Notes: a model not told the origin generated them from the sequence alone. Counted from the stretch's first letter, positions 1 to 64,000 are shown. The stretch: DNA of 64,000 bases from Bacillota bacterium (GCA_021799275.1 JAJZAT010000001.1:1-64000), one strand, 5' to 3'. Numbers and translations are program-made.

Positions 1-123
1 GCTGATCAGTTCGGCCCTGCATCGCAGTCATCCTCGTCTATCTGACTGCTGACTACTTCGACACCGCTACCTCAAACTCCTTAACCTTATCCTACCAATT
101 GTCAGGACTTTTTCAGCGCTCTC

Positions 124-1065
124 CTAGATCTCGAGCACGATCTTGCCAAGCGCCCCCGGAGCCATCACCGCCTCGTGCGCCTTGGCCGCCTCGGCGAGCG
201 GAAAACTCTTCGCGATGACGGGTCTCAGCCAGCCGGCCGCGAGTCCCGCGACGAGGCGCAGGTGGATGCGCCGCAGGGTCTGCGGCGGCACCTGGAACAG
301 GAGCAGCCCGCGCAACCTGCCGGAGCAGCGCATGAGGTCGCGCGGGTTGACCTGCACCGGCCCGCGCGAGCCGATCACGACGACGGTGCCGCCCGGGGCG
401 AGTTGCCCGAGGTCCTCGCCGAGGTTGCGATCGGCCGCCATCTCGAGGATGGCGTCGAAGCCGCGGCCGCCGAACCGGGCGCGGGCCTCGGCGTAACCCG
501 CGTGGGGCACCGCGACGGCTCCCAGGTCCTCCAGCATCCGCCGGCCGCCCTCCGTCGAGGCGGTCGCCACCACGTCGATGCCGAGGCCGCGGCAGATCTG
601 CACCGCCGCCGTCCCGACGCCGCCGCTGCCGCCGTGGACGAGAACGAGATCGCCCGCCTGCAGGCCCGCCATGTCGATGGCGGCCAGGGCCGTGGCGTAG
701 GGCACGCCCAAGGCCGCCCCCTGCGCGAAGCTGACGCCGTCCGGCAACGCGTGGACGCCGCCGCCGGGGCAGAGCGCGTATTCCGCGTAGCTGGGGCAGC
801 CCGCGACGTAGACCCGCTGCCCCTCCCGAAGCCCGCCGATGCCTGCGCTGACCGCCGCCACGACCCCAGCCCCGTCGCCGCCTGGGGTATACGGCAGGTC
901 CGGCAGCGGGTCGTAGGCGCCTGAGCGGATGTAGGTCTCCACAGGGTTCACGCCGGCGGCGTGCAGCCGCACCAGGACTTGGCCAGGGCCTGGCGTCGGA
1001 ACCGCCATCTCCTCGACCTGCAGCACCTCGGGACCGCCGAAGTTGCGTACGACGATCGCCTTCAT
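124..1065 (-). CDS. Zinc-independent quinone oxidoreductase (MDR family)
   Basis: The 313-residue protein has the medium-chain dehydrogenase/reductase layout: a GroES-like N-terminal half and a Rossmann half with a glycine-rich nucleotide motif (HGGSGGVG, about residue 145). The zinc-binding cysteines of alcohol dehydrogenases are absent, which points to the NADPH:quinone reductase branch. Its likely role is NAD(P)H-dependent reduction of quinones or enones in the cytosol; the substrate is not predictable. The ATG follows an AGGAGG-type site and begins one base after the stop of the upstream alpha/beta hydrolase gene, so the two form an operon. The stop lies about 120 bases from the window edge, where I see nothing else. 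Confidence 0.85.
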   Translation of the reverse strand: MKAIVVRNFGGPEVLQVEEMAVPTPGPGQVLVRLHAAGVNPVETYIRSGAYDPLPDLPYTPGGDGAGVVAAVSAGIGGLREGQRVYVAGCPSYAEYALCPGGGVHALPDGVSFAQGAALGVPYATALAAIDMAGLQAGDLVLVHGGSGGVGTAAVQICRGLGIDVVATASTEGGRRMLEDLGAVAVPHAGYAEARARFGGRGFDAILEMAADRNLGEDLGQLAPGGTVVVIGSRGPVQVNPRDLMRCSGRLRGLLLFQVPPQTLRRIHLRLVAGLAAGWLRPVIAKSFPLAEAAKAHEAVMAPGALGKIVLEI

Positions 1066-1066
1066 G

Positions 1067-1804
1067 TCAGTCCTCCTTCTCCAGGGCGTCGATCTTCGGC
1101 CCGTCGCCCGCCGCGGCCAGGATCTCGAGGAGCACCTGCCCGAGCTCCTGCGGCGCCTCGGCGGGGGCGCGGTGGCCGCAGGCGATCTCCCGCAGCGGCA
1201 CGCCTTCGCGCGCGAGGGACGCGACGGCGTCGGCGATCGGGCGGTAGAACGGCGTCGTGCCGCGCAAGGAACAGCCGACGACGCGGCGCGGCACGCGCGG
1301 CGGGTGGCGCAGCAGCAGGGGCTGCATCAAGGTGGCGAGCGGCTGCTCCGCGACACGCACGTCCTCGGGCGGCAGCGGCGGCGTGATCCGCCAGCCTTCG
1401 CCGTAGGCCCTGGCCTCGCCGACCAGCTGTTCCGGAATCAAGGTTTCCCGGAAGAGGTCCAGGAACGACTGCCCGCTCTGGGGCAGATAGGGGTCGAGCA
1501 GCACGAGGAGCCTCAGGCGCTCCGGCGCGTCGTCGGCGACGCCCGTCGCCACCATGGCGCCATAGCCGTGCCCGACCAGCACCACGTCCTGCAGATCCTC
1601 ATAGACGAGGACCTGCAGAAGATCCTGGCGATGCAGCGCGAGATCGACCCCGCGGTGGCCGAGGTGGCGCCGCTCGCCGAGTCCCGTGAGGGTGGGCCGG
1701 TAGACCTCGTGACCCGCCGCCTGCAGCGCAAGCGCGGTCTCCTGCCACGCCCAGCCGCCCTCCCACGCGTCGTGGCAGAGCACGAAGGTGGCCAAGCGAT
1801 CCAT
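1067..1804 (-). CDS. Alpha/beta hydrolase, nucleophile Ser replaced by Gly
   Basis: A 245-residue alpha/beta hydrolase close to the salicylate-esterase-like group: a TLTGLGER stretch near residue 40, an acid-bearing LLDPYLP strand and a late GH motif. The nucleophile elbow reads VGHGYG instead of the expected GHSxG, so residue 80 is Gly (codon GGC at 1565-1567). One base change separates GGC from the serine codon AGC. Unless this is a sequencing error, the protein should lack classical hydrolase activity. I chose the start before MDRLATF; the frame is open 24 codons further upstream, but that part does not look like protein. It is the first gene of a two-gene operon with the quinone oxidoreductase. 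Confidence 0.75.
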   Translation of the reverse strand: MDRLATFVLCHDAWEGGWAWQETALALQAAGHEVYRPTLTGLGERRHLGHRGVDLALHRQDLLQVLVYEDLQDVVLVGHGYGAMVATGVADDAPERLRLLVLLDPYLPQSGQSFLDLFRETLIPEQLVGEARAYGEGWRITPPLPPEDVRVAEQPLATLMQPLLLRHPPRVPRRVVGCSLRGTTPFYRPIADAVASLAREGVPLREIACGHRAPAEAPQELGQVLLEILAAAGDGPKIDALEKED

Positions 1805-1951
1805 CCTTCCATCAGCCTGACATCGTGTCGAAACTTCGCGATCACCGTCCGCCCCCCCTGCGTCGGGCCTCCCCACGGGCCCGGGAAGGTGCTACACCGA
1901 AGGTGCGGACCCCGGCGTCACCGGGACATCCGCGCGAGGAGGGACTGTGGC

Positions 1952-2758
1952 ATGGAGGCTCTCTACGTCCTGGTGGTGATCGTGGTCCTGCTGCTCGTGC
2001 TTTCCGCCCGCATCGTCCAGCAGTACCAGAAAGGGGTGCTGTTCCGCCTGGGGCGGGTCGTCGCGGTGCGCGAGCCCGGCTTCACCCTGATCGTCCCCTT
2101 CGTCGACGTGCTGAGGCGCGTCTCCCTGCGCATCCGCACCATGCCGATCCAGTCGCAGGGCATCATCACGAAAGACAATGTCAGCGTCGACATCTCCGCC
2201 GTGGCCTACTACCGCGTGACGGACGCCGCCAAGTCCGTGGTGGCGATCGAGGACGTGGACGCCGCGATCAACCAGATTGCCCAGACCACTATGCGCAAGG
2301 TGGTCGGCCAGCACATGCTGGACGACATCCTGGCGGAGACGGAGAGGATCAACGCCCAGATCGCGGACATCCTCGATCCCCTGACCCGGGACTGGGGCGT
2401 CGCCGTGACGCTCGTGGAACTCAAAGACATCCAGCTGCCGGACGCCATGAAGCGGGCCATGGCCCGCCAGGCCGAGGCCGAGCGCGAGAAGCGGGCCAAG
2501 ATCATCGCCGCTGAGGGCGAGCTCCTGGCGGTCGACGCCTTGAGCCGCGCCGCCGACATCATGGAGTCTCATCCCGTGAGCCTGCAGCTGCGGACCCTGC
2601 AGACCCTCGCGGAGATCGCCGTCGACAAGAACTCGACCGTCGTCTTCCCGTCGCCGCTCATGAGCACCATCCAGGAGGTCGGGAACTTCTTCAGGCGCGA
2701 ACGCGACGCCATCGCGCCCAGCGGGGCCGCGCGGGCACGGTCGGACGGCGGGGAGTGA
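1952..2758 (+). CDS. SPFH/stomatin-like membrane protein (slipin)
   Basis: A 268-residue stomatin/prohibitin-family protein. One N-terminal hydrophobic segment (about residues 4-20) is followed by the SPFH domain (PGFTLIVPFVD, then VDISAVAYYRVTD) and a charged alpha-helical region rich in Ala, Glu and Arg (about 165-200). Such proteins form oligomeric membrane scaffolds that recruit proteases or organise membrane microdomains. No NfeD-type partner is adjacent, although slipins often have one. The ATG follows GAGGAGGG. The gene is divergent from the hydrolase operon across about 147 bases in which I see no convincing promoter. Confidence 0.85.
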   Translation: MEALYVLVVIVVLLLVLSARIVQQYQKGVLFRLGRVVAVREPGFTLIVPFVDVLRRVSLRIRTMPIQSQGIITKDNVSVDISAVAYYRVTDAAKSVVAIEDVDAAINQIAQTTMRKVVGQHMLDDILAETERINAQIADILDPLTRDWGVAVTLVELKDIQLPDAMKRAMARQAEAEREKRAKIIAAEGELLAVDALSRAADIMESHPVSLQLRTLQTLAEIAVDKNSTVVFPSPLMSTIQEVGNFFRRERDAIAPSGAARARSDGGE

Positions 2759-2811
2759 CCGCTCACGCCCCGCTGCTTGCCGGGAGCCCTTGGCTCCGCT
2801 AGGCTCGAGCC

Positions 2812-3453
2812 ATGAAACTGACCTTCTATCTCGACGTGCTGTCGCTCTGGTGCTTCTACGCCATGCGCTCCGTCGAGCAGCTCGAGACCGAGTTCGGATC
2901 CCGTCTCGACGTGACCTGGAAGCCCGCCCCGATCCGCGGCGACCGGCCGCTCGGCTACGGGACGAAGGAGAACGCCTGGTACTATGCGCGCGCCGAGGAG
3001 ATCACCGGCGAGCGACTCAACCCCGCGTGGCTCGAGGGCCCCCTCACAGGCACCCGCGAGGCCAACCTCGCGGCCCTCGCGGCGGCACGCCTCGGGCGCA
3101 CCGGCCTCGAGGTGCCGGCCGCCCTGATGCGGGCGGCGATGGAACAGGGACGGCCGGTCGGGAGGCGTCAGGATGCCGCGCTCATCGCGGCCGAGGCGGC
3201 CCATCTCGATCCCTGCGAACTCGAGGGGGCGATGGACGACGAAGCGGTCATCGCCGCCTTCCACCAGGGCAACGCCGAAATGGCCACCTTCGGCGTCGAC
3301 CAGCGTCCGGCGCTCGTGTTCGAGAACGTCATCCCGGACCGCGCCATCCTCTCCGGCGTCTGGGCCCTCGAGCCGATGCGGGCCATCGTCGCGGCGATGC
3401 TGCGGGACGAGGAACGGTTCCTCAGGTTCAATCGCAGGCACCCCGCTCCCTAG
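2812..3453 (+). CDS. DsbA-family thioredoxin-fold oxidoreductase
   Basis: A 213-residue protein of the DsbA/FrnE/2-hydroxychromene-2-carboxylate isomerase superfamily. It opens with a beta strand and an active-site-like loop (FYLDVLSLWCFY) holding one cysteine rather than a CxxC pair. The helical insertion has the family's usual length, and a cis-Pro-like segment (QRPALVFEN) lies near residue 165. No signal peptide is visible, so it is probably cytosolic. The single cysteine suggests a glutathione- or bacillithiol-type transferase or isomerase rather than a dithiol oxidase; this is inference. It starts 53 bases after the SPFH gene and may be cotranscribed. Confidence 0.7.
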   Translation: MKLTFYLDVLSLWCFYAMRSVEQLETEFGSRLDVTWKPAPIRGDRPLGYGTKENAWYYARAEEITGERLNPAWLEGPLTGTREANLAALAAARLGRTGLEVPAALMRAAMEQGRPVGRRQDAALIAAEAAHLDPCELEGAMDDEAVIAAFHQGNAEMATFGVDQRPALVFENVIPDRAILSGVWALEPMRAIVAAMLRDEERFLRFNRRHPAP

Positions 3454-3532
3454 CGGGCGCCCGGGAACATGAGGATCGCCGCCAGCGCCGACGCGGGTCT
3501 GGCGGCAGTCTTGCGGGCCGGCGCCGCTGGCC

Positions 3533-3700
3533 TCAGAGAACCGGCCCATCGACGTAGATGTCGCTCGGGATGATGGGATAGACCGAGGAGACCCGCGCCG
3601 CCGAGCGCATGGCGTTCGGCGCGTAGCCGCGCGGCCCGATGGCGCAGCTGAGGAAAACGCCAAGGACTTCGCGATCACGACCGGCCACCAGGCGTTCTGG
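3533..3700 (-). pseudogene. Possible gene remnant, family unknown
   Basis: A minus-strand frame ending at 3533 reads like the C-terminus of a real protein (contains FLSCAIGPRGYAPNAM and PIIPSDIYVDGPVL) but lacks a convincing ATG and is cut by an upstream in-frame stop. An overlapping plus-strand frame ending near 3760 also looks protein-like (KDFAITTGHQAFWTDLP). Only one of the two can be genuine. I recognise no family. The 360 bases between 3454 and 3813 hold no other gene; a terminator occupies the far end. Confidence 0.25.
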
Positions 3701-3779
3701 ACCGACCTACCCTCCATCCCGTCCAGGGAGTTCTTCTACGGCAAACGGGCATGCGCGTGACGGATCGTGGGAGAACGAG

Positions 3780-3806
3780 CGTCCCCCGCCGCCGAGGCGG
3801 GGGACG
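3780..3806 (-). terminator. Hairpin terminator of the sensor kinase gene
   Basis: An 11-bp perfect stem (CGTCCCCCGCC pairing with GGCGGGGGACG) closes a 5-base loop, 8 bases beyond the sensor kinase stop codon. There is no clear T-run on the minus strand. Confidence 0.55.
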
Positions 3807-3813
3807 CCGATAT

Positions 3814-6789
3814 TCAGTTGCCGACCTCCTGCCAGTGCTCCCGCCCGTCCTCGCGCAAGGCGTTTTCGACTGCCCTCTGCAGTTCGTCCTTGCGGTAGGG
3901 CTTGGGCAGGACGCCCTGGAAGCCGAAGGCGTGGAAGTCGCCCATGACGGCGCCGTTCGAGTAGCCGCTCGATGCGATCAGGCGGATGCTCCGGTCGATC
4001 TCGCGCATCCTCGCGCCCGCCTCGCGCCCGCCCATGCCGCCGGGAATGGTGAGGTCCAGGATGGCCACGTCGAACGGCCTGCCGGCGGCGATCGCCTCGC
4101 GGCAGGCAGCCACCGCCTCCGCGCCGTCGCGCGCCAAGGTGACCGAATGCCCGAGCCGCCTCAGCATCTCACCCGAGACGCTGAGGATCTCCCGCTCGTC
4201 GTCGAGCAGCACCACCCGGCAGGCGCGACCCGGACCCGGGGCGCACGTCCTCTCCACGTCCGGTGTCCGCTGGGCGCTGGGCAGGTAGACGTGGAAGAGG
4301 GTCCCCTCGCCCACCCTGGACTGCGCATGGATGTGGCCGCCATGGCGACGCACGATGGACCAGCAGGTGGCGAGACCGAGGCCATGCCCCTCGGGTTTCG
4401 TGGTGAAGTACGGTTCGAAGATGTGCTCGAGATCGGCCGCCGCGATGCCGGTGCCGTGGTCGGAGACCGAAAGGCGCACGTAGTCGCCGCCGAGCAGCGG
4501 CGGCATCTGGCCCTCACCGAGGTGGACGTTCTCGGCCCGCACCTCGATCGCTCCGCCGCCTGGCATGGCCTGCGATGCGTTCAGGACGATGTTGCTGATG
4601 ACCTGATAGATCTGCCCGGCATCGGCCTCGATCGGCCAGATGTCGTCTGGCAGTTCGAACTCCATGCGCACCCGCGAGCCGTGCAGGACGTGCGCCGAGG
4701 CCTCCTCGAGCAGCCCTGCGAGCGCCACGCTGCGGGTCACCGGCGCACCGCCGCGCGAGAAGGTCAGGAGCTGGCGCGTCAGGCCCGCCGCCTGCTGGCA
4801 GGCGCGCTCGGCGCCTTCGAGCAGGCCGTCGGATTCGGAGCCCGTGGCCATCTCCGACCTGGCCAGGGAGAGGTTGCCCAGCACCACGGTCAGGATGTTG
4901 TTGAAGTCGTGGGCGATGCCGCCCGCGAAGACGCCCAGCGCCTCGATCCGGCGCACCTTGAGGATCTCCTCCTGCGCCCGTCGGATGTCGCTGACGTCGC
5001 GCAGAGCCAGGAGGAGACCGGGCGGGTCGCTCTCGAGCCAGGGCACCGCTTCGACGAGGCAGTAGATGGCGCGGCCGTGCGGCGTCCGGATCAGGCGCTG
5101 CACGCCGCCGACGGCCTGGTGCAGCTGGCGCGCCTCGGCGATCAGGCCCTGGCCCACCGCGACGGGCGCCCCGTCCCAGGTGTAGAGGCGAAGCTTGCCA
5201 TAGACCATGTCGCCCTCGCCCCCGCGGTCTCCCGGCTCGAGGCCCATGACCTCGCGCGCCGTGCGGTTCGCGTAGACGATGACGCCGTCGCTGCCCTCCA
5301 CGATCACGGCGTCGCTCAGGAGATCGAGCGCGCCGAGGAACCTCTGCTGCTGCCGCCGCCTGCCCTCTTCCTCGACGCGTCGCTGCGTGACGTCGACGAA
5401 CAGCGCGACGGCTCCCGCGGCGCCCCCCTCGACCTGCATCGGCGCCACGGTGAAATCGAGCGTCAGCTCGTCACCCTCTCGTCGCGCGAGCGTCGCGTCG
5501 CGGCCGCGCTGGGTCTCGCCGCCCTGCAGCGCCGCGCGCACGGCCGACGTCACCTTGAGGCTGAAACTCTCCTCCCGGGCGGCGCGCCGCAGCACGGCGG
5601 ACATGAGGTCCCCCACGACCTCCTCCTGCGGCATGGCGAGCATGGCGAGAACCGCGTCGTTGGCGAACACGACCCGCCCTTCCGCGTCCAGGCCGAGAAT
5701 GCCCTCGCCGAGCGAGCGGAGGATGACCTCGTCGCGACGCGCCAGTTCCCGCTTGGTCCGCTCCGCCGCGAGCCGTTCCGTGACGTCGACGAGGTGCAGG
5801 ACGAGTTCCCCGCGTCCCCGACCGGCGGCGGTGCCCTCGAAATTGCGCCAGTGCTGGCCGGCGTGGCGCAGCCGCACGGCGACGCGGCGGCCGCCGCCGT
5901 CGCCTTCGGTGGCCGAGGCGAACGCCGCCCTGTCCTCGGGGTGGACGTAGTCCGCGATCGGCGTCTGCCAGAGCTGCTTCGAGGGATAGCCCAGGAGCTT
6001 CTCGGCGGACGGGCTCGTGTAGCTGATGGAGCCCTGCGGACGCAGCACCAGGACGAGATCGAGCGAATCCTCGACAAGAATCCTGAAGCTCCGCCAGTGC
6101 CTGCGCTGGTGGTGCCAGACCTCGAAGTCGACAACGAAGAGTAGGGCGGCCACCAGGAGGACCGCGACCAGCATGTCCTCCTGCGCGTTGGGCAGCAGGC
6201 TGATCGGACTGAAGCCGAGCGCGCGGTCGCCCGGGAGGCCGAACACCCGCGTCAGCTCGGCAAGGCCGAGCGCCGTCCCGAGCGTCACCGACGCAAGGGC
6301 CCGGCGCCCGTTGCTAGGACTGGGGTCGGCGTCGGCGATGCGCGCCGCCGCCTGCAGACCAAACCAGATGAAGAAGCCCGAGAGGAACATCTCGACGAGG
6401 AAGCGGATGAGGACGGCGCTCGCGTCCATGTCCCCGGCGGAGCGCGGCACCGCGACGGCCGCGCCGATCGCGAGCGCCGCGATCGGTGTCGTCCAGGCGC
6501 CCTGACGGCGCAGCGCGGCCAGGGTGAACCATGTCGCCATGACGCCGACGATGGCCTCCATCAGCAGCGACTCGAGCCCAACGCCTTCGTTGAGCGGGTC
6601 GCCCGCGGCCAGGGTGAAGACGACGTGGCTGGCCCAGAGGCCCGCCGCGAGAGCCACCGCCGCGGGCAGGATCAGGCCTTCCGATGTATGGACAGGGTCG
6701 CTGTCGGAGCGTCGGACGTCGAACGCCGCCCAGACGCCGAGCCAGGACATGGCGAAGCCCCAGAGGAACAGCAGGAGGGTGAAGCTCAC
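3814..6789 (-). CDS. Membrane hybrid sensor histidine kinase with PAS domains and receiver
   Basis: This 991-residue protein starts at GTG behind AGAAGG. About 200 N-terminal residues form several membrane helices. Three PAS-type domains follow (around 230-340, 350-460 and 475-600). A HisKA domain has the H-box GGIAHDFNN (His near 632), then comes an HATPase domain with N- and G-boxes (NASQAM, DHGTGIAA). A C-terminal receiver domain carries the acceptor Asp in VAILDLTIP (near 909). It should sense an unknown signal, autophosphorylate and pass phosphate to its own receiver. No response regulator with an output domain lies nearby, so the downstream partner is encoded elsewhere. Confidence 0.9.
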   Translation of the reverse strand: MSFTLLLFLWGFAMSWLGVWAAFDVRRSDSDPVHTSEGLILPAAVALAAGLWASHVVFTLAAGDPLNEGVGLESLLMEAIVGVMATWFTLAALRRQGAWTTPIAALAIGAAVAVPRSAGDMDASAVLIRFLVEMFLSGFFIWFGLQAAARIADADPSPSNGRRALASVTLGTALGLAELTRVFGLPGDRALGFSPISLLPNAQEDMLVAVLLVAALLFVVDFEVWHHQRRHWRSFRILVEDSLDLVLVLRPQGSISYTSPSAEKLLGYPSKQLWQTPIADYVHPEDRAAFASATEGDGGGRRVAVRLRHAGQHWRNFEGTAAGRGRGELVLHLVDVTERLAAERTKRELARRDEVILRSLGEGILGLDAEGRVVFANDAVLAMLAMPQEEVVGDLMSAVLRRAAREESFSLKVTSAVRAALQGGETQRGRDATLARREGDELTLDFTVAPMQVEGGAAGAVALFVDVTQRRVEEEGRRRQQQRFLGALDLLSDAVIVEGSDGVIVYANRTAREVMGLEPGDRGGEGDMVYGKLRLYTWDGAPVAVGQGLIAEARQLHQAVGGVQRLIRTPHGRAIYCLVEAVPWLESDPPGLLLALRDVSDIRRAQEEILKVRRIEALGVFAGGIAHDFNNILTVVLGNLSLARSEMATGSESDGLLEGAERACQQAAGLTRQLLTFSRGGAPVTRSVALAGLLEEASAHVLHGSRVRMEFELPDDIWPIEADAGQIYQVISNIVLNASQAMPGGGAIEVRAENVHLGEGQMPPLLGGDYVRLSVSDHGTGIAAADLEHIFEPYFTTKPEGHGLGLATCWSIVRRHGGHIHAQSRVGEGTLFHVYLPSAQRTPDVERTCAPGPGRACRVVLLDDEREILSVSGEMLRRLGHSVTLARDGAEAVAACREAIAAGRPFDVAILDLTIPGGMGGREAGARMREIDRSIRLIASSGYSNGAVMGDFHAFGFQGVLPKPYRKDELQRAVENALREDGREHWQEVGN

Positions 6790-6909
6790 GCGACAGGCCT
6801 TCTATGTGGAGGGTGGTGTCGGACCGCGTCCGATCACGGAGTCTGTCCCTAGGCTACTCTCGCGCCTCGTCGAGCCATGTCGAACCATTGTCGCCGTCTA
6901 AATTATTTA

Positions 6910-6937
6910 GGACACGCCGGCGGGCGCCGGCATGTCC
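6910..6937 (-). terminator. Hairpin terminator of the dioxygenase gene
   Basis: GGACA-C-GCCGGC, a GGGC loop, then GCCGGC-A-TGTCC form a stem with one internal mismatch. On the minus strand it is followed by an A/T-rich run containing the near-palindrome CTAAATTATTTAG (6898-6910). It lies about 20 bases beyond the dioxygenase stop. Confidence 0.55.
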
Positions 6938-6956
6938 CAGGTCGCAGGGGACAGCT

Positions 6957-7928
6957 TCAGGACGCGGGCATCTCGATCGGATGGAGATGCGCCTCGATCT
7001 CGGCGCGCCGCGGTTCGAGAAATGGCGGCAGAGCGATCCGCTCGCCAAGCCGGTCCTCGGGCTCGTCGACGGCGAATCCCGGCCCGTCGGTCGCGAGTTC
7101 AAACAGGATGCCGCTCGGGTCGCGGAAGTAGATCGAACGGAAGTAGTAGCGGTCGACGATGCCCGATGTCCTGAGGTGCGACGCCTCCAGGCGCTCGAGC
7201 CAGAGGCGCTGCGCCTCGTCGTCCGCGACGCGCAGCGCGACGTGATGCACTCCGCCACGCCCGAGCCGCTCAGGCGGCAGGTCGCCGCGCTCGGCGACGT
7301 GGATCTCGGCACCGGCACCGCCCTCGCCGACGGCGAAGACAACGATATCCGGCTGGCCAGCGACCTCCGAAGGATACGCGCCCACCTGGCGAAAGCCGAG
7401 GACGTCTCTGAGGACCCGCGCGCTGTGGCCAAGATGCCGCACAGTGAGCCATACCGGCCCCAGCCCCAGGATGCCGTGCTCGGCTGGCACGCCGCCGCCC
7501 TGCCACGGCACACCACCGGTCACGCCTCCATCGGCGACGAGCATCAGGCGCTGCCCCTCGAAGTCCGTGAAGGGCAGCACCTGCCACGAGCCAAGCCTGC
7601 GTGGCTCCATCACGGCGATGCCCAGCGCCTGAAGACGCTCAAACCAGAAAGTGAGCGAAGCTTCGTCCGCCACGCGCAGCCCGAGGCCGGAGATGCTGCC
7701 GGTGCCCGGCTGCTCCCTGGCGAGCAGGGGGATCTCGAAGAAGGTCAGGTCGGTGCCGGGACTGCCCTTGCGGTCCGCGTAGAAGAGATGGTAGCAGGAC
7801 GGGTCGTCCTGGTTGACGGTTCGCTTGACGAGACGCATGCCGAGACTACAGGTGTAGAAGGCCATGTTGCGGCCGGCGTCGGCCGTCAGGGCCGAAACAT
7901 GATGGATGCCCCGGATCTCGTGAGCCAT
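6957..7928 (-). CDS. VOC-family ring-cleaving dioxygenase (MhqO/LinE-like)
   Basis: A 323-residue two-module vicinal-oxygen-chelate protein resembling hydroquinone/catechol-cleaving dioxygenases of the Bacillus MhqE/MhqO type. Expected metal ligands are visible: His in GIHHVSAL near the start, His in GVHHVALR (about 220) and Glu in LFELATDG (about 285). The role is likely Fe(II)-dependent detoxifying ring cleavage of hydroquinones or catechols. I chose the ATG at 7928 because a GGAGG lies 8 bases upstream; the frame is open 13 codons further. A good vegetative promoter with an overlapping dyad lies directly upstream, suggesting repressor control. Confidence 0.85.
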   Translation of the reverse strand: MAHEIRGIHHVSALTADAGRNMAFYTCSLGMRLVKRTVNQDDPSCYHLFYADRKGSPGTDLTFFEIPLLAREQPGTGSISGLGLRVADEASLTFWFERLQALGIAVMEPRRLGSWQVLPFTDFEGQRLMLVADGGVTGGVPWQGGGVPAEHGILGLGPVWLTVRHLGHSARVLRDVLGFRQVGAYPSEVAGQPDIVVFAVGEGGAGAEIHVAERGDLPPERLGRGGVHHVALRVADDEAQRLWLERLEASHLRTSGIVDRYYFRSIYFRDPSGILFELATDGPGFAVDEPEDRLGERIALPPFLEPRRAEIEAHLHPIEMPAS

Positions 7929-7952
7929 CTGGGCGCCTCCCCGCGCATCCGT

Positions 7953-7971
7953 CGCTATGTAAACCATAGCG
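7953..7971 (-). promoter_or_regulatory. Perfect dyad operator candidate upstream of the dioxygenase
   Basis: CGCTATG-TAAAC-CATAGCG is a 7-bp perfect inverted repeat with a 5-base spacer. It overlaps the -10 element of the dioxygenase promoter, a typical place for a MarR-type or similar repressor. No regulator gene is adjacent. Confidence 0.5.
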
Positions 7972-7991
7972 CTGAACTAATCTTTCCTCAA
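7963..7991 (-). promoter_or_regulatory. Vegetative promoter of the dioxygenase gene
   Basis: On the minus strand TTGAGG (7986-7991), 17 bases, then TATGGT (7963-7968). It lies about 35 bases ahead of the chosen ATG. Confidence 0.55.
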
Positions 7992-8023
7992 GAGGCGTCC
8001 GATGCGGCTTTGCAGGTCGAGGC

Positions 8024-8407
8024 TCAGTGCGCCGGCTCGTCGCGATGGTGGTGGAAGTGCAGCTGGGACTCGACGAACATGTGGTAGAACAGCTCGACGA
8101 CACCGATCACGAAGCCGATCGCGAGCGCCTGGCCAAGCGCGATGGTGGGAACCTGCGCGCGAGCCGGATTGAGGAGCGCCATGACGGCCCAGAGCGTCAA
8201 GGCCGAAAGGAAGACGTCCGCGGCCGCGGCGACGACATTGCCGTACATGCGCAGGATGGCGAGATCCCCGACCAGATAGGTGACGACCGTGACGATCGCG
8301 GCGTACAGCCAGACCGGCTGGAAGACGAGGCCGAAGATGCCGAACATCACGGCGAGCACGAGCCAGACGGCCAGGAACTTCACGAGCATCAGCATGGTCT
8401 GCTTCAC
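8024..8407 (-). CDS. DUF2512 (YndM-like) integral membrane protein
   Basis: A 127-residue protein with four predicted membrane helices and the DUF2512 pattern (VVTYLVGDLAILRMYGN, then ADVFLSALTLW). The C-terminus is histidine-rich (FHHHRDEPAH), which may bind metal. DUF2512 proteins are common in spore-forming Bacillota; their function is unknown. The GTG start follows GGAGG with 8-base spacing. It is divergent from the small ORF at 8605. Confidence 0.8.
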   Translation of the reverse strand: MKQTMLMLVKFLAVWLVLAVMFGIFGLVFQPVWLYAAIVTVVTYLVGDLAILRMYGNVVAAAADVFLSALTLWAVMALLNPARAQVPTIALGQALAIGFVIGVVELFYHMFVESQLHFHHHRDEPAH

Positions 8408-8604
8408 CTGTGAATCCTCCTCTCGTGATGGCTGCGGCTAGCTTGCCACGCCCGGCGGCGCAGTATCGCACAAGGGCGGTCCGGCAGGATGTCCCGCCGC
8501 CCTGTGCAAGAGCACGCGCCGGGGCGCGTGTTTCCTAATGTCGATCGAAGCCGGCGCCACGGCGCCGACTTGCTCGCGCCCGGGGGCGCCAGCTCACCTG
8601 GTGG

Positions 8605-8853
8605 GTGCTGCTGCTGGTGGCGCTTTCGCTGGCGCTCCTGTCGTCGAATCGCTGTCTGCCCGACTGCACGCAGGTGCTGTCGGGTACGCTCGGGACCGGC
8701 CCCGACCTCTTCATGGGCTGCGTGCTCGGCCCAGCGCTGCGCCGTTCCACGATCTCCCAGCTCGTGCCGCGCCGTGGCGCATCTGGTGGCGGGCTGAGCG
8801 CCGACCTTGCCGACGAGCGGGCGGGGGCGATGGCCCGCCCCCGCCCGCCCTAA
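8605..8853 (+). CDS. Possible small membrane-anchored protein
   Basis: An 82-residue frame from GTG with G/C-rich third positions, a hydrophobic stretch (VLLLVALSLALLSS) and three cysteines soon after it (CLPDC, FMGC). The frame stays open upstream as an Arg-rich segment without a start codon, and no ribosome binding site is clear. The 3' end runs through the chemoreceptor terminator. I do not recognise it; it could be a real small protein, a remnant or chance. Confidence 0.3.
   Translation: MLLLVALSLALLSSNRCLPDCTQVLSGTLGTGPDLFMGCVLGPALRRSTISQLVPRRGASGGGLSADLADERAGAMARPRPP
8817..8848 (-). terminator. Strong hairpin after the chemoreceptor gene
   Basis: A 12-bp perfect stem (GCGGGCGGGGGC with GCCCCCGCCCGC) and an 8-base loop, 12 bases past the chemoreceptor stop. 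Confidence 0.6.
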
Positions 8854-8860
8854 TGGCTGC

Positions 8861-10726
8861 CTAGGCCATCTTGAACCTCGCGAGGGCCTGCTGCATCGCC
8901 TGTCCGGCCAGGCTCAGCGACCGCGCGGTGTCGTGCACCTTCGCGATCGCGTCGCCGAGGGCATCCTGCCCCGCGAGGATCTGCTGCGCCCTCTGCGCCG
9001 TCTCCTTGGATCCCGCGGCCACTTCCGAGATGATGCCGTCGACCGATCCGGCCGAGGCCGACATCTCCTCGGCCGCCGCGCTCGTCTCCTCGGTGATCGC
9101 CGAGATGTCCGCCATCGTCCGCGCGATCGAGGCGCTCAGCTCGTCGACGCCGTGCGCCAGGGAGAGGACGGGGCGGAGCTGGTCGCTCGCCGCGTTGATC
9201 GCGTCTTCCATGCGGGTGAAGGCCCCCTGCACGGCGCTGCCGGTGGCGACCAGGCGCTGGACGTGGGTGGCGCTCTCTTCCGCCGCGTCGCGGGTTTCCT
9301 GCGCCGAGCGGATGATGTCCGCGACCAGGCCGTCGATCTCGGCGACGGCGGACTTCGTGCGGTCCGAGAGGGTGCGGACCTCGTCCGCCACCACGGCGAA
9401 CCCCTTGCCGTGCTCGCCGGCCCGGGCCGCCTCGATCGCGGCGTTGAGGGCGAGCAGGTTGGTCTGGGCGGCGATGTCGCCGACGAGGTTCGTCACCTCC
9501 GCGATGCGCTTCGCCTGGCTGTCCAAGGCGGCCATGAGGTCCCGCACGCGCAGCGTGCTCTCGCCGACCGCCGTCTCCGCCGCGGCGGCCTCGATCACGG
9601 TGGCCTGACCCGAGGCGACCGCCTGGCGCTCGTCTTCCGCCACCGCCTCGACGGACCGCAAGGCCTCCGCCATATCTTTCGTCCGTCCGGCGCTGTCGTC
9701 GCTCGCGGCCGAGACGTCACTGGTGCGGCCCGCCTGCTCCTGGGCTCCCCGCGCGACCTGCTCGATCGCAACCCTCAGCTCGTGCACGGTTCTGGCCGCG
9801 TCCTGCATGCCGTCATGCTGGCGCACGGCGGCCTGGGTCACCGAGCTGACCGACTCCCGAACCTGCCGCACGACCTCGTCCGAGCGCTGGGCCGCGGCCA
9901 GCAGCACGTCGCTGCCTTGCGCGATCTCCGTGGCGCTGCGGATCATCTGGCCCGTCAGATCCCTGAGGTTTCGCACCATCTCCCGCGCCGCGTCGCCCAG
10001 TCGCGTCGTCTCGTCGCTGCCGGAGAAGTGCGGCGGTTCGGTCGAGAGGTCGCCCGCGCCGACGCGCTCCATCGCCGTCACGACCTGGCCGAGGCGCGAG
10101 GCCACGTAGCGGGCGAAGAAGACGCCGAGCGGCAGCGCGACCAGCACGGCCAGGAGGCCGATCAGGGCCGTCCAGAGCCGCATCGTCTGCGCGAGGCGCA
10201 AGAGTTCGAGGCTCGCGAGGCCCACGAAGTTCTTATTGGTGGCGTCGGCCGTCGCCACGTCGAGGAGGTGGTCCTCGCTGGCCGCGGACGGCGCGGCGCT
10301 CTGGAACACGAGGCTCTGTCCCGCTTTGTCATGGCCCTGCTGGATCTCCGAGATGGCCTCGTTGACGTCGGAGACGAACGTCTGCTGCCGCGCCTCGATC
10401 TCCTGCACGTCCCGGGTCACCTTGACGATGCGCAGGGCTTTGGCCGTCCGGACGTCCTGCGCGAACTGGGCGACGTCGGAGCGGTAGACGCTGAGGTTAC
10501 CCTCAGGGTCCTGGCCGAGGGCGTAGAGCTTGGCGGCGCCGCGCAGCTCGTAGAAGTTCGCCCGCATGTCGGCGACGGTGGCGGCCGCCTGGTTGTACGT
10601 CAAGATCTGGCTCGCGTCGCCTGACACGACGCCGAGGATGATGACTCCCCCGATCGCGAACAAGGCGATGATGAGCGACGCGCCCACCGCCGTCGCCATG
10701 ATTTTCTGCCCAAACGTTCTCAGCAT
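8861..10726 (-). CDS. Methyl-accepting chemotaxis protein
   Basis: A 621-residue chemoreceptor. The first membrane helix (about 10-33) is followed by an extracellular helical sensor region of roughly 150 residues, a second membrane helix (about 180-205), a HAMP domain and a long cytoplasmic signalling coiled coil. The hairpin tip ([20 protein letters not shown], near 415) is nearly canonical. It should relay an unknown stimulus to CheA/CheW, none of which is nearby. The start is the ATG with AGGAGGG upstream; the frame is open 47 codons further but that part is not protein-like. Confidence 0.92.
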
Positions 10727-11026
10727 CCCATGCCCTCCTGGCTTGCCGCCGTCGCCTGACACCCTGTGGATTTGTCCAGATTCTGCATCGGTAATGCTCC
10801 ACCGGTCCAGGTGTAATATGAAATATGGGCCAGATGGACATCCACTTGGTCCAAATAGAGGACCCATTCCATTCCTTTCCCTAGGAGAATTTACGCTCCT
10901 ATATGGATCTGGGATCCGCTATGAGGGTTGTCGGCCCCATAGGAGGGTCGGTCATGGTAAGGCAGGCCCGGTAACGCCAGGAAAGCGAAGGGAGCCCCGC
11001 TGGGGCCCCCTTCCTTGACGCTGCGT
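10727..11026. other. Intergenic region with several dyads
   Basis: The 300 bases between the chemoreceptor gene and folD are less G/C-rich than their surroundings. They contain an inverted repeat GGTCC-7-GGACC (around 10847-10863, read on either strand), a stem TAGGAG-8-CTCCTA (10882-10901) and the folD terminator. No gene is supported. The dyads may be operators for the chemoreceptor promoter. Confidence 0.35.
10990..11010 (-). terminator. Terminator of the fchA-folD operon
   Basis: GGGAGCCCC-GCT-GGGGCCCCC forms a 9-bp stem with one mismatch, 17 bases past the folD stop and followed on the minus strand by a pyrimidine-rich stretch. Confidence 0.5.
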
Positions 11027-11884
11027 TCAGGCGTTGCCCTGCAGGTAGCGGGCCGCGCGGACGACGTGGTCCGCCAGCACCGACGAGGTGACCGCGCCGA
11101 CGCCGCCGGGCACCGGCGTGATGTGCGACGCCTTCGCCGCCACGGCGTCGTAGTCCACGTCGCCGCAGAGCTTGCCATCGTCGTCCACGTTGATGCCGAC
11201 GTCGATGACCACGGCGCCGTCCGAGACGAAGTCCCCGGTGACCATCTTGGCCTTGCCGGCGGCGGCCACGAGGATCTCGGCGCTCCGGCAGGTGGCGGGG
11301 AGGTCCTTTGTCCTGGTGTGGCAGACGGTGACGGTGGCGTTGCGCTTGATCAGCAGCATCGTGAGGGGCTTGCCGACCACCATGCTCCTGCCGATCACGG
11401 TCACGCGCCGGCCCTGCACCTCGATGCCGTAGTGGTCGAGCACGTGCACGACCGCCTCCGCGGTGCAGGGGGCGTAGCCGGTCTCGTCGCCCGAGAAGAT
11501 CTTGGCGATGTTCGGCGCGCTCATGGAGTCGATGTCCTTGAGCGGGTCGATCATCCGCTTGACGGCTTCCTCGTCGAGGTGCCTCGGCAAGGGCCGGAAG
11601 AGAAGGATGCCGTGGATCTCCGGATCGTCGTTGACCGCCTTGAACCCCGCCTCGAACTCCTTCTGGCCGATCGTCTCGGGGAACTCGAAGACCTGGCAGG
11701 CGATGCCGACGCTCTCGAGGCGCTTCATGGCGCCGCGCTCGTAGGCGAGATCGTCCGGCCGCGCGCCGACGCGCACGATCGCCGCCTTCGGCGCGACACC
11801 CTGCGCACGGAGTTCCGCCACCTCGCGCTGGAGCCGCTCCTTCATGGCGGCCGCGACCTCGGACCCCTTCATCGTGACGGTCAC
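11027..11884 (-). CDS. folD: Methylenetetrahydrofolate dehydrogenase/cyclohydrolase
   Basis: A 285-residue FolD, the usual length. Diagnostic motifs are present: a substrate-site PLP segment (LLFRPLPRHL), the NADP-binding signature GRSMVVGKPL and the C-terminal TPVPGGVGAVTSS. It interconverts methylene-, methenyl- and formyl-tetrahydrofolate. The GTG at 11884 overlaps the fchA stop in a GTGA junction and has GGAGG 10 bases upstream, so I prefer it to the ATG four codons later. Confidence 0.93.
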   Translation of the reverse strand: MTVTMKGSEVAAAMKERLQREVAELRAQGVAPKAAIVRVGARPDDLAYERGAMKRLESVGIACQVFEFPETIGQKEFEAGFKAVNDDPEIHGILLFRPLPRHLDEEAVKRMIDPLKDIDSMSAPNIAKIFSGDETGYAPCTAEAVVHVLDHYGIEVQGRRVTVIGRSMVVGKPLTMLLIKRNATVTVCHTRTKDLPATCRSAEILVAAAGKAKMVTGDFVSDGAVVIDVGINVDDDGKLCGDVDYDAVAAKASHITPVPGGVGAVTSSVLADHVVRAARYLQGNA

Positions 11885-12510
11885 TTGAGCGAAGCCTCCA
11901 CTTCCTGATAGATGCGGTCCGCCTTGGCCATGCCCGCCTGCAGCATCGCCTCGACCTTGCGGTTCAGGTCCTCCGCATACGGGCGGTCCTTCATCAGCTT
12001 CGTGTTGATGTAGACGTTGAGGCTCGCCCCCATCAGGGCCGCCTTGCAGAACTGCACGCCGACGCCGACATCGCTGACGGCGATGCGCGTGCCCTTCTTG
12101 GCGAGCTCCTCGTGCAGGTCCATGGCCTCCATGGCCCGCTCCATGATCTCGTAGGGCACCCCCGACGCGGCCTTGAGGGCACCCTCCAGCGTCGCTTCCT
12201 TGTAGCGCTGCTGCTCCTCGGTGTCCTTCGGCAGGCCGTAGGCCTTCGAAAGCGGCTCGAACACCTCGGCGTCCTTCTCCACCAGGTCCGTCAGCTTGAC
12301 CCGCAGGCTCTCGGCCTCCACGATGATGCGCTTGATGTCCTCCTGCACGTCCTGGTACTTCTTCTTGCCCAGGGTCAGGTTCGCCACCATGCAGCCGAGC
12401 GCCGTCCCCATCGCGCCGACAAAGGCGGAGGCCCCCCCGCCCCCCGGAACCGGAGCGGCTGACGCGAGAACGGTCAGGAAATCCGTGCAACGGTCGTCCG
12501 TGATCATCAT
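11881..12510 (-). CDS. fchA: Methenyltetrahydrofolate cyclohydrolase (FTCD_C family)
   Basis: A 209-residue alpha-helical protein of the formiminotransferase-cyclodeaminase C-terminal family, seen in the early PVPGGGGASAFVGAMGTAL and the downstream helices. It hydrolyses 5,10-methenyl-THF to 10-formyl-THF. Tight coupling to folD gives a two-gene one-carbon module. Having both may favour flux in one direction, as in glycine- or formate-using anaerobes; that is inference. A GGGAGG site precedes the ATGATG start. Confidence 0.85.
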   Translation of the reverse strand: MMITDDRCTDFLTVLASAAPVPGGGGASAFVGAMGTALGCMVANLTLGKKKYQDVQEDIKRIIVEAESLRVKLTDLVEKDAEVFEPLSKAYGLPKDTEEQQRYKEATLEGALKAASGVPYEIMERAMEAMDLHEELAKKGTRIAVSDVGVGVQFCKAALMGASLNVYINTKLMKDRPYAEDLNRKVEAMLQAGMAKADRIYQEVEASLK

Positions 12511-12633
12511 TGACCTCCCAGGGGTTCAAAGTGATGGCCAGATTACTTTTACCATACTGCCGCCCACGGGACATCGGTGGAGCGGCATCACAATGACCTG
12601 GATGCGTCCGTCCGAAGGGACGTGCCGCGGGCG

Positions 12634-13232
12634 TCACCCGGCCACGCCGACTGCCCCATTCGGACGCCCCCAGGGCTTTCTCCGGCCGGAAAGAGCCTTG
12701 CGCCCGCCCTGCCTGAGACGGGCCCACGCCATGGCGACATCCTGGACCAGGACGGGCTCCAGGTGCGGCCGGCGCCGGGCCAGCGGGTGGCAGGTCGGGA
12801 GCGGCGGCGGGTCGCGGAAGATTTGCCAGCGGCCGCGCAAGGCCCTGACGGCGGCATCTTCACCGAAGATGGCCCGCACGACCGTGTCGCCCGGCCCCAG
12901 CAGCACCTTGGCCGAGTTCGGGCGCACCTGCTGCGCGAGGATAGGCAGCTAGGGGGTGTTCGCGGCCGGGCGGCCGTACGCCCTGCGCGGCCGTGCCTTG
13001 TAGAGGAAGAACGCCTGGACGAGCCCTCGCCGCGGGGTCTGGCGGGTCGGAGAGACGAACGGCACGCCGTCGCGGTCCTCGCGCAGCCGGGATTGTCCAT
13101 GATCAGACGGAGCCCTAAGCCCGGAAAACTCTCGCCCCAGACGAGGCGCGGCCCGCCCGCGACCACCTGGGCCGTCTCGTCCAGCCCTGCCGGCACCGGA
13201 AGCTCGGGCCAGGGCAGATCGCAGGTGCACAT
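12634..13232 (-). pseudogene. Disrupted family-4 uracil-DNA glycosylase gene
   Basis: Three consecutive segments match family-4 uracil-DNA glycosylase. The N-terminal part from the ATG at 13232 ends in a GEAPG-like region. After a frameshift near 13080-13097 comes REDRDGVPFV and RPRRAYGRPAA. Then an in-frame TAG (12949-12951) interrupts the sequence before SAKVLLGPGDTVVRAIFG, LRGRW and a degenerate HPLARRRP motif (normally HP-A/L). Both lesions must be real, or both sequencing errors, for the call to change. The gene sits between fchA and feoC in the same orientation. Confidence 0.7.
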
Positions 13233-13285
13233 GGCGGCCCGTCTGCCTCCGCTCGCGCGGGGCCTGCCAGCGCCCGCCCCTGCGC

Positions 13286-13516
13286 CTACCTCGCCGAGTC
13301 CCGCATGGCGCCGCAGGCGAGGCCGCAGGAAAGACACCCCCGGGGCTCGGCGCAGGCGCCGATCTGCCCGAGGCTTCCTTGCGGCAGGCGGCCGAGCCGC
13401 ATGAGGTGCCCGATCCCGGACCGCACCAGTTCCGGCGGCAGGTCGAGACTCGTGGAGAGTTCGGCCAGCGTCCAGCTGCCGCGGCGGCCAAGAGCCGCCT
13501 CGATCTCCCGCAGCAT
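13286..13516 (-). CDS. feoC: FeoC-like winged-helix protein with cysteine cluster
   Basis: A 76-residue protein: an N-terminal winged-helix-like domain (LREIEAALG, WTLAELSTSLDLPPELV) and a C-terminal cysteine group (ACAEPRGCLSCGLACG) resembling the Fe-S site of FeoC. FeoC regulates or stabilises FeoB. Its ATG lies 16 bases after the feoB stop, with GGAAGGGG upstream inside the feoB 3' end. Confidence 0.75.
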   Translation of the reverse strand: MLREIEAALGRRGSWTLAELSTSLDLPPELVRSGIGHLMRLGRLPQGSLGQIGACAEPRGCLSCGLACGAMRDSAR

Positions 13517-13532
13517 CGGAGCATCCCCTTCC

Positions 13533-15617
13533 TCAGGGCGCGAGGCCGAGCCATAGGCCAACGCGCTCGACCAGCAGTCCCACCGCGAACGCGACCGCGA
13601 CGTTCATCCCGGCACCGAGGGCAGCCCAGCTCCAGGCGCCACTCTCGCGGCGCATCTGCACGACGGTGGAGAGGCATGGCACGTAGAGCATGTAGACGAC
13701 CAGATAGGTGAACGCGACGAGCGGCGTCAGGGCGTGGGTCAGGGCGTGCGCGAGGGAGACGTAGCCGCCGCCCGATCCGTACAGGACGCCAAGCGTCGAA
13801 AGCGTCGTCTCCTTGGCGACGAAACCGAAGAGGATCGCGATCATGAGACGCCAGTCGAAACCGAAGTGGCGTCCCACGAGTCCTGTCAGCCAGCGGCCCA
13901 GGAGCGCGGCGCAGGAGTGGTCGAGCGGCTGTCCGGCGGGAAAGTAGGTCAGGGCCCAGATCGCGATCGTCGCCCAGATCAGGAACCACCAGATCCGGCT
14001 GAGAAAGAGCCAGACGCGATGCCAGACGGCGAGCGCCACCGTACGCCAGGAGGGCCAGTGGTAGCGGGGCAGCTCCAGCACGAGCGGCGCCGGCTCGTTC
14101 GGCAGGATGGTGCGGCGGTAGAGCGCCGCCACGAGGGTCAGGACCAGCAGGCTCAGGGCGATGAGGCCGATCATGGCCGCGGCGCCCGCCGCTCCGGGGA
14201 AGAAGGCGGCCGTCATCACGGCCATCACGCCGAGCCTGGCGTTGCAGGGTATGAAGGGGATCACGAGGTTGGCGAGCAGGCGGTCGCGGGGATTCTCCAT
14301 CACGCGGGTCGCCGTCAGGGCGGGAACGTTGCAGCCGTAGGCGGACACGAGGGCGAAGAAGCCCTTGCCGTGCAGGCCGATCAGCTGCATGAAGCGGTCG
14401 ACCAGCAGCGAGGCGCGCGCCATGTAGCCGGAGTCCTGCAAGACCTCGTAGACGGCGAAGAAGACGGCCATGTAGGGCACGAAGGAGAGCACGGCGCCGA
14501 CCCCGGGAAAGACACCCGACAGGAGCAGGCTGCGCAGGAAAGCGGGCGCACCTGCACCGCCCAGCCACCGGGCGGCCGCCCCGCCCATGGCGACCAGCAG
14601 GCGATCGATGTGCCCGGAGAGCGGGGCGCTCGCCACGAACGCGAGCCAGAAGCCGGCCGAGAAGATGGCGGCCATGCAGAGGTAACCCCAGAAGGGATGC
14701 AGCAGCAGCCCGTCGAGCCGCTCCGTGGGATCCCGGCGCCAGCGCAGGCGGCGGCGCACGCTCGTCCTGAGGATCCTGGCGATGAAATCGTAGCGGCTGT
14801 CGGCCAGCACGAGGCCGAGTTCCTCCTGGTGGTCCGCGACATCCGGCTCCGCGGCGAGGGACGCGTTGGGCCTGGAGCGGTCCACTCCCGATGGGCTGCC
14901 GCTCCGCGCGAGCAAGGCGCGCGTGAAGGCGAGGGCAGCCTGCCCCTGCGGCAGGGCGGCCAGGGCCGAAGCGATGTCCCGCTCGCCCTGCAGGAGCTGC
15001 AGGGCCGTCCAGTCCGGCGGATAAGCTAGGCTGGGCAGGGCGGCGAGCCTCGCTGCGATCGGCGCGATCAGATCGCGCCGCAGCTCCTCGGGGTACGGGA
15101 CGGGCGACGGCGCGAGGGCAAGGTCCCTTTGACGGGCGGCGGCCCGCGCCGCGGCGATCAGCTGGCGCAGGCCCGTGCCGCGCGACGCGACGGTCGGGAC
15201 GACGGGTACCCCCAAGAGCTCGGACATCGCCTTGGAGTCGACCCGCAGGCCGTCCCGCTCCGCCGCGTCCATCATGTTGAGGGCCACGACCACCCGCGGC
15301 GTCAGCTCGATCAGTTCGAGCACCAGATAGAGGTTGCGTTCGAGCCTCGAGGCGTCGACGACGACGATCACCGCGTCGTGGGGCTCATGCAGGAGGAAGT
15401 TCCGGGTCACGCGCTCCTCCTGCGAGTAGGCCTCGAGCGCGTAGGTGCCCGGCAGGTCGATCAGCTCCAGCGGTTCCCCCACCAGGGCCGGAATCCTGCC
15501 CGTGACATAGTCGACGGTGGTTCCGGGCCAGTTCGCCACTTCCTGGTGCCTGCCCGTGAGCGCGTTGAACAGCGTCGTCTTGCCGACGTTCGGATTACCG
15601 GCGACCGCGACACGCAT
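13533..15617 (-). CDS. feoB: Ferrous iron transporter FeoB
   Basis: A 694-residue FeoB. The N-terminal GTPase domain starts with GNPNVGKTT (residues 7-15), DLPGTY as the G3 region and NMMD as G4. A helical spacer and a membrane part with two gate-type repeats (FVPYMAVFF and later PFIPCNARLG) follow. It imports Fe(II) across the cytoplasmic membrane. It lies 32 bases downstream of feoA in a feoA-feoB-feoC operon. Confidence 0.95.
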   Translation of the reverse strand: MRVAVAGNPNVGKTTLFNALTGRHQEVANWPGTTVDYVTGRIPALVGEPLELIDLPGTYALEAYSQEERVTRNFLLHEPHDAVIVVVDASRLERNLYLVLELIELTPRVVVALNMMDAAERDGLRVDSKAMSELLGVPVVPTVASRGTGLRQLIAAARAAARQRDLALAPSPVPYPEELRRDLIAPIAARLAALPSLAYPPDWTALQLLQGERDIASALAALPQGQAALAFTRALLARSGSPSGVDRSRPNASLAAEPDVADHQEELGLVLADSRYDFIARILRTSVRRRLRWRRDPTERLDGLLLHPFWGYLCMAAIFSAGFWLAFVASAPLSGHIDRLLVAMGGAAARWLGGAGAPAFLRSLLLSGVFPGVGAVLSFVPYMAVFFAVYEVLQDSGYMARASLLVDRFMQLIGLHGKGFFALVSAYGCNVPALTATRVMENPRDRLLANLVIPFIPCNARLGVMAVMTAAFFPGAAGAAAMIGLIALSLLVLTLVAALYRRTILPNEPAPLVLELPRYHWPSWRTVALAVWHRVWLFLSRIWWFLIWATIAIWALTYFPAGQPLDHSCAALLGRWLTGLVGRHFGFDWRLMIAILFGFVAKETTLSTLGVLYGSGGGYVSLAHALTHALTPLVAFTYLVVYMLYVPCLSTVVQMRRESGAWSWAALGAGMNVAVAFAVGLLVERVGLWLGLAP

Positions 15618-15649
15618 CGGCAGACCCCCAGCTCACGGCTCCGGCGGCG

Positions 15650-15889
15650 TCACGCACGCACGGTGACGGTGATGCGGCCCGCGTCGCTCAGTCGAAGGGC
15701 CAGGCGCGTGCCGCGCACCTCGATCTCGATCGGCCCACCCATCGGCATGCGCCGCAGAACACGTACAGGGCTTCGCGGCGTGATGCCGAGCGCCAGCATG
15801 CGGCTGCGGAACATCGGGTGTCCGTGGATCTCCCGGACCTCGGCGCGCGTGGCGTCGGGCAGGTCGGAGAGACGCAGGCTTCGCGTCAT
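15650..15889 (-). CDS. feoA: FeoA SH3-like protein
   Basis: A 79-residue FeoA-type SH3 fold: the family's central segment FRSRMLALGITPRSPVRVLRRMP and a C-terminal LALRLSDAGRITV. It interacts with FeoB and is needed for Fe(II) uptake. It is the first gene of the feo operon; a GAGAGGGTG site precedes the ATG. I looked for a Fur-like palindrome upstream and did not see a clear one. Confidence 0.88.
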   Translation of the reverse strand: MTRSLRLSDLPDATRAEVREIHGHPMFRSRMLALGITPRSPVRVLRRMPMGGPIEIEVRGTRLALRLSDAGRITVTVRA

Positions 15890-15959
15890 CGGCTCACCCT
15901 CTCCGCCGTGACGGGACGCTATCGAGTCTATGACCAGGTCCCGCCGGCTAGGCCCGAGC

Positions 15960-15993
15960 GAAGGAGCGCTCCCCGGGCGGGAAGCGCTCCTTC
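15960..15993 (-). terminator. Terminator after the methyltransferase gene
   Basis: An 11-bp perfect stem (GAAGGAGCGCT with AGCGCTCCTTC) and a 12-base loop, 25 bases past the methyltransferase stop and upstream of feoA. Confidence 0.6.
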
Positions 15994-16017
15994 TGCGCGA
16001 GACTTGTCCGAAACCTC

Positions 16018-16770
16018 TCAGACGCGCGTCGCCACGAGCACCGCGCGAGACTTGACGAGGTGCAGGCCGTCGCTGTCCTCCCGGATCCCGAGGGCCTCGC
16101 GCTCCTCGGCGCTGGCCTCCTTGAGGATGGCCTCGATGGCACCGAGGTCCACCTCGGCGGGCGAGACAGGGGCGAGCCAGCGCAGGAGCACGTAGTCCTC
16201 CTGCTCGATCTCAAAGGCGTCGATCCGGAAGCCCGCCGCCTGTACGGCGGCCCGCCAGCCCTGCGGCGACAGGGCGGAGCCGTGGGAAGGGTCGCGCAGG
16301 CGCTCGATCCGGTTGACGAGGCCGATCGCCGTGTCGTCGGCGGTCATGTCGGAGATGCCGAGCCTGCCGCCAGGGGCCAGCAGCCGGAAGGCCTCGCGCA
16401 GAAAGCCCGGGATGTCGGGAAAATGGTGGGCGGCGCGGCGGCAGGTGGCCAGGGTGAAAGCGCCGTCAGGTCTCGGGACCGCCACGGCGTCGGCCACCAG
16501 CGTCTCGATCTCGAGTCCGCGGTCCTGGGCGAGCATGCGTGCCTCTTCAAGCATCTCGCGGGTGAAGTCCACAAGGAGGGCACTGGAGATCAGGGGCCGC
16601 AGATGCAGGGCCGTGTGCCCGGTGCCTGCGGCGATGTCGACGAGCCGATCGTCGGCTCCTGGGTCCAGCAGCCTTGTCAGCAGGTCGAGGTCCTTGCCGG
16701 CCCGGTGGCTCTGGCTCGCCGTGTAGCCCTGGGCGTGCTTCGAGAAGAAGTCCTGCACCTCGTTCGCCAT
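16018..16770 (-). CDS. Class I SAM-dependent methyltransferase (UbiE/YcgJ-like)
   Basis: A 250-residue methyltransferase: motif I as VDIAAGTGHTALHL (about 48-61), an acidic motif II and a post-motif LLAPGGRLGISDM. It resembles small-molecule methyltransferases of the Methyltransf_11 group; the substrate cannot be told. The ATG is supported by GGGAGGGG 8 bases upstream. Confidence 0.85.
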   Translation of the reverse strand: MANEVQDFFSKHAQGYTASQSHRAGKDLDLLTRLLDPGADDRLVDIAAGTGHTALHLRPLISSALLVDFTREMLEEARMLAQDRGLEIETLVADAVAVPRPDGAFTLATCRRAAHHFPDIPGFLREAFRLLAPGGRLGISDMTADDTAIGLVNRIERLRDPSHGSALSPQGWRAAVQAAGFRIDAFEIEQEDYVLLRWLAPVSPAEVDLGAIEAILKEASAEEREALGIREDSDGLHLVKSRAVLVATRV

Positions 16771-16890
16771 GGTCCATCCCCTCCCAGGCAAGCGTAGCCA
16801 AGCGGGCCCGTCCGTGCCATCGGAAAACGGGATGGCCGTCATAGGAAAAAAGAGCGGGATAGGCGCTCGCCCAACCCGGCGTAAAGGGGA

Positions 16891-16911
16891 GGAGCGCCTT
16901 ATCGGCGCTCC
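16891..16911 (-). terminator. Terminator whose loop holds the SASP stop codon
   Basis: GGAGCGCC-TTATC-GGCGCTCC (plus strand). On the minus strand the 5-base loop contains the SASP TAA stop, so the stem includes the last sense codons. A TCCCCTTTA tail follows. Confidence 0.55.
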
Positions 16912-17081
16912 CCCTCGCCACCTTCCGCGAGTGCTTCCTCTGCCCGCTTGATCGCCAGCTGCACCAGCCGGCCGCAATTGCGGGCCGAGACGCCGCCCCA
17001 GCCTTCGCGATCAACGATGCCACTGACGCCGAGTTCCTGGGCCAGTTCGAACTTCAGGCGTTCGCTCATCAGTTGCGCCAA
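16899..17081 (-). CDS. Alpha/beta-type small acid-soluble spore protein
   Basis: A 60-residue SASP of the variant family whose second half carries GWGG and R-x-x-G-x-L/I-V: here KFELAQELGV, then GWGGVSARNCGRLVQLAI. It coats and protects spore DNA and would be cleaved by the GPR protease at germination, near FELAQE. The start is TTG at 17081, decided by AAAGGAGG six bases upstream; the internal ATG four codons later lacks such a site. The gene supports an endospore-forming host. Confidence 0.9.
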   Translation of the reverse strand: MAQLMSERLKFELAQELGVSGIVDREGWGGVSARNCGRLVQLAIKRAEEALAEGGEGERR

Positions 17082-17184
17082 GAAGGTCCTCCTTTCAGGT
17101 GGCCCTCCTAGTTTGCGCCGTGCGTCACGCTCGACTCATGGCGTCCACAGGTCGGGCGACCACGCGTGCCGTGGCGGTGCGAGC

Positions 17185-17829
17185 TCAGCGCGACAAGAGC
17201 CGCATGTTCTGGGCGAGCGTCTTCAGCGTCGTGATCGAGACCGCTCGTCCGGTCAGGTACACGAGCACCCTGCCGTGCGCCTCCTGATGCATGAACGTCC
17301 ACCTTGTCTTGCCACCGAGGAACCAGACGAGGTTGCGCATCTTGCCGGCGAAGCCGAGCTTGCCGACCCCGACCCGCAGCCTGCCCGCCTGCCGAAGGCC
17401 AAGCTGCGCCGTGTCGGCCACCGCCCCGATCGCCTGGCGAAGGGTCGTCGCGTCTTGGTTCGCGGGCATCTCGAAGATCCAGACGACACCTGGCGGAATC
17501 GTGTCCTTGGGCAAGTGGAACTTCAGATCCGGGTTCACGCACTCGAGGGTCAGTTGCCAGAACGGCGGCGCCATGTCCACGGGCGGCGTCGTGGCGGTCT
17601 GAGAGGCCGTGGCGGCAGGTTGAAAAGCCCCGCTGCAACGGTAGTTCGCGACCCGCGGCACGAGGAGTCCGAGCGAAGCCGGAATGCGGGTCATCGGCGT
17701 CGCCTTGGACGCGTTCTTGGCCAGGACGATGGAAACACCGGGCGTACCGGACCGGCTGGCTTTCGAAGACGCGCAACCAGCCAGGAGAGCCATCCCAAGC
17801 AGTCCGGCCATCACGATATGGGCCTTCAT
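17185..17829 (-). CDS. Putative lipoprotein of unknown function
   Basis: A 214-residue protein beginning with a lipoprotein signal peptide: hydrophobic core and lipobox LLAGC (Cys about 19). The mature part has no recognised domain. It has two cysteines in YRC and LEC, which could pair outside the cell, and a basic C-terminal half. GGGAG precedes the chosen ATG. It should be anchored on the outer face of the cytoplasmic membrane. It is divergent from the SPOCS gene at 18076. Confidence 0.65.
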   Translation of the reverse strand: MKAHIVMAGLLGMALLAGCASSKASRSGTPGVSIVLAKNASKATPMTRIPASLGLLVPRVANYRCSGAFQPAATASQTATTPPVDMAPPFWQLTLECVNPDLKFHLPKDTIPPGVVWIFEMPANQDATTLRQAIGAVADTAQLGLRQAGRLRVGVGKLGFAGKMRNLVWFLGGKTRWTFMHQEAHGRVLVYLTGRAVSITTLKTLAQNMRLLSR

Positions 17830-17979
17830 GGCGTGAATCTCCCACGCATCGGTCTCACCACATTCTACCACCTCGATCGGGTCCTGCCACTCGCCTGGGC
17901 CCTCGCCTCACGGCGACGTGGAACAGCAACCCGCCGACCGCCGCGACGCGCTCGACCTCCAGGCAAGGTCGAGCCGTGT

Positions 17980-18007
17980 CACCTTATGGCGAGCTCTGCC
18001 ATATAGT
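17980..18007 (+). promoter_or_regulatory. Sigma-K-like promoter of the SPOCS operon
   Basis: CACC (17980-17983), 16 bases, CATATAGT (18000-18007). It matches the AC / CATANNNT pattern of mother-cell sigma-K promoters and shares its exact spacing with four other promoters in the island. Confidence 0.6.
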
Positions 18008-18013
18008 GCGACA

Positions 18014-18050
18014 AACCGCGGTAACGGCTGTAGTGCTTCAGACCGCGGTT
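18014..18050 (+). promoter_or_regulatory. Stem-loop in the SPOCS operon leader
   Basis: AACCGCGGT (18014-18022) and ACCGCGGTT (18042-18050) form a 9-bp perfect stem with a 19-base loop. It begins about where transcription from the upstream promoter should start, so it could be an operator or a 5'-stabilising mRNA stem. Confidence 0.4.
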
Positions 18051-18075
18051 CTAGACCGCATGGGAGGGTCATGTC

Positions 18076-18495
18076 ATGCCAGCGAATCCTGACGTCGTCA
18101 TCCAGACGCCCTGCCCCGTACAGCCCAACTGCGTCTGCTCCACGGAAGTGATCGTGGACGGCGAGGTCGTCATCCCGCCCCAGAAGCCGGAAAAGGAGCG
18201 CATCCTCGAGTTCCGGGTGTCGGTCGAAGTCACCGACTGGCAGGTCATCAATACGCCGCTCGGCCACAAGGTGATCGTCTCGGGCGTCGTGCACATCGGC
18301 ATCGAGTATGTCGCCAACGTGCCCGACCAGGCGGTGCACTTCGCCCACTTTGATATCCCCTGGCACACCTTCTTCCTCTGCGCGGCCGAGCTCACCAACG
18401 TAACGGCGTGCATCGAGTACGCCGACTTCCAGCAGATCGACCCGCGGCACATCGCAAAGCTCGTCGTACTCTACGTCTGCGGCCAGGGGGTGTGA
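18076..18495 (+). CDS. Single-domain SPOCS (DUF3794) spore protein
   Basis: The 139-residue protein is essentially one SPOCS/DUF3794 domain after a short Cys/Pro-rich head (TPCPVQPNC). Conserved points are IPPQKPEKERIL, VSGVVHIGIEYVA, DQAVHFAHFDIPWHTF and QQIDPRHIAKL. SPOCS domains occur in SipL and other coat-assembly proteins, where they mediate binding to coat morphogenetic proteins. No signal peptide is present, which fits synthesis in the mother cell. It is first in an operon with the 1015-residue protein four bases downstream and has a sigma-K-like promoter. Confidence 0.8.
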   Translation: MPANPDVVIQTPCPVQPNCVCSTEVIVDGEVVIPPQKPEKERILEFRVSVEVTDWQVINTPLGHKVIVSGVVHIGIEYVANVPDQAVHFAHFDIPWHTFFLCAAELTNVTACIEYADFQQIDPRHIAKLVVLYVCGQGV

Positions 18496-18499
18496 CGCC

Positions 18500-21400
18500 A
18501 TGCCACCGGTGAACGTCCCGGCGGGCAGCCTGATCATCCCGATGGACACGTCCTACCAGAACCTCGGGATGTTCAAGGCCTACGGCCTCGTCGATCGATT
18601 GTTGCGCGTCGGCATCCCGGTCATGTGGGCGATCCAACCGGGAAAGGCATACAACGGCACGGACTTCGTCGCCTCGGCGACAGACTTCCAGACCGGCAGC
18701 GCCATCGTGAACCACAGCTACAGCGGCGGTCCGTTCATCATCGACCAGTCCCACAGGGCCGCGGCCGACCCCATCATCGCGGCCTGGCAGGCCAGCAACG
18801 CCACGGCCGTGCATGTCCTGACGGCCCCCAATCCCCTCGCCGCGCCCATCTTCGCCACGATGACCCGCGCGCCGCGCATCGCGGTCGAGCAGACCAACGC
18901 GAACATCGTGTTCGGCTACCTGAACGCCGCCGGGATAAGGGACGCCAACGGTAACGCCTGGTCCGGTTCCTCGCCGGGCGTCCTGAGCGCGACGGACATC
19001 GGCAACGGAGCCCTGGTCGGCTACAGCACAGCCGCGTGCCGTCGCCGCAGCTACGACATCTTCTACTCCCCGCACACCAGCGACGCGACGTGGATCAGCC
19101 CGAGCGCCCAGTCCGCGCTCGACGACTTCGTCAAGACGGGCGGCTACATCCACTCGATGTGCCACTCGATCAGCGCCATCGAGAACATCTTCTTCTTCCT
19201 GACTACCGGCATCCCCGCGTTCCCCAACAAGGGCGACACGGGGACCTTCACCGTCGACGTCCCGGACTACGGCCTGGACCAAGCCGTCGGGACGACGAAG
19301 CCCCAGGCCCTCCCCGGCGGCTCCGAGCAGACGTGGCTGCGCAGCGCGGTCACCTACCTCACGTACACGCGCACCATGGCGCACTTCCTCCACAGCGGGG
19401 CGCAGTACGACTTCATGATCACCGGCCCCTACAAGGGCGGCACGGGTGCCGGCACCGTCACCTACGAGGGCGGCCACTCCTATACGACCAGCGTGCCCTA
19501 CCTTAACAACGCGGACGGCCCGTATCTCCGCTTCGCGCTCAACTCCGAGCTGCTCTCCGTGGCCTTGCCGCACATCGACGTGATCCTGACGCCGAACCCG
19601 GCGCAGGCCGGCGTGCTGCAGACCATCACCGCCACGGTCTTCAACGATGGCGGCCAGACGGCCAGCAACCTCGACATCAGCATCACCCCTATTGCCGGCG
19701 CGACGAACATCACGGTCAGCACCCCGCCGACCACCGCCGGACCGCCGACGTGGACCTGGACGGGCCTCACGGCGGCTCCCGGCACCGTCCTGACCATGAC
19801 CTTCGACGTGACGCCGAGCATCGGCTACAACAACCTCCTGAGCTTCACATCGAGCTACAAGACGCCCGACGGCACCGGCTACGGCCTCTCCGCCTGCTCG
19901 GCGCTCACCGCGATCGAGGGTGCCCTGCCGTCGATCGTGAAGTCGCCGGCGGTTCAGGGCGCGTTCCCCAACACGAAGCCGTCCTGGACCATCACCGCCA
20001 GCAACACCTCGACGACGATCTCGCTCGACAACGTCGTCATCACGGACACGATTCCGGCAGGCCTCACCTACGACGCGGCAGGCACGTCGCCCACACCGAC
20101 GAGCGTCGTCGCCGGCCCGGCCGGCACGACGATCGTCACCTGGCAGGCGCCGGACATCCCTTCGAGCATTCCCGCCCCCGGGTCCCTTGCGACCACCTTG
20201 AGCGTCCTGACCCCGCCGGCGACCAGCGCGGGCTTCGTCAACACGGTGACCTTGACGGGGACGGACACCAAGGGCAACCAGTTCAACCTCAGCACCACGG
20301 CTGTGCTGGAGGTTACGGACCGTCCGCCGGTGGTGACGGTCACAAACCCGCTCACGGGCGACGAAGTCAGCGGCACGGTGCCCATCACCTGGACCGCCAG
20401 CGACCCCGATGGCGATCCGCTCACCTACGATGTCTACTACTCGCCGGATTGCGGCACCACCTGGCTGCTGCTCGCGACGGGGTTGACCGCCACCACCTTC
20501 GACTGGAACACCGTGGGCCTGAACGGCAGCGAGTTCCATGTCCGCGTCATCGCGAGCGACGGCCTGCTCACCGGCCAGGACGAGCAGGGACCGTTCGCCA
20601 TCGACAACACACCGCCCACGGTCCAGATCACCGCGCCACCGGCAGGTTCCACGCTCTGCGGCGACGTCACCCTGGAGGCCAACGCGGCCGACAACGTCGG
20701 CGTCACCCAGGTGATCTGGGAGTACTCGACCGACGGCGGGACCACCTGGCACTCGATCGGCACCGCCATAGGAGGAAACCCCTGGGCACAGGTGTTCGAG
20801 ACCACCCTGGTAGCGGATGGCCCGATCCAGATCCGGGCTACGGCCTACGACGCGCAGGGCAACCACGCGAGCGACACCCGGAGCTACATCGTCGACAACA
20901 CGCCGCCGACCGCCGCCATCGTTTCCCCGCCGTCCGGTTCCGAGGTGCAGGGCACGGTGACCGTCGTCGGCAGCGCGACGGACAACATCGCCGTCACCAA
21001 GGTGGAATGGTACATCGACGGCACGCTCGTCCTCACCCAGACGGCGCCCCCCTACCATCTCATCTGGGACACGACCATGTACATCGAAGGCCCGCACACC
21101 GTCTCGCTGGTCGCCTACGACGGATGCCCGCACACGGCCACCGCCACGGCCGACTACGTCGTCAACAACATCCCGGACCACGCCGTGGAGGTCGGCATCG
21201 ACCACGACATCGTCATCCCGCCGCAGAAGCCGCCGGCTGAGGCCATCCTGGATCACATCGTCCAGGTGCAATTCACCCGGGTGGTGGTCATCCCGACCCC
21301 CGACGGCACCAAGGTGATCATCCTCGGCGTCGTGCACGTCATCGTGAAGTACGTCGCCACCGATGAAGAGCAGTCGGTGCACGTGGTGGAGGCGGAGATC

Positions 21401-21547
21401 CCGTTCGAGACCTTCATCCTCTGGCCGGGTCTGCCGCCCGGCGCGTCCGTGGATGTCGCGGCCATCATCGAGGCGGCGATCTTCAAGCTCGTAGACCCGC
21501 GCACCATCAGCAAGTACATCGTCCTGCTGGTGACCGCTCAAGCGTAG
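18500..21547 (+). CDS. Giant multi-Ig spore-surface protein with C-terminal SPOCS domain
   Basis: This 1015-residue protein has no signal peptide. Residues 1-350 form a globular domain I do not recognise; it contains GGYIHSMCHSISAIEN, whose cysteine sits in a strand-turn-helix context somewhat like class I amidotransferases or ThuA. Next come a CARDB-like module (about 356-460), a DUF11-type repeat (475-603, with NVVITDTIPAGLTYD) and three bacterial Ig-like modules (about 605-700, 700-797, 797-887), two of which open with DNTPPT. Residues 893-1015 are a SPOCS/DUF3794 domain. The layout suggests a fibrous surface protein tethered to the coat by its C-terminus. AGGGGGTG precedes the ATG. Confidence 0.8.
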   Translation: MPPVNVPAGSLIIPMDTSYQNLGMFKAYGLVDRLLRVGIPVMWAIQPGKAYNGTDFVASATDFQTGSAIVNHSYSGGPFIIDQSHRAAADPIIAAWQASNATAVHVLTAPNPLAAPIFATMTRAPRIAVEQTNANIVFGYLNAAGIRDANGNAWSGSSPGVLSATDIGNGALVGYSTAACRRRSYDIFYSPHTSDATWISPSAQSALDDFVKTGGYIHSMCHSISAIENIFFFLTTGIPAFPNKGDTGTFTVDVPDYGLDQAVGTTKPQALPGGSEQTWLRSAVTYLTYTRTMAHFLHSGAQYDFMITGPYKGGTGAGTVTYEGGHSYTTSVPYLNNADGPYLRFALNSELLSVALPHIDVILTPNPAQAGVLQTITATVFNDGGQTASNLDISITPIAGATNITVSTPPTTAGPPTWTWTGLTAAPGTVLTMTFDVTPSIGYNNLLSFTSSYKTPDGTGYGLSACSALTAIEGALPSIVKSPAVQGAFPNTKPSWTITASNTSTTISLDNVVITDTIPAGLTYDAAGTSPTPTSVVAGPAGTTIVTWQAPDIPSSIPAPGSLATTLSVLTPPATSAGFVNTVTLTGTDTKGNQFNLSTTAVLEVTDRPPVVTVTNPLTGDEVSGTVPITWTASDPDGDPLTYDVYYSPDCGTTWLLLATGLTATTFDWNTVGLNGSEFHVRVIASDGLLTGQDEQGPFAIDNTPPTVQITAPPAGSTLCGDVTLEANAADNVGVTQVIWEYSTDGGTTWHSIGTAIGGNPWAQVFETTLVADGPIQIRATAYDAQGNHASDTRSYIVDNTPPTAAIVSPPSGSEVQGTVTVVGSATDNIAVTKVEWYIDGTLVLTQTAPPYHLIWDTTMYIEGPHTVSLVAYDGCPHTATATADYVVNNIPDHAVEVGIDHDIVIPPQKPPAEAILDHIVQVQFTRVVVIPTPDGTKVIILGVVHVIVKYVATDEEQSVHVVEAEIPFETFILWPGLPPGASVDVAAIIEAAIFKLVDPRTISKYIVLLVTAQA

Positions 21548-21555
21548 AAGGCGAT

Positions 21556-21588
21556 GCGGGAAGGCCTGCCCCGCGCAGGCCTTCCCGC
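21556..21588 (+). terminator. Perfect 14-bp hairpin between SPOCS genes
   Basis: GCGGGAAGGCCTGC, loop CCCGC, GCAGGCCTTCCCGC. It follows the giant protein gene by 8 bases and precedes the third SPOCS gene. With no T-run it may only attenuate, or stabilise the upstream message. Confidence 0.55.
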
Positions 21589-21611
21589 CATGCTGCGGAG
21601 GGATGGGCTCA

Positions 21612-22226
21612 ATGGCTGAGAATTCGGAACGCTGCGTGTTCTGCGAGATCGAAGACCTCCTCGACACCCTTCGCACCTTGATCGAGAGCACCGCCGAGGC
21701 GCTCGGCGAAAGCGTCCCAAGCGGCCGCGACGGCGGCGGGGGGCGCGCCCGACACGGCGGCTCGCACGCGCGTGGGAAGGACGGCAACAGGGACGACGAG
21801 GACGACTGCCACCGCCACCATGTGCACCCGCATCCTCGGCCGTGTCCTCCCGACCCGCACTGCGGCGAGTGCGAACTCGAGACCATCGTCGACGGCACCC
21901 TGACTGTGCCGCCGGAGAAGCCCGACATCGAGCGCATCCTGCGCTTCAATCCGACCTGTCGGATCACCCACTGGGAGGAGGTCCGGCCCCAAGGCAGGCG
22001 CAAGATCGTCGTCAGCGGCATCGTGGAGATCGGCGTCGAGTATGTGGCCGAGCTGCCGGACCAGTCCGTGCACTTCGCGCACTTCCTGGCCCCGTTCCAC
22101 ACGTTCTTCCTCTGCCGCGACGAGGTCCACGCCGTGCACTGCGAGGTCGAGTACACGCACTACGAACTGATCGACCCGCGGACTATCAGCAAGCTGGTGC
22201 TGCTCCACGTTTGGGCAGACCACTGA
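21612..22226 (+). CDS. SPOCS protein with CxxC head and His/Cys-rich linker
   Basis: A 204-residue protein. It begins with a CVFCEIEDLL head (CxxC) and a short helix, followed by a charged low-complexity linker and a His/Cys cluster (CHRHHVHPHPRPC, HCGEC, about 74-95) that could bind metal or cross-link. A SPOCS domain (about 95-204) is very similar to that of the 18076 protein (VSGIVEIGVEYVAELPDQSVHFAHF, IDPRTISKL). The start is the ATG at 21612, nine bases after GGAGGG. No separate promoter is seen, so it is probably read through from 18076. Confidence 0.75.
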   Translation: MAENSERCVFCEIEDLLDTLRTLIESTAEALGESVPSGRDGGGGRARHGGSHARGKDGNRDDEDDCHRHHVHPHPRPCPPDPHCGECELETIVDGTLTVPPEKPDIERILRFNPTCRITHWEEVRPQGRRKIVVSGIVEIGVEYVAELPDQSVHFAHFLAPFHTFFLCRDEVHAVHCEVEYTHYELIDPRTISKLVLLHVWADH

Positions 22227-22645
22227 GCACCAGCGGCGCGGGGCAGATGCCATGGGTCCAGCTTGGGCGCTGACCGCAGCGCCCAAGCCGTGTCCGGCCT
22301 TGGCAACGACCCCTGCCTGGCGAAGGGAACCAGGGCGCCAGAGAGCTCGCCCGGCCTTCTGCCCGGCGCGACGGGTTGGCTCGCCACCGCGCGCCCTCTA
22401 GGCCGGGATCCCTCCGGCGTTACCAGAGCCCAGCCGCACGAATACGATGGAACCGTGCGGCGGAGATCCGCCCGCGGCCACTAAGCGGGATCCCGCCGGT
22501 CGAGTCGTCCAAGTCCAGCTGAACCTGCGCCCCGCAAGCAGCCCCGCAAAGGCGCCAGCCCGGCCGGTCTGCCGGCCGCCGCTGGGCCAGACGGCCGACC
22601 GTCTTGGGTCTCAGGCCGAAGGTGTTGGTGGGAGGAGGCGGGCCT
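22227..22645. other. Intergenic region with stem-loops, no gene seen
   Basis: These 419 bases hold the terminator at 22261-22288, GCCGG-7-CCGGC (about 22412-22428) and CCGCACG-13-CGTGCGG (22434-22460). No frame looks like protein and I find no sigma-K-like promoter. Confidence 0.4.
22261..22288 (+). terminator. Terminator of the SPOCS operon
   Basis: An 11-bp perfect stem GCTTGGGCGCT / AGCGCCCAAGC with a 6-base loop, 35 bases after the last SPOCS gene. Confidence 0.6.
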
Positions 22646-23185
22646 GTGGGGATGCCTTGGCTTTCGGCCTGGCCGGGCCTTCTGGCGGCGCCGGTCGCCA
22701 TGGGTCGGGCCGTCGCGAGCCAATGCCACAGCTACGCCGCCATGGACTGGACGTTCGGCTCCCTGCTCGCTTTGCTGGCCATCGCACTCTACCTTCACCG
22801 CCGCGGCTGGCTGCAGGGCCTTGCCTCCGGCTGGATGACCGTCGGCCGCTGGTCGGGCACAGGCCCGGGGTGGACAGACGTCTTCGAGGTCAAGAGTTCG
22901 TGCTGGCGCTTACGCTGGCAGGCTGACGGCGGATCCCATCTTCTCGACGGAATCTTGCAGGGGATGCTGTACAGGTCCGACGGCACGGCCGTCGTCAACG
23001 CGTTCCTGCCGAACACCGCGCAGGCAGCCACGGGCACCGTCTACGTGGACGAGGGCCCGGGCCAGTACTTCATGATGCTGCACTGTGTCGCGTTCGAGTG
23101 GGAGATCGTGGTCGAGGAGCCCGCCGCGATCTTCTGGAGCCGTCTGGCCGCGCTGCTGCGCCGCGCGACGATGGCCCGGAGCTAG
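22646..23185 (+). CDS. Small membrane-anchored protein, function unknown
   Basis: A single hydrophobic segment (WTFGSLLALLAIALYLHRR) is followed by a roughly 110-residue cytosolic domain with a WRLRWQADGG strand, a hydrophobic core and a Trp-rich end (FEWEIVVEEPAAIFW). The hydrophobic-then-WxxxW pattern resembles small beta-sandwich domains seen in uncharacterised Bacillota proteins; I assign no function. The GTG at 22646 has GGAGGAGG seven bases upstream. The ATG at 22742, just before the membrane segment, is the alternative start but has no clear ribosome site. Confidence 0.55.
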   Translation: MGMPWLSAWPGLLAAPVAMGRAVASQCHSYAAMDWTFGSLLALLAIALYLHRRGWLQGLASGWMTVGRWSGTGPGWTDVFEVKSSCWRLRWQADGGSHLLDGILQGMLYRSDGTAVVNAFLPNTAQAATGTVYVDEGPGQYFMMLHCVAFEWEIVVEEPAAIFWSRLAALLRRATMARS

Positions 23186-23211
23186 GCCGCGAGCGGGCGC
23201 CCAAAGCCGGT

Positions 23212-23228
23212 CCCGCCCGATCGGCGGG
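23212..23228. terminator. Convergent terminator
   Basis: CCCGCC-CGATC-GGCGGG lies in the 54-base gap between the convergent 22646 and 23240 genes and can serve both. Confidence 0.45.
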
Positions 23229-23239
23229 TGGGTCGGCCG

Positions 23240-26200
23240 TCAACGCCGCTCGTGGAGCCGGCGTGCCAACTTTTTCAGCTCCGCCACGTCCAGGGACGGC
23301 AGACCGCACGCCTCGGCCTCCCGCGCGTAGACGGCCGCCCTGCTTCCCGCGCAGGGCAGGAAGGCGCTGGCCGCGGCGTAGAGCGATCCGCGATGCCGCG
23401 GCGGGATCTGCGTGGTCTCGAAGCGGATCGCGGGGGCATCGCTTGCGACGAGCGTCGCCAGCAAGGCGTCCAACTTCCCCCGGGCCCGCGTGACGAGGTC
23501 GGGCGAGGGAGGCTCGACACGGAGGACGAGCGCCACGGGATCGCGCCCTTCGAATCTCCGGACGTACGTCGCGACGACCCTCTTCCAGTCCTCCGCGTTC
23601 CAGTCCGGGATGCAAAGCAGCCGCTCCCTGCCCTGGGGCTCGGGCTCGATCGGCTCGAGCCCCGGGTGGAAGATCTCCTGGTAGCGGCAGGGAATGTGGT
23701 CCCACGCGTCCAGGAACGCTTCAGCGTCCTGCGGCGTCGGCAGCTTGCGCCCGAGGAGCCACTTGCTCCGGAAGATCTCCCAGTTCTCCGCCATGATGCG
23801 CGGGTAGTCGATGCCGCTCGAGCGGAACGTCGCGCTGCCGTGGTGGTGGATGAACACGTCGTCGGCCACGGCGAGATGAAACCCCGCCAGGACCGCTCTC
23901 AAGCAGTAGTCGTCGTCCTCGAAATTGCCCATGCCGAACCCGGTGTCGAGGCCGCCGATGCGCTCGACCACCTGCCGCCGCATGACCATAGAGACCCCGA
24001 CCACCCGCGCCACCGCGGTGAAGCCGCCTGCGTGCGAGCGGAACCAGCGCTCCGCGAAGGGCCTAAGGTCGCTCACGCCGCGGTAGGACTTGTCCTGCAC
24101 CTGCTGCACACCGGCGATGTAGTTGCTGCGCGGACCCACGATGCCGACCGTCTCGTCGAGCGACAGCAAGGCGAGCTGTCGGCCGAGCCAATGCGGCGTC
24201 ACGACCACGTCGTTGTTGAGCAGCACGATGAACGCGCCCTTCGCCAGGGCGAGCCCCTGGTTGCAGCCGTACGCATAGCCCTCGTTGCGGGCGTTGCGCA
24301 CGTAGACGACGTTGCCGTGCGTCTCTCTGAGCTCCTCGGCATAGTCCCCAACAGGTTCGGTGGAGCCGTTGTCGACGAGGATCAGCTCGAACTCCCGACC
24401 GGTGTGCTCGTACAGGGAGGCCACGCACTGCCGGGTCACCGCGAGGTTGTCATGCACAAGGCAGACGATGCTGGTGAGACCCTCCGTCGGACGGAACCAG
24501 TCGATGTCCCAGAGTTCCTGGCCGGAAGGCACCTTGCCGCGATAGGCGCGGTACAGTTTCTCGTAGAGCGCGTTGGCGCTCTGCTGCACGAGGTATTTCC
24601 CTCGGGCCGGGTCGCGCTGAAAACTCTTGTGGCCCTCGTGGTGCACGAAGGCGTCGGTCGCGACGAGCAGGCGCAGTCCCCTCTCGCGCAGGCGCAGGCT
24701 GAGGTCGAGGTCGTCGTGGCCCAGGAAGAGATCCGGGTCGAGACCGCCGAGGGCCAGGAGTTCCGCCCGGCGCAGGAGCATGCAGAAGCCGATCAGCACC
24801 TTCGTCTCCACCGCCTGGCCCGCCCGGCTCTCCTGCAGCAAGGCGGCCATGCGCTCGGGGTCGCTCGCGCCGAATTCGAGGTGCAGCGCCACGTTCTGCC
24901 GCCCGGCCACAAAGTCGGAGAGCGGACCCACCGCGCCGACGTCCCCGTGAGCGACCAGGTGCGCCATCATGCTCTCGAGCCAGCCGGACGCGACGATCAC
25001 GTCCGGGTTGAGGAGGCAGACGTAGTCGCGGCTGGCCTCCTTGAGCCCGAGATTGACGCCGCGGGAGAAGCCGAGATTCGCCTTGCCGCAAACGATGCGC
25101 AGCCGATCCGGATACCGGCCTTCGTACCACTTCAGATACGAGACGGTCGCGTCCTCGGACGCGTTGTCGACGACGATCACCTCGTCCTGCGGTCCGCTGT
25201 GGAGACGCAGGTGCTCGAGGCAGAGCGCGATCGTCTCGAGGGAGTTGTACGTCACCACGACGATGCTGACCCCTGGACGGGCGGGGTCCACCGGGGACGG
25301 CGTCGCCTCGGCGTAGCCGTCCCGGTCGAAGCCGCTCAGCCGGTCCATCCATGTCCGATGCAGGACGTCGAGGTTCTCGAGCTCCTTGTCGAAGCGGCCC
25401 ACCGTCGTGGAGCCGTGGTGCACGAGCACGCTGGCCGGTTCGTACACGATCCGGTACCCCGCCTCCCGCAGCCTCAGGCAGAGATCGACATCCTCATAGC
25501 CGTTCTCGTACCGCTCGTCGAAGCCCCCGACCGCCTTGAAGGCGGCGGAGCGCACCAGCATGGAGGCACCGGTCACCGACGTCACGTCGCGCGGGACCTC
25601 AAACTCCCCGCCCGGCGCCCGGTAGCCGATGTGCGCCGGACAGATCGGATAGGGGCTCGCGTAGCGCAGCTCGACGCCCGCATGCTGGATCGTGCCGTCC
25701 GGGAAGAGCAGCTTGCTGCCGGCCACCGCAATCGACGGATCGGCATCCGCCCGTGCGACGAGCGGCGCTAGCCAGTCCGCCCGAGCCTCGACGTCGTTGT
25801 TCAGGAAGACGAGGTACTTGCCGCGCGCGGCGAGGGCACCGCGATTGCAGGCTTTCGCGAATCCTTCGTTGTCCGTGTTGGTGAGCACCCGGACGCGGTC
25901 GCCCATCGACCTGAGCTCCGTCTCCGTCTCCGCGTCCACGCCGTTCTCGACCACGATGACCTCGTGCCGGATCAGGCCCGTATGCTGACGCAGGGCGTCG
26001 AGGCACTTGGCCGTATAGGGCCACTGCCCGTGGACAGGAATGACGATCGACACGAGCGGAGGCTCATCGGCCTGGATCGAGACCATTCCGTCCCCAGCCG
26101 CCCGCGGCCGGGCGAGAGCGTCCAGCACCTGGTACCAGCGGTCCGCGTGGTCCGAGAGCAGCCAGTTGCTGCGCACGTCGTCCTGCGCCCGCGCAGCGAT

Positions 26201-27697
26201 GTCCTGCCGAAAGCCCACGTCCTCCACCAGCCTGCAGATGGCGTCGTACCACTGCCCGCCGGAAACCAGTAGACCCGTCGTGCCGTCGCGCACGGTGCCG
26301 CGGTACGGCGGAAGGTCCGCGTAGATTCCGGCGATGCCTGCGGCCGCGTACTCGAGGTACTTGATGTGGCTCTTGGCCAGATTGAAGCGGGATGGCCGCA
26401 GCGGCGCGAGCCCGATGTCGATGTCCGCGCCCTGCAGATCCCGTGGAAACGTCCAGCGGTAGTCCTCGCTGAACGGCCGGGACTCGGTGCCCTCCCCGAG
26501 TGCCTGTGCCCACGCGGGCTGACAGCCCAGGAAGCGGAATCGCACCCGGGAGCCGTAGCGCCGTGCGACCGCAAGGAGGACGTCTTGCAGCTCATCGATG
26601 TCCGGAAGGTGCGTCGGGGTCGCCGCGTACCCGATGGTCACCACGCGGGAGGGGCGCCGGGGCCCCTCCATAGTCCAGATGTTGTCGTCGAGGTAGTTGG
26701 GAAGGACGAAGACGTTCCGGTTCCAGCGCAGGATCTCCCCACGCAACTGCTCGGAGGAGACGGTGACGGCGTCCGCTTCGCGGATCGCTTCGATGAACGT
26801 CCCGCCCCTCGACTGGTACCAGGAGGCCTTCGGGTGTTCGGGCGGGAGATCGGTCAGGAGGTCGTCCAGCTCGTACAGCACGGGCAGGTGGAGGCCCCGC
26901 GCGGCGGACACGATTTCCGCCGCCGCGGGACTCAAGGGAAATTCCCGCTGCACGAGCACCACATCCGCGTCGCGCAGGGCTTCCGCCGTGACCGCCCAGG
27001 TCTTGTCCGTCCTCTGACAGCCCCGGTGCAGCACCGCGCGCTCCATGCGGGAGAGGTGGGACATGGGGCCGCTCACGCGGATCAGCGGCGAGGCCGACGA
27101 GGGATTGGCGAAGGCGTAATAGGCCACGTGGAGACGAGCCGGTCCCGTCCTGCGGAACAGCATGGCCCACGGCGCGACGAAACTGAGGTCGAAGGCCCTA
27201 TCGAGCGTGAAGCCTCTCTCCTCGAAGCAGGACAGCCAGTAGCTGCGCGGCCGCACGTGGACGTGCGTCAGCTCATAGTGGTCGTCGGGGCTCGACGAGA
27301 ACAGCACGGTCTCCGCGTGCCGGCAGACGTTGTCGAGCGCAAGCTTCACATCCGCCCCGGCAAGGTGCTCCGCCACCTCGATGAAGGTGATGAGGCTGTA
27401 GCTTCGCTCGAGCGGCTCGGTGGCGGACCCGACGCGGCACCACGGCCGCATGTCGGGCCTGACCTGCGAGATGGCGTAGGTGGAGGTGTCGATGCCGAAC
27501 GCCTCGATGCCCTGGTCCCTGAGCGCTTCCACCAGGAAGCCCTTGGCGCACCCGACATCCATGACGCTCTCCGGTCTCAGCCTGGCCTTGATGTGCTGCG
27601 CGATCGTGCGGAAGAAGCGCAGGAACGCGTCATGCGACCGGTCGTAGGGCACAGGACCGCAATAGTGGCCGTAATAGTCCTCGCCGTACAGCTCCAA
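23240..27697 (-). CDS. Five-module methyltransferase/glycosyltransferase fusion
   Basis: A 1485-residue glycan-assembly protein. Residues 1-190 are a SAM methyltransferase (SVMDVGCAKGFLVEAL near 44). About 200-540 is a GT-B glycosyltransferase-like domain (LYELDDLL, EYAAAGIAGIY). Three GT-A family-2 domains follow: about 547-790 (SIVIPVHGQWPY, VFLNNDVEA), 804-1070 (SIVVVTYNS, CLLNPDV) and 1072-1330 (SIVCLVHDN, VLLNNDV). A C-terminal region (1360-1485) looks like another GT fragment. It probably builds several linkages of one surface glycan and should be cytosolic. The TTG at 27697, behind GAGGTG, fits the sigma-K-like promoter 30 bases upstream. Confidence 0.85.
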   Translation of the reverse strand: MELYGEDYYGHYCGPVPYDRSHDAFLRFFRTIAQHIKARLRPESVMDVGCAKGFLVEALRDQGIEAFGIDTSTYAISQVRPDMRPWCRVGSATEPLERSYSLITFIEVAEHLAGADVKLALDNVCRHAETVLFSSSPDDHYELTHVHVRPRSYWLSCFEERGFTLDRAFDLSFVAPWAMLFRRTGPARLHVAYYAFANPSSASPLIRVSGPMSHLSRMERAVLHRGCQRTDKTWAVTAEALRDADVVLVQREFPLSPAAAEIVSAARGLHLPVLYELDDLLTDLPPEHPKASWYQSRGGTFIEAIREADAVTVSSEQLRGEILRWNRNVFVLPNYLDDNIWTMEGPRRPSRVVTIGYAATPTHLPDIDELQDVLLAVARRYGSRVRFRFLGCQPAWAQALGEGTESRPFSEDYRWTFPRDLQGADIDIGLAPLRPSRFNLAKSHIKYLEYAAAGIAGIYADLPPYRGTVRDGTTGLLVSGGQWYDAICRLVEDVGFRQDIAARAQDDVRSNWLLSDHADRWYQVLDALARPRAAGDGMVSIQADEPPLVSIVIPVHGQWPYTAKCLDALRQHTGLIRHEVIVVENGVDAETETELRSMGDRVRVLTNTDNEGFAKACNRGALAARGKYLVFLNNDVEARADWLAPLVARADADPSIAVAGSKLLFPDGTIQHAGVELRYASPYPICPAHIGYRAPGGEFEVPRDVTSVTGASMLVRSAAFKAVGGFDERYENGYEDVDLCLRLREAGYRIVYEPASVLVHHGSTTVGRFDKELENLDVLHRTWMDRLSGFDRDGYAEATPSPVDPARPGVSIVVVTYNSLETIALCLEHLRLHSGPQDEVIVVDNASEDATVSYLKWYEGRYPDRLRIVCGKANLGFSRGVNLGLKEASRDYVCLLNPDVIVASGWLESMMAHLVAHGDVGAVGPLSDFVAGRQNVALHLEFGASDPERMAALLQESRAGQAVETKVLIGFCMLLRRAELLALGGLDPDLFLGHDDLDLSLRLRERGLRLLVATDAFVHHEGHKSFQRDPARGKYLVQQSANALYEKLYRAYRGKVPSGQELWDIDWFRPTEGLTSIVCLVHDNLAVTRQCVASLYEHTGREFELILVDNGSTEPVGDYAEELRETHGNVVYVRNARNEGYAYGCNQGLALAKGAFIVLLNNDVVVTPHWLGRQLALLSLDETVGIVGPRSNYIAGVQQVQDKSYRGVSDLRPFAERWFRSHAGGFTAVARVVGVSMVMRRQVVERIGGLDTGFGMGNFEDDDYCLRAVLAGFHLAVADDVFIHHHGSATFRSSGIDYPRIMAENWEIFRSKWLLGRKLPTPQDAEAFLDAWDHIPCRYQEIFHPGLEPIEPEPQGRERLLCIPDWNAEDWKRVVATYVRRFEGRDPVALVLRVEPPSPDLVTRARGKLDALLATLVASDAPAIRFETTQIPPRHRGSLYAAASAFLPCAGSRAAVYAREAEACGLPSLDVAELKKLARRLHERR

Positions 27698-27727
27698 TGG
27701 ACAAACACCTCGCAAAGGTCCTTTGCC

Positions 27728-27755
27728 AGCGTATGCCCCGCGATGGCGCGATGTC
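27728..27755 (-). promoter_or_regulatory. Sigma-K-like promoter of the glycosyltransferase fusion
   Basis: On the minus strand GACA (27752-27755), 16 bases, CATACGCT (27728-27735), about 30 bases ahead of the TTG start. It is divergent from the promoter at 27828-27855. Confidence 0.6.
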
Positions 27756-27827
27756 TCCGAAGGGCTGGAGGCCCTGCACCCTCCAGCCCAGGGCCGCGAA
27801 GGGACCGGCAGGCCCGCTTGCCGCCTG

Positions 27828-27855
27828 CACGGGATCGGTTGCCCGCTCATAGGCT
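27828..27855 (+). promoter_or_regulatory. Sigma-K-like promoter of the 27888 gene
   Basis: CACG (27828-27831), 16 bases, CATAGGCT (27848-27855). The same -10 octamer occurs at 30088 and, on the minus strand, upstream of spoIVFA. Confidence 0.6.
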
Positions 27856-27887
27856 GCAGCAGGGAAGCTATGCGAGGAGGTCGCGCC

Positions 27888-28070
27888 GTGAAGCCAGAGG
27901 GGAGCGGCGATCCAGGGGCCGCGAGGCGGGACGAGGAGTGGGCCAGGGCCCAGTTCTGGATCGACGAGACCGCCCAGGTACTCAGCCGCGCTGTCGCCAG
28001 CCTGCCGGATTCCCTGCCCCTGCGCTCCCTTGCGGATCACATCCGCCGGGAGGTCGACCGGCGTGCCTGA
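27888..28070 (+). CDS. Small protein coupled to a glycosyltransferase gene
   Basis: A 60-residue charged, probably helical protein (DEEWARAQFWIDETAQVLSR, ending in DHIRREVDRRA). I do not recognise it. The GTG start has GAGGAGG eight bases upstream and a sigma-K-like promoter about 33 bases ahead. Its stop overlaps the next gene's GTG start region by 8 bases, so translation of the glycosyltransferase is probably coupled. It could be a partner or chaperone of that enzyme. Confidence 0.55.
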   Translation: MKPEGSGDPGAARRDEEWARAQFWIDETAQVLSRAVASLPDSLPLRSLADHIRREVDRRA

Positions 28071-30099
28071 GCAGGCCCGCATCACGCTCTGCATCATTGC
28101 CAGGGACGAGGAGGACAACCTCGGACGCTGCCTTGCGAGCGCGAGGGGCGCGGTCGACGAGATCGTGGTCGTGGACACGGGCTCGCAGGACGCCACCGCG
28201 AGCGTGGCGGCTTCCTTCGGCGCACGCGTCGTGCACGCGCCCTGGACCAACGACTTCGCTTCCGCCAGGAACCGGAGCCTCGCAGAGGCTTCGGGGGACT
28301 GGCTGCTCTGGCTGGACGCCGACGACGAGCTGTCGGCCGAGGCGCGCGAGATGCTCCGCCCTCTGGTGCGCATCGCGACCCCCGACGTCATGGGTTACCA
28401 GTTCGTCATCGCGAGCTGGGTCGGCGACAAGTCGGGCGGCGCCCAGATGTGCATCGCGCAGACGCGCCTTTGGCGCAGTCGCCCCGAGCACCGCTTCCAC
28501 GGCGCGATCCACGAGTGGCTGGCCGTCGATTCGGTGGTGGCGACGGACCTCAAGATCTTCCACTACGGCTACCTGTCGGACCCTCGGGTGCAGCGCCGCA
28601 AGTCGGCGCGCAACATCGGCCTCCTGCGCGAGCAGCTGCGCCAGAATTCCGAGGACGCGCGCTACATCGGCTACCTGGCGGTCGAACTGGCGGTGGCGGG
28701 CCGCCTGCCGCAGTCGCTCGTCCACTTCCGCCGCTCGTGGAGCCTGGCGAGAATCCACTACGTCGGCGAGCGCTACGCGCGCACCCTCATGACCCTGCGC
28801 CGGTTCGCTCTGGCGCGGCAGGTGCTCGAGGAAGCGATCGACCGCTTCCCGGACTATACGGACCTCCACTACCACTACAGCTGCGTCCTGCGGGAACTTG
28901 GCGAGTACGGCGGGGCACGGGCGGCGGCGAGGCGCTGCCTGGAGCTCGGAACCCCATCCGGCGGCTACGTCTCCCTCGAGGGATACGGAAGCTTCCTCGC
29001 GCACCTGCAGCTCGCGCTGATCGAGGCCGACCTGCACAACTGGGGAGCGGCCATCGAGGAAAGCCAGCAGGCGCTTCTCGGGAGGCCCGACCTGACACTC
29101 GCGCTCTCGCCCCTCGTGAAGGCCCTGATCGCGGTCGCCGGCCCGAGTAGGGCGCGGGACCTCTTCAGCGACGAGAGCGGCGTGGGACCGGCCATGCTCC
29201 GCCTGCTCGCCCGGGAGTTTGCGCAGGTCGGCGCATGGGCCGAAGCCCTCGACCTGCTGCGCCAGGCCGGGACCGATGGCGAACTTCCCGGCGATCAGCT
29301 CGTCGGGGCCGAATGCCTTCTGGCGCAAGGCGACGTGCGGGCGGGAGCGGAGCGCCTGGCGGCCCTGCAGGGCAAGGAGTTCATTCTGAACGCAGCGAGG
29401 CGCAGGACGAGCCTCGTCCTTTCCTGGATCACGGCCTGGATGCGCGGCGACATCGCCGCCGCCGCCTCGCTGCTGCAGGCTGCGCGCGGGCGCAGCCGCG
29501 GCGCGACGGCAGCCCTCAGGGCTTTGCAGGATCGGCTCCTGGGATCCGACGTCGCGCTCCCCGCCCTTGCCGAGAGCAGGCTCACCCTCCTGGAGCTGGC
29601 GGAGAAGACGATGCTCGTGGGCCGCTGGGATCTGACCGAACAGGTGATCGAGCTGCTGAAGGGGTACGGCGATCGGGTCGAGGTGCCGGCGGTCATCGGC
29701 CGCCTGCTCGTCCGCTACGGCCACGCGGACATCGCCGTCCCCTATCTGCGGGACGCCCTCGCCCACTGGGGACGGCGACGCAAGGCCCTGCCACGCTCAG
29801 GCGGCGACGCCTGCGATCTCTGGCTGGATCTTGGCGAGGCTTACCTCGCGGCGAGCGACTGGGCGGAGGCGGCGAGGAGCTTCCGGCAGGCTTTAGCCCT
29901 CGGCCCCAACAGGCTCGAAGCCCACCTGGGTCTCGCCGAAGCCCATCTGCGGCGGTGCCAGGACCTCGTGCCAGAGGGCGATCGCGCCGCCTGGGCGGAC
30001 CTGGCGCAGGAAGCGCGACTCGAGCGCTTCGCCGCCCTGGGGGCTCCTGCCGCTCAACGACCCCAGACACCGTCGGCGGCGGCGGGACATAGGCTTTAG
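28063..30099 (+). CDS. Family-2 glycosyltransferase with TPR repeats
   Basis: A 678-residue protein. Residues 1-230 are a GT-A domain of the SunS/YcjM-like type: TLCIIARDEEDNLGRCL, DEIVVVDTGSQDAT, NDFASARNRSL and a WLLWLDADDEL metal-binding DxD. About 240-678 is a run of TPR-like helical pairs that may recognise a protein acceptor, as in peptide- or protein-glycosylating enzymes. No signal peptide or membrane segment is seen. The GTG at 28063 lies 9 bases after GGGAGG. Its 3' end contains the promoter for the next gene. Confidence 0.82.
   Translation: MPEQARITLCIIARDEEDNLGRCLASARGAVDEIVVVDTGSQDATASVAASFGARVVHAPWTNDFASARNRSLAEASGDWLLWLDADDELSAEAREMLRPLVRIATPDVMGYQFVIASWVGDKSGGAQMCIAQTRLWRSRPEHRFHGAIHEWLAVDSVVATDLKIFHYGYLSDPRVQRRKSARNIGLLREQLRQNSEDARYIGYLAVELAVAGRLPQSLVHFRRSWSLARIHYVGERYARTLMTLRRFALARQVLEEAIDRFPDYTDLHYHYSCVLRELGEYGGARAAARRCLELGTPSGGYVSLEGYGSFLAHLQLALIEADLHNWGAAIEESQQALLGRPDLTLALSPLVKALIAVAGPSRARDLFSDESGVGPAMLRLLAREFAQVGAWAEALDLLRQAGTDGELPGDQLVGAECLLAQGDVRAGAERLAALQGKEFILNAARRRTSLVLSWITAWMRGDIAAAASLLQAARGRSRGATAALRALQDRLLGSDVALPALAESRLTLLELAEKTMLVGRWDLTEQVIELLKGYGDRVEVPAVIGRLLVRYGHADIAVPYLRDALAHWGRRRKALPRSGGDACDLWLDLGEAYLAASDWAEAARSFRQALALGPNRLEAHLGLAEAHLRRCQDLVPEGDRAAWADLAQEARLERFAALGAPAAQRPQTPSAAAGHRL
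30068..30095 (+). promoter_or_regulatory. Sigma-K-like promoter of the first exosporium-type gene
   Basis: CACC (30068-30071), 16 bases, CATAGGCT (30088-30095). It lies inside the last codons of the glycosyltransferase-TPR gene, 45 bases ahead of the ATG at 30140. Confidence 0.6.
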
Positions 30100-30139
30100 T
30101 GATCGCACCGGTTGAGCCGAAGCGACAGGAGGGATCCGC

Positions 30140-30424
30140 ATGGGCGTTCCGACCATCCCCACGCTACCCAGCATCCCGAAGAACAGGGTCATCGGCAGTC
30201 TCCTGGCCACCGTCGCCATCGAAGAGGCGGCGCTCGCGCACCTGGTGAACGCGGAGGCTGAAAAGGTGCAGCGGCTCGCCGCGACCATGCCCGCGCCCTC
30301 CACGTTCGAGCAGGCCGCCGAGATGCAGAAGATCGTTCTAGCCGTCATGAACGCGGTGGCGCTGAAGGAACTGCTGCTGGGCGAGAAGATCCAGAGGGTC
30401 ATGTCCATCACCATCGATCCCTGA
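30140..30424 (+). CDS. Short exosporium-type protein, paralogue 1
   Basis: A 94-residue protein resembling short proteins near exosporium and coat clusters in Bacillus and Paenibacillus: a Pro-rich head (MGVPTIPTLPSIP), a hydrophobic helix with EEAALAHLVNAEAEKVQ, a middle MPAPSTFEQAAEMQKIV and an end KELLLGEKIQRVMSI. It has no signal peptide. It is likely a helical building block of the spore surface. An AGGAGGG site precedes the ATG. Nearly identical copies start at 30662 and 31163. Confidence 0.7.
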   Translation: MGVPTIPTLPSIPKNRVIGSLLATVAIEEAALAHLVNAEAEKVQRLAATMPAPSTFEQAAEMQKIVLAVMNAVALKELLLGEKIQRVMSITIDP

Positions 30425-30489
30425 CTCGGCACAAGGCAACCTGCGCATGGGCAAGGCGCGAACCCGCCCGTCGGACGGGACCGCGGCCT

Positions 30490-30505
30490 GTCCGCACGAA
30501 CGGAC
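30490..30505 (+). terminator. Weak hairpin after paralogue 1
   Basis: GTCCG-CACGAA-CGGAC, about 65 bases past the stop. Short stem, no T-run. Confidence 0.3.
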
Positions 30506-30661
30506 TCCCTGGGATGACGGGCCCCCCCGGCTCCATGCGCCCACGCGCCACGCCCGCGGCACGACGTCCGCAGGATCCGGCTGACCCCTTCCCCGACCCC
30601 GTCGACAGCGACAGAGCCAAAGCTCTGGCTTGCATCCGCCAGTGTATGGGAGGAATGCGGC

Positions 30662-30985
30662 GTGGGAGTTCCGACCATCCCCTCTCTTCCCAGCATCCCG
30701 AGCTCCCGGATCATCGGCGGCCTGCTGGCCACGGTCGCCCTCGAGGAGGCAGCCCTCGCGCACCTCGTGAACGCGGAGGCGGAGAAGGTGCAGCGGCTGG
30801 CGGCGACCATGCCAGCGCCCTCCACATTCGAGCAGGCGGCCGAGATGCAGAAGATCGTCCTTGCCGTCATGAACGCGGTGGCGCTGAAAGAACTGCTGCT
30901 GGGCGAGAAGATCCAGCGGGTTCTGTCCATTTCGTTCGATGTCTGCCCGCCCTGCCCGCCTTGCCCGCCTTGCCCGACCTGCTGA
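30662..30985 (+). CDS. Short exosporium-type protein, paralogue 2, with Cys-Pro tail
   Basis: A 107-residue paralogue of the 30140 protein with the same Pro-rich head, EEAALAHLVNAEAEKVQ helix and KELLLGEKIQRVLSI end. It alone carries an extra tail of cysteine-proline repeats (CPPCPPCPPCPTC). Such a tail could form interchain disulfides or bind metal in the coat. It starts at GTG behind GGGAGG. I find no promoter of the family type directly upstream; it may be read through from paralogue 1. Confidence 0.68.
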   Translation: MGVPTIPSLPSIPSSRIIGGLLATVALEEAALAHLVNAEAEKVQRLAATMPAPSTFEQAAEMQKIVLAVMNAVALKELLLGEKIQRVLSISFDVCPPCPPCPPCPTC

Positions 30986-30994
30986 CAAAGCTCG

Positions 30995-31010
30995 CTGCCG
31001 AACGCGGCAG
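30995..31010 (+). terminator. Hairpin after paralogue 2
   Basis: CTGCCG-AACG-CGGCAG, ten bases past the paralogue 2 stop. Confidence 0.4.
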
Positions 31011-31094
31011 TCTGGCGCGACCCGCGCTCGCCGCATGACCAACGCCCCGCCAGAAGCATTGCATCTCTTCGCATCTTTCCTGCCCGAATCCCCA

Positions 31095-31122
31095 CACCGC
31101 CGCCACGGGCCGAACATAGTCT
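31095..31122 (+). promoter_or_regulatory. Sigma-K-like promoter of paralogue 3
   Basis: CACC (31095-31098), 16 bases, CATAGTCT (31115-31122), about 40 bases ahead of the ATG at 31163. Confidence 0.6.
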
Positions 31123-31162
31123 GCTGGTGGCGGCATCCGAAACCGTTGGGAGGAAGTCCAAA

Positions 31163-31447
31163 ATGGGTGTTCCTACGATACCGAGCCTGCCCAGCATCCC
31201 CAAGGCCAACGTCATCAGCAGCCTTTTGGCCACCGTCGCCATCGAGGAGGCGGCGCTGGCGCACCTCGTGAACGCGGAGGCCGAAAAGGTGCAGCGACTC
31301 GCCGCGACCATGCCGACGCCGTCGACGTTCGAGCAGGCGGCCGAGATGCAGAAGATCGTTCTCGCGGTCATGAACGCGGTGGCGCTGAAGGAGCTGCTGC
31401 TGGGCGAGAAGATCCGCAGGGTCATGTCCATCACCATCGACCCCTGA
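31163..31447 (+). CDS. Short exosporium-type protein, paralogue 3
   Basis: A 94-residue paralogue differing from paralogue 1 at only a few positions in the head and middle (for example KANVISSLLATVAIEEAA and MPTPSTFEQAAEM). The start is the ATG of MGVPTIPSLPSIP, behind GGGAGG; twelve further codons upstream are open but lie in the promoter leader. It has its own sigma-K-like promoter and a strong terminator. Confidence 0.7.
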   Translation: MGVPTIPSLPSIPKANVISSLLATVAIEEAALAHLVNAEAEKVQRLAATMPTPSTFEQAAEMQKIVLAVMNAVALKELLLGEKIRRVMSITIDP

Positions 31448-31477
31448 CGGTCGCGGCCCCGAGTCGACGGGCGCTGT

Positions 31478-31514
31478 CTCAGGCGGACACGGCTGTTCTC
31501 CGTGCCCGCCTGAG
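31478..31514 (+). terminator. Strong terminator after paralogue 3
   Basis: CTCAGGCGG, one mismatch, CACGG, loop CTGTTCT, CCGTG, one mismatch, CCGCCTGAG: a 14-bp stem starting 30 bases after the stop. Confidence 0.65.
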
Positions 31515-31617
31515 GCTGCAGCCATCGCGGGGGAGCGTCTCGATACCCCGGAACTTTACGCCCGCCGCCGAAGCGGACAGGACGCCGGACGGCAGCGGTG
31601 CAGGGTGGGGCAAACCA

Positions 31618-32688
31618 GTGAAAGGCCTGATCCTCTCAGGCGGCAAGGGGACCCGGCTTCGACCCTTCACGTTCACCCGGGCGAAGCAGCTCCTGCCCAT
31701 CGCGAACAAGCCCAACCTCTACTATGTCGTCGAAGACATCGTGTCGGCCGGGATCGACTCCATCGGCGTCATCGTCAACCCCGAGACCGGCGGGGAGATC
31801 AAGGCGGCCCTCGGCGACGGAAGCCGCTGGGGCGCAGAGTTCACGTTCATCCCCCAGCAGGAGCCACGGGGGCTTGCGCACGCCGTCAAGACCGCCAGGC
31901 GTTTCCTCGGCGACGAACCGTTCGTGATGTACCTCGGCGACAACCTGCTCTCGGGCGGGATCCGGGAATTCGTCGAGGACTACCGGGCCGGGCGGTGCGA
32001 TGCGCTCATCCTGCTGACGCCGGTGGACAACCCGCAGCAGTTCGGCGTCGCCGTGCTGGACGAGGCGGGCGCCGTACGCCGCCTCGTGGAGAAACCGACC
32101 GATCCCCCGTCCAACCTCGCGCTGGTCGGGGTCTACGTGTTCTCGCCCGCCGTGCACGAGGCCATCGCGACGCTTGCGCCGAGCAGACGCGGCGAATACG
32201 AGATCACCGACGCCGTCCAGGCCATGGTGGACGGCGGCCGGAGGATCGAGGCCCGCCTGGTGCACGGCTGGTGGAAGGACACCGGCCGGACCGAGGATCT
32301 CCTGGACGCGAACCGGCTGGTTCTCTCGCGCCTCGCGCGCGACATCCGGGGCCGGGTAGAGACGTCGGACCTCGTCGGCGAGGTGGTCGTCGAGGAGGGC
32401 GCGTCGATTCTGGCCTCGGTGGTGCGGGGGCCCGTGCACATCGCCGCCGGCGCGGTCGTCGACCGCAGCTACATAGGCCCGTACACTTCGGTGGGGCCGA
32501 ACGCCCGCATTGTCCAGAGCGAGGTGGAGTACTCCATCCTCTTCGCCGACGCCGAGGTGCGAAATCTGCCGCACCGTCTCGACAGCAGCGTGATCGGGCA
32601 GGGGGCGGTCGCCCGAGGGGCCGGCGGCGGCCTGCGCAAGCATGTGGCGCGCCTGGTGCTGGGAGACATCAGCCATGTCGAGATCTGA
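31618..32688 (+). CDS. rmlA: Glucose-1-phosphate thymidylyltransferase
   Basis: A 356-residue enzyme of the long RmlA type: N-terminal nucleotidyltransferase (LSGGKGTRLRPFT with the KQLLPIANKP segment, then YLGDN and KPTDPPSN) and a C-terminal left-handed beta-helix-like part (VVEEGASILASVVRG, IGPYTSVGP). It makes dTDP-glucose from glucose-1-phosphate and dTTP; the long form is often found in secondary-metabolite sugar pathways. The GTG follows a GGGTGGGG site. It is first of four overlapping genes. No sigma-K-like promoter was found directly upstream. Confidence 0.88.
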   Translation: MKGLILSGGKGTRLRPFTFTRAKQLLPIANKPNLYYVVEDIVSAGIDSIGVIVNPETGGEIKAALGDGSRWGAEFTFIPQQEPRGLAHAVKTARRFLGDEPFVMYLGDNLLSGGIREFVEDYRAGRCDALILLTPVDNPQQFGVAVLDEAGAVRRLVEKPTDPPSNLALVGVYVFSPAVHEAIATLAPSRRGEYEITDAVQAMVDGGRRIEARLVHGWWKDTGRTEDLLDANRLVLSRLARDIRGRVETSDLVGEVVVEEGASILASVVRGPVHIAAGAVVDRSYIGPYTSVGPNARIVQSEVEYSILFADAEVRNLPHRLDSSVIGQGAVARGAGGGLRKHVARLVLGDISHVEI

Positions 32689-33442
32689 CCCCCCGATAGC
32701 GGACCGCGTTCTCCTGACGGGCGGCTCCGGCCGACTCGGCCGCGAGCTCTTGCGGCTGCTCCCTTCGATCGTCGCTCCGCCCCACGCCGCGCTCGACATC
32801 ACGCGACCGGAGACCATCGAAGGCCAGATCGAGCGCATCCGGCCGGATCTGATCGTCCACGCCGCGGCCTATACCGACGTGGTCGGCGCGGTGCGCGAAA
32901 AGGCCGTCTGCTGGCAGGCCAACGTCGTCGGCACCCGCAACATCGTGCAGGCGTCCCTGCGGCACGGCCTGCGCCTTGTCCACATCTCGACGGACTACAT
33001 CTTCGCAGGGACGCGCGGCATGTACCTGGAGGACGACGTGCCGGGTCCGGTGCGCAACTACTATGCGCTCTCCAAGCTGGTGGCGGAGGAAACGGCCCGC
33101 CTCGCCGCCGGGGCGCTCGTGATCCGGACCAGCTTCCGCGACAGGGAGTTCCCCTATCCCGTGGCGTACACCGACGTCTTCACGAGCCAGGACTACGTGG
33201 ACGTCATCGCGCCCGAGATCGCCCTCGCCGTGCGCTGGGTCCATCGGATCACGGACTCGACGCTGCACATCGCGACCGAGCGCAAGAGCGTCTTCGACCT
33301 CGCGCGGCGCAGGCGGCCGGACGTAAGCCCCGGGTCCAGGCGCGACGCCGCGGTTGAGCTGCCGGAGGACATCTCCCTCGACACGAGGCGCTGGCGAGAA
33401 CTGCGGGCGGAGCTCGCGACACCAGAGCAGGGGGTGCATTGA
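32675..33442 (+). CDS. rmlD: dTDP-4-dehydrorhamnose reductase-like SDR
   Basis: A 255-residue extended SDR of the RmlD type: LLTGGSGRLGRELL, VHAAAYTDV, HISTDYIFAG and catalytic YYALSK. It is about 30-40 residues shorter than typical RmlD, missing part of the substrate domain. It would reduce the 4-keto group of a dTDP-sugar. The ATG overlaps rmlA by 14 bases behind GGGAG. Confidence 0.75.
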   Translation: MSRSDPPIADRVLLTGGSGRLGRELLRLLPSIVAPPHAALDITRPETIEGQIERIRPDLIVHAAAYTDVVGAVREKAVCWQANVVGTRNIVQASLRHGLRLVHISTDYIFAGTRGMYLEDDVPGPVRNYYALSKLVAEETARLAAGALVIRTSFRDREFPYPVAYTDVFTSQDYVDVIAPEIALAVRWVHRITDSTLHIATERKSVFDLARRRRPDVSPGSRRDAAVELPEDISLDTRRWRELRAELATPEQGVH

Positions 33443-33987
33443 TGCGGTTGCAGGTTCCCCTCGCCGACGACATCCTGCCGGCGCTCACGTTCCAGGACTA
33501 CCTGCCGCGTCCCGGCATCGAGGGCGTGACGCTGACCGTCCTGGGCGCACACCGTGCCGTGAACGGATCGTTCATGGAGCTCTTTCGCATGACCGGCGGT
33601 GTCCTCGATGGCTCCTTTCCCGCGTTCACCGTGCGGCAAGCGTCCCTGAGCGTCGCCGCGCCGCACAGGATCAACGCGTTCCATCTGCACCCGAAGGTGC
33701 CGCAGAGCGAGCTCTGGTGCGTCATCCAGGGTCTCATGCTAGTCTGGCTCGTGGACTGCCGGGCATCCTCGGTCAGCAGGGGTGTCCGGCAGCCGGTGCT
33801 TCTGAGCGGTGAGGAGCCTGCCGTCCTGCGCATCCCGGCAGGGGTTGCGCACGGCTACAAGGCCGGCTGGGGCGGTGCGACGCTCCTCTACCTGACGGAT
33901 CGGCAGTTCGACCCGTCGGATCCGAACGAAGGCCGCCTACCTTGGAACCACTTCGGCGCGGAACTGTGGGAGGACGACCGTGGCTGA
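33442..33987 (+). CDS. rmlC: dTDP-4-keto-sugar 3,5-epimerase-like cupin
   Basis: A 181-residue RmlC-type cupin: a NAFHLHPKVPQSELW segment in place of the usual GLHxQ catalytic strand, IPAGVAHGYKAG, and the end WNHFGAELW. The LYLTDRQFDP stretch has Phe where RmlC enzymes usually have Tyr, so it may act as a single-position epimerase or isomerase; this is inference. The ATG overlaps the previous stop by one base (TGATG) behind AGGGGG. Confidence 0.7.
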   Translation: MRLQVPLADDILPALTFQDYLPRPGIEGVTLTVLGAHRAVNGSFMELFRMTGGVLDGSFPAFTVRQASLSVAAPHRINAFHLHPKVPQSELWCVIQGLMLVWLVDCRASSVSRGVRQPVLLSGEEPAVLRIPAGVAHGYKAGWGGATLLYLTDRQFDPSDPNEGRLPWNHFGAELWEDDRG

Positions 33988-34957
33988 GTTCAAGCGTCTG
34001 CTGGTTACCGGCGCGGCCGGCTTTGTCGGCAGCAACTACGTGCGTTACGCCTTGGGCCACCATCCCGACTGGGAGGTCGTGGTGCTCGACAAGCTCACCT
34101 ATGCGGGCAACCTCGCAAACCTCGGGGATCTCCTGGAACGCATCACCTTTCTCCACGGCGACATCGCAAGCCCGGCGGACGTGCGGCAGGCGATGGAAGG
34201 CGTCGACGCCGTGATCAATTTCGCGGCCGAAAGCCACGTGGATCGCAGCCTCCAGGAGCCGCGGACCTTCGTCCGCACCAACGTCGAAGGGACGCTGGTC
34301 CTGCTCGAAGAGGCCAGACGCCGGGCCGTACGGCGCTTCCTGCAGGTGTCGACCGACGAGGTCTACGGCGATCTCTCGGGCACTGCGAGGCGTTCGCTGG
34401 AGACGGATCCCCTCCGGCCGCGCAGCCCGTACTCGGCGAGCAAGGCGGCGGCGGAGTTCCTGGTCGCGAGCTACGGCGCATCGTTCGGACTCGACGTCGT
34501 CGTCACGCGGGGCGCCAACACCTATGGCCCCTACCAGTACCCGGAGAAGATCATCCCGCTCTTCATCACGAACGCGCTGCAGGGGCTGGCCCTGCCGCTC
34601 TACCACGACGGCAGCGCCGTGCGCGACTACCTGCACGTGGAAGACCACTGCGCCGGCATCGATCTCGTGCTCCACCGAGGCGTCGCAGGGGAGGCCTATA
34701 ACCTCGGCGCGCGGCTCCAGGTGACCGGCACCGAGATCGCCAGGCGGATCCTCTCCCTGCTGCGCAAGCCTTCGTCCCTGATCCGCTTCGTCGCGGATCG
34801 GCCCGGTCACGACTACCGCTACAGCGTCGATACGGCCAAGGCCCGGTCGCTCGGTTGGGTGCGGCACTGGGACTTCGACGCGGGCCTCGAGCAGACGGTG
34901 CGCTGGTACGAGACGCACGAGGACTGGTGGCGGCGGCTGCCGAGAGGCGTATCGTAA
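33980..34957 (+). CDS. rmlB: dTDP-glucose 4,6-dehydratase
   Basis: A 325-residue RmlB: VTGAAGFVGSNYVRY, LDKLTYAGNLANL, NFAAESHVDRS, STDEVYGDL and catalytic YSASKAAAE, then GANTYGPYQYPEKIIPLF. It makes dTDP-4-keto-6-deoxyglucose. The GTG overlaps the epimerase gene by 8 bases behind GGGAGG. With rmlA, rmlD and rmlC this gives dTDP-L-rhamnose or a related 6-deoxyhexose for the neighbouring glycosyltransferases. Confidence 0.92.
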   Translation: MAEFKRLLVTGAAGFVGSNYVRYALGHHPDWEVVVLDKLTYAGNLANLGDLLERITFLHGDIASPADVRQAMEGVDAVINFAAESHVDRSLQEPRTFVRTNVEGTLVLLEEARRRAVRRFLQVSTDEVYGDLSGTARRSLETDPLRPRSPYSASKAAAEFLVASYGASFGLDVVVTRGANTYGPYQYPEKIIPLFITNALQGLALPLYHDGSAVRDYLHVEDHCAGIDLVLHRGVAGEAYNLGARLQVTGTEIARRILSLLRKPSSLIRFVADRPGHDYRYSVDTAKARSLGWVRHWDFDAGLEQTVRWYETHEDWWRRLPRGVS

Positions 34958-35031
34958 GGAAGAGCCCACGTTCGGGCCCAGGCGCCGCAGTCGTGGCCCT
35001 ATGCTCCACCTTCCGAGACGCTCCGAACACA

Positions 35032-35072
35032 CGAGATGAAAGCGCCGCCAGAAGTGCGGCGCTTTCATCTCG
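35032..35072 (+). terminator. Perfect 17-bp terminator after the dTDP-sugar operon
   Basis: CGAGATGAAAGCGCCGC, 7-base loop, GCGGCGCTTTCATCTCG: the longest perfect stem in the window, 75 bases beyond rmlB. The 253-base gap to the ABC exporter holds nothing else that I recognise. Confidence 0.7.
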
Positions 35073-35210
35073 TCCGACGTGGACGGCCGATGGTCGTCCG
35101 TTCTCGTCGCGAGCCGCCCCGCCTCGCCTAGAGGTGGTCGTTAACGTTATGCTAAGCGAAGCGAGCCGTTCAGGCGAGCGATCCGGTCCTTGCACTTCCG
35201 AGGTGACAGC

Positions 35211-36959
35211 TTGAATCCTAGCCAACTGATCCGTCCGTTTGTCCTGCAACGCAAATGGGGCTACCTGGCGGCGACGCTCGCGGTGGCATTCGCCGAATTC
35301 TGCCAGGTGCGCATTCCGTACATCCTCGGCGGCTTCATCGACCGGCTCAAGGTCGGCGGTGCGGGCGGTCACGTCATCGTCCTTTACGCCGTAGAGCTCG
35401 CCGCCGCGGCTGCGGGCTACGTGGTGCTCTTCGGAATCGGACAGACGCAGATTGGCAACTTGGGCCGCACTTGGGAGTTCGAAACGCGGCAGCGGCTCTT
35501 CGCGCACTGGGAAACGCTGAGCTCGCGCTATTTCCAGACACGAAGCGTCGGCGACCTGCTGAACCACTCCCTGAATGACGTCACATCTGTCCGACAGGCG
35601 CTCTCCATGGGCGTCAACCAGATCAGCCAGGCGGTTTTCCTGCTTCTCGCCACCTTGTTCATGACCATCGAGACGATCAACCTCCGGCTTACCCTGTTCA
35701 GTCTGCTGCCGCTGCTGTTCATCCCGGTCGTGATCTCCTTGATCCGGCCGCAGGTGCGCCTCCGCTCCCGCCTCGTCCAGGAGAGCCTCTCGGACATGTC
35801 CGCGTTGGCCGAAGAGAGCTTTCAAGCGATCCGGGTGATCAAGGCGGTCTCGAACGAGCCGGTTGAGGTGTCGCGGTTCACCAGGAAGACCCAGACGATC
35901 GTCGACCGTCAGATGAGCCTCGTCCGCCTGAACACCCTGTTCCAGGCGCTTGTTCCACTGCTCAGCGGCGTGGGCTTCACGGTCGGACTCGTCTACGGCG
36001 GCTGGCTGGTCATCCACGGCGGCATCTCGCTCGGCGGCTTCGTCGCCTTCACGGTGTATCTCAGCATGCTTGTACGGCCATTGATGCAGTTTGGCATCGT
36101 CATCAACCTCTTTCAGAACGCGTCCGCTTCCGTCACCCGCATTCAGGCCCTCTTGGCGGTCGAACCGGACATCAGGGATCCCGAGACGCCCGTGGTGCGA
36201 GAGATGTGGCACGGCGAACTGACGGCGCGTGATTTGACCTTCGCCTACCCGGGCACGGAGAACCCCGCGCTGGCCGGGGTGGCGTTCGACGTGCCCGCCG
36301 GCACGACGCTGGGCATCGTCGGGAGAACCGGGGCCGGGAAGACCACCCTTCTGAACCTCCTGCTGCGCGATTACGATCCGCCGGCCGGCACCGTCCTGTT
36401 CGACGGCGTGGACATCCGCGAGATGCGGCTCTGGGACCTCCGGCACCTCATCGCCTATGTGCCCCAGGACGGGTTCCTCTTTTCCACGTCGGTCGGCAAC
36501 AACATCGCCTTCTCCCAGCCAGAGGTGGTGCCGGACGCCATCGAGGCGGCGGCAACGCAGTCGCGCATCTGGGACACGATCCAATCGATGCCGGAGGGCA
36601 TCGACACCCTGATCGGAGAACGCGGCATCATGCTGTCCGGAGGTCAGCGGCAGCGGACCGCCATCGCGCGGGCGCTGATCAAGAGCGAGGCGAAGATTCT
36701 CATCCTGGACGACAGCCTGTCGGCGGTCGACACGGGAACCGAGAGCGAAATCATCCACATGCTGCGCAGGGTGCGCGGGAAGAAGACCACGGTCATCGCC
36801 GCGCACCGCCTTTCCGCGGTCCGCGACGCCGACCAGATCATCGTGCTGGACAAAGGCGTCATCGTGCAGCGCGGCAGCCACAGGGATCTCATTCGGCAGC
36901 CGGGGCTGTACCGGGATCTCTACCGGATCCAGACGGGTGGTGCATCGCTCCATGCCTAG
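35211..36959 (+). CDS. ABC exporter half-subunit with degenerate Walker B
   Basis: A 582-residue type IV ABC exporter half: six membrane helices then an NBD with GRTGAGKTTLLN, Q-loop PQDGFLF, signature LSGGQRQRTA and H-loop AAHRLSAV. Walker B ends LILDDSLSAVD, with Asp replacing the catalytic Glu, which is typical of one partner in heterodimeric exporters such as BmrCD. The TTG start at 35211 has GAGGTG six bases upstream. It overlaps the next gene by 8 bases. Confidence 0.88.
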   Translation: MNPSQLIRPFVLQRKWGYLAATLAVAFAEFCQVRIPYILGGFIDRLKVGGAGGHVIVLYAVELAAAAAGYVVLFGIGQTQIGNLGRTWEFETRQRLFAHWETLSSRYFQTRSVGDLLNHSLNDVTSVRQALSMGVNQISQAVFLLLATLFMTIETINLRLTLFSLLPLLFIPVVISLIRPQVRLRSRLVQESLSDMSALAEESFQAIRVIKAVSNEPVEVSRFTRKTQTIVDRQMSLVRLNTLFQALVPLLSGVGFTVGLVYGGWLVIHGGISLGGFVAFTVYLSMLVRPLMQFGIVINLFQNASASVTRIQALLAVEPDIRDPETPVVREMWHGELTARDLTFAYPGTENPALAGVAFDVPAGTTLGIVGRTGAGKTTLLNLLLRDYDPPAGTVLFDGVDIREMRLWDLRHLIAYVPQDGFLFSTSVGNNIAFSQPEVVPDAIEAAATQSRIWDTIQSMPEGIDTLIGERGIMLSGGQRQRTAIARALIKSEAKILILDDSLSAVDTGTESEIIHMLRRVRGKKTTVIAAHRLSAVRDADQIIVLDKGVIVQRGSHRDLIRQPGLYRDLYRIQTGGASLHA

Positions 36960-38778
36960 CCTGGACGAGACGGACGAGTCGAGGGAAGTGCGGTTGGCCG
37001 ACAGCGCGACCGCCATGCGGCGTCTGCTCGGGTACCTGCGGCCGCACCTCAAGGAGTTTCTGGTCATCGTCGCTCTCGTGCTCGTCTACATCTTCACGCA
37101 GGTCCTGCAGCCCTGGCTGGTCAAGATCGTCATCGACCAGGACCTCATCGTCCAACACCCGCAGTTCCAGTCCATCCTGACGGTCGGCCTCGTCTACCTG
37201 GGTGTCACGGCCGTCGGGCTGTTCGCGAACTTCACGCAGAACCGTAGGCTCCAGTGGATCGGCCAGCGCATCGTGCGGGACATCCGCAACGACCTCTTCA
37301 CCCACATCGAGTCCCTGTCCGTCCGCTTCTTCGACACCCATCAGACGGGCCGGCTGATCACCAACGTGTCGAGCGACACGAACCAGGTCAGCCAATTCTT
37401 TACGAGCTTCCTGCTCAGCCTGATCCAGGATGGCGCCACCGTGCTCTTCGTCATGGGCGCCATGCTGCTCCTGAACTGGCGTATCGCCCTCGGGAGCTTC
37501 GTGGTCATTCCGGTGATCGTCCTGATCTCGATCCTCTTCCGCAAGCGCCTGCGCGAGAACTACCGATACACGAGGAGTCGCTACTCCCGGCTCATCGGCT
37601 ACACCGCGGAGAACCTCGGGGGCATGCGCATCACCCAGATCTTTCAGCAGCAGAAGAAGCAGTTCGACCAGTACAGCGAAGTGAACCGGCAGTACACGCG
37701 CGGCAACAAAATCGAATACCGGTGGTCGGTGATGTTCAACCGCACCTTCAATGCGCTTGGCAACCTCTCTGTCGCCCTGATGATGTGGGTCGGGGGAGAG
37801 GCTGTGCTGCATCGCACGATCGAGGTCGGGGTGCTCTACGCCTTCATCTCGTACATCCAGCAGTTCTTCAACCCGATCAACTCGCTGACGCAGAACTGGA
37901 ACTCGCTGCAAACCGCGCTGATCTCCGCGGCGCGCATCGGCGGCGTGCTGCTTACCGAGCCCGAAGTATCGGACCCCGCGCAGCCCGTGGAGATGCACCG
38001 GGCGTCTCCGACCGGCCTGATCGACATGCAGGGCAGGGTGGAGTTCCAGCATGTGACGTTCGGCTACGACCCGAAGCGACCGGTGCTGAAGGACGTCAGC
38101 TTCACGGTCGAGCCGCGCTCCTTCGTCGGATTCGTCGGAGAAACCGGCGCCGGCAAGACCACGTTGATGGGACTCCTGACCCGCTTCTACGACATCCAGG
38201 AGGGCCGCATCACGATCGACGGCATTGATGTCCGGTCATTCCGGCAGGCCGACCTGCACCAGCTCACGGCGATCGTCCAGCAGGAGGTCAACCTGTTCTC
38301 TGGCACCGTCGCGGACAACATCCGCCTGTTTCGGCCGGAGATCGGCGACGAGGCGGTACGCGAAGCCGCGATCACCGCTGGCGCCGACGAGTTCATCCGG
38401 CAGCTTCCGGGCGGGTATCAGAGCATCATCCGGGCCAAAGGCGCGAATCTGTCCCTGGGCCAGCGCCAGCTGCTCGCGTTCGCACGGGCGCTTGCTCTCG
38501 CGCCAAGGATTCTGATCCTGGACGAGGCGACGGCGAGCTTGGACTCGGCCACGGAGATGACACTGCAGGAAAGCCTGTCTCGCATCGCCAGCGGCCGTAC
38601 CACCCTGGTGATCGCGCATCGGCTCTCCACCGTCCGGCATGCCGACATGATCTATGTGATGGACGGCGGGCGCATCATCGAGCAGGGCAACCACGAACAG
38701 CTCATGGCCCTCGGACGGCACTACGCCGCGCTCTTCGACAAGTCGTCGCCCACGGACCTCGTGTCCAGGGAGGCGTAG
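36952..38778 (+). CDS. ABC exporter half-subunit with canonical ATPase site
   Basis: A 608-residue partner half-transporter with six membrane helices, GETGAGKTTLMG, signature LSLGQRQLLAFARAL, intact Walker B LILDEATASLD and H-loop IAHRLSTV. The pairing of one degenerate and one canonical site marks a heterodimeric exporter. The substrate is unknown; glycan, lipid-linked sugar, peptide or drug are all possible, and the position after the dTDP-sugar operon is only weak context. The ATG at 36952 is preferred; a GTG 15 bases upstream is possible. Confidence 0.9.
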   Translation: MPSLDETDESREVRLADSATAMRRLLGYLRPHLKEFLVIVALVLVYIFTQVLQPWLVKIVIDQDLIVQHPQFQSILTVGLVYLGVTAVGLFANFTQNRRLQWIGQRIVRDIRNDLFTHIESLSVRFFDTHQTGRLITNVSSDTNQVSQFFTSFLLSLIQDGATVLFVMGAMLLLNWRIALGSFVVIPVIVLISILFRKRLRENYRYTRSRYSRLIGYTAENLGGMRITQIFQQQKKQFDQYSEVNRQYTRGNKIEYRWSVMFNRTFNALGNLSVALMMWVGGEAVLHRTIEVGVLYAFISYIQQFFNPINSLTQNWNSLQTALISAARIGGVLLTEPEVSDPAQPVEMHRASPTGLIDMQGRVEFQHVTFGYDPKRPVLKDVSFTVEPRSFVGFVGETGAGKTTLMGLLTRFYDIQEGRITIDGIDVRSFRQADLHQLTAIVQQEVNLFSGTVADNIRLFRPEIGDEAVREAAITAGADEFIRQLPGGYQSIIRAKGANLSLGQRQLLAFARALALAPRILILDEATASLDSATEMTLQESLSRIASGRTTLVIAHRLSTVRHADMIYVMDGGRIIEQGNHEQLMALGRHYAALFDKSSPTDLVSREA

Positions 38779-38948
38779 GTCCCGGCGGAAAGACGCCCTT
38801 CTCCATCCGGCGGCGAGACGGCGCCGGCTCATAAGAGAGCATGCACGCGGCTATGGCGCGTCGTGTAGCGGGCGTCGAGGAGGCGAGGGCCAAGGCGGTC
38901 TTCAGCGAAGTGAAAACAGTGGCGGTGGCGTGCCCTCTCTAGCAAAGC

Positions 38949-38977
38949 ATGAAACCCGCTTTGCGAGCGGGTCTCAT
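38949..38977 (-). terminator. Terminator-like hairpin, copy 1 of GAAACCCGCT family
   Basis: ATGAAACCCGCT, loop TTGCG, AGCGGGTCTCAT: 11 of 12 pairs. The same hairpin type follows the tRNA-like element (39812-39836) and the true tRNA-Ala (40022-40046). Confidence 0.5.
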
Positions 38978-38983
38978 GTCTTC

Positions 38984-39034
38984 AATTTGGTGGAGCCGAG
39001 GGGAGTCGAACCCCTGTCCTCTTGAATGCCATTC
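38984..39034 (-). repeat. Partial tRNA-Ala copy, outer attachment repeat
   Basis: These 51 bases match 40056-40106 with one mismatch. They contain the tRNA-Ala 3' half (anticodon arm, T-arm, acceptor 3' strand and CCA) plus AATTT beyond it. A duplicated tRNA 3' end is the hallmark of tyrosine-recombinase integration. Confidence 0.75.
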
Positions 39035-39120
39035 TTGCTTCGACGTGTCTTCCCCGTATTGTGATGTCTACCGAACGGCTTTGTAGAGCGGTTTCCGGCG
39101 CCTGGAGGCGTCTACCATGG

Positions 39121-39375
39121 CTATGGAATATCCCTGTGTCCATGCTCTCGTGGTGACGTCGTGGTGACGCCATTTACCTTAATGGCGTCGATCTCCTCCG
39201 CCGCCGCGTCAACCCACGCCTGCGCCTCAGCCTTGCGGTCGAAGGTCGCAGACCGCTGCTTCCACGCTCCGGGCTTGTCAGGATCGGGATACTTCACGAT
39301 CCCCTGCCAGCGAACGCTTGAGGTGTCCGAGTGCTTTCGGACGAAGCCGGATGGGTTACGCGGGCGGCGGGGCAT
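39121..39375 (-). pseudogene. Truncated phage-type integrase (N-terminal arm-binding part)
   Basis: The 84-residue frame matches the N-terminal AP2-like, arm-site-binding domain of tyrosine integrases: VRWQGIVKYPDPDKPG, QRSATFDRKAEAQAWVDAAAEEI. A complete integrase of this family runs to about 350-400 residues; the core-binding and catalytic domains are gone. It ends about 85 bases from the outer attachment repeat, the place integrase genes usually occupy. Confidence 0.65.
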
Positions 39376-39386
39376 CCCTACAGTGC

Positions 39387-39626
39387 CTATCGTTCAAGGC
39401 TCTGGATACGCTGCTCGTGGTCCTCCAGCTTACTGTCGAGGGTTTCCTTGATCGCCTGCACGCCCTCCCCGACTAGGCCCACCTTCTTGTCGACCTGTTC
39501 GATCAAGACGCGGGCCTGCACGTGGAGGTGTTCGGCATGCTCGCGGGTGTCGTTGTTGAGATCGACCACTCGCATGACGAGGCTCTCCTGCATCGCGTCC
39601 AGATACGCCTTCAGCTCCGGGTCCAT
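39387..39626 (-). CDS. Small coiled-coil protein of the relic element
   Basis: A 79-residue, strongly helical, charged protein (MDPELKAYLDAMQESL, heptads through RVLIEQVDKKVGLV, to the end SKLEDHEQRIQSLER). Short coiled coils like this often flank integrase genes on mobile elements; the function is unknown. The ATG at 39626 has GGGAG 8 bases upstream. It ends 11 bases before the integrase fragment in the same orientation. Confidence 0.5.
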   Translation of the reverse strand: MDPELKAYLDAMQESLVMRVVDLNNDTREHAEHLHVQARVLIEQVDKKVGLVGEGVQAIKETLDSKLEDHEQRIQSLER

Positions 39627-39669
39627 ACGTTCCGCTCCCTTCACCTGCCCGGAGGTTCATCGGAAGTCC

Positions 39670-39798
39670 GGCGTGTCCCTTCCACAGGAAATAGGAAATG
39701 CGTTGGGGCGTAGCCGATCAGGCGAGAACTGCCGTCTCCAAAACGGCCCATGTCTCCGAAGCAAGAGGCCGCAGGTTCGAAGCCCGCCGGGCACGCCA
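39670..39798 (+). ncRNA. Degenerate tRNA-like element
   Basis: A T-arm-like segment (GCAGG-TTCGAAG-CCCGC, one mismatch, 39771-39787) and 3' CGGGCACGCCA (39788-39798) are preceded by an anticodon-arm-like stem GCCGT-CTCCAAA-ACGGC (39731-39747) and an extra arm of about 20 bases. GGCGTGTCC (39670-39678) can pair with GGGCACGCC at the end. The parts do not make a standard cloverleaf, so I read it as a decayed or unconventional tRNA. A copy of the tRNA terminator follows at 39812-39836. Confidence 0.35.
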
Positions 39799-39811
39799 AG
39801 TTGGAAATCCC

Positions 39812-39836
39812 GAAACCCGCTCCAGTAGCTGGTTTC
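39812..39836 (+). terminator. GAAACCCGCT-type hairpin, copy 2
   Basis: GAAACC, one mismatch, GCT, loop CCAGT, AGC, GGTTTC. It lies 14 bases past the CCA end of the tRNA-like element. Confidence 0.4.
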
Positions 39837-40021
39837 ACGCTTTGTTGAGGCAGTGGACTAGCCAACCCTTGGAGTGGGGACAGACGCGGTTGTTCAGGCG
39901 ACTAACTTGCTGCGGCGAGGAGCCGCCCCAAGAGCATCCAGCCGCTCTCTTAGTGGCAGTTCGTAGTGGCGAACCCTCAAAGCCACACATACCCCATCGA
40001 TGTATACGCCCAGATAACGTT

Positions 40022-40046
40022 GAAACCCGCTCCAGGAGCGGGTTTC
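40022..40046 (-). terminator. Terminator of tRNA-Ala, copy 3 of the hairpin
   Basis: GAAACCCGCTCC-A-GGAGCGGGTTTC, just downstream of the tRNA on the minus strand, ending in TTTC. Confidence 0.65.
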
Positions 40047-40055
40047 TGGTTGTTT

Positions 40056-40135
<80 letters not shown>

Positions 40136-40181
40136 GAAAACCGCCTCCACGCGCACGTGCGGCGTGTCGGGCACGTCTGTC

Positions 40182-40211
40182 ACTATACTCGAATGCGCGT
40201 CTGGCGGTCAA
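40182..40211 (-). promoter_or_regulatory. Vegetative promoter of tRNA-Ala
   Basis: On the minus strand TTGACC (40206-40211), 18 bases, TATAGT (40182-40187), about 47 bases ahead of the mature tRNA 5' end. Confidence 0.7.
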
Positions 40212-40324
40212 GCGCGGCGCATGGGCCACCGTGCCTGCCTGCCCAGCCGATTGTCCTGGTCTTCCGGCCCTTGCGCACGCACGCCTCTCGAACCGCTTGT
40301 GGGCCACGCCCGATTGGTCGCCTG

Positions 40325-42157
40325 TCAGTTTCCGCTGGCCCCATCGTCCTCGGCGAGGTGCATCGGCACCATGCCGATCACGATGTCCGTACGGCGCCTG
40401 AGTGCCGCCGCCAGCAGGCTGCCGAGCCGGTTGTGCAGAAGGCCCGTGAGCCTTCCGGTCGGCACCATTTCCGGTACCAGCACCACGAGCCGCTCTCCCC
40501 TTTGCCGCTCGAGCGAATTGATGAACCGTACCACCGGTCGCACCACCGAGTGGTACTGGGACTGCAGCGTCACGAGCCGCACCTCGGGCGCCCACCTCTC
40601 CCAGGCTTCTTCCAGGTCTTTCAGGTCCTTCAGGTCCTCCTCGAAGAAGACGGCCACCGCGATGACCTCGTCGCCGAAGGCAAGCGCGTGCTCGAGGGCG
40701 CGCCGCGTCAAGGTGGACAGCCGCGGCGCGATGGGAACGACGATGGTGGGGCGCGGCTTCGGCCTGACCGGCCCCGGCTGCACGCCCGGCCGCAAGACTT
40801 CGTCGACGCGCGCGTAGTAACGCCGAACCATGCGGAAGAGCAGCATCAGGAGCGGGATCGCGAGCACCACGACCCAGGCGCCTTCGAGGAACTTCGTCAC
40901 GACGAAGAGGATCGTGGCCACGGTGGTAGCGAGCGCGCCGACGGCGTTGAGAGCCGCACGCAGCATCCAGTCCTTCGGCCTCGCCCGCCACCAGTGCACC
41001 ACCATGCCGGTCTGCGACAACGTGAAGCCTGTGAAGACGCCGATCGCGAACATCGGCACGAGAGCCTGCGGATCGCCCCGAACGGCCAAGAGCAGCACCG
41101 CGGCGGCGATGGCCAGAACCCAGATGCCGGACTCGAACACGAGGCGATCGCCGCGCATCGCGAAGACGTGCGGCAGGTAGTGGTCGTGGGCGAGCACGCT
41201 GGCGAGCAGCGGCAGGCCGCCGAACGAGGTGTTCGCGGCCAGCCCGAGCACCGCCGTCGTCGCGAGCGACACGGTGTAGTAGGCCCAGCCACGGCCCACC
41301 GCAGCCGCCATTAGCCGGCTGAGCAAGGTCTCGTGGATACCCGGTCGGACGCCCATGCGCACCGCGAGCACCGCGATGCCAAGCAGCATAGCGGCCAGGA
41401 TGGCCCCGAGCAGCCACTCCGTGCGCTTCGCCCGCAGCTGGCGCGGCGGGCGGAAGAGCGGCACACCGTTCGCGATCGCCTCGACGCCGGTGAGGGCGGT
41501 GCAGCCGGCCGCGAAAGCCCGCAGCAGCAGGACCGTCCCGACCGGCGCCACCGCGCGGGCGAGCGACAGGTGCGCGGGCGCCGCGCCGTGGCGCAAAAGA
41601 CCAAACGCCAGCAGCGCGAGGAGACCGACGATGAAGAGCATGGTGGGCAGCAGGAAGGCGCGGGCGCTCTCGCCGACGCCGCGCAGGTTCAGAAAGGTGA
41701 CGATCGCCAGGAGCAGCATGCAAAGCGGCACCGTCCACGGCAGGAGCAAAGGAAACGCCGACGTCAGGGCGCTGACGCCCGCGGCGATCGAGATGGCCAC
41801 CGTCAGGATGTAGTCGACGATCAGGGCTGCCGCGGCCAGATGGCTGCTGGGCACGCCGAGATTGTCCTTCGACACGGAATAGGCCCCGCCGCCCTGGGGA
41901 TACGCCTCGATCACCTGGCTGTAGGACAGCACCAGGAGCAAAAGGAGTCCGACGATCGCAAGAGAGATCGGCACGAGATAGGGCAGAGCAGCCGCACCCG
42001 CCGTGACGAGGACGAGGGCGATCGCCTCGGGACCATAGGCCACCGACGAAAGCGCGTCCAGCGACAGCGCGGCAAGGCCCTCCGACGTGCCGATCTCCTC
42101 GGCCTGTGCCTCGCGGCTCTTGAGCGGGCGGCCAACCATGAGGTGCCAAAGATCCAT
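40325..42157 (-). CDS. APC-superfamily amino acid/cation permease
   Basis: A 610-residue transporter. The opening LKSREAQAEEIGTSEGLAALSLDALSSVAYG is typical of the large APC permeases sometimes annotated as amino acid transporters. About 12 membrane helices follow, and then a 170-residue cytosolic C-terminal domain. It should move an amino acid or similar solute with H+ or Na+. The chosen ATG has no strong ribosome site; GTG at 42202 is an alternative. Confidence 0.82.
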   Translation of the reverse strand: MDLWHLMVGRPLKSREAQAEEIGTSEGLAALSLDALSSVAYGPEAIALVLVTAGAAALPYLVPISLAIVGLLLLLVLSYSQVIEAYPQGGGAYSVSKDNLGVPSSHLAAAALIVDYILTVAISIAAGVSALTSAFPLLLPWTVPLCMLLLAIVTFLNLRGVGESARAFLLPTMLFIVGLLALLAFGLLRHGAAPAHLSLARAVAPVGTVLLLRAFAAGCTALTGVEAIANGVPLFRPPRQLRAKRTEWLLGAILAAMLLGIAVLAVRMGVRPGIHETLLSRLMAAAVGRGWAYYTVSLATTAVLGLAANTSFGGLPLLASVLAHDHYLPHVFAMRGDRLVFESGIWVLAIAAAVLLLAVRGDPQALVPMFAIGVFTGFTLSQTGMVVHWWRARPKDWMLRAALNAVGALATTVATILFVVTKFLEGAWVVVLAIPLLMLLFRMVRRYYARVDEVLRPGVQPGPVRPKPRPTIVVPIAPRLSTLTRRALEHALAFGDEVIAVAVFFEEDLKDLKDLEEAWERWAPEVRLVTLQSQYHSVVRPVVRFINSLERQRGERLVVLVPEMVPTGRLTGLLHNRLGSLLAAALRRRTDIVIGMVPMHLAEDDGASGN

Positions 42158-42462
42158 GGTCACGCGGCCAGAGCCGCCTTCCCCCCCTTTGGGCGGTTCC
42201 ACGACCGTTCAGTTTGTCGCTTCGCGGCTGCGATGCTGCGTTCGCTGCCCCCGGGATGCCTCGGCACCCCTGCGGCGGTTATGCCGCCTGCGCGGCCGTG
42301 CGACGGGCGGCCGTGCACCTTCCGGACGAAGGCGGCCGTCCATCCGTCACCCAACGGGCCTTCCACAGGTTGTATTCGAGCCAGACATTGGCTACGGGTG
42401 GGTCGATCACCTTTGCGCCCGGATCCCGGTCGCCGCCATGCGCCCAGGGGGACGTCCGATGT
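42158..42462. other. Intergenic region, no confident gene
   Basis: The 305 bases between the permease and dehydrogenase genes include a minus-strand frame with a protein-like stretch (KVIDPPVANVWLEYNLWKARWV, within about 42350-42420) that lacks a family match and a good start. It may be a remnant. Confidence 0.25.
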
Positions 42463-43482
42463 TCAGACGCCAGCGACATCGAGCACCGCCGCGCCGTCCA
42501 CGCGGCTGGCCTTCATGTCCCGCAGGGCCTCGTTCGCCGCGGCGAAGGGATACCTCGTGAACTCCGCGCGGATGTCGAGGCGGTCCGCGAGCGCGATGAA
42601 CTCTCGCGCGTCCTGCGCCGTCAGGTTCGCGACGCTGCGCAGGGTGCGTTCGCCGTAGAGCAAGGCGTAGGGCATGCTCGGAATGTCGGTCAGGTGCACC
42701 GCGTTGATCGCCACCGTCCCTCCGGGACGAACGGCCCTGAGGGCCTGCGGCACCACCACCCCCGCGGGGGCGAACGTCACGGCGCAATCGGCGGGTTCGG
42801 GCGCTTCGTCGCCGGGCAGGCCGGCCCACTTCGCGCCAAGCGCCAAAGCGAGGCGCCTATGGGACTCACCGCGCGTGAAGACGAAGACCCTCGCTCCCTG
42901 GCGCACCGCGAGCTGCAGGACGAGGTGCGCCGAGGCGCCGAAGCCGAAGAGAGCGACCGTCCCACCCGGCCGGAAGTCCGCGAGGCGCAGCGAGCGGTAG
43001 CCGATCACGCCGGCGCAGAGCAGCGGCGCCGCAGCGTGGCTCGCCATGCGCGACGGGATCGCTACGGTGTAGGCGGCGGGCACCGTCATCCACTCCGCGT
43101 AGCCGCCGTCGCTGTGCAGCCCGTTGAACTGGGCCTGCGCGCAGAGGTTCTCCTCGCCGCGCAGGCAGGCGGGGCACCTGCCGCACGCCTTGCGCAGCCA
43201 GTAGGCGCCGAGGCGCTCCCCGACCCCGACGCCGGTCACGCCCGGCCCGATGGCGTCCACCGTGCCGATCACCTGATGTCCCGGCACGATGGGCAGGCGC
43301 GGCAGTTCGAGATCGCCCTCGGCCGTGTGCAGGTCGGTGTGGCAGACACCGCAGGCGTCCACCTTGAGCCGCACCTCGCCCGGGCCCGGTTCGGGCCGCG
43401 GGATCTCCCGCAGGGTGAGCGGCCCTTGGGTCGACCCCGCCAGGGCCACCTCGGATGGCCTCTCGAGCACCCAGGCCTGCAT
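42463..43482 (-). CDS. Zinc-dependent alcohol dehydrogenase
   Basis: A 339-residue zinc MDR dehydrogenase. Catalytic zinc ligands are in CGVCHTD and PGHQVIG; the structural zinc set is CGRCPACLRGEENLC. The Rossmann motif is degenerate (FGFGASAHLVLQLA), close to the AdhP/YogA-like zinc-binding alcohol dehydrogenase group. It probably oxidises or reduces short alcohols and aldehydes with NAD(P). The ATG is preceded by AGGATG. It is divergent from the D-aminopeptidase gene. Confidence 0.88.
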   Translation of the reverse strand: MQAWVLERPSEVALAGSTQGPLTLREIPRPEPGPGEVRLKVDACGVCHTDLHTAEGDLELPRLPIVPGHQVIGTVDAIGPGVTGVGVGERLGAYWLRKACGRCPACLRGEENLCAQAQFNGLHSDGGYAEWMTVPAAYTVAIPSRMASHAAAPLLCAGVIGYRSLRLADFRPGGTVALFGFGASAHLVLQLAVRQGARVFVFTRGESHRRLALALGAKWAGLPGDEAPEPADCAVTFAPAGVVVPQALRAVRPGGTVAINAVHLTDIPSMPYALLYGERTLRSVANLTAQDAREFIALADRLDIRAEFTRYPFAAANEALRDMKASRVDGAAVLDVAGV

Positions 43483-43648
43483 GGCAACACATCCTTCGCA
43501 GACGAGACCTGCGGAACCGATTCCCATCGTGCCTCTCAGCCATGGCGTGCGCAACGCCCCTTCGCCGCAAGGAGGGCGGGGCCGGGGAGGCGAAGACGCC
43601 TAACGCCCCATGTTCCGGCTGCAGGGCACGACGCAAGGAGATGGCGAG

Positions 43649-44461
43649 ATGCGGGTCTACATTTCCGCGGACATCGAAGGCACCGCCGGCGTGAGCGGCC
43701 GCTCCCAGACCGCGGCGGGCGCGGAGGGCTACCAGGCGGCCTGCCGGCTGATGACGCAGGAGGTCAACGCGGCGATCGAGGGCGCCTTCGCCGGCGGCGC
43801 GACGGAGGTCACGGTGAACGACTCCCACGGCCAGATGCTCAACCTCATCCTCGAGCTGCTCGATCCGCGCGCAGACCTCCTGCACGGCGCCCCGAAGCCC
43901 TGGAGCATGGTCGAGGGGTTGGACGCCTCCTACGACCTGATGGTCTGCACCGGCTACCACGCCCGGGCCGGCGCCGCAGGGACCCTGGCCCACACCTACT
44001 CGAGCGCGGTCATCCACGAGGTCACGCTCTGTGGCACGCCGGTCGGGGAGTACGAGCTGAACGCGTACTACGCCGGCACCTACGGCGTACCGGTCGCGGC
44101 GGTGGCCGGCGACGATGTTCTGGAGCGCGAGGTGCTGGGCGTCTCGCCGCAGGTGCATTTCGCCCGCGTCAAGGAGGCGCGCGGCCGCTTCGGCTCGCTG
44201 TCGCTCGGGGCCGAGCGTGCCCGTGAGGCGATCCGCGCCGCGGTGGAGGCGGCCTGCCGGCTGGGGGACGTCCCGGGCCTCGTCGCCCCTCCCCGGCCAG
44301 ATCTCGTCGCCACCTTCATGCACGCGGGCCAAGCGCAGGTGGCGGCGCTCTGTCCGGGTTCGGAACGCGTCTCGCCGGTCGCCGTGCGCTTCGAAAGCAG
44401 CGAGTTCCGCGAGGTCTTCCGGGCCTTCAGGGCCATGATCACCTTGGCGGGCACCGTCTGA
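43649..44461 (+). CDS. dppA: M55-family D-aminopeptidase
   Basis: A 270-residue M55 peptidase. Metal ligands are visible in SADIEG (Asp and Glu, residues 6-10), NDSHG (about 60), TGYHA (about 104) and the Glu after the GTPVGE strand. DppA-type enzymes release D-amino acids from D-amino acid peptides; in Bacillus the gene is sporulation-associated. The ATG has AAGGAGAT upstream. No dpp transporter genes follow. Confidence 0.88.
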   Translation: MRVYISADIEGTAGVSGRSQTAAGAEGYQAACRLMTQEVNAAIEGAFAGGATEVTVNDSHGQMLNLILELLDPRADLLHGAPKPWSMVEGLDASYDLMVCTGYHARAGAAGTLAHTYSSAVIHEVTLCGTPVGEYELNAYYAGTYGVPVAAVAGDDVLEREVLGVSPQVHFARVKEARGRFGSLSLGAERAREAIRAAVEAACRLGDVPGLVAPPRPDLVATFMHAGQAQVAALCPGSERVSPVAVRFESSEFREVFRAFRAMITLAGTV

Positions 44462-44482
44462 GGATCCCGGTACCGCACGCTT

Positions 44483-44515
44483 AGAGCCCGCCCCCGACGA
44501 CCGGGAGCGGGCTCT
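44483..44515. terminator. Convergent terminator between dppA and rsfS
   Basis: AGAGCCCGC, 15-base loop, GCGGGCTCT. It serves both converging transcription units. Confidence 0.6.
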
Positions 44516-44527
44516 GCGTCGACTTGT

Positions 44528-44866
44528 CTATACCTCCGCGAGGCGCGGGGCGTCACCCCACAGGCGCTCGAGGTCGTAGAAGCGGTGGGCATCCGGCAGC
44601 ATCACGTGCACCGCGATGTCGCGGAAGTCGACCAGGATCCAGTCCGCCCCTTCGCGCCCCTCGCGATGGTGGAACTTGCCGAGCTTGTCCTGCAGGGCGT
44701 CCACGACCGCCTCGGACTGCACCCTGTTCTGCGTCGTGCAGATGACGAAATAGTCCACGAACGGCGTATGGCCGCGCACATCCAGAACAACGACGTAGGG
44801 GCACTTGCGGTCGCGGCAGGCATCGGCCGCAAGGCGGGCGCGCGCGGCGCTGTCCTCTCTATCGAT
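44528..44866 (-). CDS. rsfS: Ribosomal silencing factor RsfS, non-canonical start
   Basis: The protein matches RsfS: VVVLDVRGHTPFVDYFVICTTQ, then ADWILVDFRDIAVHVMLP and FYDLERLWGDAPRL. RsfS binds L14 and prevents 30S-50S joining. A full N-terminal helix (SAARARLAADACRDRKCPY) is encoded, but no ATG, GTG or TTG exists in frame between the upstream TGA (44888-44890) and the GTG at 44779, which would delete that helix. ATC at 44864-44866 lies 8 bases after GGGGAGGG and gives a normal 112-residue protein, so I propose it as the start. A frameshift error is the alternative. Confidence 0.8.
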   Translation of the reverse strand: MDREDSAARARLAADACRDRKCPYVVVLDVRGHTPFVDYFVICTTQNRVQSEAVVDALQDKLGKFHHREGREGADWILVDFRDIAVHVMLPDAHRFYDLERLWGDAPRLAEV

Positions 44867-44887
44867 GGCACCGTCCCTCCCCGGGGA

Positions 44888-45439
44888 TCAGATGAAGCTG
44901 TTGTAGGTCGCCACGGCCCGCGGGTGGATGAGATGGCCCTGCGAAGCGAGATGCGTGAGCTGCATCTTGAGGCAGGTGGCGACGGCGACGCGGAGGCCGT
45001 CCTTCGCGATGCCGCGCAGTTCCTCGATGCCCGGATACTCGCGCGTCGGCTCGATCGCGTCGGCGAGGAAGATGATCTGCGCCAGGCGTCCCATGCCGGG
45101 CGCGCCTGTGGTGTGCAGCCGCACCGCCTGCAGGACGTCCGCGTCGTGCAGCCCGTCCTCCGCGAGGCGCGACGCCTCGATCGGGCCGTGCAAGAGCAGC
45201 GGCGCCTGCCGCTCGATCCTCTCCATCGGAAGTTTGCGCATCAATGCCTCCGCAAGCATGTCGGCGGGGCGCATTTCGCGTGCCAGATCATGGACGATGC
45301 CGGCAAGGCGCGCGCGCTCGGGCTCCTCGTCGTAGTAGGCGGCGAGCTCGGCGGCCGTTTCGGCGACACCGAGGCTATGGGCGACACGCGCAGGCGTCAA
45401 CGTGCTCTGCATCTTCTCGAGCCAGTCGATCTCCGCCAA
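44888..45439 (-). CDS. yqeK: HD-domain nucleotidase (YqeK, Ap4A hydrolase)
   Basis: A 183-residue HD-superfamily protein: early RVAHSLGVAETA, HD pair in GIVHDLARE, and later His/Asp ligands (LLLHGPIEA, FLADAIEP). YqeK proteins hydrolyse diadenosine tetraphosphate symmetrically. The TTG start has GGGGGAG upstream. It lies between nadD and rsfS, the usual Bacillota order. Confidence 0.88.
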   Translation of the reverse strand: MAEIDWLEKMQSTLTPARVAHSLGVAETAAELAAYYDEEPERARLAGIVHDLAREMRPADMLAEALMRKLPMERIERQAPLLLHGPIEASRLAEDGLHDADVLQAVRLHTTGAPGMGRLAQIIFLADAIEPTREYPGIEELRGIAKDGLRVAVATCLKMQLTHLASQGHLIHPRAVATYNSFI

Positions 45440-45464
45440 TCCTTGCTCTCCCCCTCGGGACCTT

Positions 45465-46106
45465 CTAAAGCCACATCTCCGCGAGGCGGCCGTGACCGTG
45501 GCCGCCCGCGGCGCGCGGGCGCACGTACAGGTTGCTCTTGAGGATGTACTGCTCGACCGTCTCGGGCACCAGGTACTTGATCGGCTCGCCGCTTTCGACG
45601 CGCCGGCGGATGTCGCTCGACGAGATGGCCAAGGCCGGCACCTCGATCGTATGGACGCGAGCCGCCGAGACCTGCGGGATGGCCTGCCGAAGGCGCTGGA
45701 AGTCGGCGGGCGGGTATCCCGGGCGTGTCGCCGCGATCAGCTCGCACTGCGCCAGGATGTCCTGCGGCCGGCTCCAGGTCATCAGCTCCATCACCGCGTC
45801 GGCGCCTGTGATGAAGTAGATGAGGGCATCGGGCCCCACCAGCCCGCGCAGTTCCTCGATCGTGTCGACGGTGTACGATGGACCCACCCGGTCGATCTCG
45901 GTGCGCGAGACGCGGAAATAGGGGTTCGTGGAGGTCGCCAGCACGGTCATCAGGTAGCGGTGCTCCGCGGGTGTGACCGTGCGGTCCTGCTTGTGCGGCG
46001 GGTTGCCCGAGGGGATGAAGATGACCTGCTCCAGCCCGAACGCGGCGCGCGACGCCTCGGCCGTCACGAGATGGCCGAAGTGGATCGGATCGAACGTACC
46101 GCCCAT
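45465..46106 (-). CDS. nadD: Nicotinate-nucleotide adenylyltransferase
   Basis: A 213-residue NadD with GGTFDPIHFGHL (residues 2-13), SGNPPHK, FITGADAV and ISSSDIRRR. It converts nicotinate mononucleotide to deamido-NAD. The C-terminus has a short His/Gly-rich extension (AAGGHGHGRLAEMWL). The ATG has only a weak upstream site; no other in-frame start is available. Confidence 0.92.
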   Translation of the reverse strand: MGGTFDPIHFGHLVTAEASRAAFGLEQVIFIPSGNPPHKQDRTVTPAEHRYLMTVLATSTNPYFRVSRTEIDRVGPSYTVDTIEELRGLVGPDALIYFITGADAVMELMTWSRPQDILAQCELIAATRPGYPPADFQRLRQAIPQVSAARVHTIEVPALAISSSDIRRRVESGEPIKYLVPETVEQYILKSNLYVRPRAAGGHGHGRLAEMWL

Positions 46107-46162
46107 GATGCCGATGGCCCTGCGCCCTTGCGCCGTGAAGGATGCAGGTGTCTTCTCTCGCG

Positions 46163-47422
46163 CTACGCGTCATCACCCTCGATGAACTCAAATTCATGCT
46201 CGCGGATGCGCACGCTCTGTCCGGTCATGGCTCCAGCCCGCTTCAGGGCAGCCTCGACGCCCTTGCGCCGCAAATAGCGCTGGAGGCTTTTGACGGCGCG
46301 CTCGCTGTCGAGGTCGGTCATCGCGACGCGCCGCTCCACGGTGACTCCCTCCACACGGAAGCCATCGCCTTCAGGCACGACACGAAACGCCGTCGGATCC
46401 TGGCGCTCCTTCGTCTCAGCAGGCAGCGGCTCCTGCTGGGGAGCCAAAGCCGCGAGGCGCCAGACAGCGTCCGCGAGTTCGGGAAGGCCCTGTCCGCTGG
46501 CGGCGGAAATGGCGTAGACCTGGCTCCCAGCGGTCTCGAGGCGCAAGCGCAAGGCGCTCTCGGCCTCCCGCGCCACCGGCAGATCGAGCTTGTTGAGCGC
46601 GACGACGTACGGGCGCTCCGCGATCTCGGGGTCGTAGAGCCGCACTTCCTCGCGCACGGCCAGGAAGCCCTGGTACGCTTCCTCGTCGCTCGCGTCGAGC
46701 ACGTGCAGAAACGCCCGACAGCGGCTCGCGTGCCGCAGGAACAGGTCACCGAGCCCCCGCCCCTCGTGCGCCCCTTCGATCAGGCCGGGCAGATCCGCAA
46801 GCACCAGACCCTTGCCGTCGCGCTCGAGGATGCCGAGTTCCGGCTGGATCGTCGTGAAGGGGTAGTCGCCCACCTTGGGCCTCGCGTTCGTCAGACGCGA
46901 CAGGAGGGTGGACTTGCCGGCGTTCGGCAGGCCCAAAAGGCCGATGTCGGCGACGAGGCGGAGTTCGAGGATGAACCAGCCCTCCTCGCCCGGCTCGCCC
47001 CGCTCGGCCACGCGCGGCGCGCGGTCCCGCGCCGTGGCGAACCGCGCGTTGCCGCGCCCGCCGCGGCCCCCGCGCGCGGCGATCACCGTCTCGCCCGGCA
47101 CGCGCAGGTCGCGCACGACGCTGCCGTCGTCGCGCCGCACCACGGTGCCCGGCGGCACCTCGAGCACGAGGTCCTCGCCGTCCTTGCCGTGACGGTTGGC
47201 TCCCGCGCCGCCGCCGCCGGCCCCGGCCCTGTAGTGGTGGCGCCCGCGATAGGCGCTGAGGGTCGTCTCGCCTGCGGCCACGCGCAGGATGACGTCACCG
47301 CCGCGCCCGCCGTCCCCCCCGTCGGGGCCGCCATGCGGCACGTATTTCTCACGTCGGAACGAGAGGGCGCCACTCCCCCCGTCCCCCGCCTTGAGATAGA
47401 CGCGCACCTCATCCACGAACAT
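46163..47422 (-). CDS. obg: GTPase Obg
   Basis: A 419-residue Obg. The glycine-rich OBG fold covers about 1-158 (FVDEVRVYLKAGDGGSG, GGPDGGDGGRGGDV). The G domain has GLPNAGKSTLL, DLPGLI and NKLD. A C-terminal OCT domain lies around 335-419. It is a ribosome-associated GTPase involved in 50S assembly and, in Bacillus, in sporulation initiation. GGAGG precedes the ATG. It overlaps the Spo0B-like gene by 14 bases. Confidence 0.95.
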   Translation of the reverse strand: MFVDEVRVYLKAGDGGSGALSFRREKYVPHGGPDGGDGGRGGDVILRVAAGETTLSAYRGRHHYRAGAGGGGAGANRHGKDGEDLVLEVPPGTVVRRDDGSVVRDLRVPGETVIAARGGRGGRGNARFATARDRAPRVAERGEPGEEGWFILELRLVADIGLLGLPNAGKSTLLSRLTNARPKVGDYPFTTIQPELGILERDGKGLVLADLPGLIEGAHEGRGLGDLFLRHASRCRAFLHVLDASDEEAYQGFLAVREEVRLYDPEIAERPYVVALNKLDLPVAREAESALRLRLETAGSQVYAISAASGQGLPELADAVWRLAALAPQQEPLPAETKERQDPTAFRVVPEGDGFRVEGVTVERRVAMTDLDSERAVKSLQRYLRRKGVEAALKRAGAMTGQSVRIREHEFEFIEGDDA

Positions 47423-47834
47423 GAAGGTCCTCCTCCGGCCAGGACACTTGAACGCCCTCGGCGGCGCAGGTCACGAGCAGGACGCCCGTCCGCCGTTCTG
47501 CGAGGGCCAGTCCGAGCTTCGGCAAAAGATCGCTCAGCGTATCCCTTTGCACCGTCGCGGGATCACCCTGCCAGGCGACCGGCTGTCCAGCCTCCTCCGC
47601 GTCGGCGAGGAGCTGCCAGAGGGCATACTGCTCCTCTCCGGCGCCTGCGCGGCCGAGGGCCGACAGCAGGGCCTCCTCGCGCACCAGGCGCTCCAGGACC
47701 GCCTGCGACTTCTCGCCTTCCCCTAGCTGTGCCCAGCCGAAGGCCACCTGCAGCGCATTGGCGAAGCGGTGCCGCACGGCGCGTACCGCCCGCAGCGCCG
47801 CCCGCCGCGCGCCAGCATCCTCCTGATAGGCCAA
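47409..47834 (-). CDS. spo0B: Spo0B-like phosphotransferase
   Basis: A 141-residue protein with an N-terminal helical hairpin containing VRHRFANALQVAFGWAQLG, which fits the Spo0B histidine motif (RHDW-N-LQ); the phosphorylatable residue would be His22. The C-terminal part is a reduced ATPase-like fold (VLLVTCAAEGVQVSW). Spo0B passes phosphate from Spo0F to Spo0A. It is in the canonical place between rpmA and obg. The TTG start has AAAGGGGG 11 bases upstream. Confidence 0.72.
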   Translation of the reverse strand: MAYQEDAGARRAALRAVRAVRHRFANALQVAFGWAQLGEGEKSQAVLERLVREEALLSALGRAGAGEEQYALWQLLADAEEAGQPVAWQGDPATVQRDTLSDLLPKLGLALAERRTGVLLVTCAAEGVQVSWPEEDLHVRG

Positions 47835-47891
47835 GGCGGTCAGCGCCCCCTTTGCGCGGGCGCCGACCGCCGAGCATTTGGTCGCATGATC

Positions 47892-48158
47892 CTAGAGGGG
47901 CTGCACCGACACCTCGGAGCGGTCGCCGCGCGTCGCGAAGGCGACGACCCCGTCCGTGAGTGCGTAGAGGGTGTGGTCCCGACCGACGCCGACGTTCTCG
48001 CCGGGGCGCACGCGCGTGCCGCGCTGGCGGACGATGATGGTGCCGGCGCGCACGCTCTGGCCGCCGAACGCCTTCACGCCGAGTCGCTTGGGCTGCGAGT
48101 CGCGGCCGTTGCGCGACGATCCGCCGCCCTTCTTGTGCGCGAAGAGCTGCAGGTTCAT
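47892..48158 (-). CDS. rpmA: 50S ribosomal protein L27 with cleavable N-terminus
   Basis: An 88-residue L27: [21 protein letters not shown] and [10 protein letters not shown]. The N-terminal extension MNLQLFA precedes the mature alanine-histidine start and fits the Prp cleavage motif of Bacillota. The ATG overlaps the prp stop in ATGA. Confidence 0.95.
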
Positions 48159-48475
48159 GTGTTCTCCTCCTCCTTGACGCTGAGGGCGATCGCCCCCGGG
48201 TAGCTCTCAGAAATATCCTGGATGCCCAGAAGGCAGGTCTCGAGGATCACCTGTCCGGCCTCGCCGCTCTCGCCCTGCCAGAGCACGTCGCCATCGCGCA
48301 CCCTGGCCGCCGCCGCCTCGGGATCGAGCCTGCCCAGTCCCAGGGCGGCCGTCTGCACGAGAGCCGACATCGCGGCGCAGACGAGATCCTGGCCGTAGGG
48401 CGCTGTGCCCGCGTGTCCGTGCACGTGCAGGCGGACTATCCGCCCGCCGCGACGGACCACCTCGGCCCGGATCAC
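48155..48475 (-). CDS. prp: Ribosomal-processing cysteine protease Prp
   Basis: A 106-residue Prp (YsxB). The catalytic pair is visible in VHGHAG (His21) and [10 protein letters not shown] (Cys33). It removes the L27 N-terminal extension encoded by the next gene. The GTG start overlaps the rplU stop (GTGA), so rplU-prp-rpmA is translationally coupled. Confidence 0.92.
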
Positions 48476-48783
48476 CCCTCGATCGCTTCGACCCGCACCT
48501 CGGCGAACGGCTGACGGTGTCCGTAGCGCCGGCGGTAGTTGACCTTGGGCTTGTACTTGAAGACGAGAATCTTGCGTGCCTTGCCATGGACCGAGACCTT
48601 GCCGCGCACCTTGGCGCCCTGGACGAACGGGCTCCCCACCGCGACCGTGCCGTCGTCGCGCACAAGGAGAAGCACCTGCTCGAACACGATCTCCTCGCCC
48701 GGCGTGCCGATCTTTTCGACGCGGACGAACTCGCCCGGCGCCATGCGGTACTGCTTACCGCCGGTCTCCACAACTGCGTACAT
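48472..48783 (-). CDS. rplU: 50S ribosomal protein L21
   Basis: A 103-residue L21 starting YAVVETGGKQYRM and with the KVRGKVSVHGKARKILVFKYKPKVNYRRRYGHRQ signature region. It is the first gene of rplU-prp-rpmA, behind GGGAGG and a strong vegetative promoter. Confidence 0.95.
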   Translation of the reverse strand: MYAVVETGGKQYRMAPGEFVRVEKIGTPGEEIVFEQVLLLVRDDGTVAVGSPFVQGAKVRGKVSVHGKARKILVFKYKPKVNYRRRYGHRQPFAEVRVEAIEG

Positions 48784-48862
48784 GCTCTGCCTCCCGACGC
48801 GCCGCCGCCGGTGCGCCCAAGGGCGTCTTCAAACCGGCTGCGAGCGGTATGCAAACATGAGT

Positions 48863-48891
48863 ATTTTACCGGCTATCGCGTTACGCGTCAA
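48863..48891 (-). promoter_or_regulatory. Vegetative promoter of the rplU operon
   Basis: On the minus strand TTGACG (48886-48891), 17 bases, TAAAAT (48863-48868). The -35 lies within the last codons of the RNase G gene. Confidence 0.7.
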
Positions 48892-50629
48892 CGCGGCTCG
48901 GCGCAGGCTCCTTGGCGGCGCGCCGCGTGCGCTGACCGACGAGTTTGGCGCGGGCGAAGGTGCGGAATGCTCCGGTGACATGCACCTTGACCTTTTCGCC
49001 CACCAGGTGGCCGCCGCCCTGCACGTCGATCACGTAGCCCTCGACGCGCGCGATGCCGTCGTCGGGGTTGCTCTGGTGCGGCTCCTCGATGCGGAGCTCG
49101 ATCTCCTCGCCGGGCTGCACCGGCCGGGCGAGCCGATCGATCTCCTCGCGCGTCCCGACCGCCTTCACCCGCATCGTCTCGATGCGCAGATCCTCTGCGC
49201 CGCGCACGTGGACCGTGCGGCCGATCTCCTTCTCGAACTCCCTGAGGTGCGCACCGCCGGTGCCGATCAGCAGCGCCGCGACGGCGGGGTTCACCTCGAC
49301 CAGCACAGCCTCCTGATTCTCGCGCCTCAGGAGCGAGCGGACCTCGCGCCGCACCTTCTGCGCCATCGTCTCCTCGGACAGCACGCGGCCGCGCCCCTCA
49401 CAGTCCGGGCAGGTCCGGAGCAGCATGCCCTCGAGCCCGTGCCCAACCTTCTTGCGCGTCATCTCGACGAGGCCGAGCTGCGTCAGCCCGAGCACGTGCA
49501 CCTTCGTGCGGTCGCGCCGGACCATGTCCTCGAGCGTCGACAGCACCTTCTGCCGGTCGTCGTGGCGGTCCATGTCGATGAAGTCGACGATGATGATGCC
49601 GGCGAGGTCCCTGAGGCGGATCTGCCGGGCGATCTCCTCCGCCGCCTCGATGTTCGTCCGCACGACCGTCTCCTGGAGGTTCCGGTTGCCGACAAACTTG
49701 CCGGTGTTGACGTCGATTACGGTCAGGGCCTCGGTCTGGTCGATCACGAGGTAGCCGCCGCAGTGCAGCCAGACCTTGCGCCGGATCGCGTTCTCGATTT
49801 CCGGCTCGAGGTTGAAGGCGTCGAAGAGACTCGCCTGGTCGGTCGACCAGAGCCGGATGTGCTTTCTGAGCTCGGGCGACATCGTGTCGGCCAGCTCGAC
49901 CACCCGGTCATACTCCTCCTTGTTGTCGATCCAGACGTGCTGCACCTCGTCCGTGAGCATGTCGCGCACGATGCGGAACGTCAGGCCGAGGTCCTTGTGC
50001 AGCAGGGCCGGCGCCGTCATCACCTGGGCGCGGCGCTGGATGCGCTGCCAAAGTCGCGTCAGGAAGTCCATGTCCTGCTGCAGTTCCGCCTCGGGCCTGC
50101 CCTCGGCGACGGTACGGACGATCACCCCGGCACCTTCCGGCTTGGCGGCCTCAGCCCATGCCTTGAGGCGGCTGCGCTCCTTGTCGTCGGAGATTCGGCG
50201 CGAGACACCGATGAAGTCGTTCGTCGGCGTCAGCACGACATACCGTCCAGGCAAGCTGATGTTGCCCGTCACGCGCGCGCCCTTGGTGCCGATCGCCTCC
50301 TTGACGACCTGCACCATGATCTCCTGCTTGGGGCGCACCACATCGTCGATGTTCACGAACTTGCGGGTCTTCTGCTCCTCGACGCCGTCGTCCTCGTCGT
50401 AGAGGGCGCCTGCGTCGCCCACGTGCAGAAACGCGTTCTTCTCGAGGCCGATCGCGACGAACGCGGCCTCCATGCCCGGGAGCACGTTCTCGACGCGCCC
50501 CTTGTAGATGTTGCCCACCGCCCGCTGCTGGATCGGACGCTCCACCATGAGTTCGACGAGCTCGCCATCCTCGAGGATCGCTGCACGCGTCTCGAGAGGC
50601 TCGACGTTCACCAATATTTCGCGGCGCAC
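48881..50629 (-). CDS. rng: Ribonuclease E/G family protein
   Basis: A 582-residue RNase E/G catalytic protein: S1 domain (NIYKGRVENVLPGMEAAFV), a 5' sensor/RNase H region, the catalytic aspartates in TVIDVNTGKFVG and IIIVDFIDM, and a zinc-link CPDC (TCPDCEGRG). A C-terminal TRAM-like region (GEKVKVHVTGAFRTFARAKLVG) is added, as in some Bacillota RNase G. It processes rRNA and mRNA. It starts at GTG. Confidence 0.92.
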   Translation of the reverse strand: MRREILVNVEPLETRAAILEDGELVELMVERPIQQRAVGNIYKGRVENVLPGMEAAFVAIGLEKNAFLHVGDAGALYDEDDGVEEQKTRKFVNIDDVVRPKQEIMVQVVKEAIGTKGARVTGNISLPGRYVVLTPTNDFIGVSRRISDDKERSRLKAWAEAAKPEGAGVIVRTVAEGRPEAELQQDMDFLTRLWQRIQRRAQVMTAPALLHKDLGLTFRIVRDMLTDEVQHVWIDNKEEYDRVVELADTMSPELRKHIRLWSTDQASLFDAFNLEPEIENAIRRKVWLHCGGYLVIDQTEALTVIDVNTGKFVGNRNLQETVVRTNIEAAEEIARQIRLRDLAGIIIVDFIDMDRHDDRQKVLSTLEDMVRRDRTKVHVLGLTQLGLVEMTRKKVGHGLEGMLLRTCPDCEGRGRVLSEETMAQKVRREVRSLLRRENQEAVLVEVNPAVAALLIGTGGAHLREFEKEIGRTVHVRGAEDLRIETMRVKAVGTREEIDRLARPVQPGEEIELRIEEPHQSNPDDGIARVEGYVIDVQGGGHLVGEKVKVHVTGAFRTFARAKLVGQRTRRAAKEPAPSRVDA

Positions 50630-50692
50630 CGCTTGTCTTCACTCCCAAAACCCTGCCGGCCATCAAGGCTTACGGCAGTAAACTTGTTTGGC

Positions 50693-50881
50693 TCAAGTAT
50701 AGGTAGGGCCGTCCGGCTTGACAAGCGGAGCCTCTCCGCTGCCGGCGCAGTCCCTGCAGGTGCCCTGGCCGCCGCACGCTTCGCAGAGCGTCGCGTCGCG
50801 CCAGGGAAACTCCTCGACGCCACGGCCGAGGCAGCGCGGGCAGACGCCCGTGCCGTTGCAGCCGGCGCATGCCGTGACCAT
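50693..50881 (-). CDS. DnaJ-type zinc-finger mini-protein
   Basis: A 62-residue protein made almost entirely of four CxxCxGxG motifs (CAGCNGTG, CPRCLGRG, CEACGGQG, CRDCAGSG), the DnaJ cysteine-rich pattern, without a J domain. It should bind two zinc ions. The ATG follows GAGGTGAT. It lies between spoIVFB and the RNase G gene; its function is unknown. Confidence 0.7.
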   Translation of the reverse strand: MVTACAGCNGTGVCPRCLGRGVEEFPWRDATLCEACGGQGTCRDCAGSGEAPLVKPDGPTYT

Positions 50882-50902
50882 CGGATCACCTCGGCCTCAT
50901 GA

Positions 50903-51793
50903 TCACCCGCGACGGCTGCTGCTATCCTTCGATACCTCCCTGCTGAGGATCTCCCCCACCGTGCGGCGCAGGTCGCCGTCCTGAGCCGCCTCGTAGAGGG
51001 CCTGGTCGTCCAGCGCCCCGACCACCCGTCCGCCTTCGTACACATAGACGCGATGCGCCCGTCCGCCGAAAAGACGACGCAAGACCTGGCGCAGTTCGCT
51101 GCCCGAGGCCGCGGCGAACGCCTGGAGCGGCAGCACCTCGCCGCGCGACAGGGCGGCGATGGCCCTGAGCCAGAGCGCCCAGCGGCTCAGGGGCGTGCGC
51201 CGCTCGATGCCGCGCTGGGCCCAGAGAATGACGCCGGCGAGCACGACCGCCTGCCAGCCCGGATAGCCCAGGAGCTGGGCCAGGATGCCGAGGGCCGCGA
51301 TCAGGACCGCGATCAGCCGCCCGAGCAGCAAGGCCTCGCGGCCGGCGGGCGTCCAGCCGATCGCCCGGCTGCGCAAGGCGTGGAAGATCCTGCCGCCGTC
51401 GAGCGGATAGGCCGGCAGCAGGTTCACCGCGAGCATCGCGAGATTGACGTCCAGCAGAAGGTCGCCACGCTCCGCGCCGGCTAGCCCGTAGCGCATCAGC
51501 AGGGCGGCGGCCGCCACCGCCACCAGGTTCGCGAGAGGGCCCGCGATCGCCACGAGCGCCTCGACCAGCGGCCCCGCCAGCTCGAGGTCCGGGATGTCGG
51601 CCTGTCCGCCGAAGGGATAGAGCTCGATGCGGCCGACGCGCAGCCTGAGGCTGCGCGCGATGGCGACGTGGCTCGATTCGTGCAGGAGCAGGGTACCGAT
51701 GTAGACGACGAGCGCCGTGCCCTGTCCGAGCAGCACGCCGATCGCGAGGAGGATCAGGAGCAGAGGATGCGGCCGTGGCAGCGGCGACCTCAT
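50903..51793 (-). CDS. spoIVFB: M50 site-2 protease, SpoIVFB
   Basis: A 296-residue membrane metalloprotease. HESSH (residues 38-42) is the zinc motif, with the third ligand in NLLPAYPLDGG (Asp132). A C-terminal cytosolic part resembles a CBS pair (RVYVYEGGRVVGALDD). SpoIVFB cleaves pro-sigma-K in the mother cell. It overlaps spoIVFA by 4 bases (ATGA). Confidence 0.88.
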   Translation of the reverse strand: MRSPLPRPHPLLLILLAIGVLLGQGTALVVYIGTLLLHESSHVAIARSLRLRVGRIELYPFGGQADIPDLELAGPLVEALVAIAGPLANLVAVAAAALLMRYGLAGAERGDLLLDVNLAMLAVNLLPAYPLDGGRIFHALRSRAIGWTPAGREALLLGRLIAVLIAALGILAQLLGYPGWQAVVLAGVILWAQRGIERRTPLSRWALWLRAIAALSRGEVLPLQAFAAASGSELRQVLRRLFGGRAHRVYVYEGGRVVGALDDQALYEAAQDGDLRRTVGEILSREVSKDSSSRRG

Positions 51794-52326
51794 GGCGTAC
51801 CCAGCGTGTCCGGCAGGGCGAGCGGCTTGCCGCCACGCGCGGCCTGGAGCGTCAGGTGCGACGCACTGCCCGGCGCGAAATGGCTGACCGCGCCGAGCAC
51901 CTGACCGATGCGCACGGCCTCGCCGCGGTGCACGTCGCACGGTCCGAGATGCAGGTACTTCATCGTGACTTCCTGTCCCCGGACCGTGACCGACTGGCCC
52001 GGGGCGTACACAGTCACGGACGTGACGGTGCCGCTCGCCGCGGCCCTGACGATCGTGCCGCCAGGCGCCAGGATCTCGATACCGCCGCCCTTGTGCTGCT
52101 GCACCGCGCCGACGAGCGGCCAGGCGAACTGCGGCCGGGCATGGGCGGCCGTCGACGCGGACCCGCCCTTCTTCTCCGCGGCGATCGGCAGCCGCACCTG
52201 CTGGCTTATGTACGTGCGCGCCAGATGGCGCACCGAACCCGCCGCCACGCCGGTCCCGCGCTCGCCCCACACGAGCAGGCCTGCGAGCACGGCGGCCACG
52301 GCCACCTGCAGCCAGAGCTTGCCCAC
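51790..52326 (-). CDS. spoIVFA: SpoIVFA-like protein with degenerate M23 domain
   Basis: A 178-residue protein: one N-terminal membrane helix, a linker, then an M23/LytM-like domain (FAWPLVGAV, GGGIEILAPGGTIVRAAASGTV, YLHLGPCDVHRGEAV). The first zinc motif HxxxD is absent and HLHFE is replaced by SHLTLQA, so it should not be a peptidase. SpoIVFA anchors and inhibits SpoIVFB. The GTG at 52326, behind GAGGTGG, is preferred to that at 52335. Confidence 0.8.
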   Translation of the reverse strand: MGKLWLQVAVAAVLAGLLVWGERGTGVAAGSVRHLARTYISQQVRLPIAAEKKGGSASTAAHARPQFAWPLVGAVQQHKGGGIEILAPGGTIVRAAASGTVTSVTVYAPGQSVTVRGQEVTMKYLHLGPCDVHRGEAVRIGQVLGAVSHFAPGSASHLTLQAARGGKPLALPDTLGTP

Positions 52327-52343
52327 GGCTTCCACCTCGGCAG

Positions 52344-52372
52344 AGCCTATGCTGCGGCCTGTCCCGCCATGC
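52344..52372 (-). promoter_or_regulatory. Sigma-E-like promoter of spoIVFAB
   Basis: On the minus strand GCATGG (52367-52372) and CATAGGCT (52344-52351), 14 bases after an ATGGC core. The -10 octamer fits the CATANNNT shared by mother-cell sigma factors; spoIVF is sigma-E dependent in Bacillus. It sits between rodA and spoIVFA. Confidence 0.5.
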
Positions 52373-52374
52373 AG

Positions 52375-53628
52375 CTAGGATCGGAAGGTGAGCTGGCCGG
52401 GATGCAGCCGCAGGCTCAGGAGCATGCCGAGACCGATGAAGTCGGCGAGCACCGAGGAGCCGCCGTAGCTGAAGAAGGGCAGCGGCACGCCCACCACGGG
52501 CACCACCGCCATCGCCATGCCGGCGTTCATCAGCACCTGCGTCGCGATCATCGCGAGGACGCCCGACCCGAGCAGGATGCCGAACTGGTCGCGCACGTCG
52601 CTGACGACGTTGAGGCCGCGCCAGACGAAGACGAGGTACAGAAGCAGCAGCACGCCCGCCCCGACGAAGCCGAAGTCGAGGCCCACGACCGCGAAGATGA
52701 AGTCGGTCGAGCTTTCCGGCAGGAAGCTCAGGATGGCCTGGTTCGAGTGGATGCCGAGGCCGTACATGCCGCCCGAGCCGAGCGAGATCAAGGACTGGAT
52801 GATGTTGTAGCCGGAGCCGTTGGGGTCGGCATTCGGGTTCAAAAAGATGAGCAGGCGGTTGAGCTGGTAGGAGTGGATCAAGGGCAGCGGCACATGGAAG
52901 CGTATATGCGCATAGATCCAGAGAACCATCAGGCTGAAGCCGCCGCCGAAGAGCAGGAGGAGGTGCCAGACGCGCGCCCCGGCCATGAACAGCATGACCA
53001 CCAGGATGGCGACGAAGATGAGCGCCGTGCCGAGGTCCGGCTGTTTGAAGACGAGCGCCGCCGGCACCGCCGTGAAGACGATCGGCGAGACGAGATCGCG
53101 CCAGCGCCTCAGGCTCTTCTTGGCGGCCAGAAGGTCGGCGAGGCCCACGACAAGGAAGACCTTCGCGAACTCCGACGGCTGGAGCTGGAACGGCACGCCG
53201 GGGATCTTGATCCAGCGCACGGCGCCTAGGGCGCTCGAGCCGTGGACGATGACGAGCGCCAGCAGGAAAAGAGCGAGCGCGTAGCCGTAGACGGCGTAGG
53301 GACGCAGGTTGCGGTAGTCCACCGACGCCACCGCCACCATGACGAGCGTCCCCAGCATCAGCCAGATGACCTGGTGCTCCGGATAGTACGCCGGGGAAAC
53401 GCCCTGCAGCGAGTGCGTCGCGGATGCGATCGTGAGCAGCGACCCCAGACAGATCAGGGCGACGACGAGGAGAAGGCCGAAGTCGATGCGCAGCAGTCGC
53501 TGTACCACGTCATCTGGCACGGGAACCCATGGCGGCCCGAATGGCTCACCAGGCCCCGCGGGCCAGACCTTCCCTCCCTTCGCATGGTCCGTCGGCGTGA
53601 CGGCTGAGCGCGACCTGCGCGCCGGCAC
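52375..53628 (-). CDS. rodA: SEDS glycosyltransferase RodA
   Basis: A 417-residue SEDS protein: about ten membrane helices and the family motifs RWIKIPGVPFQLQPSEFAK, FKQPDLGTAL, SGYNIIQSLISLGSGGMYG and the C-terminal VGVPLPFFSYGGSS. It polymerises glycan strands with PBP2 for elongation. The long hydrophilic N-terminal 40 residues are unusual, and the GTG used here lacks a ribosome site; a start near residue 37 is possible. Confidence 0.88.
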   Translation of the reverse strand: MPARRSRSAVTPTDHAKGGKVWPAGPGEPFGPPWVPVPDDVVQRLLRIDFGLLLVVALICLGSLLTIASATHSLQGVSPAYYPEHQVIWLMLGTLVMVAVASVDYRNLRPYAVYGYALALFLLALVIVHGSSALGAVRWIKIPGVPFQLQPSEFAKVFLVVGLADLLAAKKSLRRWRDLVSPIVFTAVPAALVFKQPDLGTALIFVAILVVMLFMAGARVWHLLLLFGGGFSLMVLWIYAHIRFHVPLPLIHSYQLNRLLIFLNPNADPNGSGYNIIQSLISLGSGGMYGLGIHSNQAILSFLPESSTDFIFAVVGLDFGFVGAGVLLLLYLVFVWRGLNVVSDVRDQFGILLGSGVLAMIATQVLMNAGMAMAVVPVVGVPLPFFSYGGSSVLADFIGLGMLLSLRLHPGQLTFRS

Positions 53629-53677
53629 CGCCGATGGGCCCTATGGCGCACCTGGGACACCCGCTCATTCTAGCACT

Positions 53678-53705
53678 GCGGCGCCTGCAATTGAGCAGGC
53701 GCCGC
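53678..53705 (-). terminator. Terminator between minE and rodA
   Basis: An 11-bp perfect stem (GCGGCGCCTGC / GCAGGCGCCGC) with loop AATTGA, a few bases past the minE stop. Confidence 0.6.
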
Positions 53706-53709
53706 GGTG

Positions 53710-53973
53710 TCAATTGTTCCCCTGCCTGCCCCTGCGGCGCAGTTGTTTCACCGGGATGTTCGCGACCAGGGCGACATGGTCCTCGACCGACTGCAGTTGC
53801 AGGTCGACGCCCTGTCCGCCAACCTCGACATATTCGCTGACGATGCGCATGACATCGTTGCGCAGGTGCTCCATGAATTCGGGCGACGTGTCCGCGCGGT
53901 CGTGCGCCAGCACGTTGCGCAGGCGGTTCTTGGCCACGTCGCGGCTTTGGCTGCGCCCGAAGAGATTCAGCAT
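53710..53973 (-). CDS. minE: Cell division topological factor MinE
   Basis: An 87-residue MinE: membrane-binding start MLNLFGR, anti-MinCD helix (KNRLRNVLAHDRADTSPEF) and dimer domain (IVSEYVEVGGQGVDLQLQ). Its presence implies an oscillating Min system rather than a DivIVA-only arrangement. Confidence 0.92.
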   Translation of the reverse strand: MLNLFGRSQSRDVAKNRLRNVLAHDRADTSPEFMEHLRNDVMRIVSEYVEVGGQGVDLQLQSVEDHVALVANIPVKQLRRRGRQGNN

Positions 53974-53985
53974 GGCCGCACCACC

Positions 53986-54780
53986 TTAAGCCTGTCCGAA
54001 GATGCGACGCAGCCGGCTGAAGAAGCCCGCTGGCTCGTCCATCTCGGCGAAAGGCACCTCGTCGCCACGGATGCGGCGCGCGATCGCCCGGTACGACTCG
54101 CCGGCGCGCGAGTCGTGCGAGAGCGCCGCCGGCTCGCCGCGGTTCGTCGTGACAACGATCTGCTCGTCTTCCGGCACAACGCCGATCAGGTCGATCGCGA
54201 GGATGTCCACGATGTCGTCGACGCTCATCATGTCGCCCTTGCGCACCATGCCCGGCCGCAGCCGGTTCACGATCAGGCGGGCGGGCGGGATCTCGGCAGC
54301 TTCGAGCAGGCCGATGATGCGGTCGGCGTCGCGCACCGACGCCACCTCGGGCGTCGCCACGATCAAGGCGCGTTCCGCGCCGGCGATGGCGTTCTTGAAG
54401 CCCTGCTCGATGCCGGCGGGGCTGTCCACCAGGATGTAGTCGAACTCCTGGCGTAGCTCCTCCGTCACCTCGCGCATCTGCTCGGGCGTCACGGCCGTCT
54501 TGTCCTTCGTCTGGGCGGCCGGCAGAAGGCTCAGCCCATCGAGGCGCTTGTCGCGGATCAAGGCCTGCCGCAGCCGGCAGAACCCTTCCACGACGTCCAC
54601 CAGGTCATAGACGATGCGATTCTCGAGACCAAGCACCACATCAAGATTGCGCAGCCCGATGTCGGCGTCCACCAGGCAAGTCTTGAGGCCGAGCTGGGCA
54701 AGGGCAACGCCCAGATTGGCCGTCGTCGTCGTCTTGCCTACGCCGCCCTTCCCGGAAGTGATGACGATAACCTCACCCAC
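53986..54780 (-). CDS. minD: Septum-site ATPase MinD
   Basis: A 264-residue MinD with the deviant Walker A GKGGVGKTTTTANLG (residues 10-24), VDADIGLRNLD, DYILVDSPAGIE and a C-terminal amphipathic helix (GFFSRLRRIFGQ) for membrane binding. It starts at GTG, overlapping minC by 8 bases. Confidence 0.95.
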   Translation of the reverse strand: MGEVIVITSGKGGVGKTTTTANLGVALAQLGLKTCLVDADIGLRNLDVVLGLENRIVYDLVDVVEGFCRLRQALIRDKRLDGLSLLPAAQTKDKTAVTPEQMREVTEELRQEFDYILVDSPAGIEQGFKNAIAGAERALIVATPEVASVRDADRIIGLLEAAEIPPARLIVNRLRPGMVRKGDMMSVDDIVDILAIDLIGVVPEDEQIVVTTNRGEPAALSHDSRAGESYRAIARRIRGDEVPFAEMDEPAGFFSRLRRIFGQA

Positions 54781-55183
54781 GAGCCATCCTCCCGTCTTCC
54801 GGTCTCACGGCACGTTCGATGATGACCTGTCCCTGCTCGACACGGGCGATCTCCGGTGCCTGCGGCGCATCCTCGTGCGCGTCCGGCGGCCGCGCGATGA
54901 CGTGACCGATCCGCAACTGCACCGGTTCCAGACGCCATGCGCAGACCATCGCGCCGTCGCTGCCGTCCGCCCCCGCGTGCACCACGCCACGCAGGTGCCC
55001 GAACACGAGAACATCGCCGGCAGCCTGGATCTCCGCCCCGGCATGCACGTCACCGAGCACGATGACGTCGCCGTGATGGGCGATCTTCTGGCCGGATCGC
55101 AGTGTGCGCCGGACATAAAGTGCAGCGTCCTGCCGCAGGGCCTCCTGGCCCACTTCCGCTGACGCGTGCGCTACGTGGCTCAC
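54773..55183 (-). CDS. minC: MinC lacking the N-terminal FtsZ-inhibitory domain
   Basis: A 136-residue protein holding only the MinC C-terminal beta-helix domain: RRTLRSGQKIAHHGDVIVLGDVHAGAEIQAAGDVLVFGHLRGVVHAG. Typical MinC has about 220 residues with an N-terminal domain. Only 83 bases separate this GTG (behind AGGAGA) from the stop of the PBP2 gene, so that domain is not encoded here. Residual C-terminal-domain FtsZ and MinD binding is conceivable. Confidence 0.85.
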   Translation of the reverse strand: MSHVAHASAEVGQEALRQDAALYVRRTLRSGQKIAHHGDVIVLGDVHAGAEIQAAGDVLVFGHLRGVVHAGADGSDGAMVCAWRLEPVQLRIGHVIARPPDAHEDAPQAPEIARVEQGQVIIERAVRPEDGRMARG

Positions 55184-55218
55184 CCCCGGTCTCCTGCCGT
55201 TTCGGGGGGCCCCGCTGC

Positions 55219-55244
55219 ATTTCCTGCCATGCCGCGGCAGAAAT
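55219..55244 (-). terminator. Hairpin between mrdA and minC
   Basis: ATTTC-CTGCC, loop ATGCCGC, GGCAG-AAAT, 22 bases past the PBP2 stop. Confidence 0.4.
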
Positions 55245-55266
55245 CGGACGACCCGTTTAGACAGTC

Positions 55267-57141
55267 CTAGTCGTTGCCCTGCACGACGCCGGCCGGCACG
55301 CTCTTGGTCGCGGAACCGTTCGGCGCGAGGATGTTGCCGGGGTCTTTGAGATGGTAGTAGAAATCGTAGAGATCGCGCGCCACAGGGGCCGCGTAGGCGC
55401 CTTCGACACCACCCGCCACCTGCACCGCGATCGCGATCTGCGGGTTCTTGGCGGGGCCGTAGGAGACGAACCAGGTGATCGACGGCTGGCCCGACACCTG
55501 CGCCGTGCCGGTCTTGCCCGCGACCTGCATCGGGAAGCCCTGGAAGAACGGCCCCGCCGTACCGCCGTTGCCTGGGATGGGCCCGGGCTGCGTCGCCCAG
55601 TCCATGCCGCTGTGAATCGCCTGCCAGTCGGCGGCGGGGAGAGTGACGCGCGACGTCACCTTGGGCTTGTGCGTGTAGACCGTCTTGCCCTTCGGCGTCG
55701 TGATCGACTGCACGAGATACGGCTGGTAGCGCACGCCGTCGACCGCCACCGCGCCGACATAGTCCACGAGCTGGATCAGCGTGGCGAGGTCCTCGCCCTG
55801 CCCGATCGCCACGTCGTAGACGAGGCCGGGGAACCAGGCGCCGTTCTGCTTCGTGTAGAGCGCCTTCGTCGGCATGAGGCCCGAGACCTCGCCCGGCAGG
55901 TCGAGGCCGGTCGGCTTGCCAAAGCCGAGGATCGAGGCCCACTTCGCGATGGCGTCGATGCCGGTGAGGCGGCCCGTCTCATAGAAGAAGATGTCGTTCG
56001 ACTGCCCGATGGCCTGCGCGAGGTCGTTCCATCCCGTGTAGACCCGGATCCAGTTCCAGGGGTAGGGCGGGTACCAGTAGCGCGGCAGGCCCTGGATCAG
56101 GGTCGACGGCGTGATCGCGCCCGTTTCCAGGGCGGCGATCGCCGTCGCCATCTTGAAGGTCGACCCCGGCGGCTGCATCGCCGAAACGGCCCGGTTCAGC
56201 AGCGGGTCGGTCGTAGGGTCGAAGACCTGGGCGGCCTGAGCAGTCGACATGCCCTGGGCGAACCAGTTCGGGTTGAAGGACGGGTAGGAGGCCATCGCCA
56301 GCACCGCTCCGGTGTGCACGTTCATCACGACAACGGCGCCAGATCGCGCCGGCTGCTTCAGGACGGCCTGCTGCCACTGGATGTCGTCGACGAGAGCCCG
56401 GTAGGCCTCCTTCTCGAGCGACAGGGAGAGCGTCGTGTGCAGGTTGTCGCCCGGGACCGGCGCCTTCGTACCCAGCACCTTGACGGGCTTGTTGAAGCTG
56501 TCGACCTCGACCTCCTCGCCGCCGTCGGTACCCTGCAGGTACTTCTGGTACTGGTACTCGAGGCCGCTCTGGCCCACGATGGAGTTCTGGTTCAGCCGCG
56601 GGTCCTTCCAGTCCTTGAGTTCCTGCGCGGTGACGCCCTGGACGTAGCCGATGACGTGGGCCCCGACGTCGTTCAAGGGGTAGACGCGCAGGGGCTGCGC
56701 CTGTACGAAGACGCCGGGCAGGTCGGGGCGCTGTTCGTCGATCAGCGTGATCTGCTTCGGCGTCAAGTCCGTCTTGATCGTCACCGGGATGTAGGGTTGG
56801 CCCTTGTAATCCTGGACGACGGTCTGGATTGCCTTCGGCGTCAGCTGGAGGATCGACGCGAGGTGCGCGAGCTCCTTCGGCGGCAGCGGCTGGCCAAGAT
56901 CGAAGAACTCCGCCGAGAAGGACGGCATGTTCGACGCCAGGCGCTTGCCGCCGCTCGAGAGGATCAGCCCGCGCGGCGCCTGGATCGGCATGACGCGCAC
57001 CCGGAGCGCAACGCCGAGGCTGCGCAGGGATGTGCCCTGCACGAACTCGAGATAGCCCATGCGGGCCACCAGGAGTCCGAGCAGCAGGATCGACAGGATG
57101 GCGAGAAAGACGAGACGCTTCTCCCGAAATTGTGGTGGCAT
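55267..57141 (-). CDS. mrdA: Penicillin-binding protein 2 (transpeptidase)
   Basis: A 624-residue class B PBP. It has an N-terminal membrane helix, a PBP dimer domain and a transpeptidase domain with GSTFK (near 320), SND (near 378) and KTGT (near 540). It cross-links peptidoglycan in the elongation complex with RodA. The ATG has GGGAGG nine bases upstream; 34 upstream codons are open but overlap mreD. Confidence 0.92.
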   Translation of the reverse strand: MPPQFREKRLVFLAILSILLLGLLVARMGYLEFVQGTSLRSLGVALRVRVMPIQAPRGLILSSGGKRLASNMPSFSAEFFDLGQPLPPKELAHLASILQLTPKAIQTVVQDYKGQPYIPVTIKTDLTPKQITLIDEQRPDLPGVFVQAQPLRVYPLNDVGAHVIGYVQGVTAQELKDWKDPRLNQNSIVGQSGLEYQYQKYLQGTDGGEEVEVDSFNKPVKVLGTKAPVPGDNLHTTLSLSLEKEAYRALVDDIQWQQAVLKQPARSGAVVVMNVHTGAVLAMASYPSFNPNWFAQGMSTAQAAQVFDPTTDPLLNRAVSAMQPPGSTFKMATAIAALETGAITPSTLIQGLPRYWYPPYPWNWIRVYTGWNDLAQAIGQSNDIFFYETGRLTGIDAIAKWASILGFGKPTGLDLPGEVSGLMPTKALYTKQNGAWFPGLVYDVAIGQGEDLATLIQLVDYVGAVAVDGVRYQPYLVQSITTPKGKTVYTHKPKVTSRVTLPAADWQAIHSGMDWATQPGPIPGNGGTAGPFFQGFPMQVAGKTGTAQVSGQPSITWFVSYGPAKNPQIAIAVQVAGGVEGAYAAPVARDLYDFYYHLKDPGNILAPNGSATKSVPAGVVQGND

Positions 57142-57193
57142 CGTGAAAAGCCTCCCGCGGCCATGGTCCGATAAATGGATGGATGTCGGCGCC

Positions 57194-57685
57194 TCAGGCA
57201 GGCGCCTCCGGACGGTAGAAGACAGGTCGAATGATATACGCAAAGGGTGCCGTGTAGATATATTCGATTGCCGCCAGGAGCGGGAAATCGTGCACGCCGA
57301 AATGGGCCAGGGCGAACGTGGCGGCCACGACGATCTGCTGGACGAGGAGCGCCAGGAAGACGCCGAGCAGCGGCACGAACCAGGGATCGGGGTAGAGACG
57401 GCGCCGCAGGAGCCCTGCCACCGCGCCGCCCAGCATCAGGCCCAGCGCGTGCATGCCGATCAGGCGCCCTGTGGCGACGTCCTCCAGGAGCCCGCCGAAG
57501 AGCCCGAAGATGGCTCCCCGCCAAGCGCCCTGGCGCAACGCTGCCATCACCACGACCGCCAGGACGAGGTCCGGAGTGACGCCGTCGATCGCGAGTGGCG
57601 GCAGGGCGGTGGCCCTCAAGAGAAAGGCGAGCAGCAGGAAGAGCGTCGGGCCCCACGGCCCGTCCATCGCCTTCTGGAACGTCAC
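57194..57685 (-). CDS. mreD: Rod shape-determining protein MreD
   Basis: A 163-residue membrane protein with five or six helices and the MreD pattern (TPDLVLAVVVMAALRQG, GLFGGLLEDVATGRLIGMHALGLMLGG). It links MreC with the elongation machinery. The GTG overlaps mreC in GTGA. Confidence 0.88.
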   Translation of the reverse strand: MTFQKAMDGPWGPTLFLLLAFLLRATALPPLAIDGVTPDLVLAVVVMAALRQGAWRGAIFGLFGGLLEDVATGRLIGMHALGLMLGGAVAGLLRRRLYPDPWFVPLLGVFLALLVQQIVVAATFALAHFGVHDFPLLAAIEYIYTAPFAYIIRPVFYRPEAPA

Positions 57686-58497
57686 TGCAGCACCACCAGA
57701 ACCGTGTCGAGTCGGTCGAGGTTCGCGAGCGGCGTCACATCCGCCTCGTGCACGAGCCCGAAGTCGCCCTGCCCGACCGTGGTGACGCGGCCGATCGGCA
57801 CGCCTGCCGGCAGGTTACCATCGAGACCTGAGGTGACGATGAGATCCCCGCGACGCACGTTGGCCCCGGCGGAGAAGAACTGCATCTTGAGCGTCGACGC
57901 CTCGCCGTTGCCGTCGAGCACCCCTGCGTCGCCGCTGCGGGCGACCATGGCGCCGATCGCGCTCTCCGGGTCCGGCAGCAGCATGACGGTGGCGCTCTGC
58001 CCGCCGACCGAGATCACACGGCCGACCAGGCCGCCATACGAGAGGACCGGATCGCCGTACTTGATCCCCTGGCCGGCTCCGGCCGCGATCACGATCTGAT
58101 CGAGCCAGTTGACGGGCGAGCGTCCCACCACTGGGGCCGTCAGCGTGTGGAACTTCTCCAGGCTCCGCTGCCTGAACTTCAGGAGCTGCGTGAGGCGCCT
58201 ATTCTGCCCCCGCACCGCCTGCAGGCTCGCAAGCTGGGACTGCAGCCTCGATACCTCGACCCGCAACGCCGTGTTCTGCCGCTCGGCAGAGAAGGCGCCG
58301 CCCACCGCGTAAACGGCGCCCGACACCCACTGCACGGCGGAGTGGGTGCCGAGTTCAAGCGGCAGCAGGACGCTGTTGACGACGCCGCTCACCCGTGAGA
58401 CCGATAGGCGCGGGTGGACGGTGAGGCTCTCGAGAAAGACGAGCCCCAGGACCAGGGCGGCCGCCAGATAAAGGCGCAAGACGCCGCGACGAGGCAC
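57682..58497 (-). CDS. mreC: Rod shape-determining protein MreC
   Basis: A 271-residue MreC: N-terminal membrane helix, a coiled coil (ERQNTALRVEVSRLQSQLASL) and paired beta-barrels (APVVGRSPVNWLDQIVI, GDPVLSYGGLVGRV, VTSGLDGNLPAGVPIGRV). It activates the PBP2/RodA pair. It starts at GTG three bases after mreB. Confidence 0.92.
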   Translation of the reverse strand: MPRRGVLRLYLAAALVLGLVFLESLTVHPRLSVSRVSGVVNSVLLPLELGTHSAVQWVSGAVYAVGGAFSAERQNTALRVEVSRLQSQLASLQAVRGQNRRLTQLLKFRQRSLEKFHTLTAPVVGRSPVNWLDQIVIAAGAGQGIKYGDPVLSYGGLVGRVISVGGQSATVMLLPDPESAIGAMVARSGDAGVLDGNGEASTLKMQFFSAGANVRRGDLIVTSGLDGNLPAGVPIGRVTTVGQGDFGLVHEADVTPLANLDRLDTVLVVLQ

Positions 58498-58500
58498 GAA

Positions 58501-59538
58501 TCAACCCTCGCGTTGCAGTTTCTTGATCTTCTCCAGGATGGCACGGTCGTCGAGGCAGCGCCCCGTTCCCTTCACCACGCACAGCAGCGGGTCCTCGCCG
58601 ATGTGGACCGGCATGCCCGTCTCGCGCATCAGCAGGCGGTCGAAGTTGCGCAGGAGCGCGCCGCCGCCCGTCATCACGATGCCGCGGTCCATGATGTCCG
58701 CCGCCAGCTCCGGCGGCGTCCGCTCGAGCGTCAGCTTGATCGCGTCGACGATCGACTGGAGCGGCTCCGCGAGGGCCCGCTGCACTTCGTCGGCACCGAG
58801 GCGCAAGGTCCTCGGCAGGCCGGTGACGAGGTCGCGGCCACGCACCTCGATCGTCGTGTCCTCCGGTTCGATCGCGGCGCCGACGCGGATCTTGACGTCC
58901 TCGGCCGTGCGCTCGCCGATCATCATGTTGTAGTTGCGCTTCACGTAGTTCACGATCGACTCGTCCATCTCGTCGCCCGCGACGCGCACCGAGCGCGACG
59001 TGACGATGCCGCCAAGGCTGATGATCGCCACCTCGGTCGTGCCGCCGCCGATGTCGACCACCATGTTGCCGGTCGGCTCCTCCACGGGCAGGCCCGCGCC
59101 GATCGCCGCGGCGTACGGCTCCTCGATGGTCACCGGGTCGCGGGCTCCCGCCTGCTGTGCCGCTTCCTTGACCGCGCGGCGCTCGACGCCGGTGATGCCG
59201 GACGGCACGGCGACGACCACCTGCGGGTGGAACCAGCTGGCGCGCGGCTGCGCCCTGCCGATGAAGTACTTGAGCATGGACTGCGTCACTTCAAAGTCCG
59301 CGATGACGCCATCCTTCATCGGCCGCACGGCGATGATGTTGCCAGGCGTGCGCCCGATCATCTGCTTGGCCTCCGCGCCGACGGCGAGGATGGACTTGGT
59401 GTCCCGGTCGATCGCCACCACGGACGGTTCCTGGATGACGATGCCCCTGCCCCTGACGAAGACGAGGGTGTTCGCGGTACCGAGGTCGATGCCGAGGTCC
59501 CGCGAGAAACTGCGGTAGAAGACGTCCGTAAGCGGCAA
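58501..59538 (-). CDS. mreB: Actin-like protein MreB
   Basis: A 345-residue Mre[16 protein letters not shown], phosphate-2 [18 protein letters not shown] and the adenosine motif [15 protein letters not shown]. It forms filaments guiding wall elongation. The TTG at 59538 has AAAGGAG nine bases upstream. Confidence 0.95.
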
Positions 59539-59558
59539 CGCGCTGGCTCCTTTCCCTG

Positions 59559-60224
59559 CTACGACAATAGTCCCTGCAAGCGCAGGCTCACGAAGCTATT
59601 ATCGCCGATAACCAGATGGTCAACCAGTTCAACACCGAGCAATTGCGCGGCCTCCTGAATTTGCCTTGTCGTCTCGACGTCGGCTTTGGAAGGCCTCGGG
59701 TCGCCACTTGGATGATTGTGCGCCAGGAGCACGCCGGCGGCGCCGGCCTGCACGGCCGGCCTTAGAACGTCCGCCGGCAGCATGCCGATGCCTCCACGGC
59801 CGCCCCGCGCCACCCGCACCTCGCCGAGCAGCCGGAGCCTCCCGTCGAGCAACAGCGCAAGGAGTTCCTCGACATGCGGATCGAGGCGCCGTCGCAGATA
59901 ATCGTACACCTGCTCCGGCTCGTCAAGCCTCAGTCGCTTGGGCTGCGAACCTGCGCGCCGTCCGAGTTCCAATGCCGCCATCACCTGAGCGGCCCGAGCC
60001 GGTCCAAGGCCCCGAACGCGCCTGAGGCCCGAGGCACCAAGCCGCCTCAGTCCATCGAGTCCGTCCTGGTCCAGGAGGCGCATGGCGAGCGCGAGGGCGC
60101 TCTCTCCCCGTCTGCCGGCTCCCAGCACGATCGCCAGGAGCTCGTAGTCCGCGAGCGCCGCCGGTCCCTCGCGCAGCAGACGCTCACGCGGCCGGTCGAT
60201 GGCCGGCAGATCCTTGAGCGGCAT
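59559..60224 (-). CDS. radC: RadC/JAB-domain protein
   Basis: A 221-residue RadC with an N-terminal helix-hairpin-helix ([22 protein letters not shown]) and a JAMM metal site [14 protein letters not shown]. RadC family members are associated with DNA metabolism, with no proven repair role. It lies just ahead of mreB as in many Bacillota, and its ATG overlaps the previous stop (TGATG). Confidence 0.9.
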
Positions 60225-60457
60225 CAGACGACGCGGAACAGGATGAGGCCCAGGAGCGCTCCGATGAGGCCGAGGACGTTCGTCGCGATGCCGATCGCGA
60301 CATCGACGATGTAGAGGTCCAGCCGCAGTGGCGCAAAGCCGATCGGCTGGCTGAGCGGACCCAGCTGGAGGTCTCGGCCGAGTACGGTGCCGATGACCAG
60401 CAGCAGGACGGTCGCAAGTGCGGTCGTGAGCCAGCTGCCATGGCGCCGGTTGCGCAT
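60224..60457 (-). CDS. DUF4321 small membrane protein
   Basis: A 77-residue protein with two membrane helices flanking GRDLQLGPLSQPIGFAPLRLDLYIVD, matching the DUF4321 family found next to radC/mreB in Bacillota. Its function is unknown. GGAGGAG precedes the ATG. Confidence 0.75.
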   Translation of the reverse strand: MRNRRHGSWLTTALATVLLLVIGTVLGRDLQLGPLSQPIGFAPLRLDLYIVDVAIGIATNVLGLIGALLGLILFRVV

Positions 60458-60612
60458 CTGCACTCCTCCTCCGAGCCATTCGACTTCTTTCGGCCGCAGG
60501 CGTCGAATTCCTCCGCGGCGCGGCGCAAGGCGCCTCGCGACGCGAGAAGGATCCGACAAGCGCAGGGCCGAAGTGCGGCTGCCATGTCCACGCTCGCTGC
60601 GAGCCAACCGAG

Positions 60613-61362
60613 ATGAAGCCGAAGGGGGCCCACCGCCTGACCGGCACACCGCGCAGGAGGCGCCGCAGGCGCCTTGCAGCGCCCCTTGTCCTCCTGACGA
60701 TCGTCCTTCTCTGCGCCGCGGGCCTGCAAATCTACGTGCCACGCGCAGCCGCGGGGGCCATCGCGTCCGCCGTGCGGCAGAACATCGGCACCCGCGCCTC
60801 CGTGCAGGTGCAGGGCTACTTCTGGCAACTTGCCCAAGGCGACTTCCAGAATGTTAGCATGCGCATCGGCGCCACGGACTTCCAGGGCTACCGCCTGCAG
60901 TCGGCGGATCTCTCCTGGCAGGACGGCCAGGTCGACCTCGGGGCCCTGGTCGTGGGTCAGGTCAGGGTGCTGAGGAGCGGCAACTTCCGCCTGAACCTCG
61001 TCATGAACCAGCAGGCTCTGCGCCAGGCGGTCGCCGAGGCGATGCGGCAGGCCCTGCCCGCCGGTGCCTCCGGCAGCCCGCCCGCAATCGCCGTCACGCC
61101 CAAGGCCATCACCCTGAGCGGCAGCGTCACGTTCCTTGACCTCCCCGTGCGCTACCGCATCGACGGAGACCTCGTGCCGCTCGAGGGTGGACAGGTCGTC
61201 GCGTTCAAGGCCCGGGACCTCAACAACTCCGTGCTGCATCTCGCGGCCGTGCCGGTGCTGCGCATGCGGGACATGCCGACCATCCCCGGCCTGCCGCTGC
61301 ATGTCGCCGGTGTCCGCCTGATGCGCGGCGCTCTGGCGATCACCGTCGCCGGTCCCGCGTGA
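60613..61362 (+). CDS. DUF2993 (LmeA-like) lipid-binding protein
   Basis: A 249-residue protein: basic N-terminus, one membrane helix or signal anchor (LVLLTIVLLCAAGLQIYV), then a DUF2993 domain (GTRASVQVQGYFWQLAQGDFQNVSMRI, ADLSWQDGQVD). Members bind phospholipid on the outer face of the membrane. It converges on folC with a 4-base gap. Confidence 0.75.
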   Translation: MKPKGAHRLTGTPRRRRRRRLAAPLVLLTIVLLCAAGLQIYVPRAAAGAIASAVRQNIGTRASVQVQGYFWQLAQGDFQNVSMRIGATDFQGYRLQSADLSWQDGQVDLGALVVGQVRVLRSGNFRLNLVMNQQALRQAVAEAMRQALPAGASGSPPAIAVTPKAITLSGSVTFLDLPVRYRIDGDLVPLEGGQVVAFKARDLNNSVLHLAAVPVLRMRDMPTIPGLPLHVAGVRLMRGALAITVAGPA

Positions 61363-61366
61363 GGCG

Positions 61367-62634
61367 TCAGGAAGCGATGAAGCCTTCGCGGCGCAGGATG
61401 CCGCGCAGTTCACCGATCAGGTAGAGCGAGCCGAAGCAGAGCACGGGCCTTCCCTCCGCTTCACCCTGCCGCAAGGCTGCCTCGAGGGCCGCGAGAGGGC
61501 TCTCGTGTGGCGTGCCGCCCACCGCCTCCGCCGCATCCTCGGCCGGGAGCCTGCGCGGGCTCTGGGGCGCGGCGGTGTGCCAGCAGGCCACGAGGTCGCG
61601 CATGGGCGCGGTCACCTCGCGCGCATCGCGGTCACCGAGACAGCCGAATACGGCGATGGGCCGCCGATCGCCGTAGACGGATCGCCAGGTGTCGGCGAGC
61701 GCCTGCGTACCCTGGGGATTGTGGGCGCCGTCGAGCACGAGGGGTGGCTCTTCCCGCACCACCTCGAAGCGGCCGGGCCAGCGCACGTCCTCGAGGGCGC
61801 CCGCGGCCTGTGCGGTCTGGCCCTCACCCAGCGAGGCGCGCAAAGCGGCGAAGGCGAGGGCCCCGTTGGCCGCCTGGTGCGCGCCGATCAGGCCGAAGCG
61901 CAGCGTGCCGACGGGCCCCAAAGGATCGCGGTAGTCGAAGGTGGTGCCCAGGCCGTCCACCGCCACGCGATCGATCGAGATCTCCCGGCCGAGCCGCCAG
62001 AGCGGCGCCTCGAGCTCGGCCGCCGTCCGCTCGATCACGTCCATGGCCTCGACCGGCAGGTCCCCCACCACCGCGGGCACCCCCGACTTGAGGATGCCGG
62101 CCTTCTCCCAGGCGATCTTCGCGAGCGTATCGCCGAGGCGGTCCATGTGGTCCATGCCGATTGAGCTCACGATCGACACCTCGGGACGCACCACGTTCGT
62201 CGAGTCGTAGCGCCCACCGAGGCCGGTCTCCCACGCGACATCGGTGACGCCCTCGGCGAGGAAGTGCATCAAGGCGACGCCGGTCCAGAGCTCGAACTCG
62301 GTCGGCGGGTCGGCGAGAGGCGATGCGGCCCGGCGCACCCGCCCGGTCGCCGCGATGAGACCAGCCGCGTCGATGTCCCGGCCCGAGACGGCGATGCGCT
62401 CATGCGGCCGCTCGAGGTGCGGCGAGATGAAGCGGCCGGCCCTCCGGCCGCACGCCTCGAGCATCATGGCGATCGCCGCCGTCACCGATCCCTTGCCGTT
62501 CGTGCCCGCGACGTGGTAGAAGCGCATCGCCCGCTCGGGATGGCCGAGGTTGGCCAAGAGCTCCTCGGTGCGCCCGAGGCCGAGTTCGCCGAACCGCCCC
62601 GCCGCCGAGAGATAGCGGAGAGCCTCCTCCTCCG

Positions 62635-62638
<4 letters not shown>
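61367..62638 (-). CDS. folC: Folylpolyglutamate synthase/dihydrofolate synthase
   Basis: A 423-residue Mur-ligase-family enzyme: HVAGTNGKGSVTAAIAMML, FISPHLERPHERI, WETGLGGRYDSTNVV and LDGAHNPQG. It adds glutamate to folates. The ATG overlaps the valS stop by 4 bases (ATGA). Confidence 0.93.

Positions 62639-64000
<1,362 letters not shown>

Follow-up and report, generated by a model that had tools for sequence, protein, structure and literature searches.

The window analysed here is a stretch of 64,000 nt from a Bacillota bacterium (GCA_021799275.1, JAJZAT010000001.1:1-64000). It carries a cluster consisting of a SPOCS operon and of glycosyltransferase, A-ENA-type, dTDP-rhamnose and ABC transporter genes (Table 1). 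The three SPOCS proteins scored 33.2, 35.2 and 28.6 bits against PF12673, whose gathering score is 23.6. SipL has a C-terminal LysM domain; since a Pfam search found no LysM domain in any of the three, they were not classed as SipL. The DUF11 and Ig-like domains of the operon (18076-22226) were confined to its middle, 1015-aa SPOCS protein. DUF11 domains are also present in the F-ENA anchor proteins of Clostridia (PMC11952670), an analogy at most suggestive of an anchor role for this protein. Among the sugar genes, rmlA and rmlB scored above the cut-off and the RmlD-like and RmlC-like genes below it. Taken together, the glycosyltransferase and dTDP-rhamnose genes make it plausible that a glycosylated layer is built.

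Table 1. Features of the window. Promoters are predictions named after the sigma factor assigned to them.
Position	Strand	Feature	Basis or sequence
17185-17829	−	Lipoprotein-like gene, divergent from SPOCS operon	
17981-18007	+	Candidate SigK-type promoter, SPOCS operon	cACC-N16-CATATAGT
18076-18495	+	SPOCS-domain protein, 139 aa	PF12673, E 6e-8
18500-21547	+	1015-aa protein: N-terminal part without family, DUF11, three Big_7 stretches, C-terminal SPOCS	Pfam
21612-22226	+	SPOCS-domain protein, 204 aa	PF12673, E 1.7e-6
23240-27697	−	1485-aa protein: methyltransferase, GT4-like and three GT2 glycosyltransferase domains	Pfam
27728-27754	−	Candidate SigK-type promoter, gene 23240-27697	gACAt-CATACGCT
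27829-27855	+	Candidate SigK-type promoter, genes 27888/28063	CACG-N16-CATAGGCT
27888-28070	+	Small ORF, 60 aa, without family	
28063-30099	+	GT2 glycosyltransferase with TPR repeats, 678 aa	Pfam
30069-30095	+	Candidate SigK-type promoter, first A-ENA-type gene	CACC-N16-CATAGGCT
30140-30424	+	A-ENA-type endospore appendage subunit (likely), 94 aa	phmmer, fold match
30662-30985	+	A-ENA-type paralog, 107 aa, CPPCPPCPPCPTC tail	
31096-31122	+	Candidate SigK-type promoter, third A-ENA-type gene	CACC-N16-CATAGTCT
31163-31447	+	A-ENA-type subunit (likely), 94 aa	
31618-34957	+	dTDP-rhamnose-type genes: rmlA, RmlD-like, RmlC-like, rmlB	
35211-36959	+	ABC transporter gene 1	Far end of accessory block
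36937-38778	+	ABC transporter gene 2	Similarity to gene 1
50903-51793	−	SpoIVFB-like, M50-type	Pair with SpoIVFA-like
51790-52326	−	SpoIVFA-like, M23-type	Pair with SpoIVFB-like
52344-52371	−	Candidate SigE-type promoter, SpoIVFA/SpoIVFB-like pair	CATG-N16-CATAGGCT

Three small paralogs lie between the glycosyltransferase and rml genes. The protein encoded at 30140 matched PDB 9ihh_A over residues 1-90 in a single-sequence phmmer search (E 2.2e-12), and the family profile matched PDB 9IHH with E 2.2e-25. An AlphaFold model built with window and locus sequences was a two-helix hairpin (pLDDT 86.6), for which a fold search returned 9ihh_A first (probability 1.00, TM 0.69, E 3.4e-3). PDB 9IHH is the subunit of ‘Ex vivo spore-silk A-ENA fibers’. 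Because both sequence and predicted fold match it, the three paralogs are likely endospore-appendage subunits, predicted to form fibres, and not the exosporium-type proteins of the original prediction. The A-ENA-type proteins tested had no Pfam or NCBIfam model, and a literature search for A-ENA or a peptide of its family found no relevant text. The CPPCPPCPPCPTC tail was present only on the middle paralog, which is possibly a cross-linking or capping subunit and for which no promoter of its own was found. Six more genomes of the class had A-ENA relatives, as did Natroniella acetigena, where five tandem A-ENA-type genes adjoin a SPOCS protein (PF12673, E 1.5e-10). This neighbourhood was found in Natroniella only and not in the six class genomes, in which most contigs are short.

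The original prediction had described five promoter-like sites in the cluster, each with an nACn box, 16 bases and CATANNNT. A scan of the 64-kb window with the equivalent pattern AC-N17-CATANNNT recovered all of them on the correct strands (17981+, 27829+, 30069+, 31096+ and 27728−), 31-69 nt 5' of start codons. Measured from the end of CATANNNT, the distances were 69 nt to the start at 18076, 33 nt to 27888, 45 nt to 30140, 41 nt to 31163 and 31 nt to 27697. The window contained seven matches in total, against a shuffle mean of 0.73, and none of 100 shuffles reached seven. Two of these were discounted: the match at 39605+ covers a start codon read in reverse, and 17981− is the opposite-strand reading of a near-palindrome. 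Owing to this near-palindrome, the minus strand of 17981-18007 also reads CACT-N16-CATAAGGT, pointing almost equally well to the lipoprotein-like gene, whose start is about 150 nt away. The −35 box was CACC or CACG in four of the five sites and gACAt at 27728−. The final A of the Bacillus consensus CATANNNTA, a preference that was not treated as defining, was present in none of them. The candidate promoter at 30069-30095 sits within the 3' end of the upstream gene, and that at 31096-31122 may perhaps also serve the rml genes. Contrary to what the original prediction had claimed, CATANNNT by itself was not rare, with 19 occurrences observed and 15.5 expected.

Spacing and position were examined in a 0.935-Mb sample that included the window and represented 30% of the genome, with gene starts called by a simple script. 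There, 12 of 19 AC-N17-CATANNNT sites lay 10-110 nt 5' of a predicted start. The 19 alternative spacers together placed 20 of 165 sites there, on average 1.05 for each spacer (Poisson P 1.5e-9). Of the 20 spacers compared, only spacer 17 was enriched before starts, and it remained so when the window was removed from the sample (7 versus 0.79; P 2e-5). Scrambled cores gave 0-3 sites before starts. A comparison independent of the −35 box showed enrichment of CACC at −20 to −17 in CATANNNT sites before starts relative to other CATANNNT sites. Raw genome-wide counts of the bare AC-N17-CATANNNT showed no excess and equalled the reversed control (41 versus 41). The signal is one of position and spacer, not of the raw count of the pattern. 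The longer form CACC-N16-CATANNNT occurred 54 times in six genus members versus 17 for its reversed control, and 8 times versus 8 in three related genomes of the order, none of which has spoIVA. Among A-ENA genes elsewhere, 4 of 14 had AC-N16/17-CATANNNT within 100 nt of the start, versus 0.16 expected (P ~1e-5), and 10 of the 14 lacked the strict pattern.

The genome encodes SigK, SigE and SigG, all above curated cut-offs, as well as a SigF/SigB/SigG-family protein. In Clostridioides difficile and Bacillus subtilis, SigE and SigK have a common −10 box and differ at −35 (ATA versus AC), a choice that tracks a residue which is glutamine in SigE and arginine in SigK (PMC3789822). In an alignment, the corresponding region read GISRSYVSRIEKR in SigK and GISQSYISRLEKR in SigE, i.e. 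R versus Q. From the alignment and the Bacillus sequences, we take these positions to be residue 217. All six members of the genus had CACCC and CATACCAT 5' of dpaA, around a spacer of variable sequence; in both C. difficile and B. subtilis this gene depends on SigK (PMC3789822). In 11 genomes the SigE target spoIVA had a CATA −35 box and a −10 box of CATATGAT or similar sequence, and the SpoIVFA-like gene had CAT at −35 in most genomes that allowed placement. A weak AC-N17-CATAGTCT 148 nt 5' of spoIVA was not kept in all relatives and was set aside, since the nearer CATA-CATATGAT was the one conserved in the 11 genomes. Before the SpoIVFB/SpoIVFA-like pair, which resembles SigK-activating machinery, CATG-N16-CATAGGCT was conserved in the genus.

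With CAC at dpaA and CAT at spoIVA and spoIVFA, the −35 box separates a SigK class from a SigE class, and four of the five window sites carry CAC. SigK-type promoters are therefore the best reading of the five sites on sequence grounds, in agreement with the sigma-K assignment and late mother-cell link proposed originally. Besides the surface genes, the motif preceded dpaA, one YtaF-like and one DUF444/YhbH-like gene, and further genes without known function. Hence it serves core sporulation genes too and does not define a surface-only regulon. The YtaF-like and DUF444/YhbH-like genes are SigE targets in Bacillus. Here both genes, which scored below the NCBIfam cut-off, had CACC, so SigE may share some CACC sites, which is the main caveat.

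Comparison with relatives indicates that the cluster is accessory, being missing in genome G052 and partly kept in genome G050. The searches run found no SPOCS or A-ENA genes in other genomes of the order. Genes 16018 and 39387 of the window are adjacent in G052, so about 22 kb is absent there; the junction lacking this block lies between their orthologs at L200:8626-9187. In G050, the rml genes were present, as was the large glycosyltransferase over its C-terminal two-thirds (86-91% identity; 86% for this partial relative of 23240-27697). Its rmlA is directly 3' of the divergent promoter region, in which both −10 boxes and one AC were kept while the intergenic DNA was 70% identical. At the counterpart of 27728−, AC-N17-CATACGTT was retained with a different spacer; at that of 27829+, 5' of rmlA, the −10 box was kept (CATAGGTT) and the −35 box was not. 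Several relatives are draft assemblies with a completeness of 76-90%, so absence of the cluster in any single one is not certain. As the cluster occurs in one genome and partly in a second, most of its own sites cannot be footprinted. Beside the rml genes, G050 encodes two proteins without a Pfam match (L194:229-1828), where the window has other genes. Transposase/integrase-like and ATPase-like genes were seen in G049 near the would-be island border (L196:972-2659).

Three other explanations of the sites were weighed. One is that SigE is the main factor acting on them, or acts on them as much as SigK does, in which case the genes would form part of a broad mother-cell programme instead of a late one. 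The −10 box common to both factors (PMC3789822), the CACC at the YtaF-like and DUF444/YhbH-like genes and the weak site before spoIVA, though not kept in all relatives, are compatible with this. Against it, CAT is the box at spoIVA and spoIVFA throughout the family and CAC the box at dpaA within the genus, and the R/Q residues differ as they do in species whose factors discriminate, which makes a SigE-centred explanation unlikely.

Alternatively, the boxes could be bound by a different regulator, such as a DNA-binding dimer at 17981-18007; the almost palindromic sequence of that site, promoter-like on both strands, would fit this. We consider it very improbable, since the remaining four sites are not palindromic, and two boxes at fixed spacing before gene starts have the form of sigma-factor recognition. 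Least probable of all is a chance cluster in G+C-rich DNA, chosen after the fact: the raw genome counts matched the reversed control and CATANNNT alone was not enriched, but position, spacer and core specificity held outside the window too, and orthologous sites were conserved.

We therefore favour SigK and assign a probability of roughly 0.8 to the five sites being promoters for SigK RNA polymerase that drive a late spore-surface programme. Points against SigK are the CACC at the YtaF-like and DUF444/YhbH-like genes, the loss of the −35 box of 27829+ in G050, the gACA in place of CAC at 27728−, the absent final A of CATANNNTA, the limited scope for footprinting and the 10 of 14 A-ENA genes elsewhere without the strict pattern. 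In the proposed mechanism, SpoIVFB-type cleavage of pro-SigK would be followed by activation of these promoters in late sporulation, when RNA polymerase carrying SigK would read the −35 CAC(C/G), 16 bases and the −10 CATANNNT. Late in the mother cell, SigK would thereby switch on the SPOCS operon, the multi-domain glycosyltransferase, the GT2-TPR glycosyltransferase and the A-ENA subunits. The dTDP-rhamnose genes would probably be co-switched with the upstream A-ENA genes, being read from the promoter at 31096 or 27829. The products, made in the mother cell, would come together on the surface of the spore in the form of fibres and of proteins bearing sugars; the fibres would be glycosylated, and SPOCS proteins may anchor them by a link to the coat. 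Since a shared late-sporulation switch precedes surface, sugar and fibre genes, their joint activation to dress the spore is probable.

The promoters resemble the SigK promoters of B. subtilis and C. difficile in the −35 AC, the −10 CATA, a spacing within the known range and their use before dpaA and surface-polysaccharide genes (PMC517825, PMC3789822), and the two sigma factors show the same R versus Q difference (PMC3789822). They differ in having CAC(C/G) at −35, no final A of CATANNNTA and a single spacer length, in a genome of 68% G+C. For the sugar part, the nearest parallel is the sps operon of B. subtilis (spsABCDEFGIJKL), whose genes for spore-surface sugars are SigK-driven and include a dTDP-rhamnose pathway, spsIJKL (PMC7439481, PMC517825). 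Unlike in that operon, the rml genes here adjoin A-ENA, SPOCS and large glycosyltransferase genes, and no promoter was identified directly 5' of rmlA, save for the −10 box kept in G050. The putative fibre proteins share a near-full-length subunit sequence, an MGxPTIP start and a two-helix fold with the A-ENA ‘spore-silk’ subunit (PDB 9IHH), but differ in being three in tandem, with a Cys-Pro tail on one of them. The S- and L-ENA genes of Bacillus are, according to a published proposal, likely under SigK control (PMC12921279). Late mother-cell expression, as predicted here, is a likeness to the S-, L- and F-ENA of Bacillus and Clostridia, which are different kinds of fibre; the subunits of F-ENA belong to the DUF4183 proteins, and no homology is claimed (PMC12921279, PMC11952670).

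The promoter is thus of a known kind, and what is new is the fibre-plus-sugar island and the promoters over A-ENA genes. The −35 switch between SigE and SigK, together with the R/Q residue, would extend to a G+C-rich, little-studied lineage, in which CAC versus CAT offers a sequence rule for mother-cell regulons. As A-ENA genes in several genomes have SigK-type promoters, the proposal of SigK control of spore fibres becomes directly testable. The locus further suggests an exchangeable island for the spore surface, in which genes for fibres and for sugars adjoin. Only tentatively do we suggest a mobile or readily lost 22-kb island for SigK-timed, rhamnose-decorated A-ENA fibres tied to the coat by SPOCS proteins, with SPOCS and A-ENA forming a functional unit common with the distant Natroniella.

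A GT2-TPR gene and a 180-aa protein of unknown function, both with AC-N17-CATANNNT, were located on contig C52 (~43-47 kb; L056/L057, L087), likely a second spore-surface locus of the same genome. Upstream of this glycosyltransferase, the CATA box was kept across the family and a CAC box in several relatives. A small protein of unknown function (VIWFGLAIGVLLLIW...; L054:2628-2978, plus strand) had a CACC-N16-CATAGGGT promoter throughout the genus, and the relative in G045 (L204) of an F420-ligase-domain protein (L059:1868-2575, minus strand) also had a CACC promoter; both proteins are candidate new sporulation genes.
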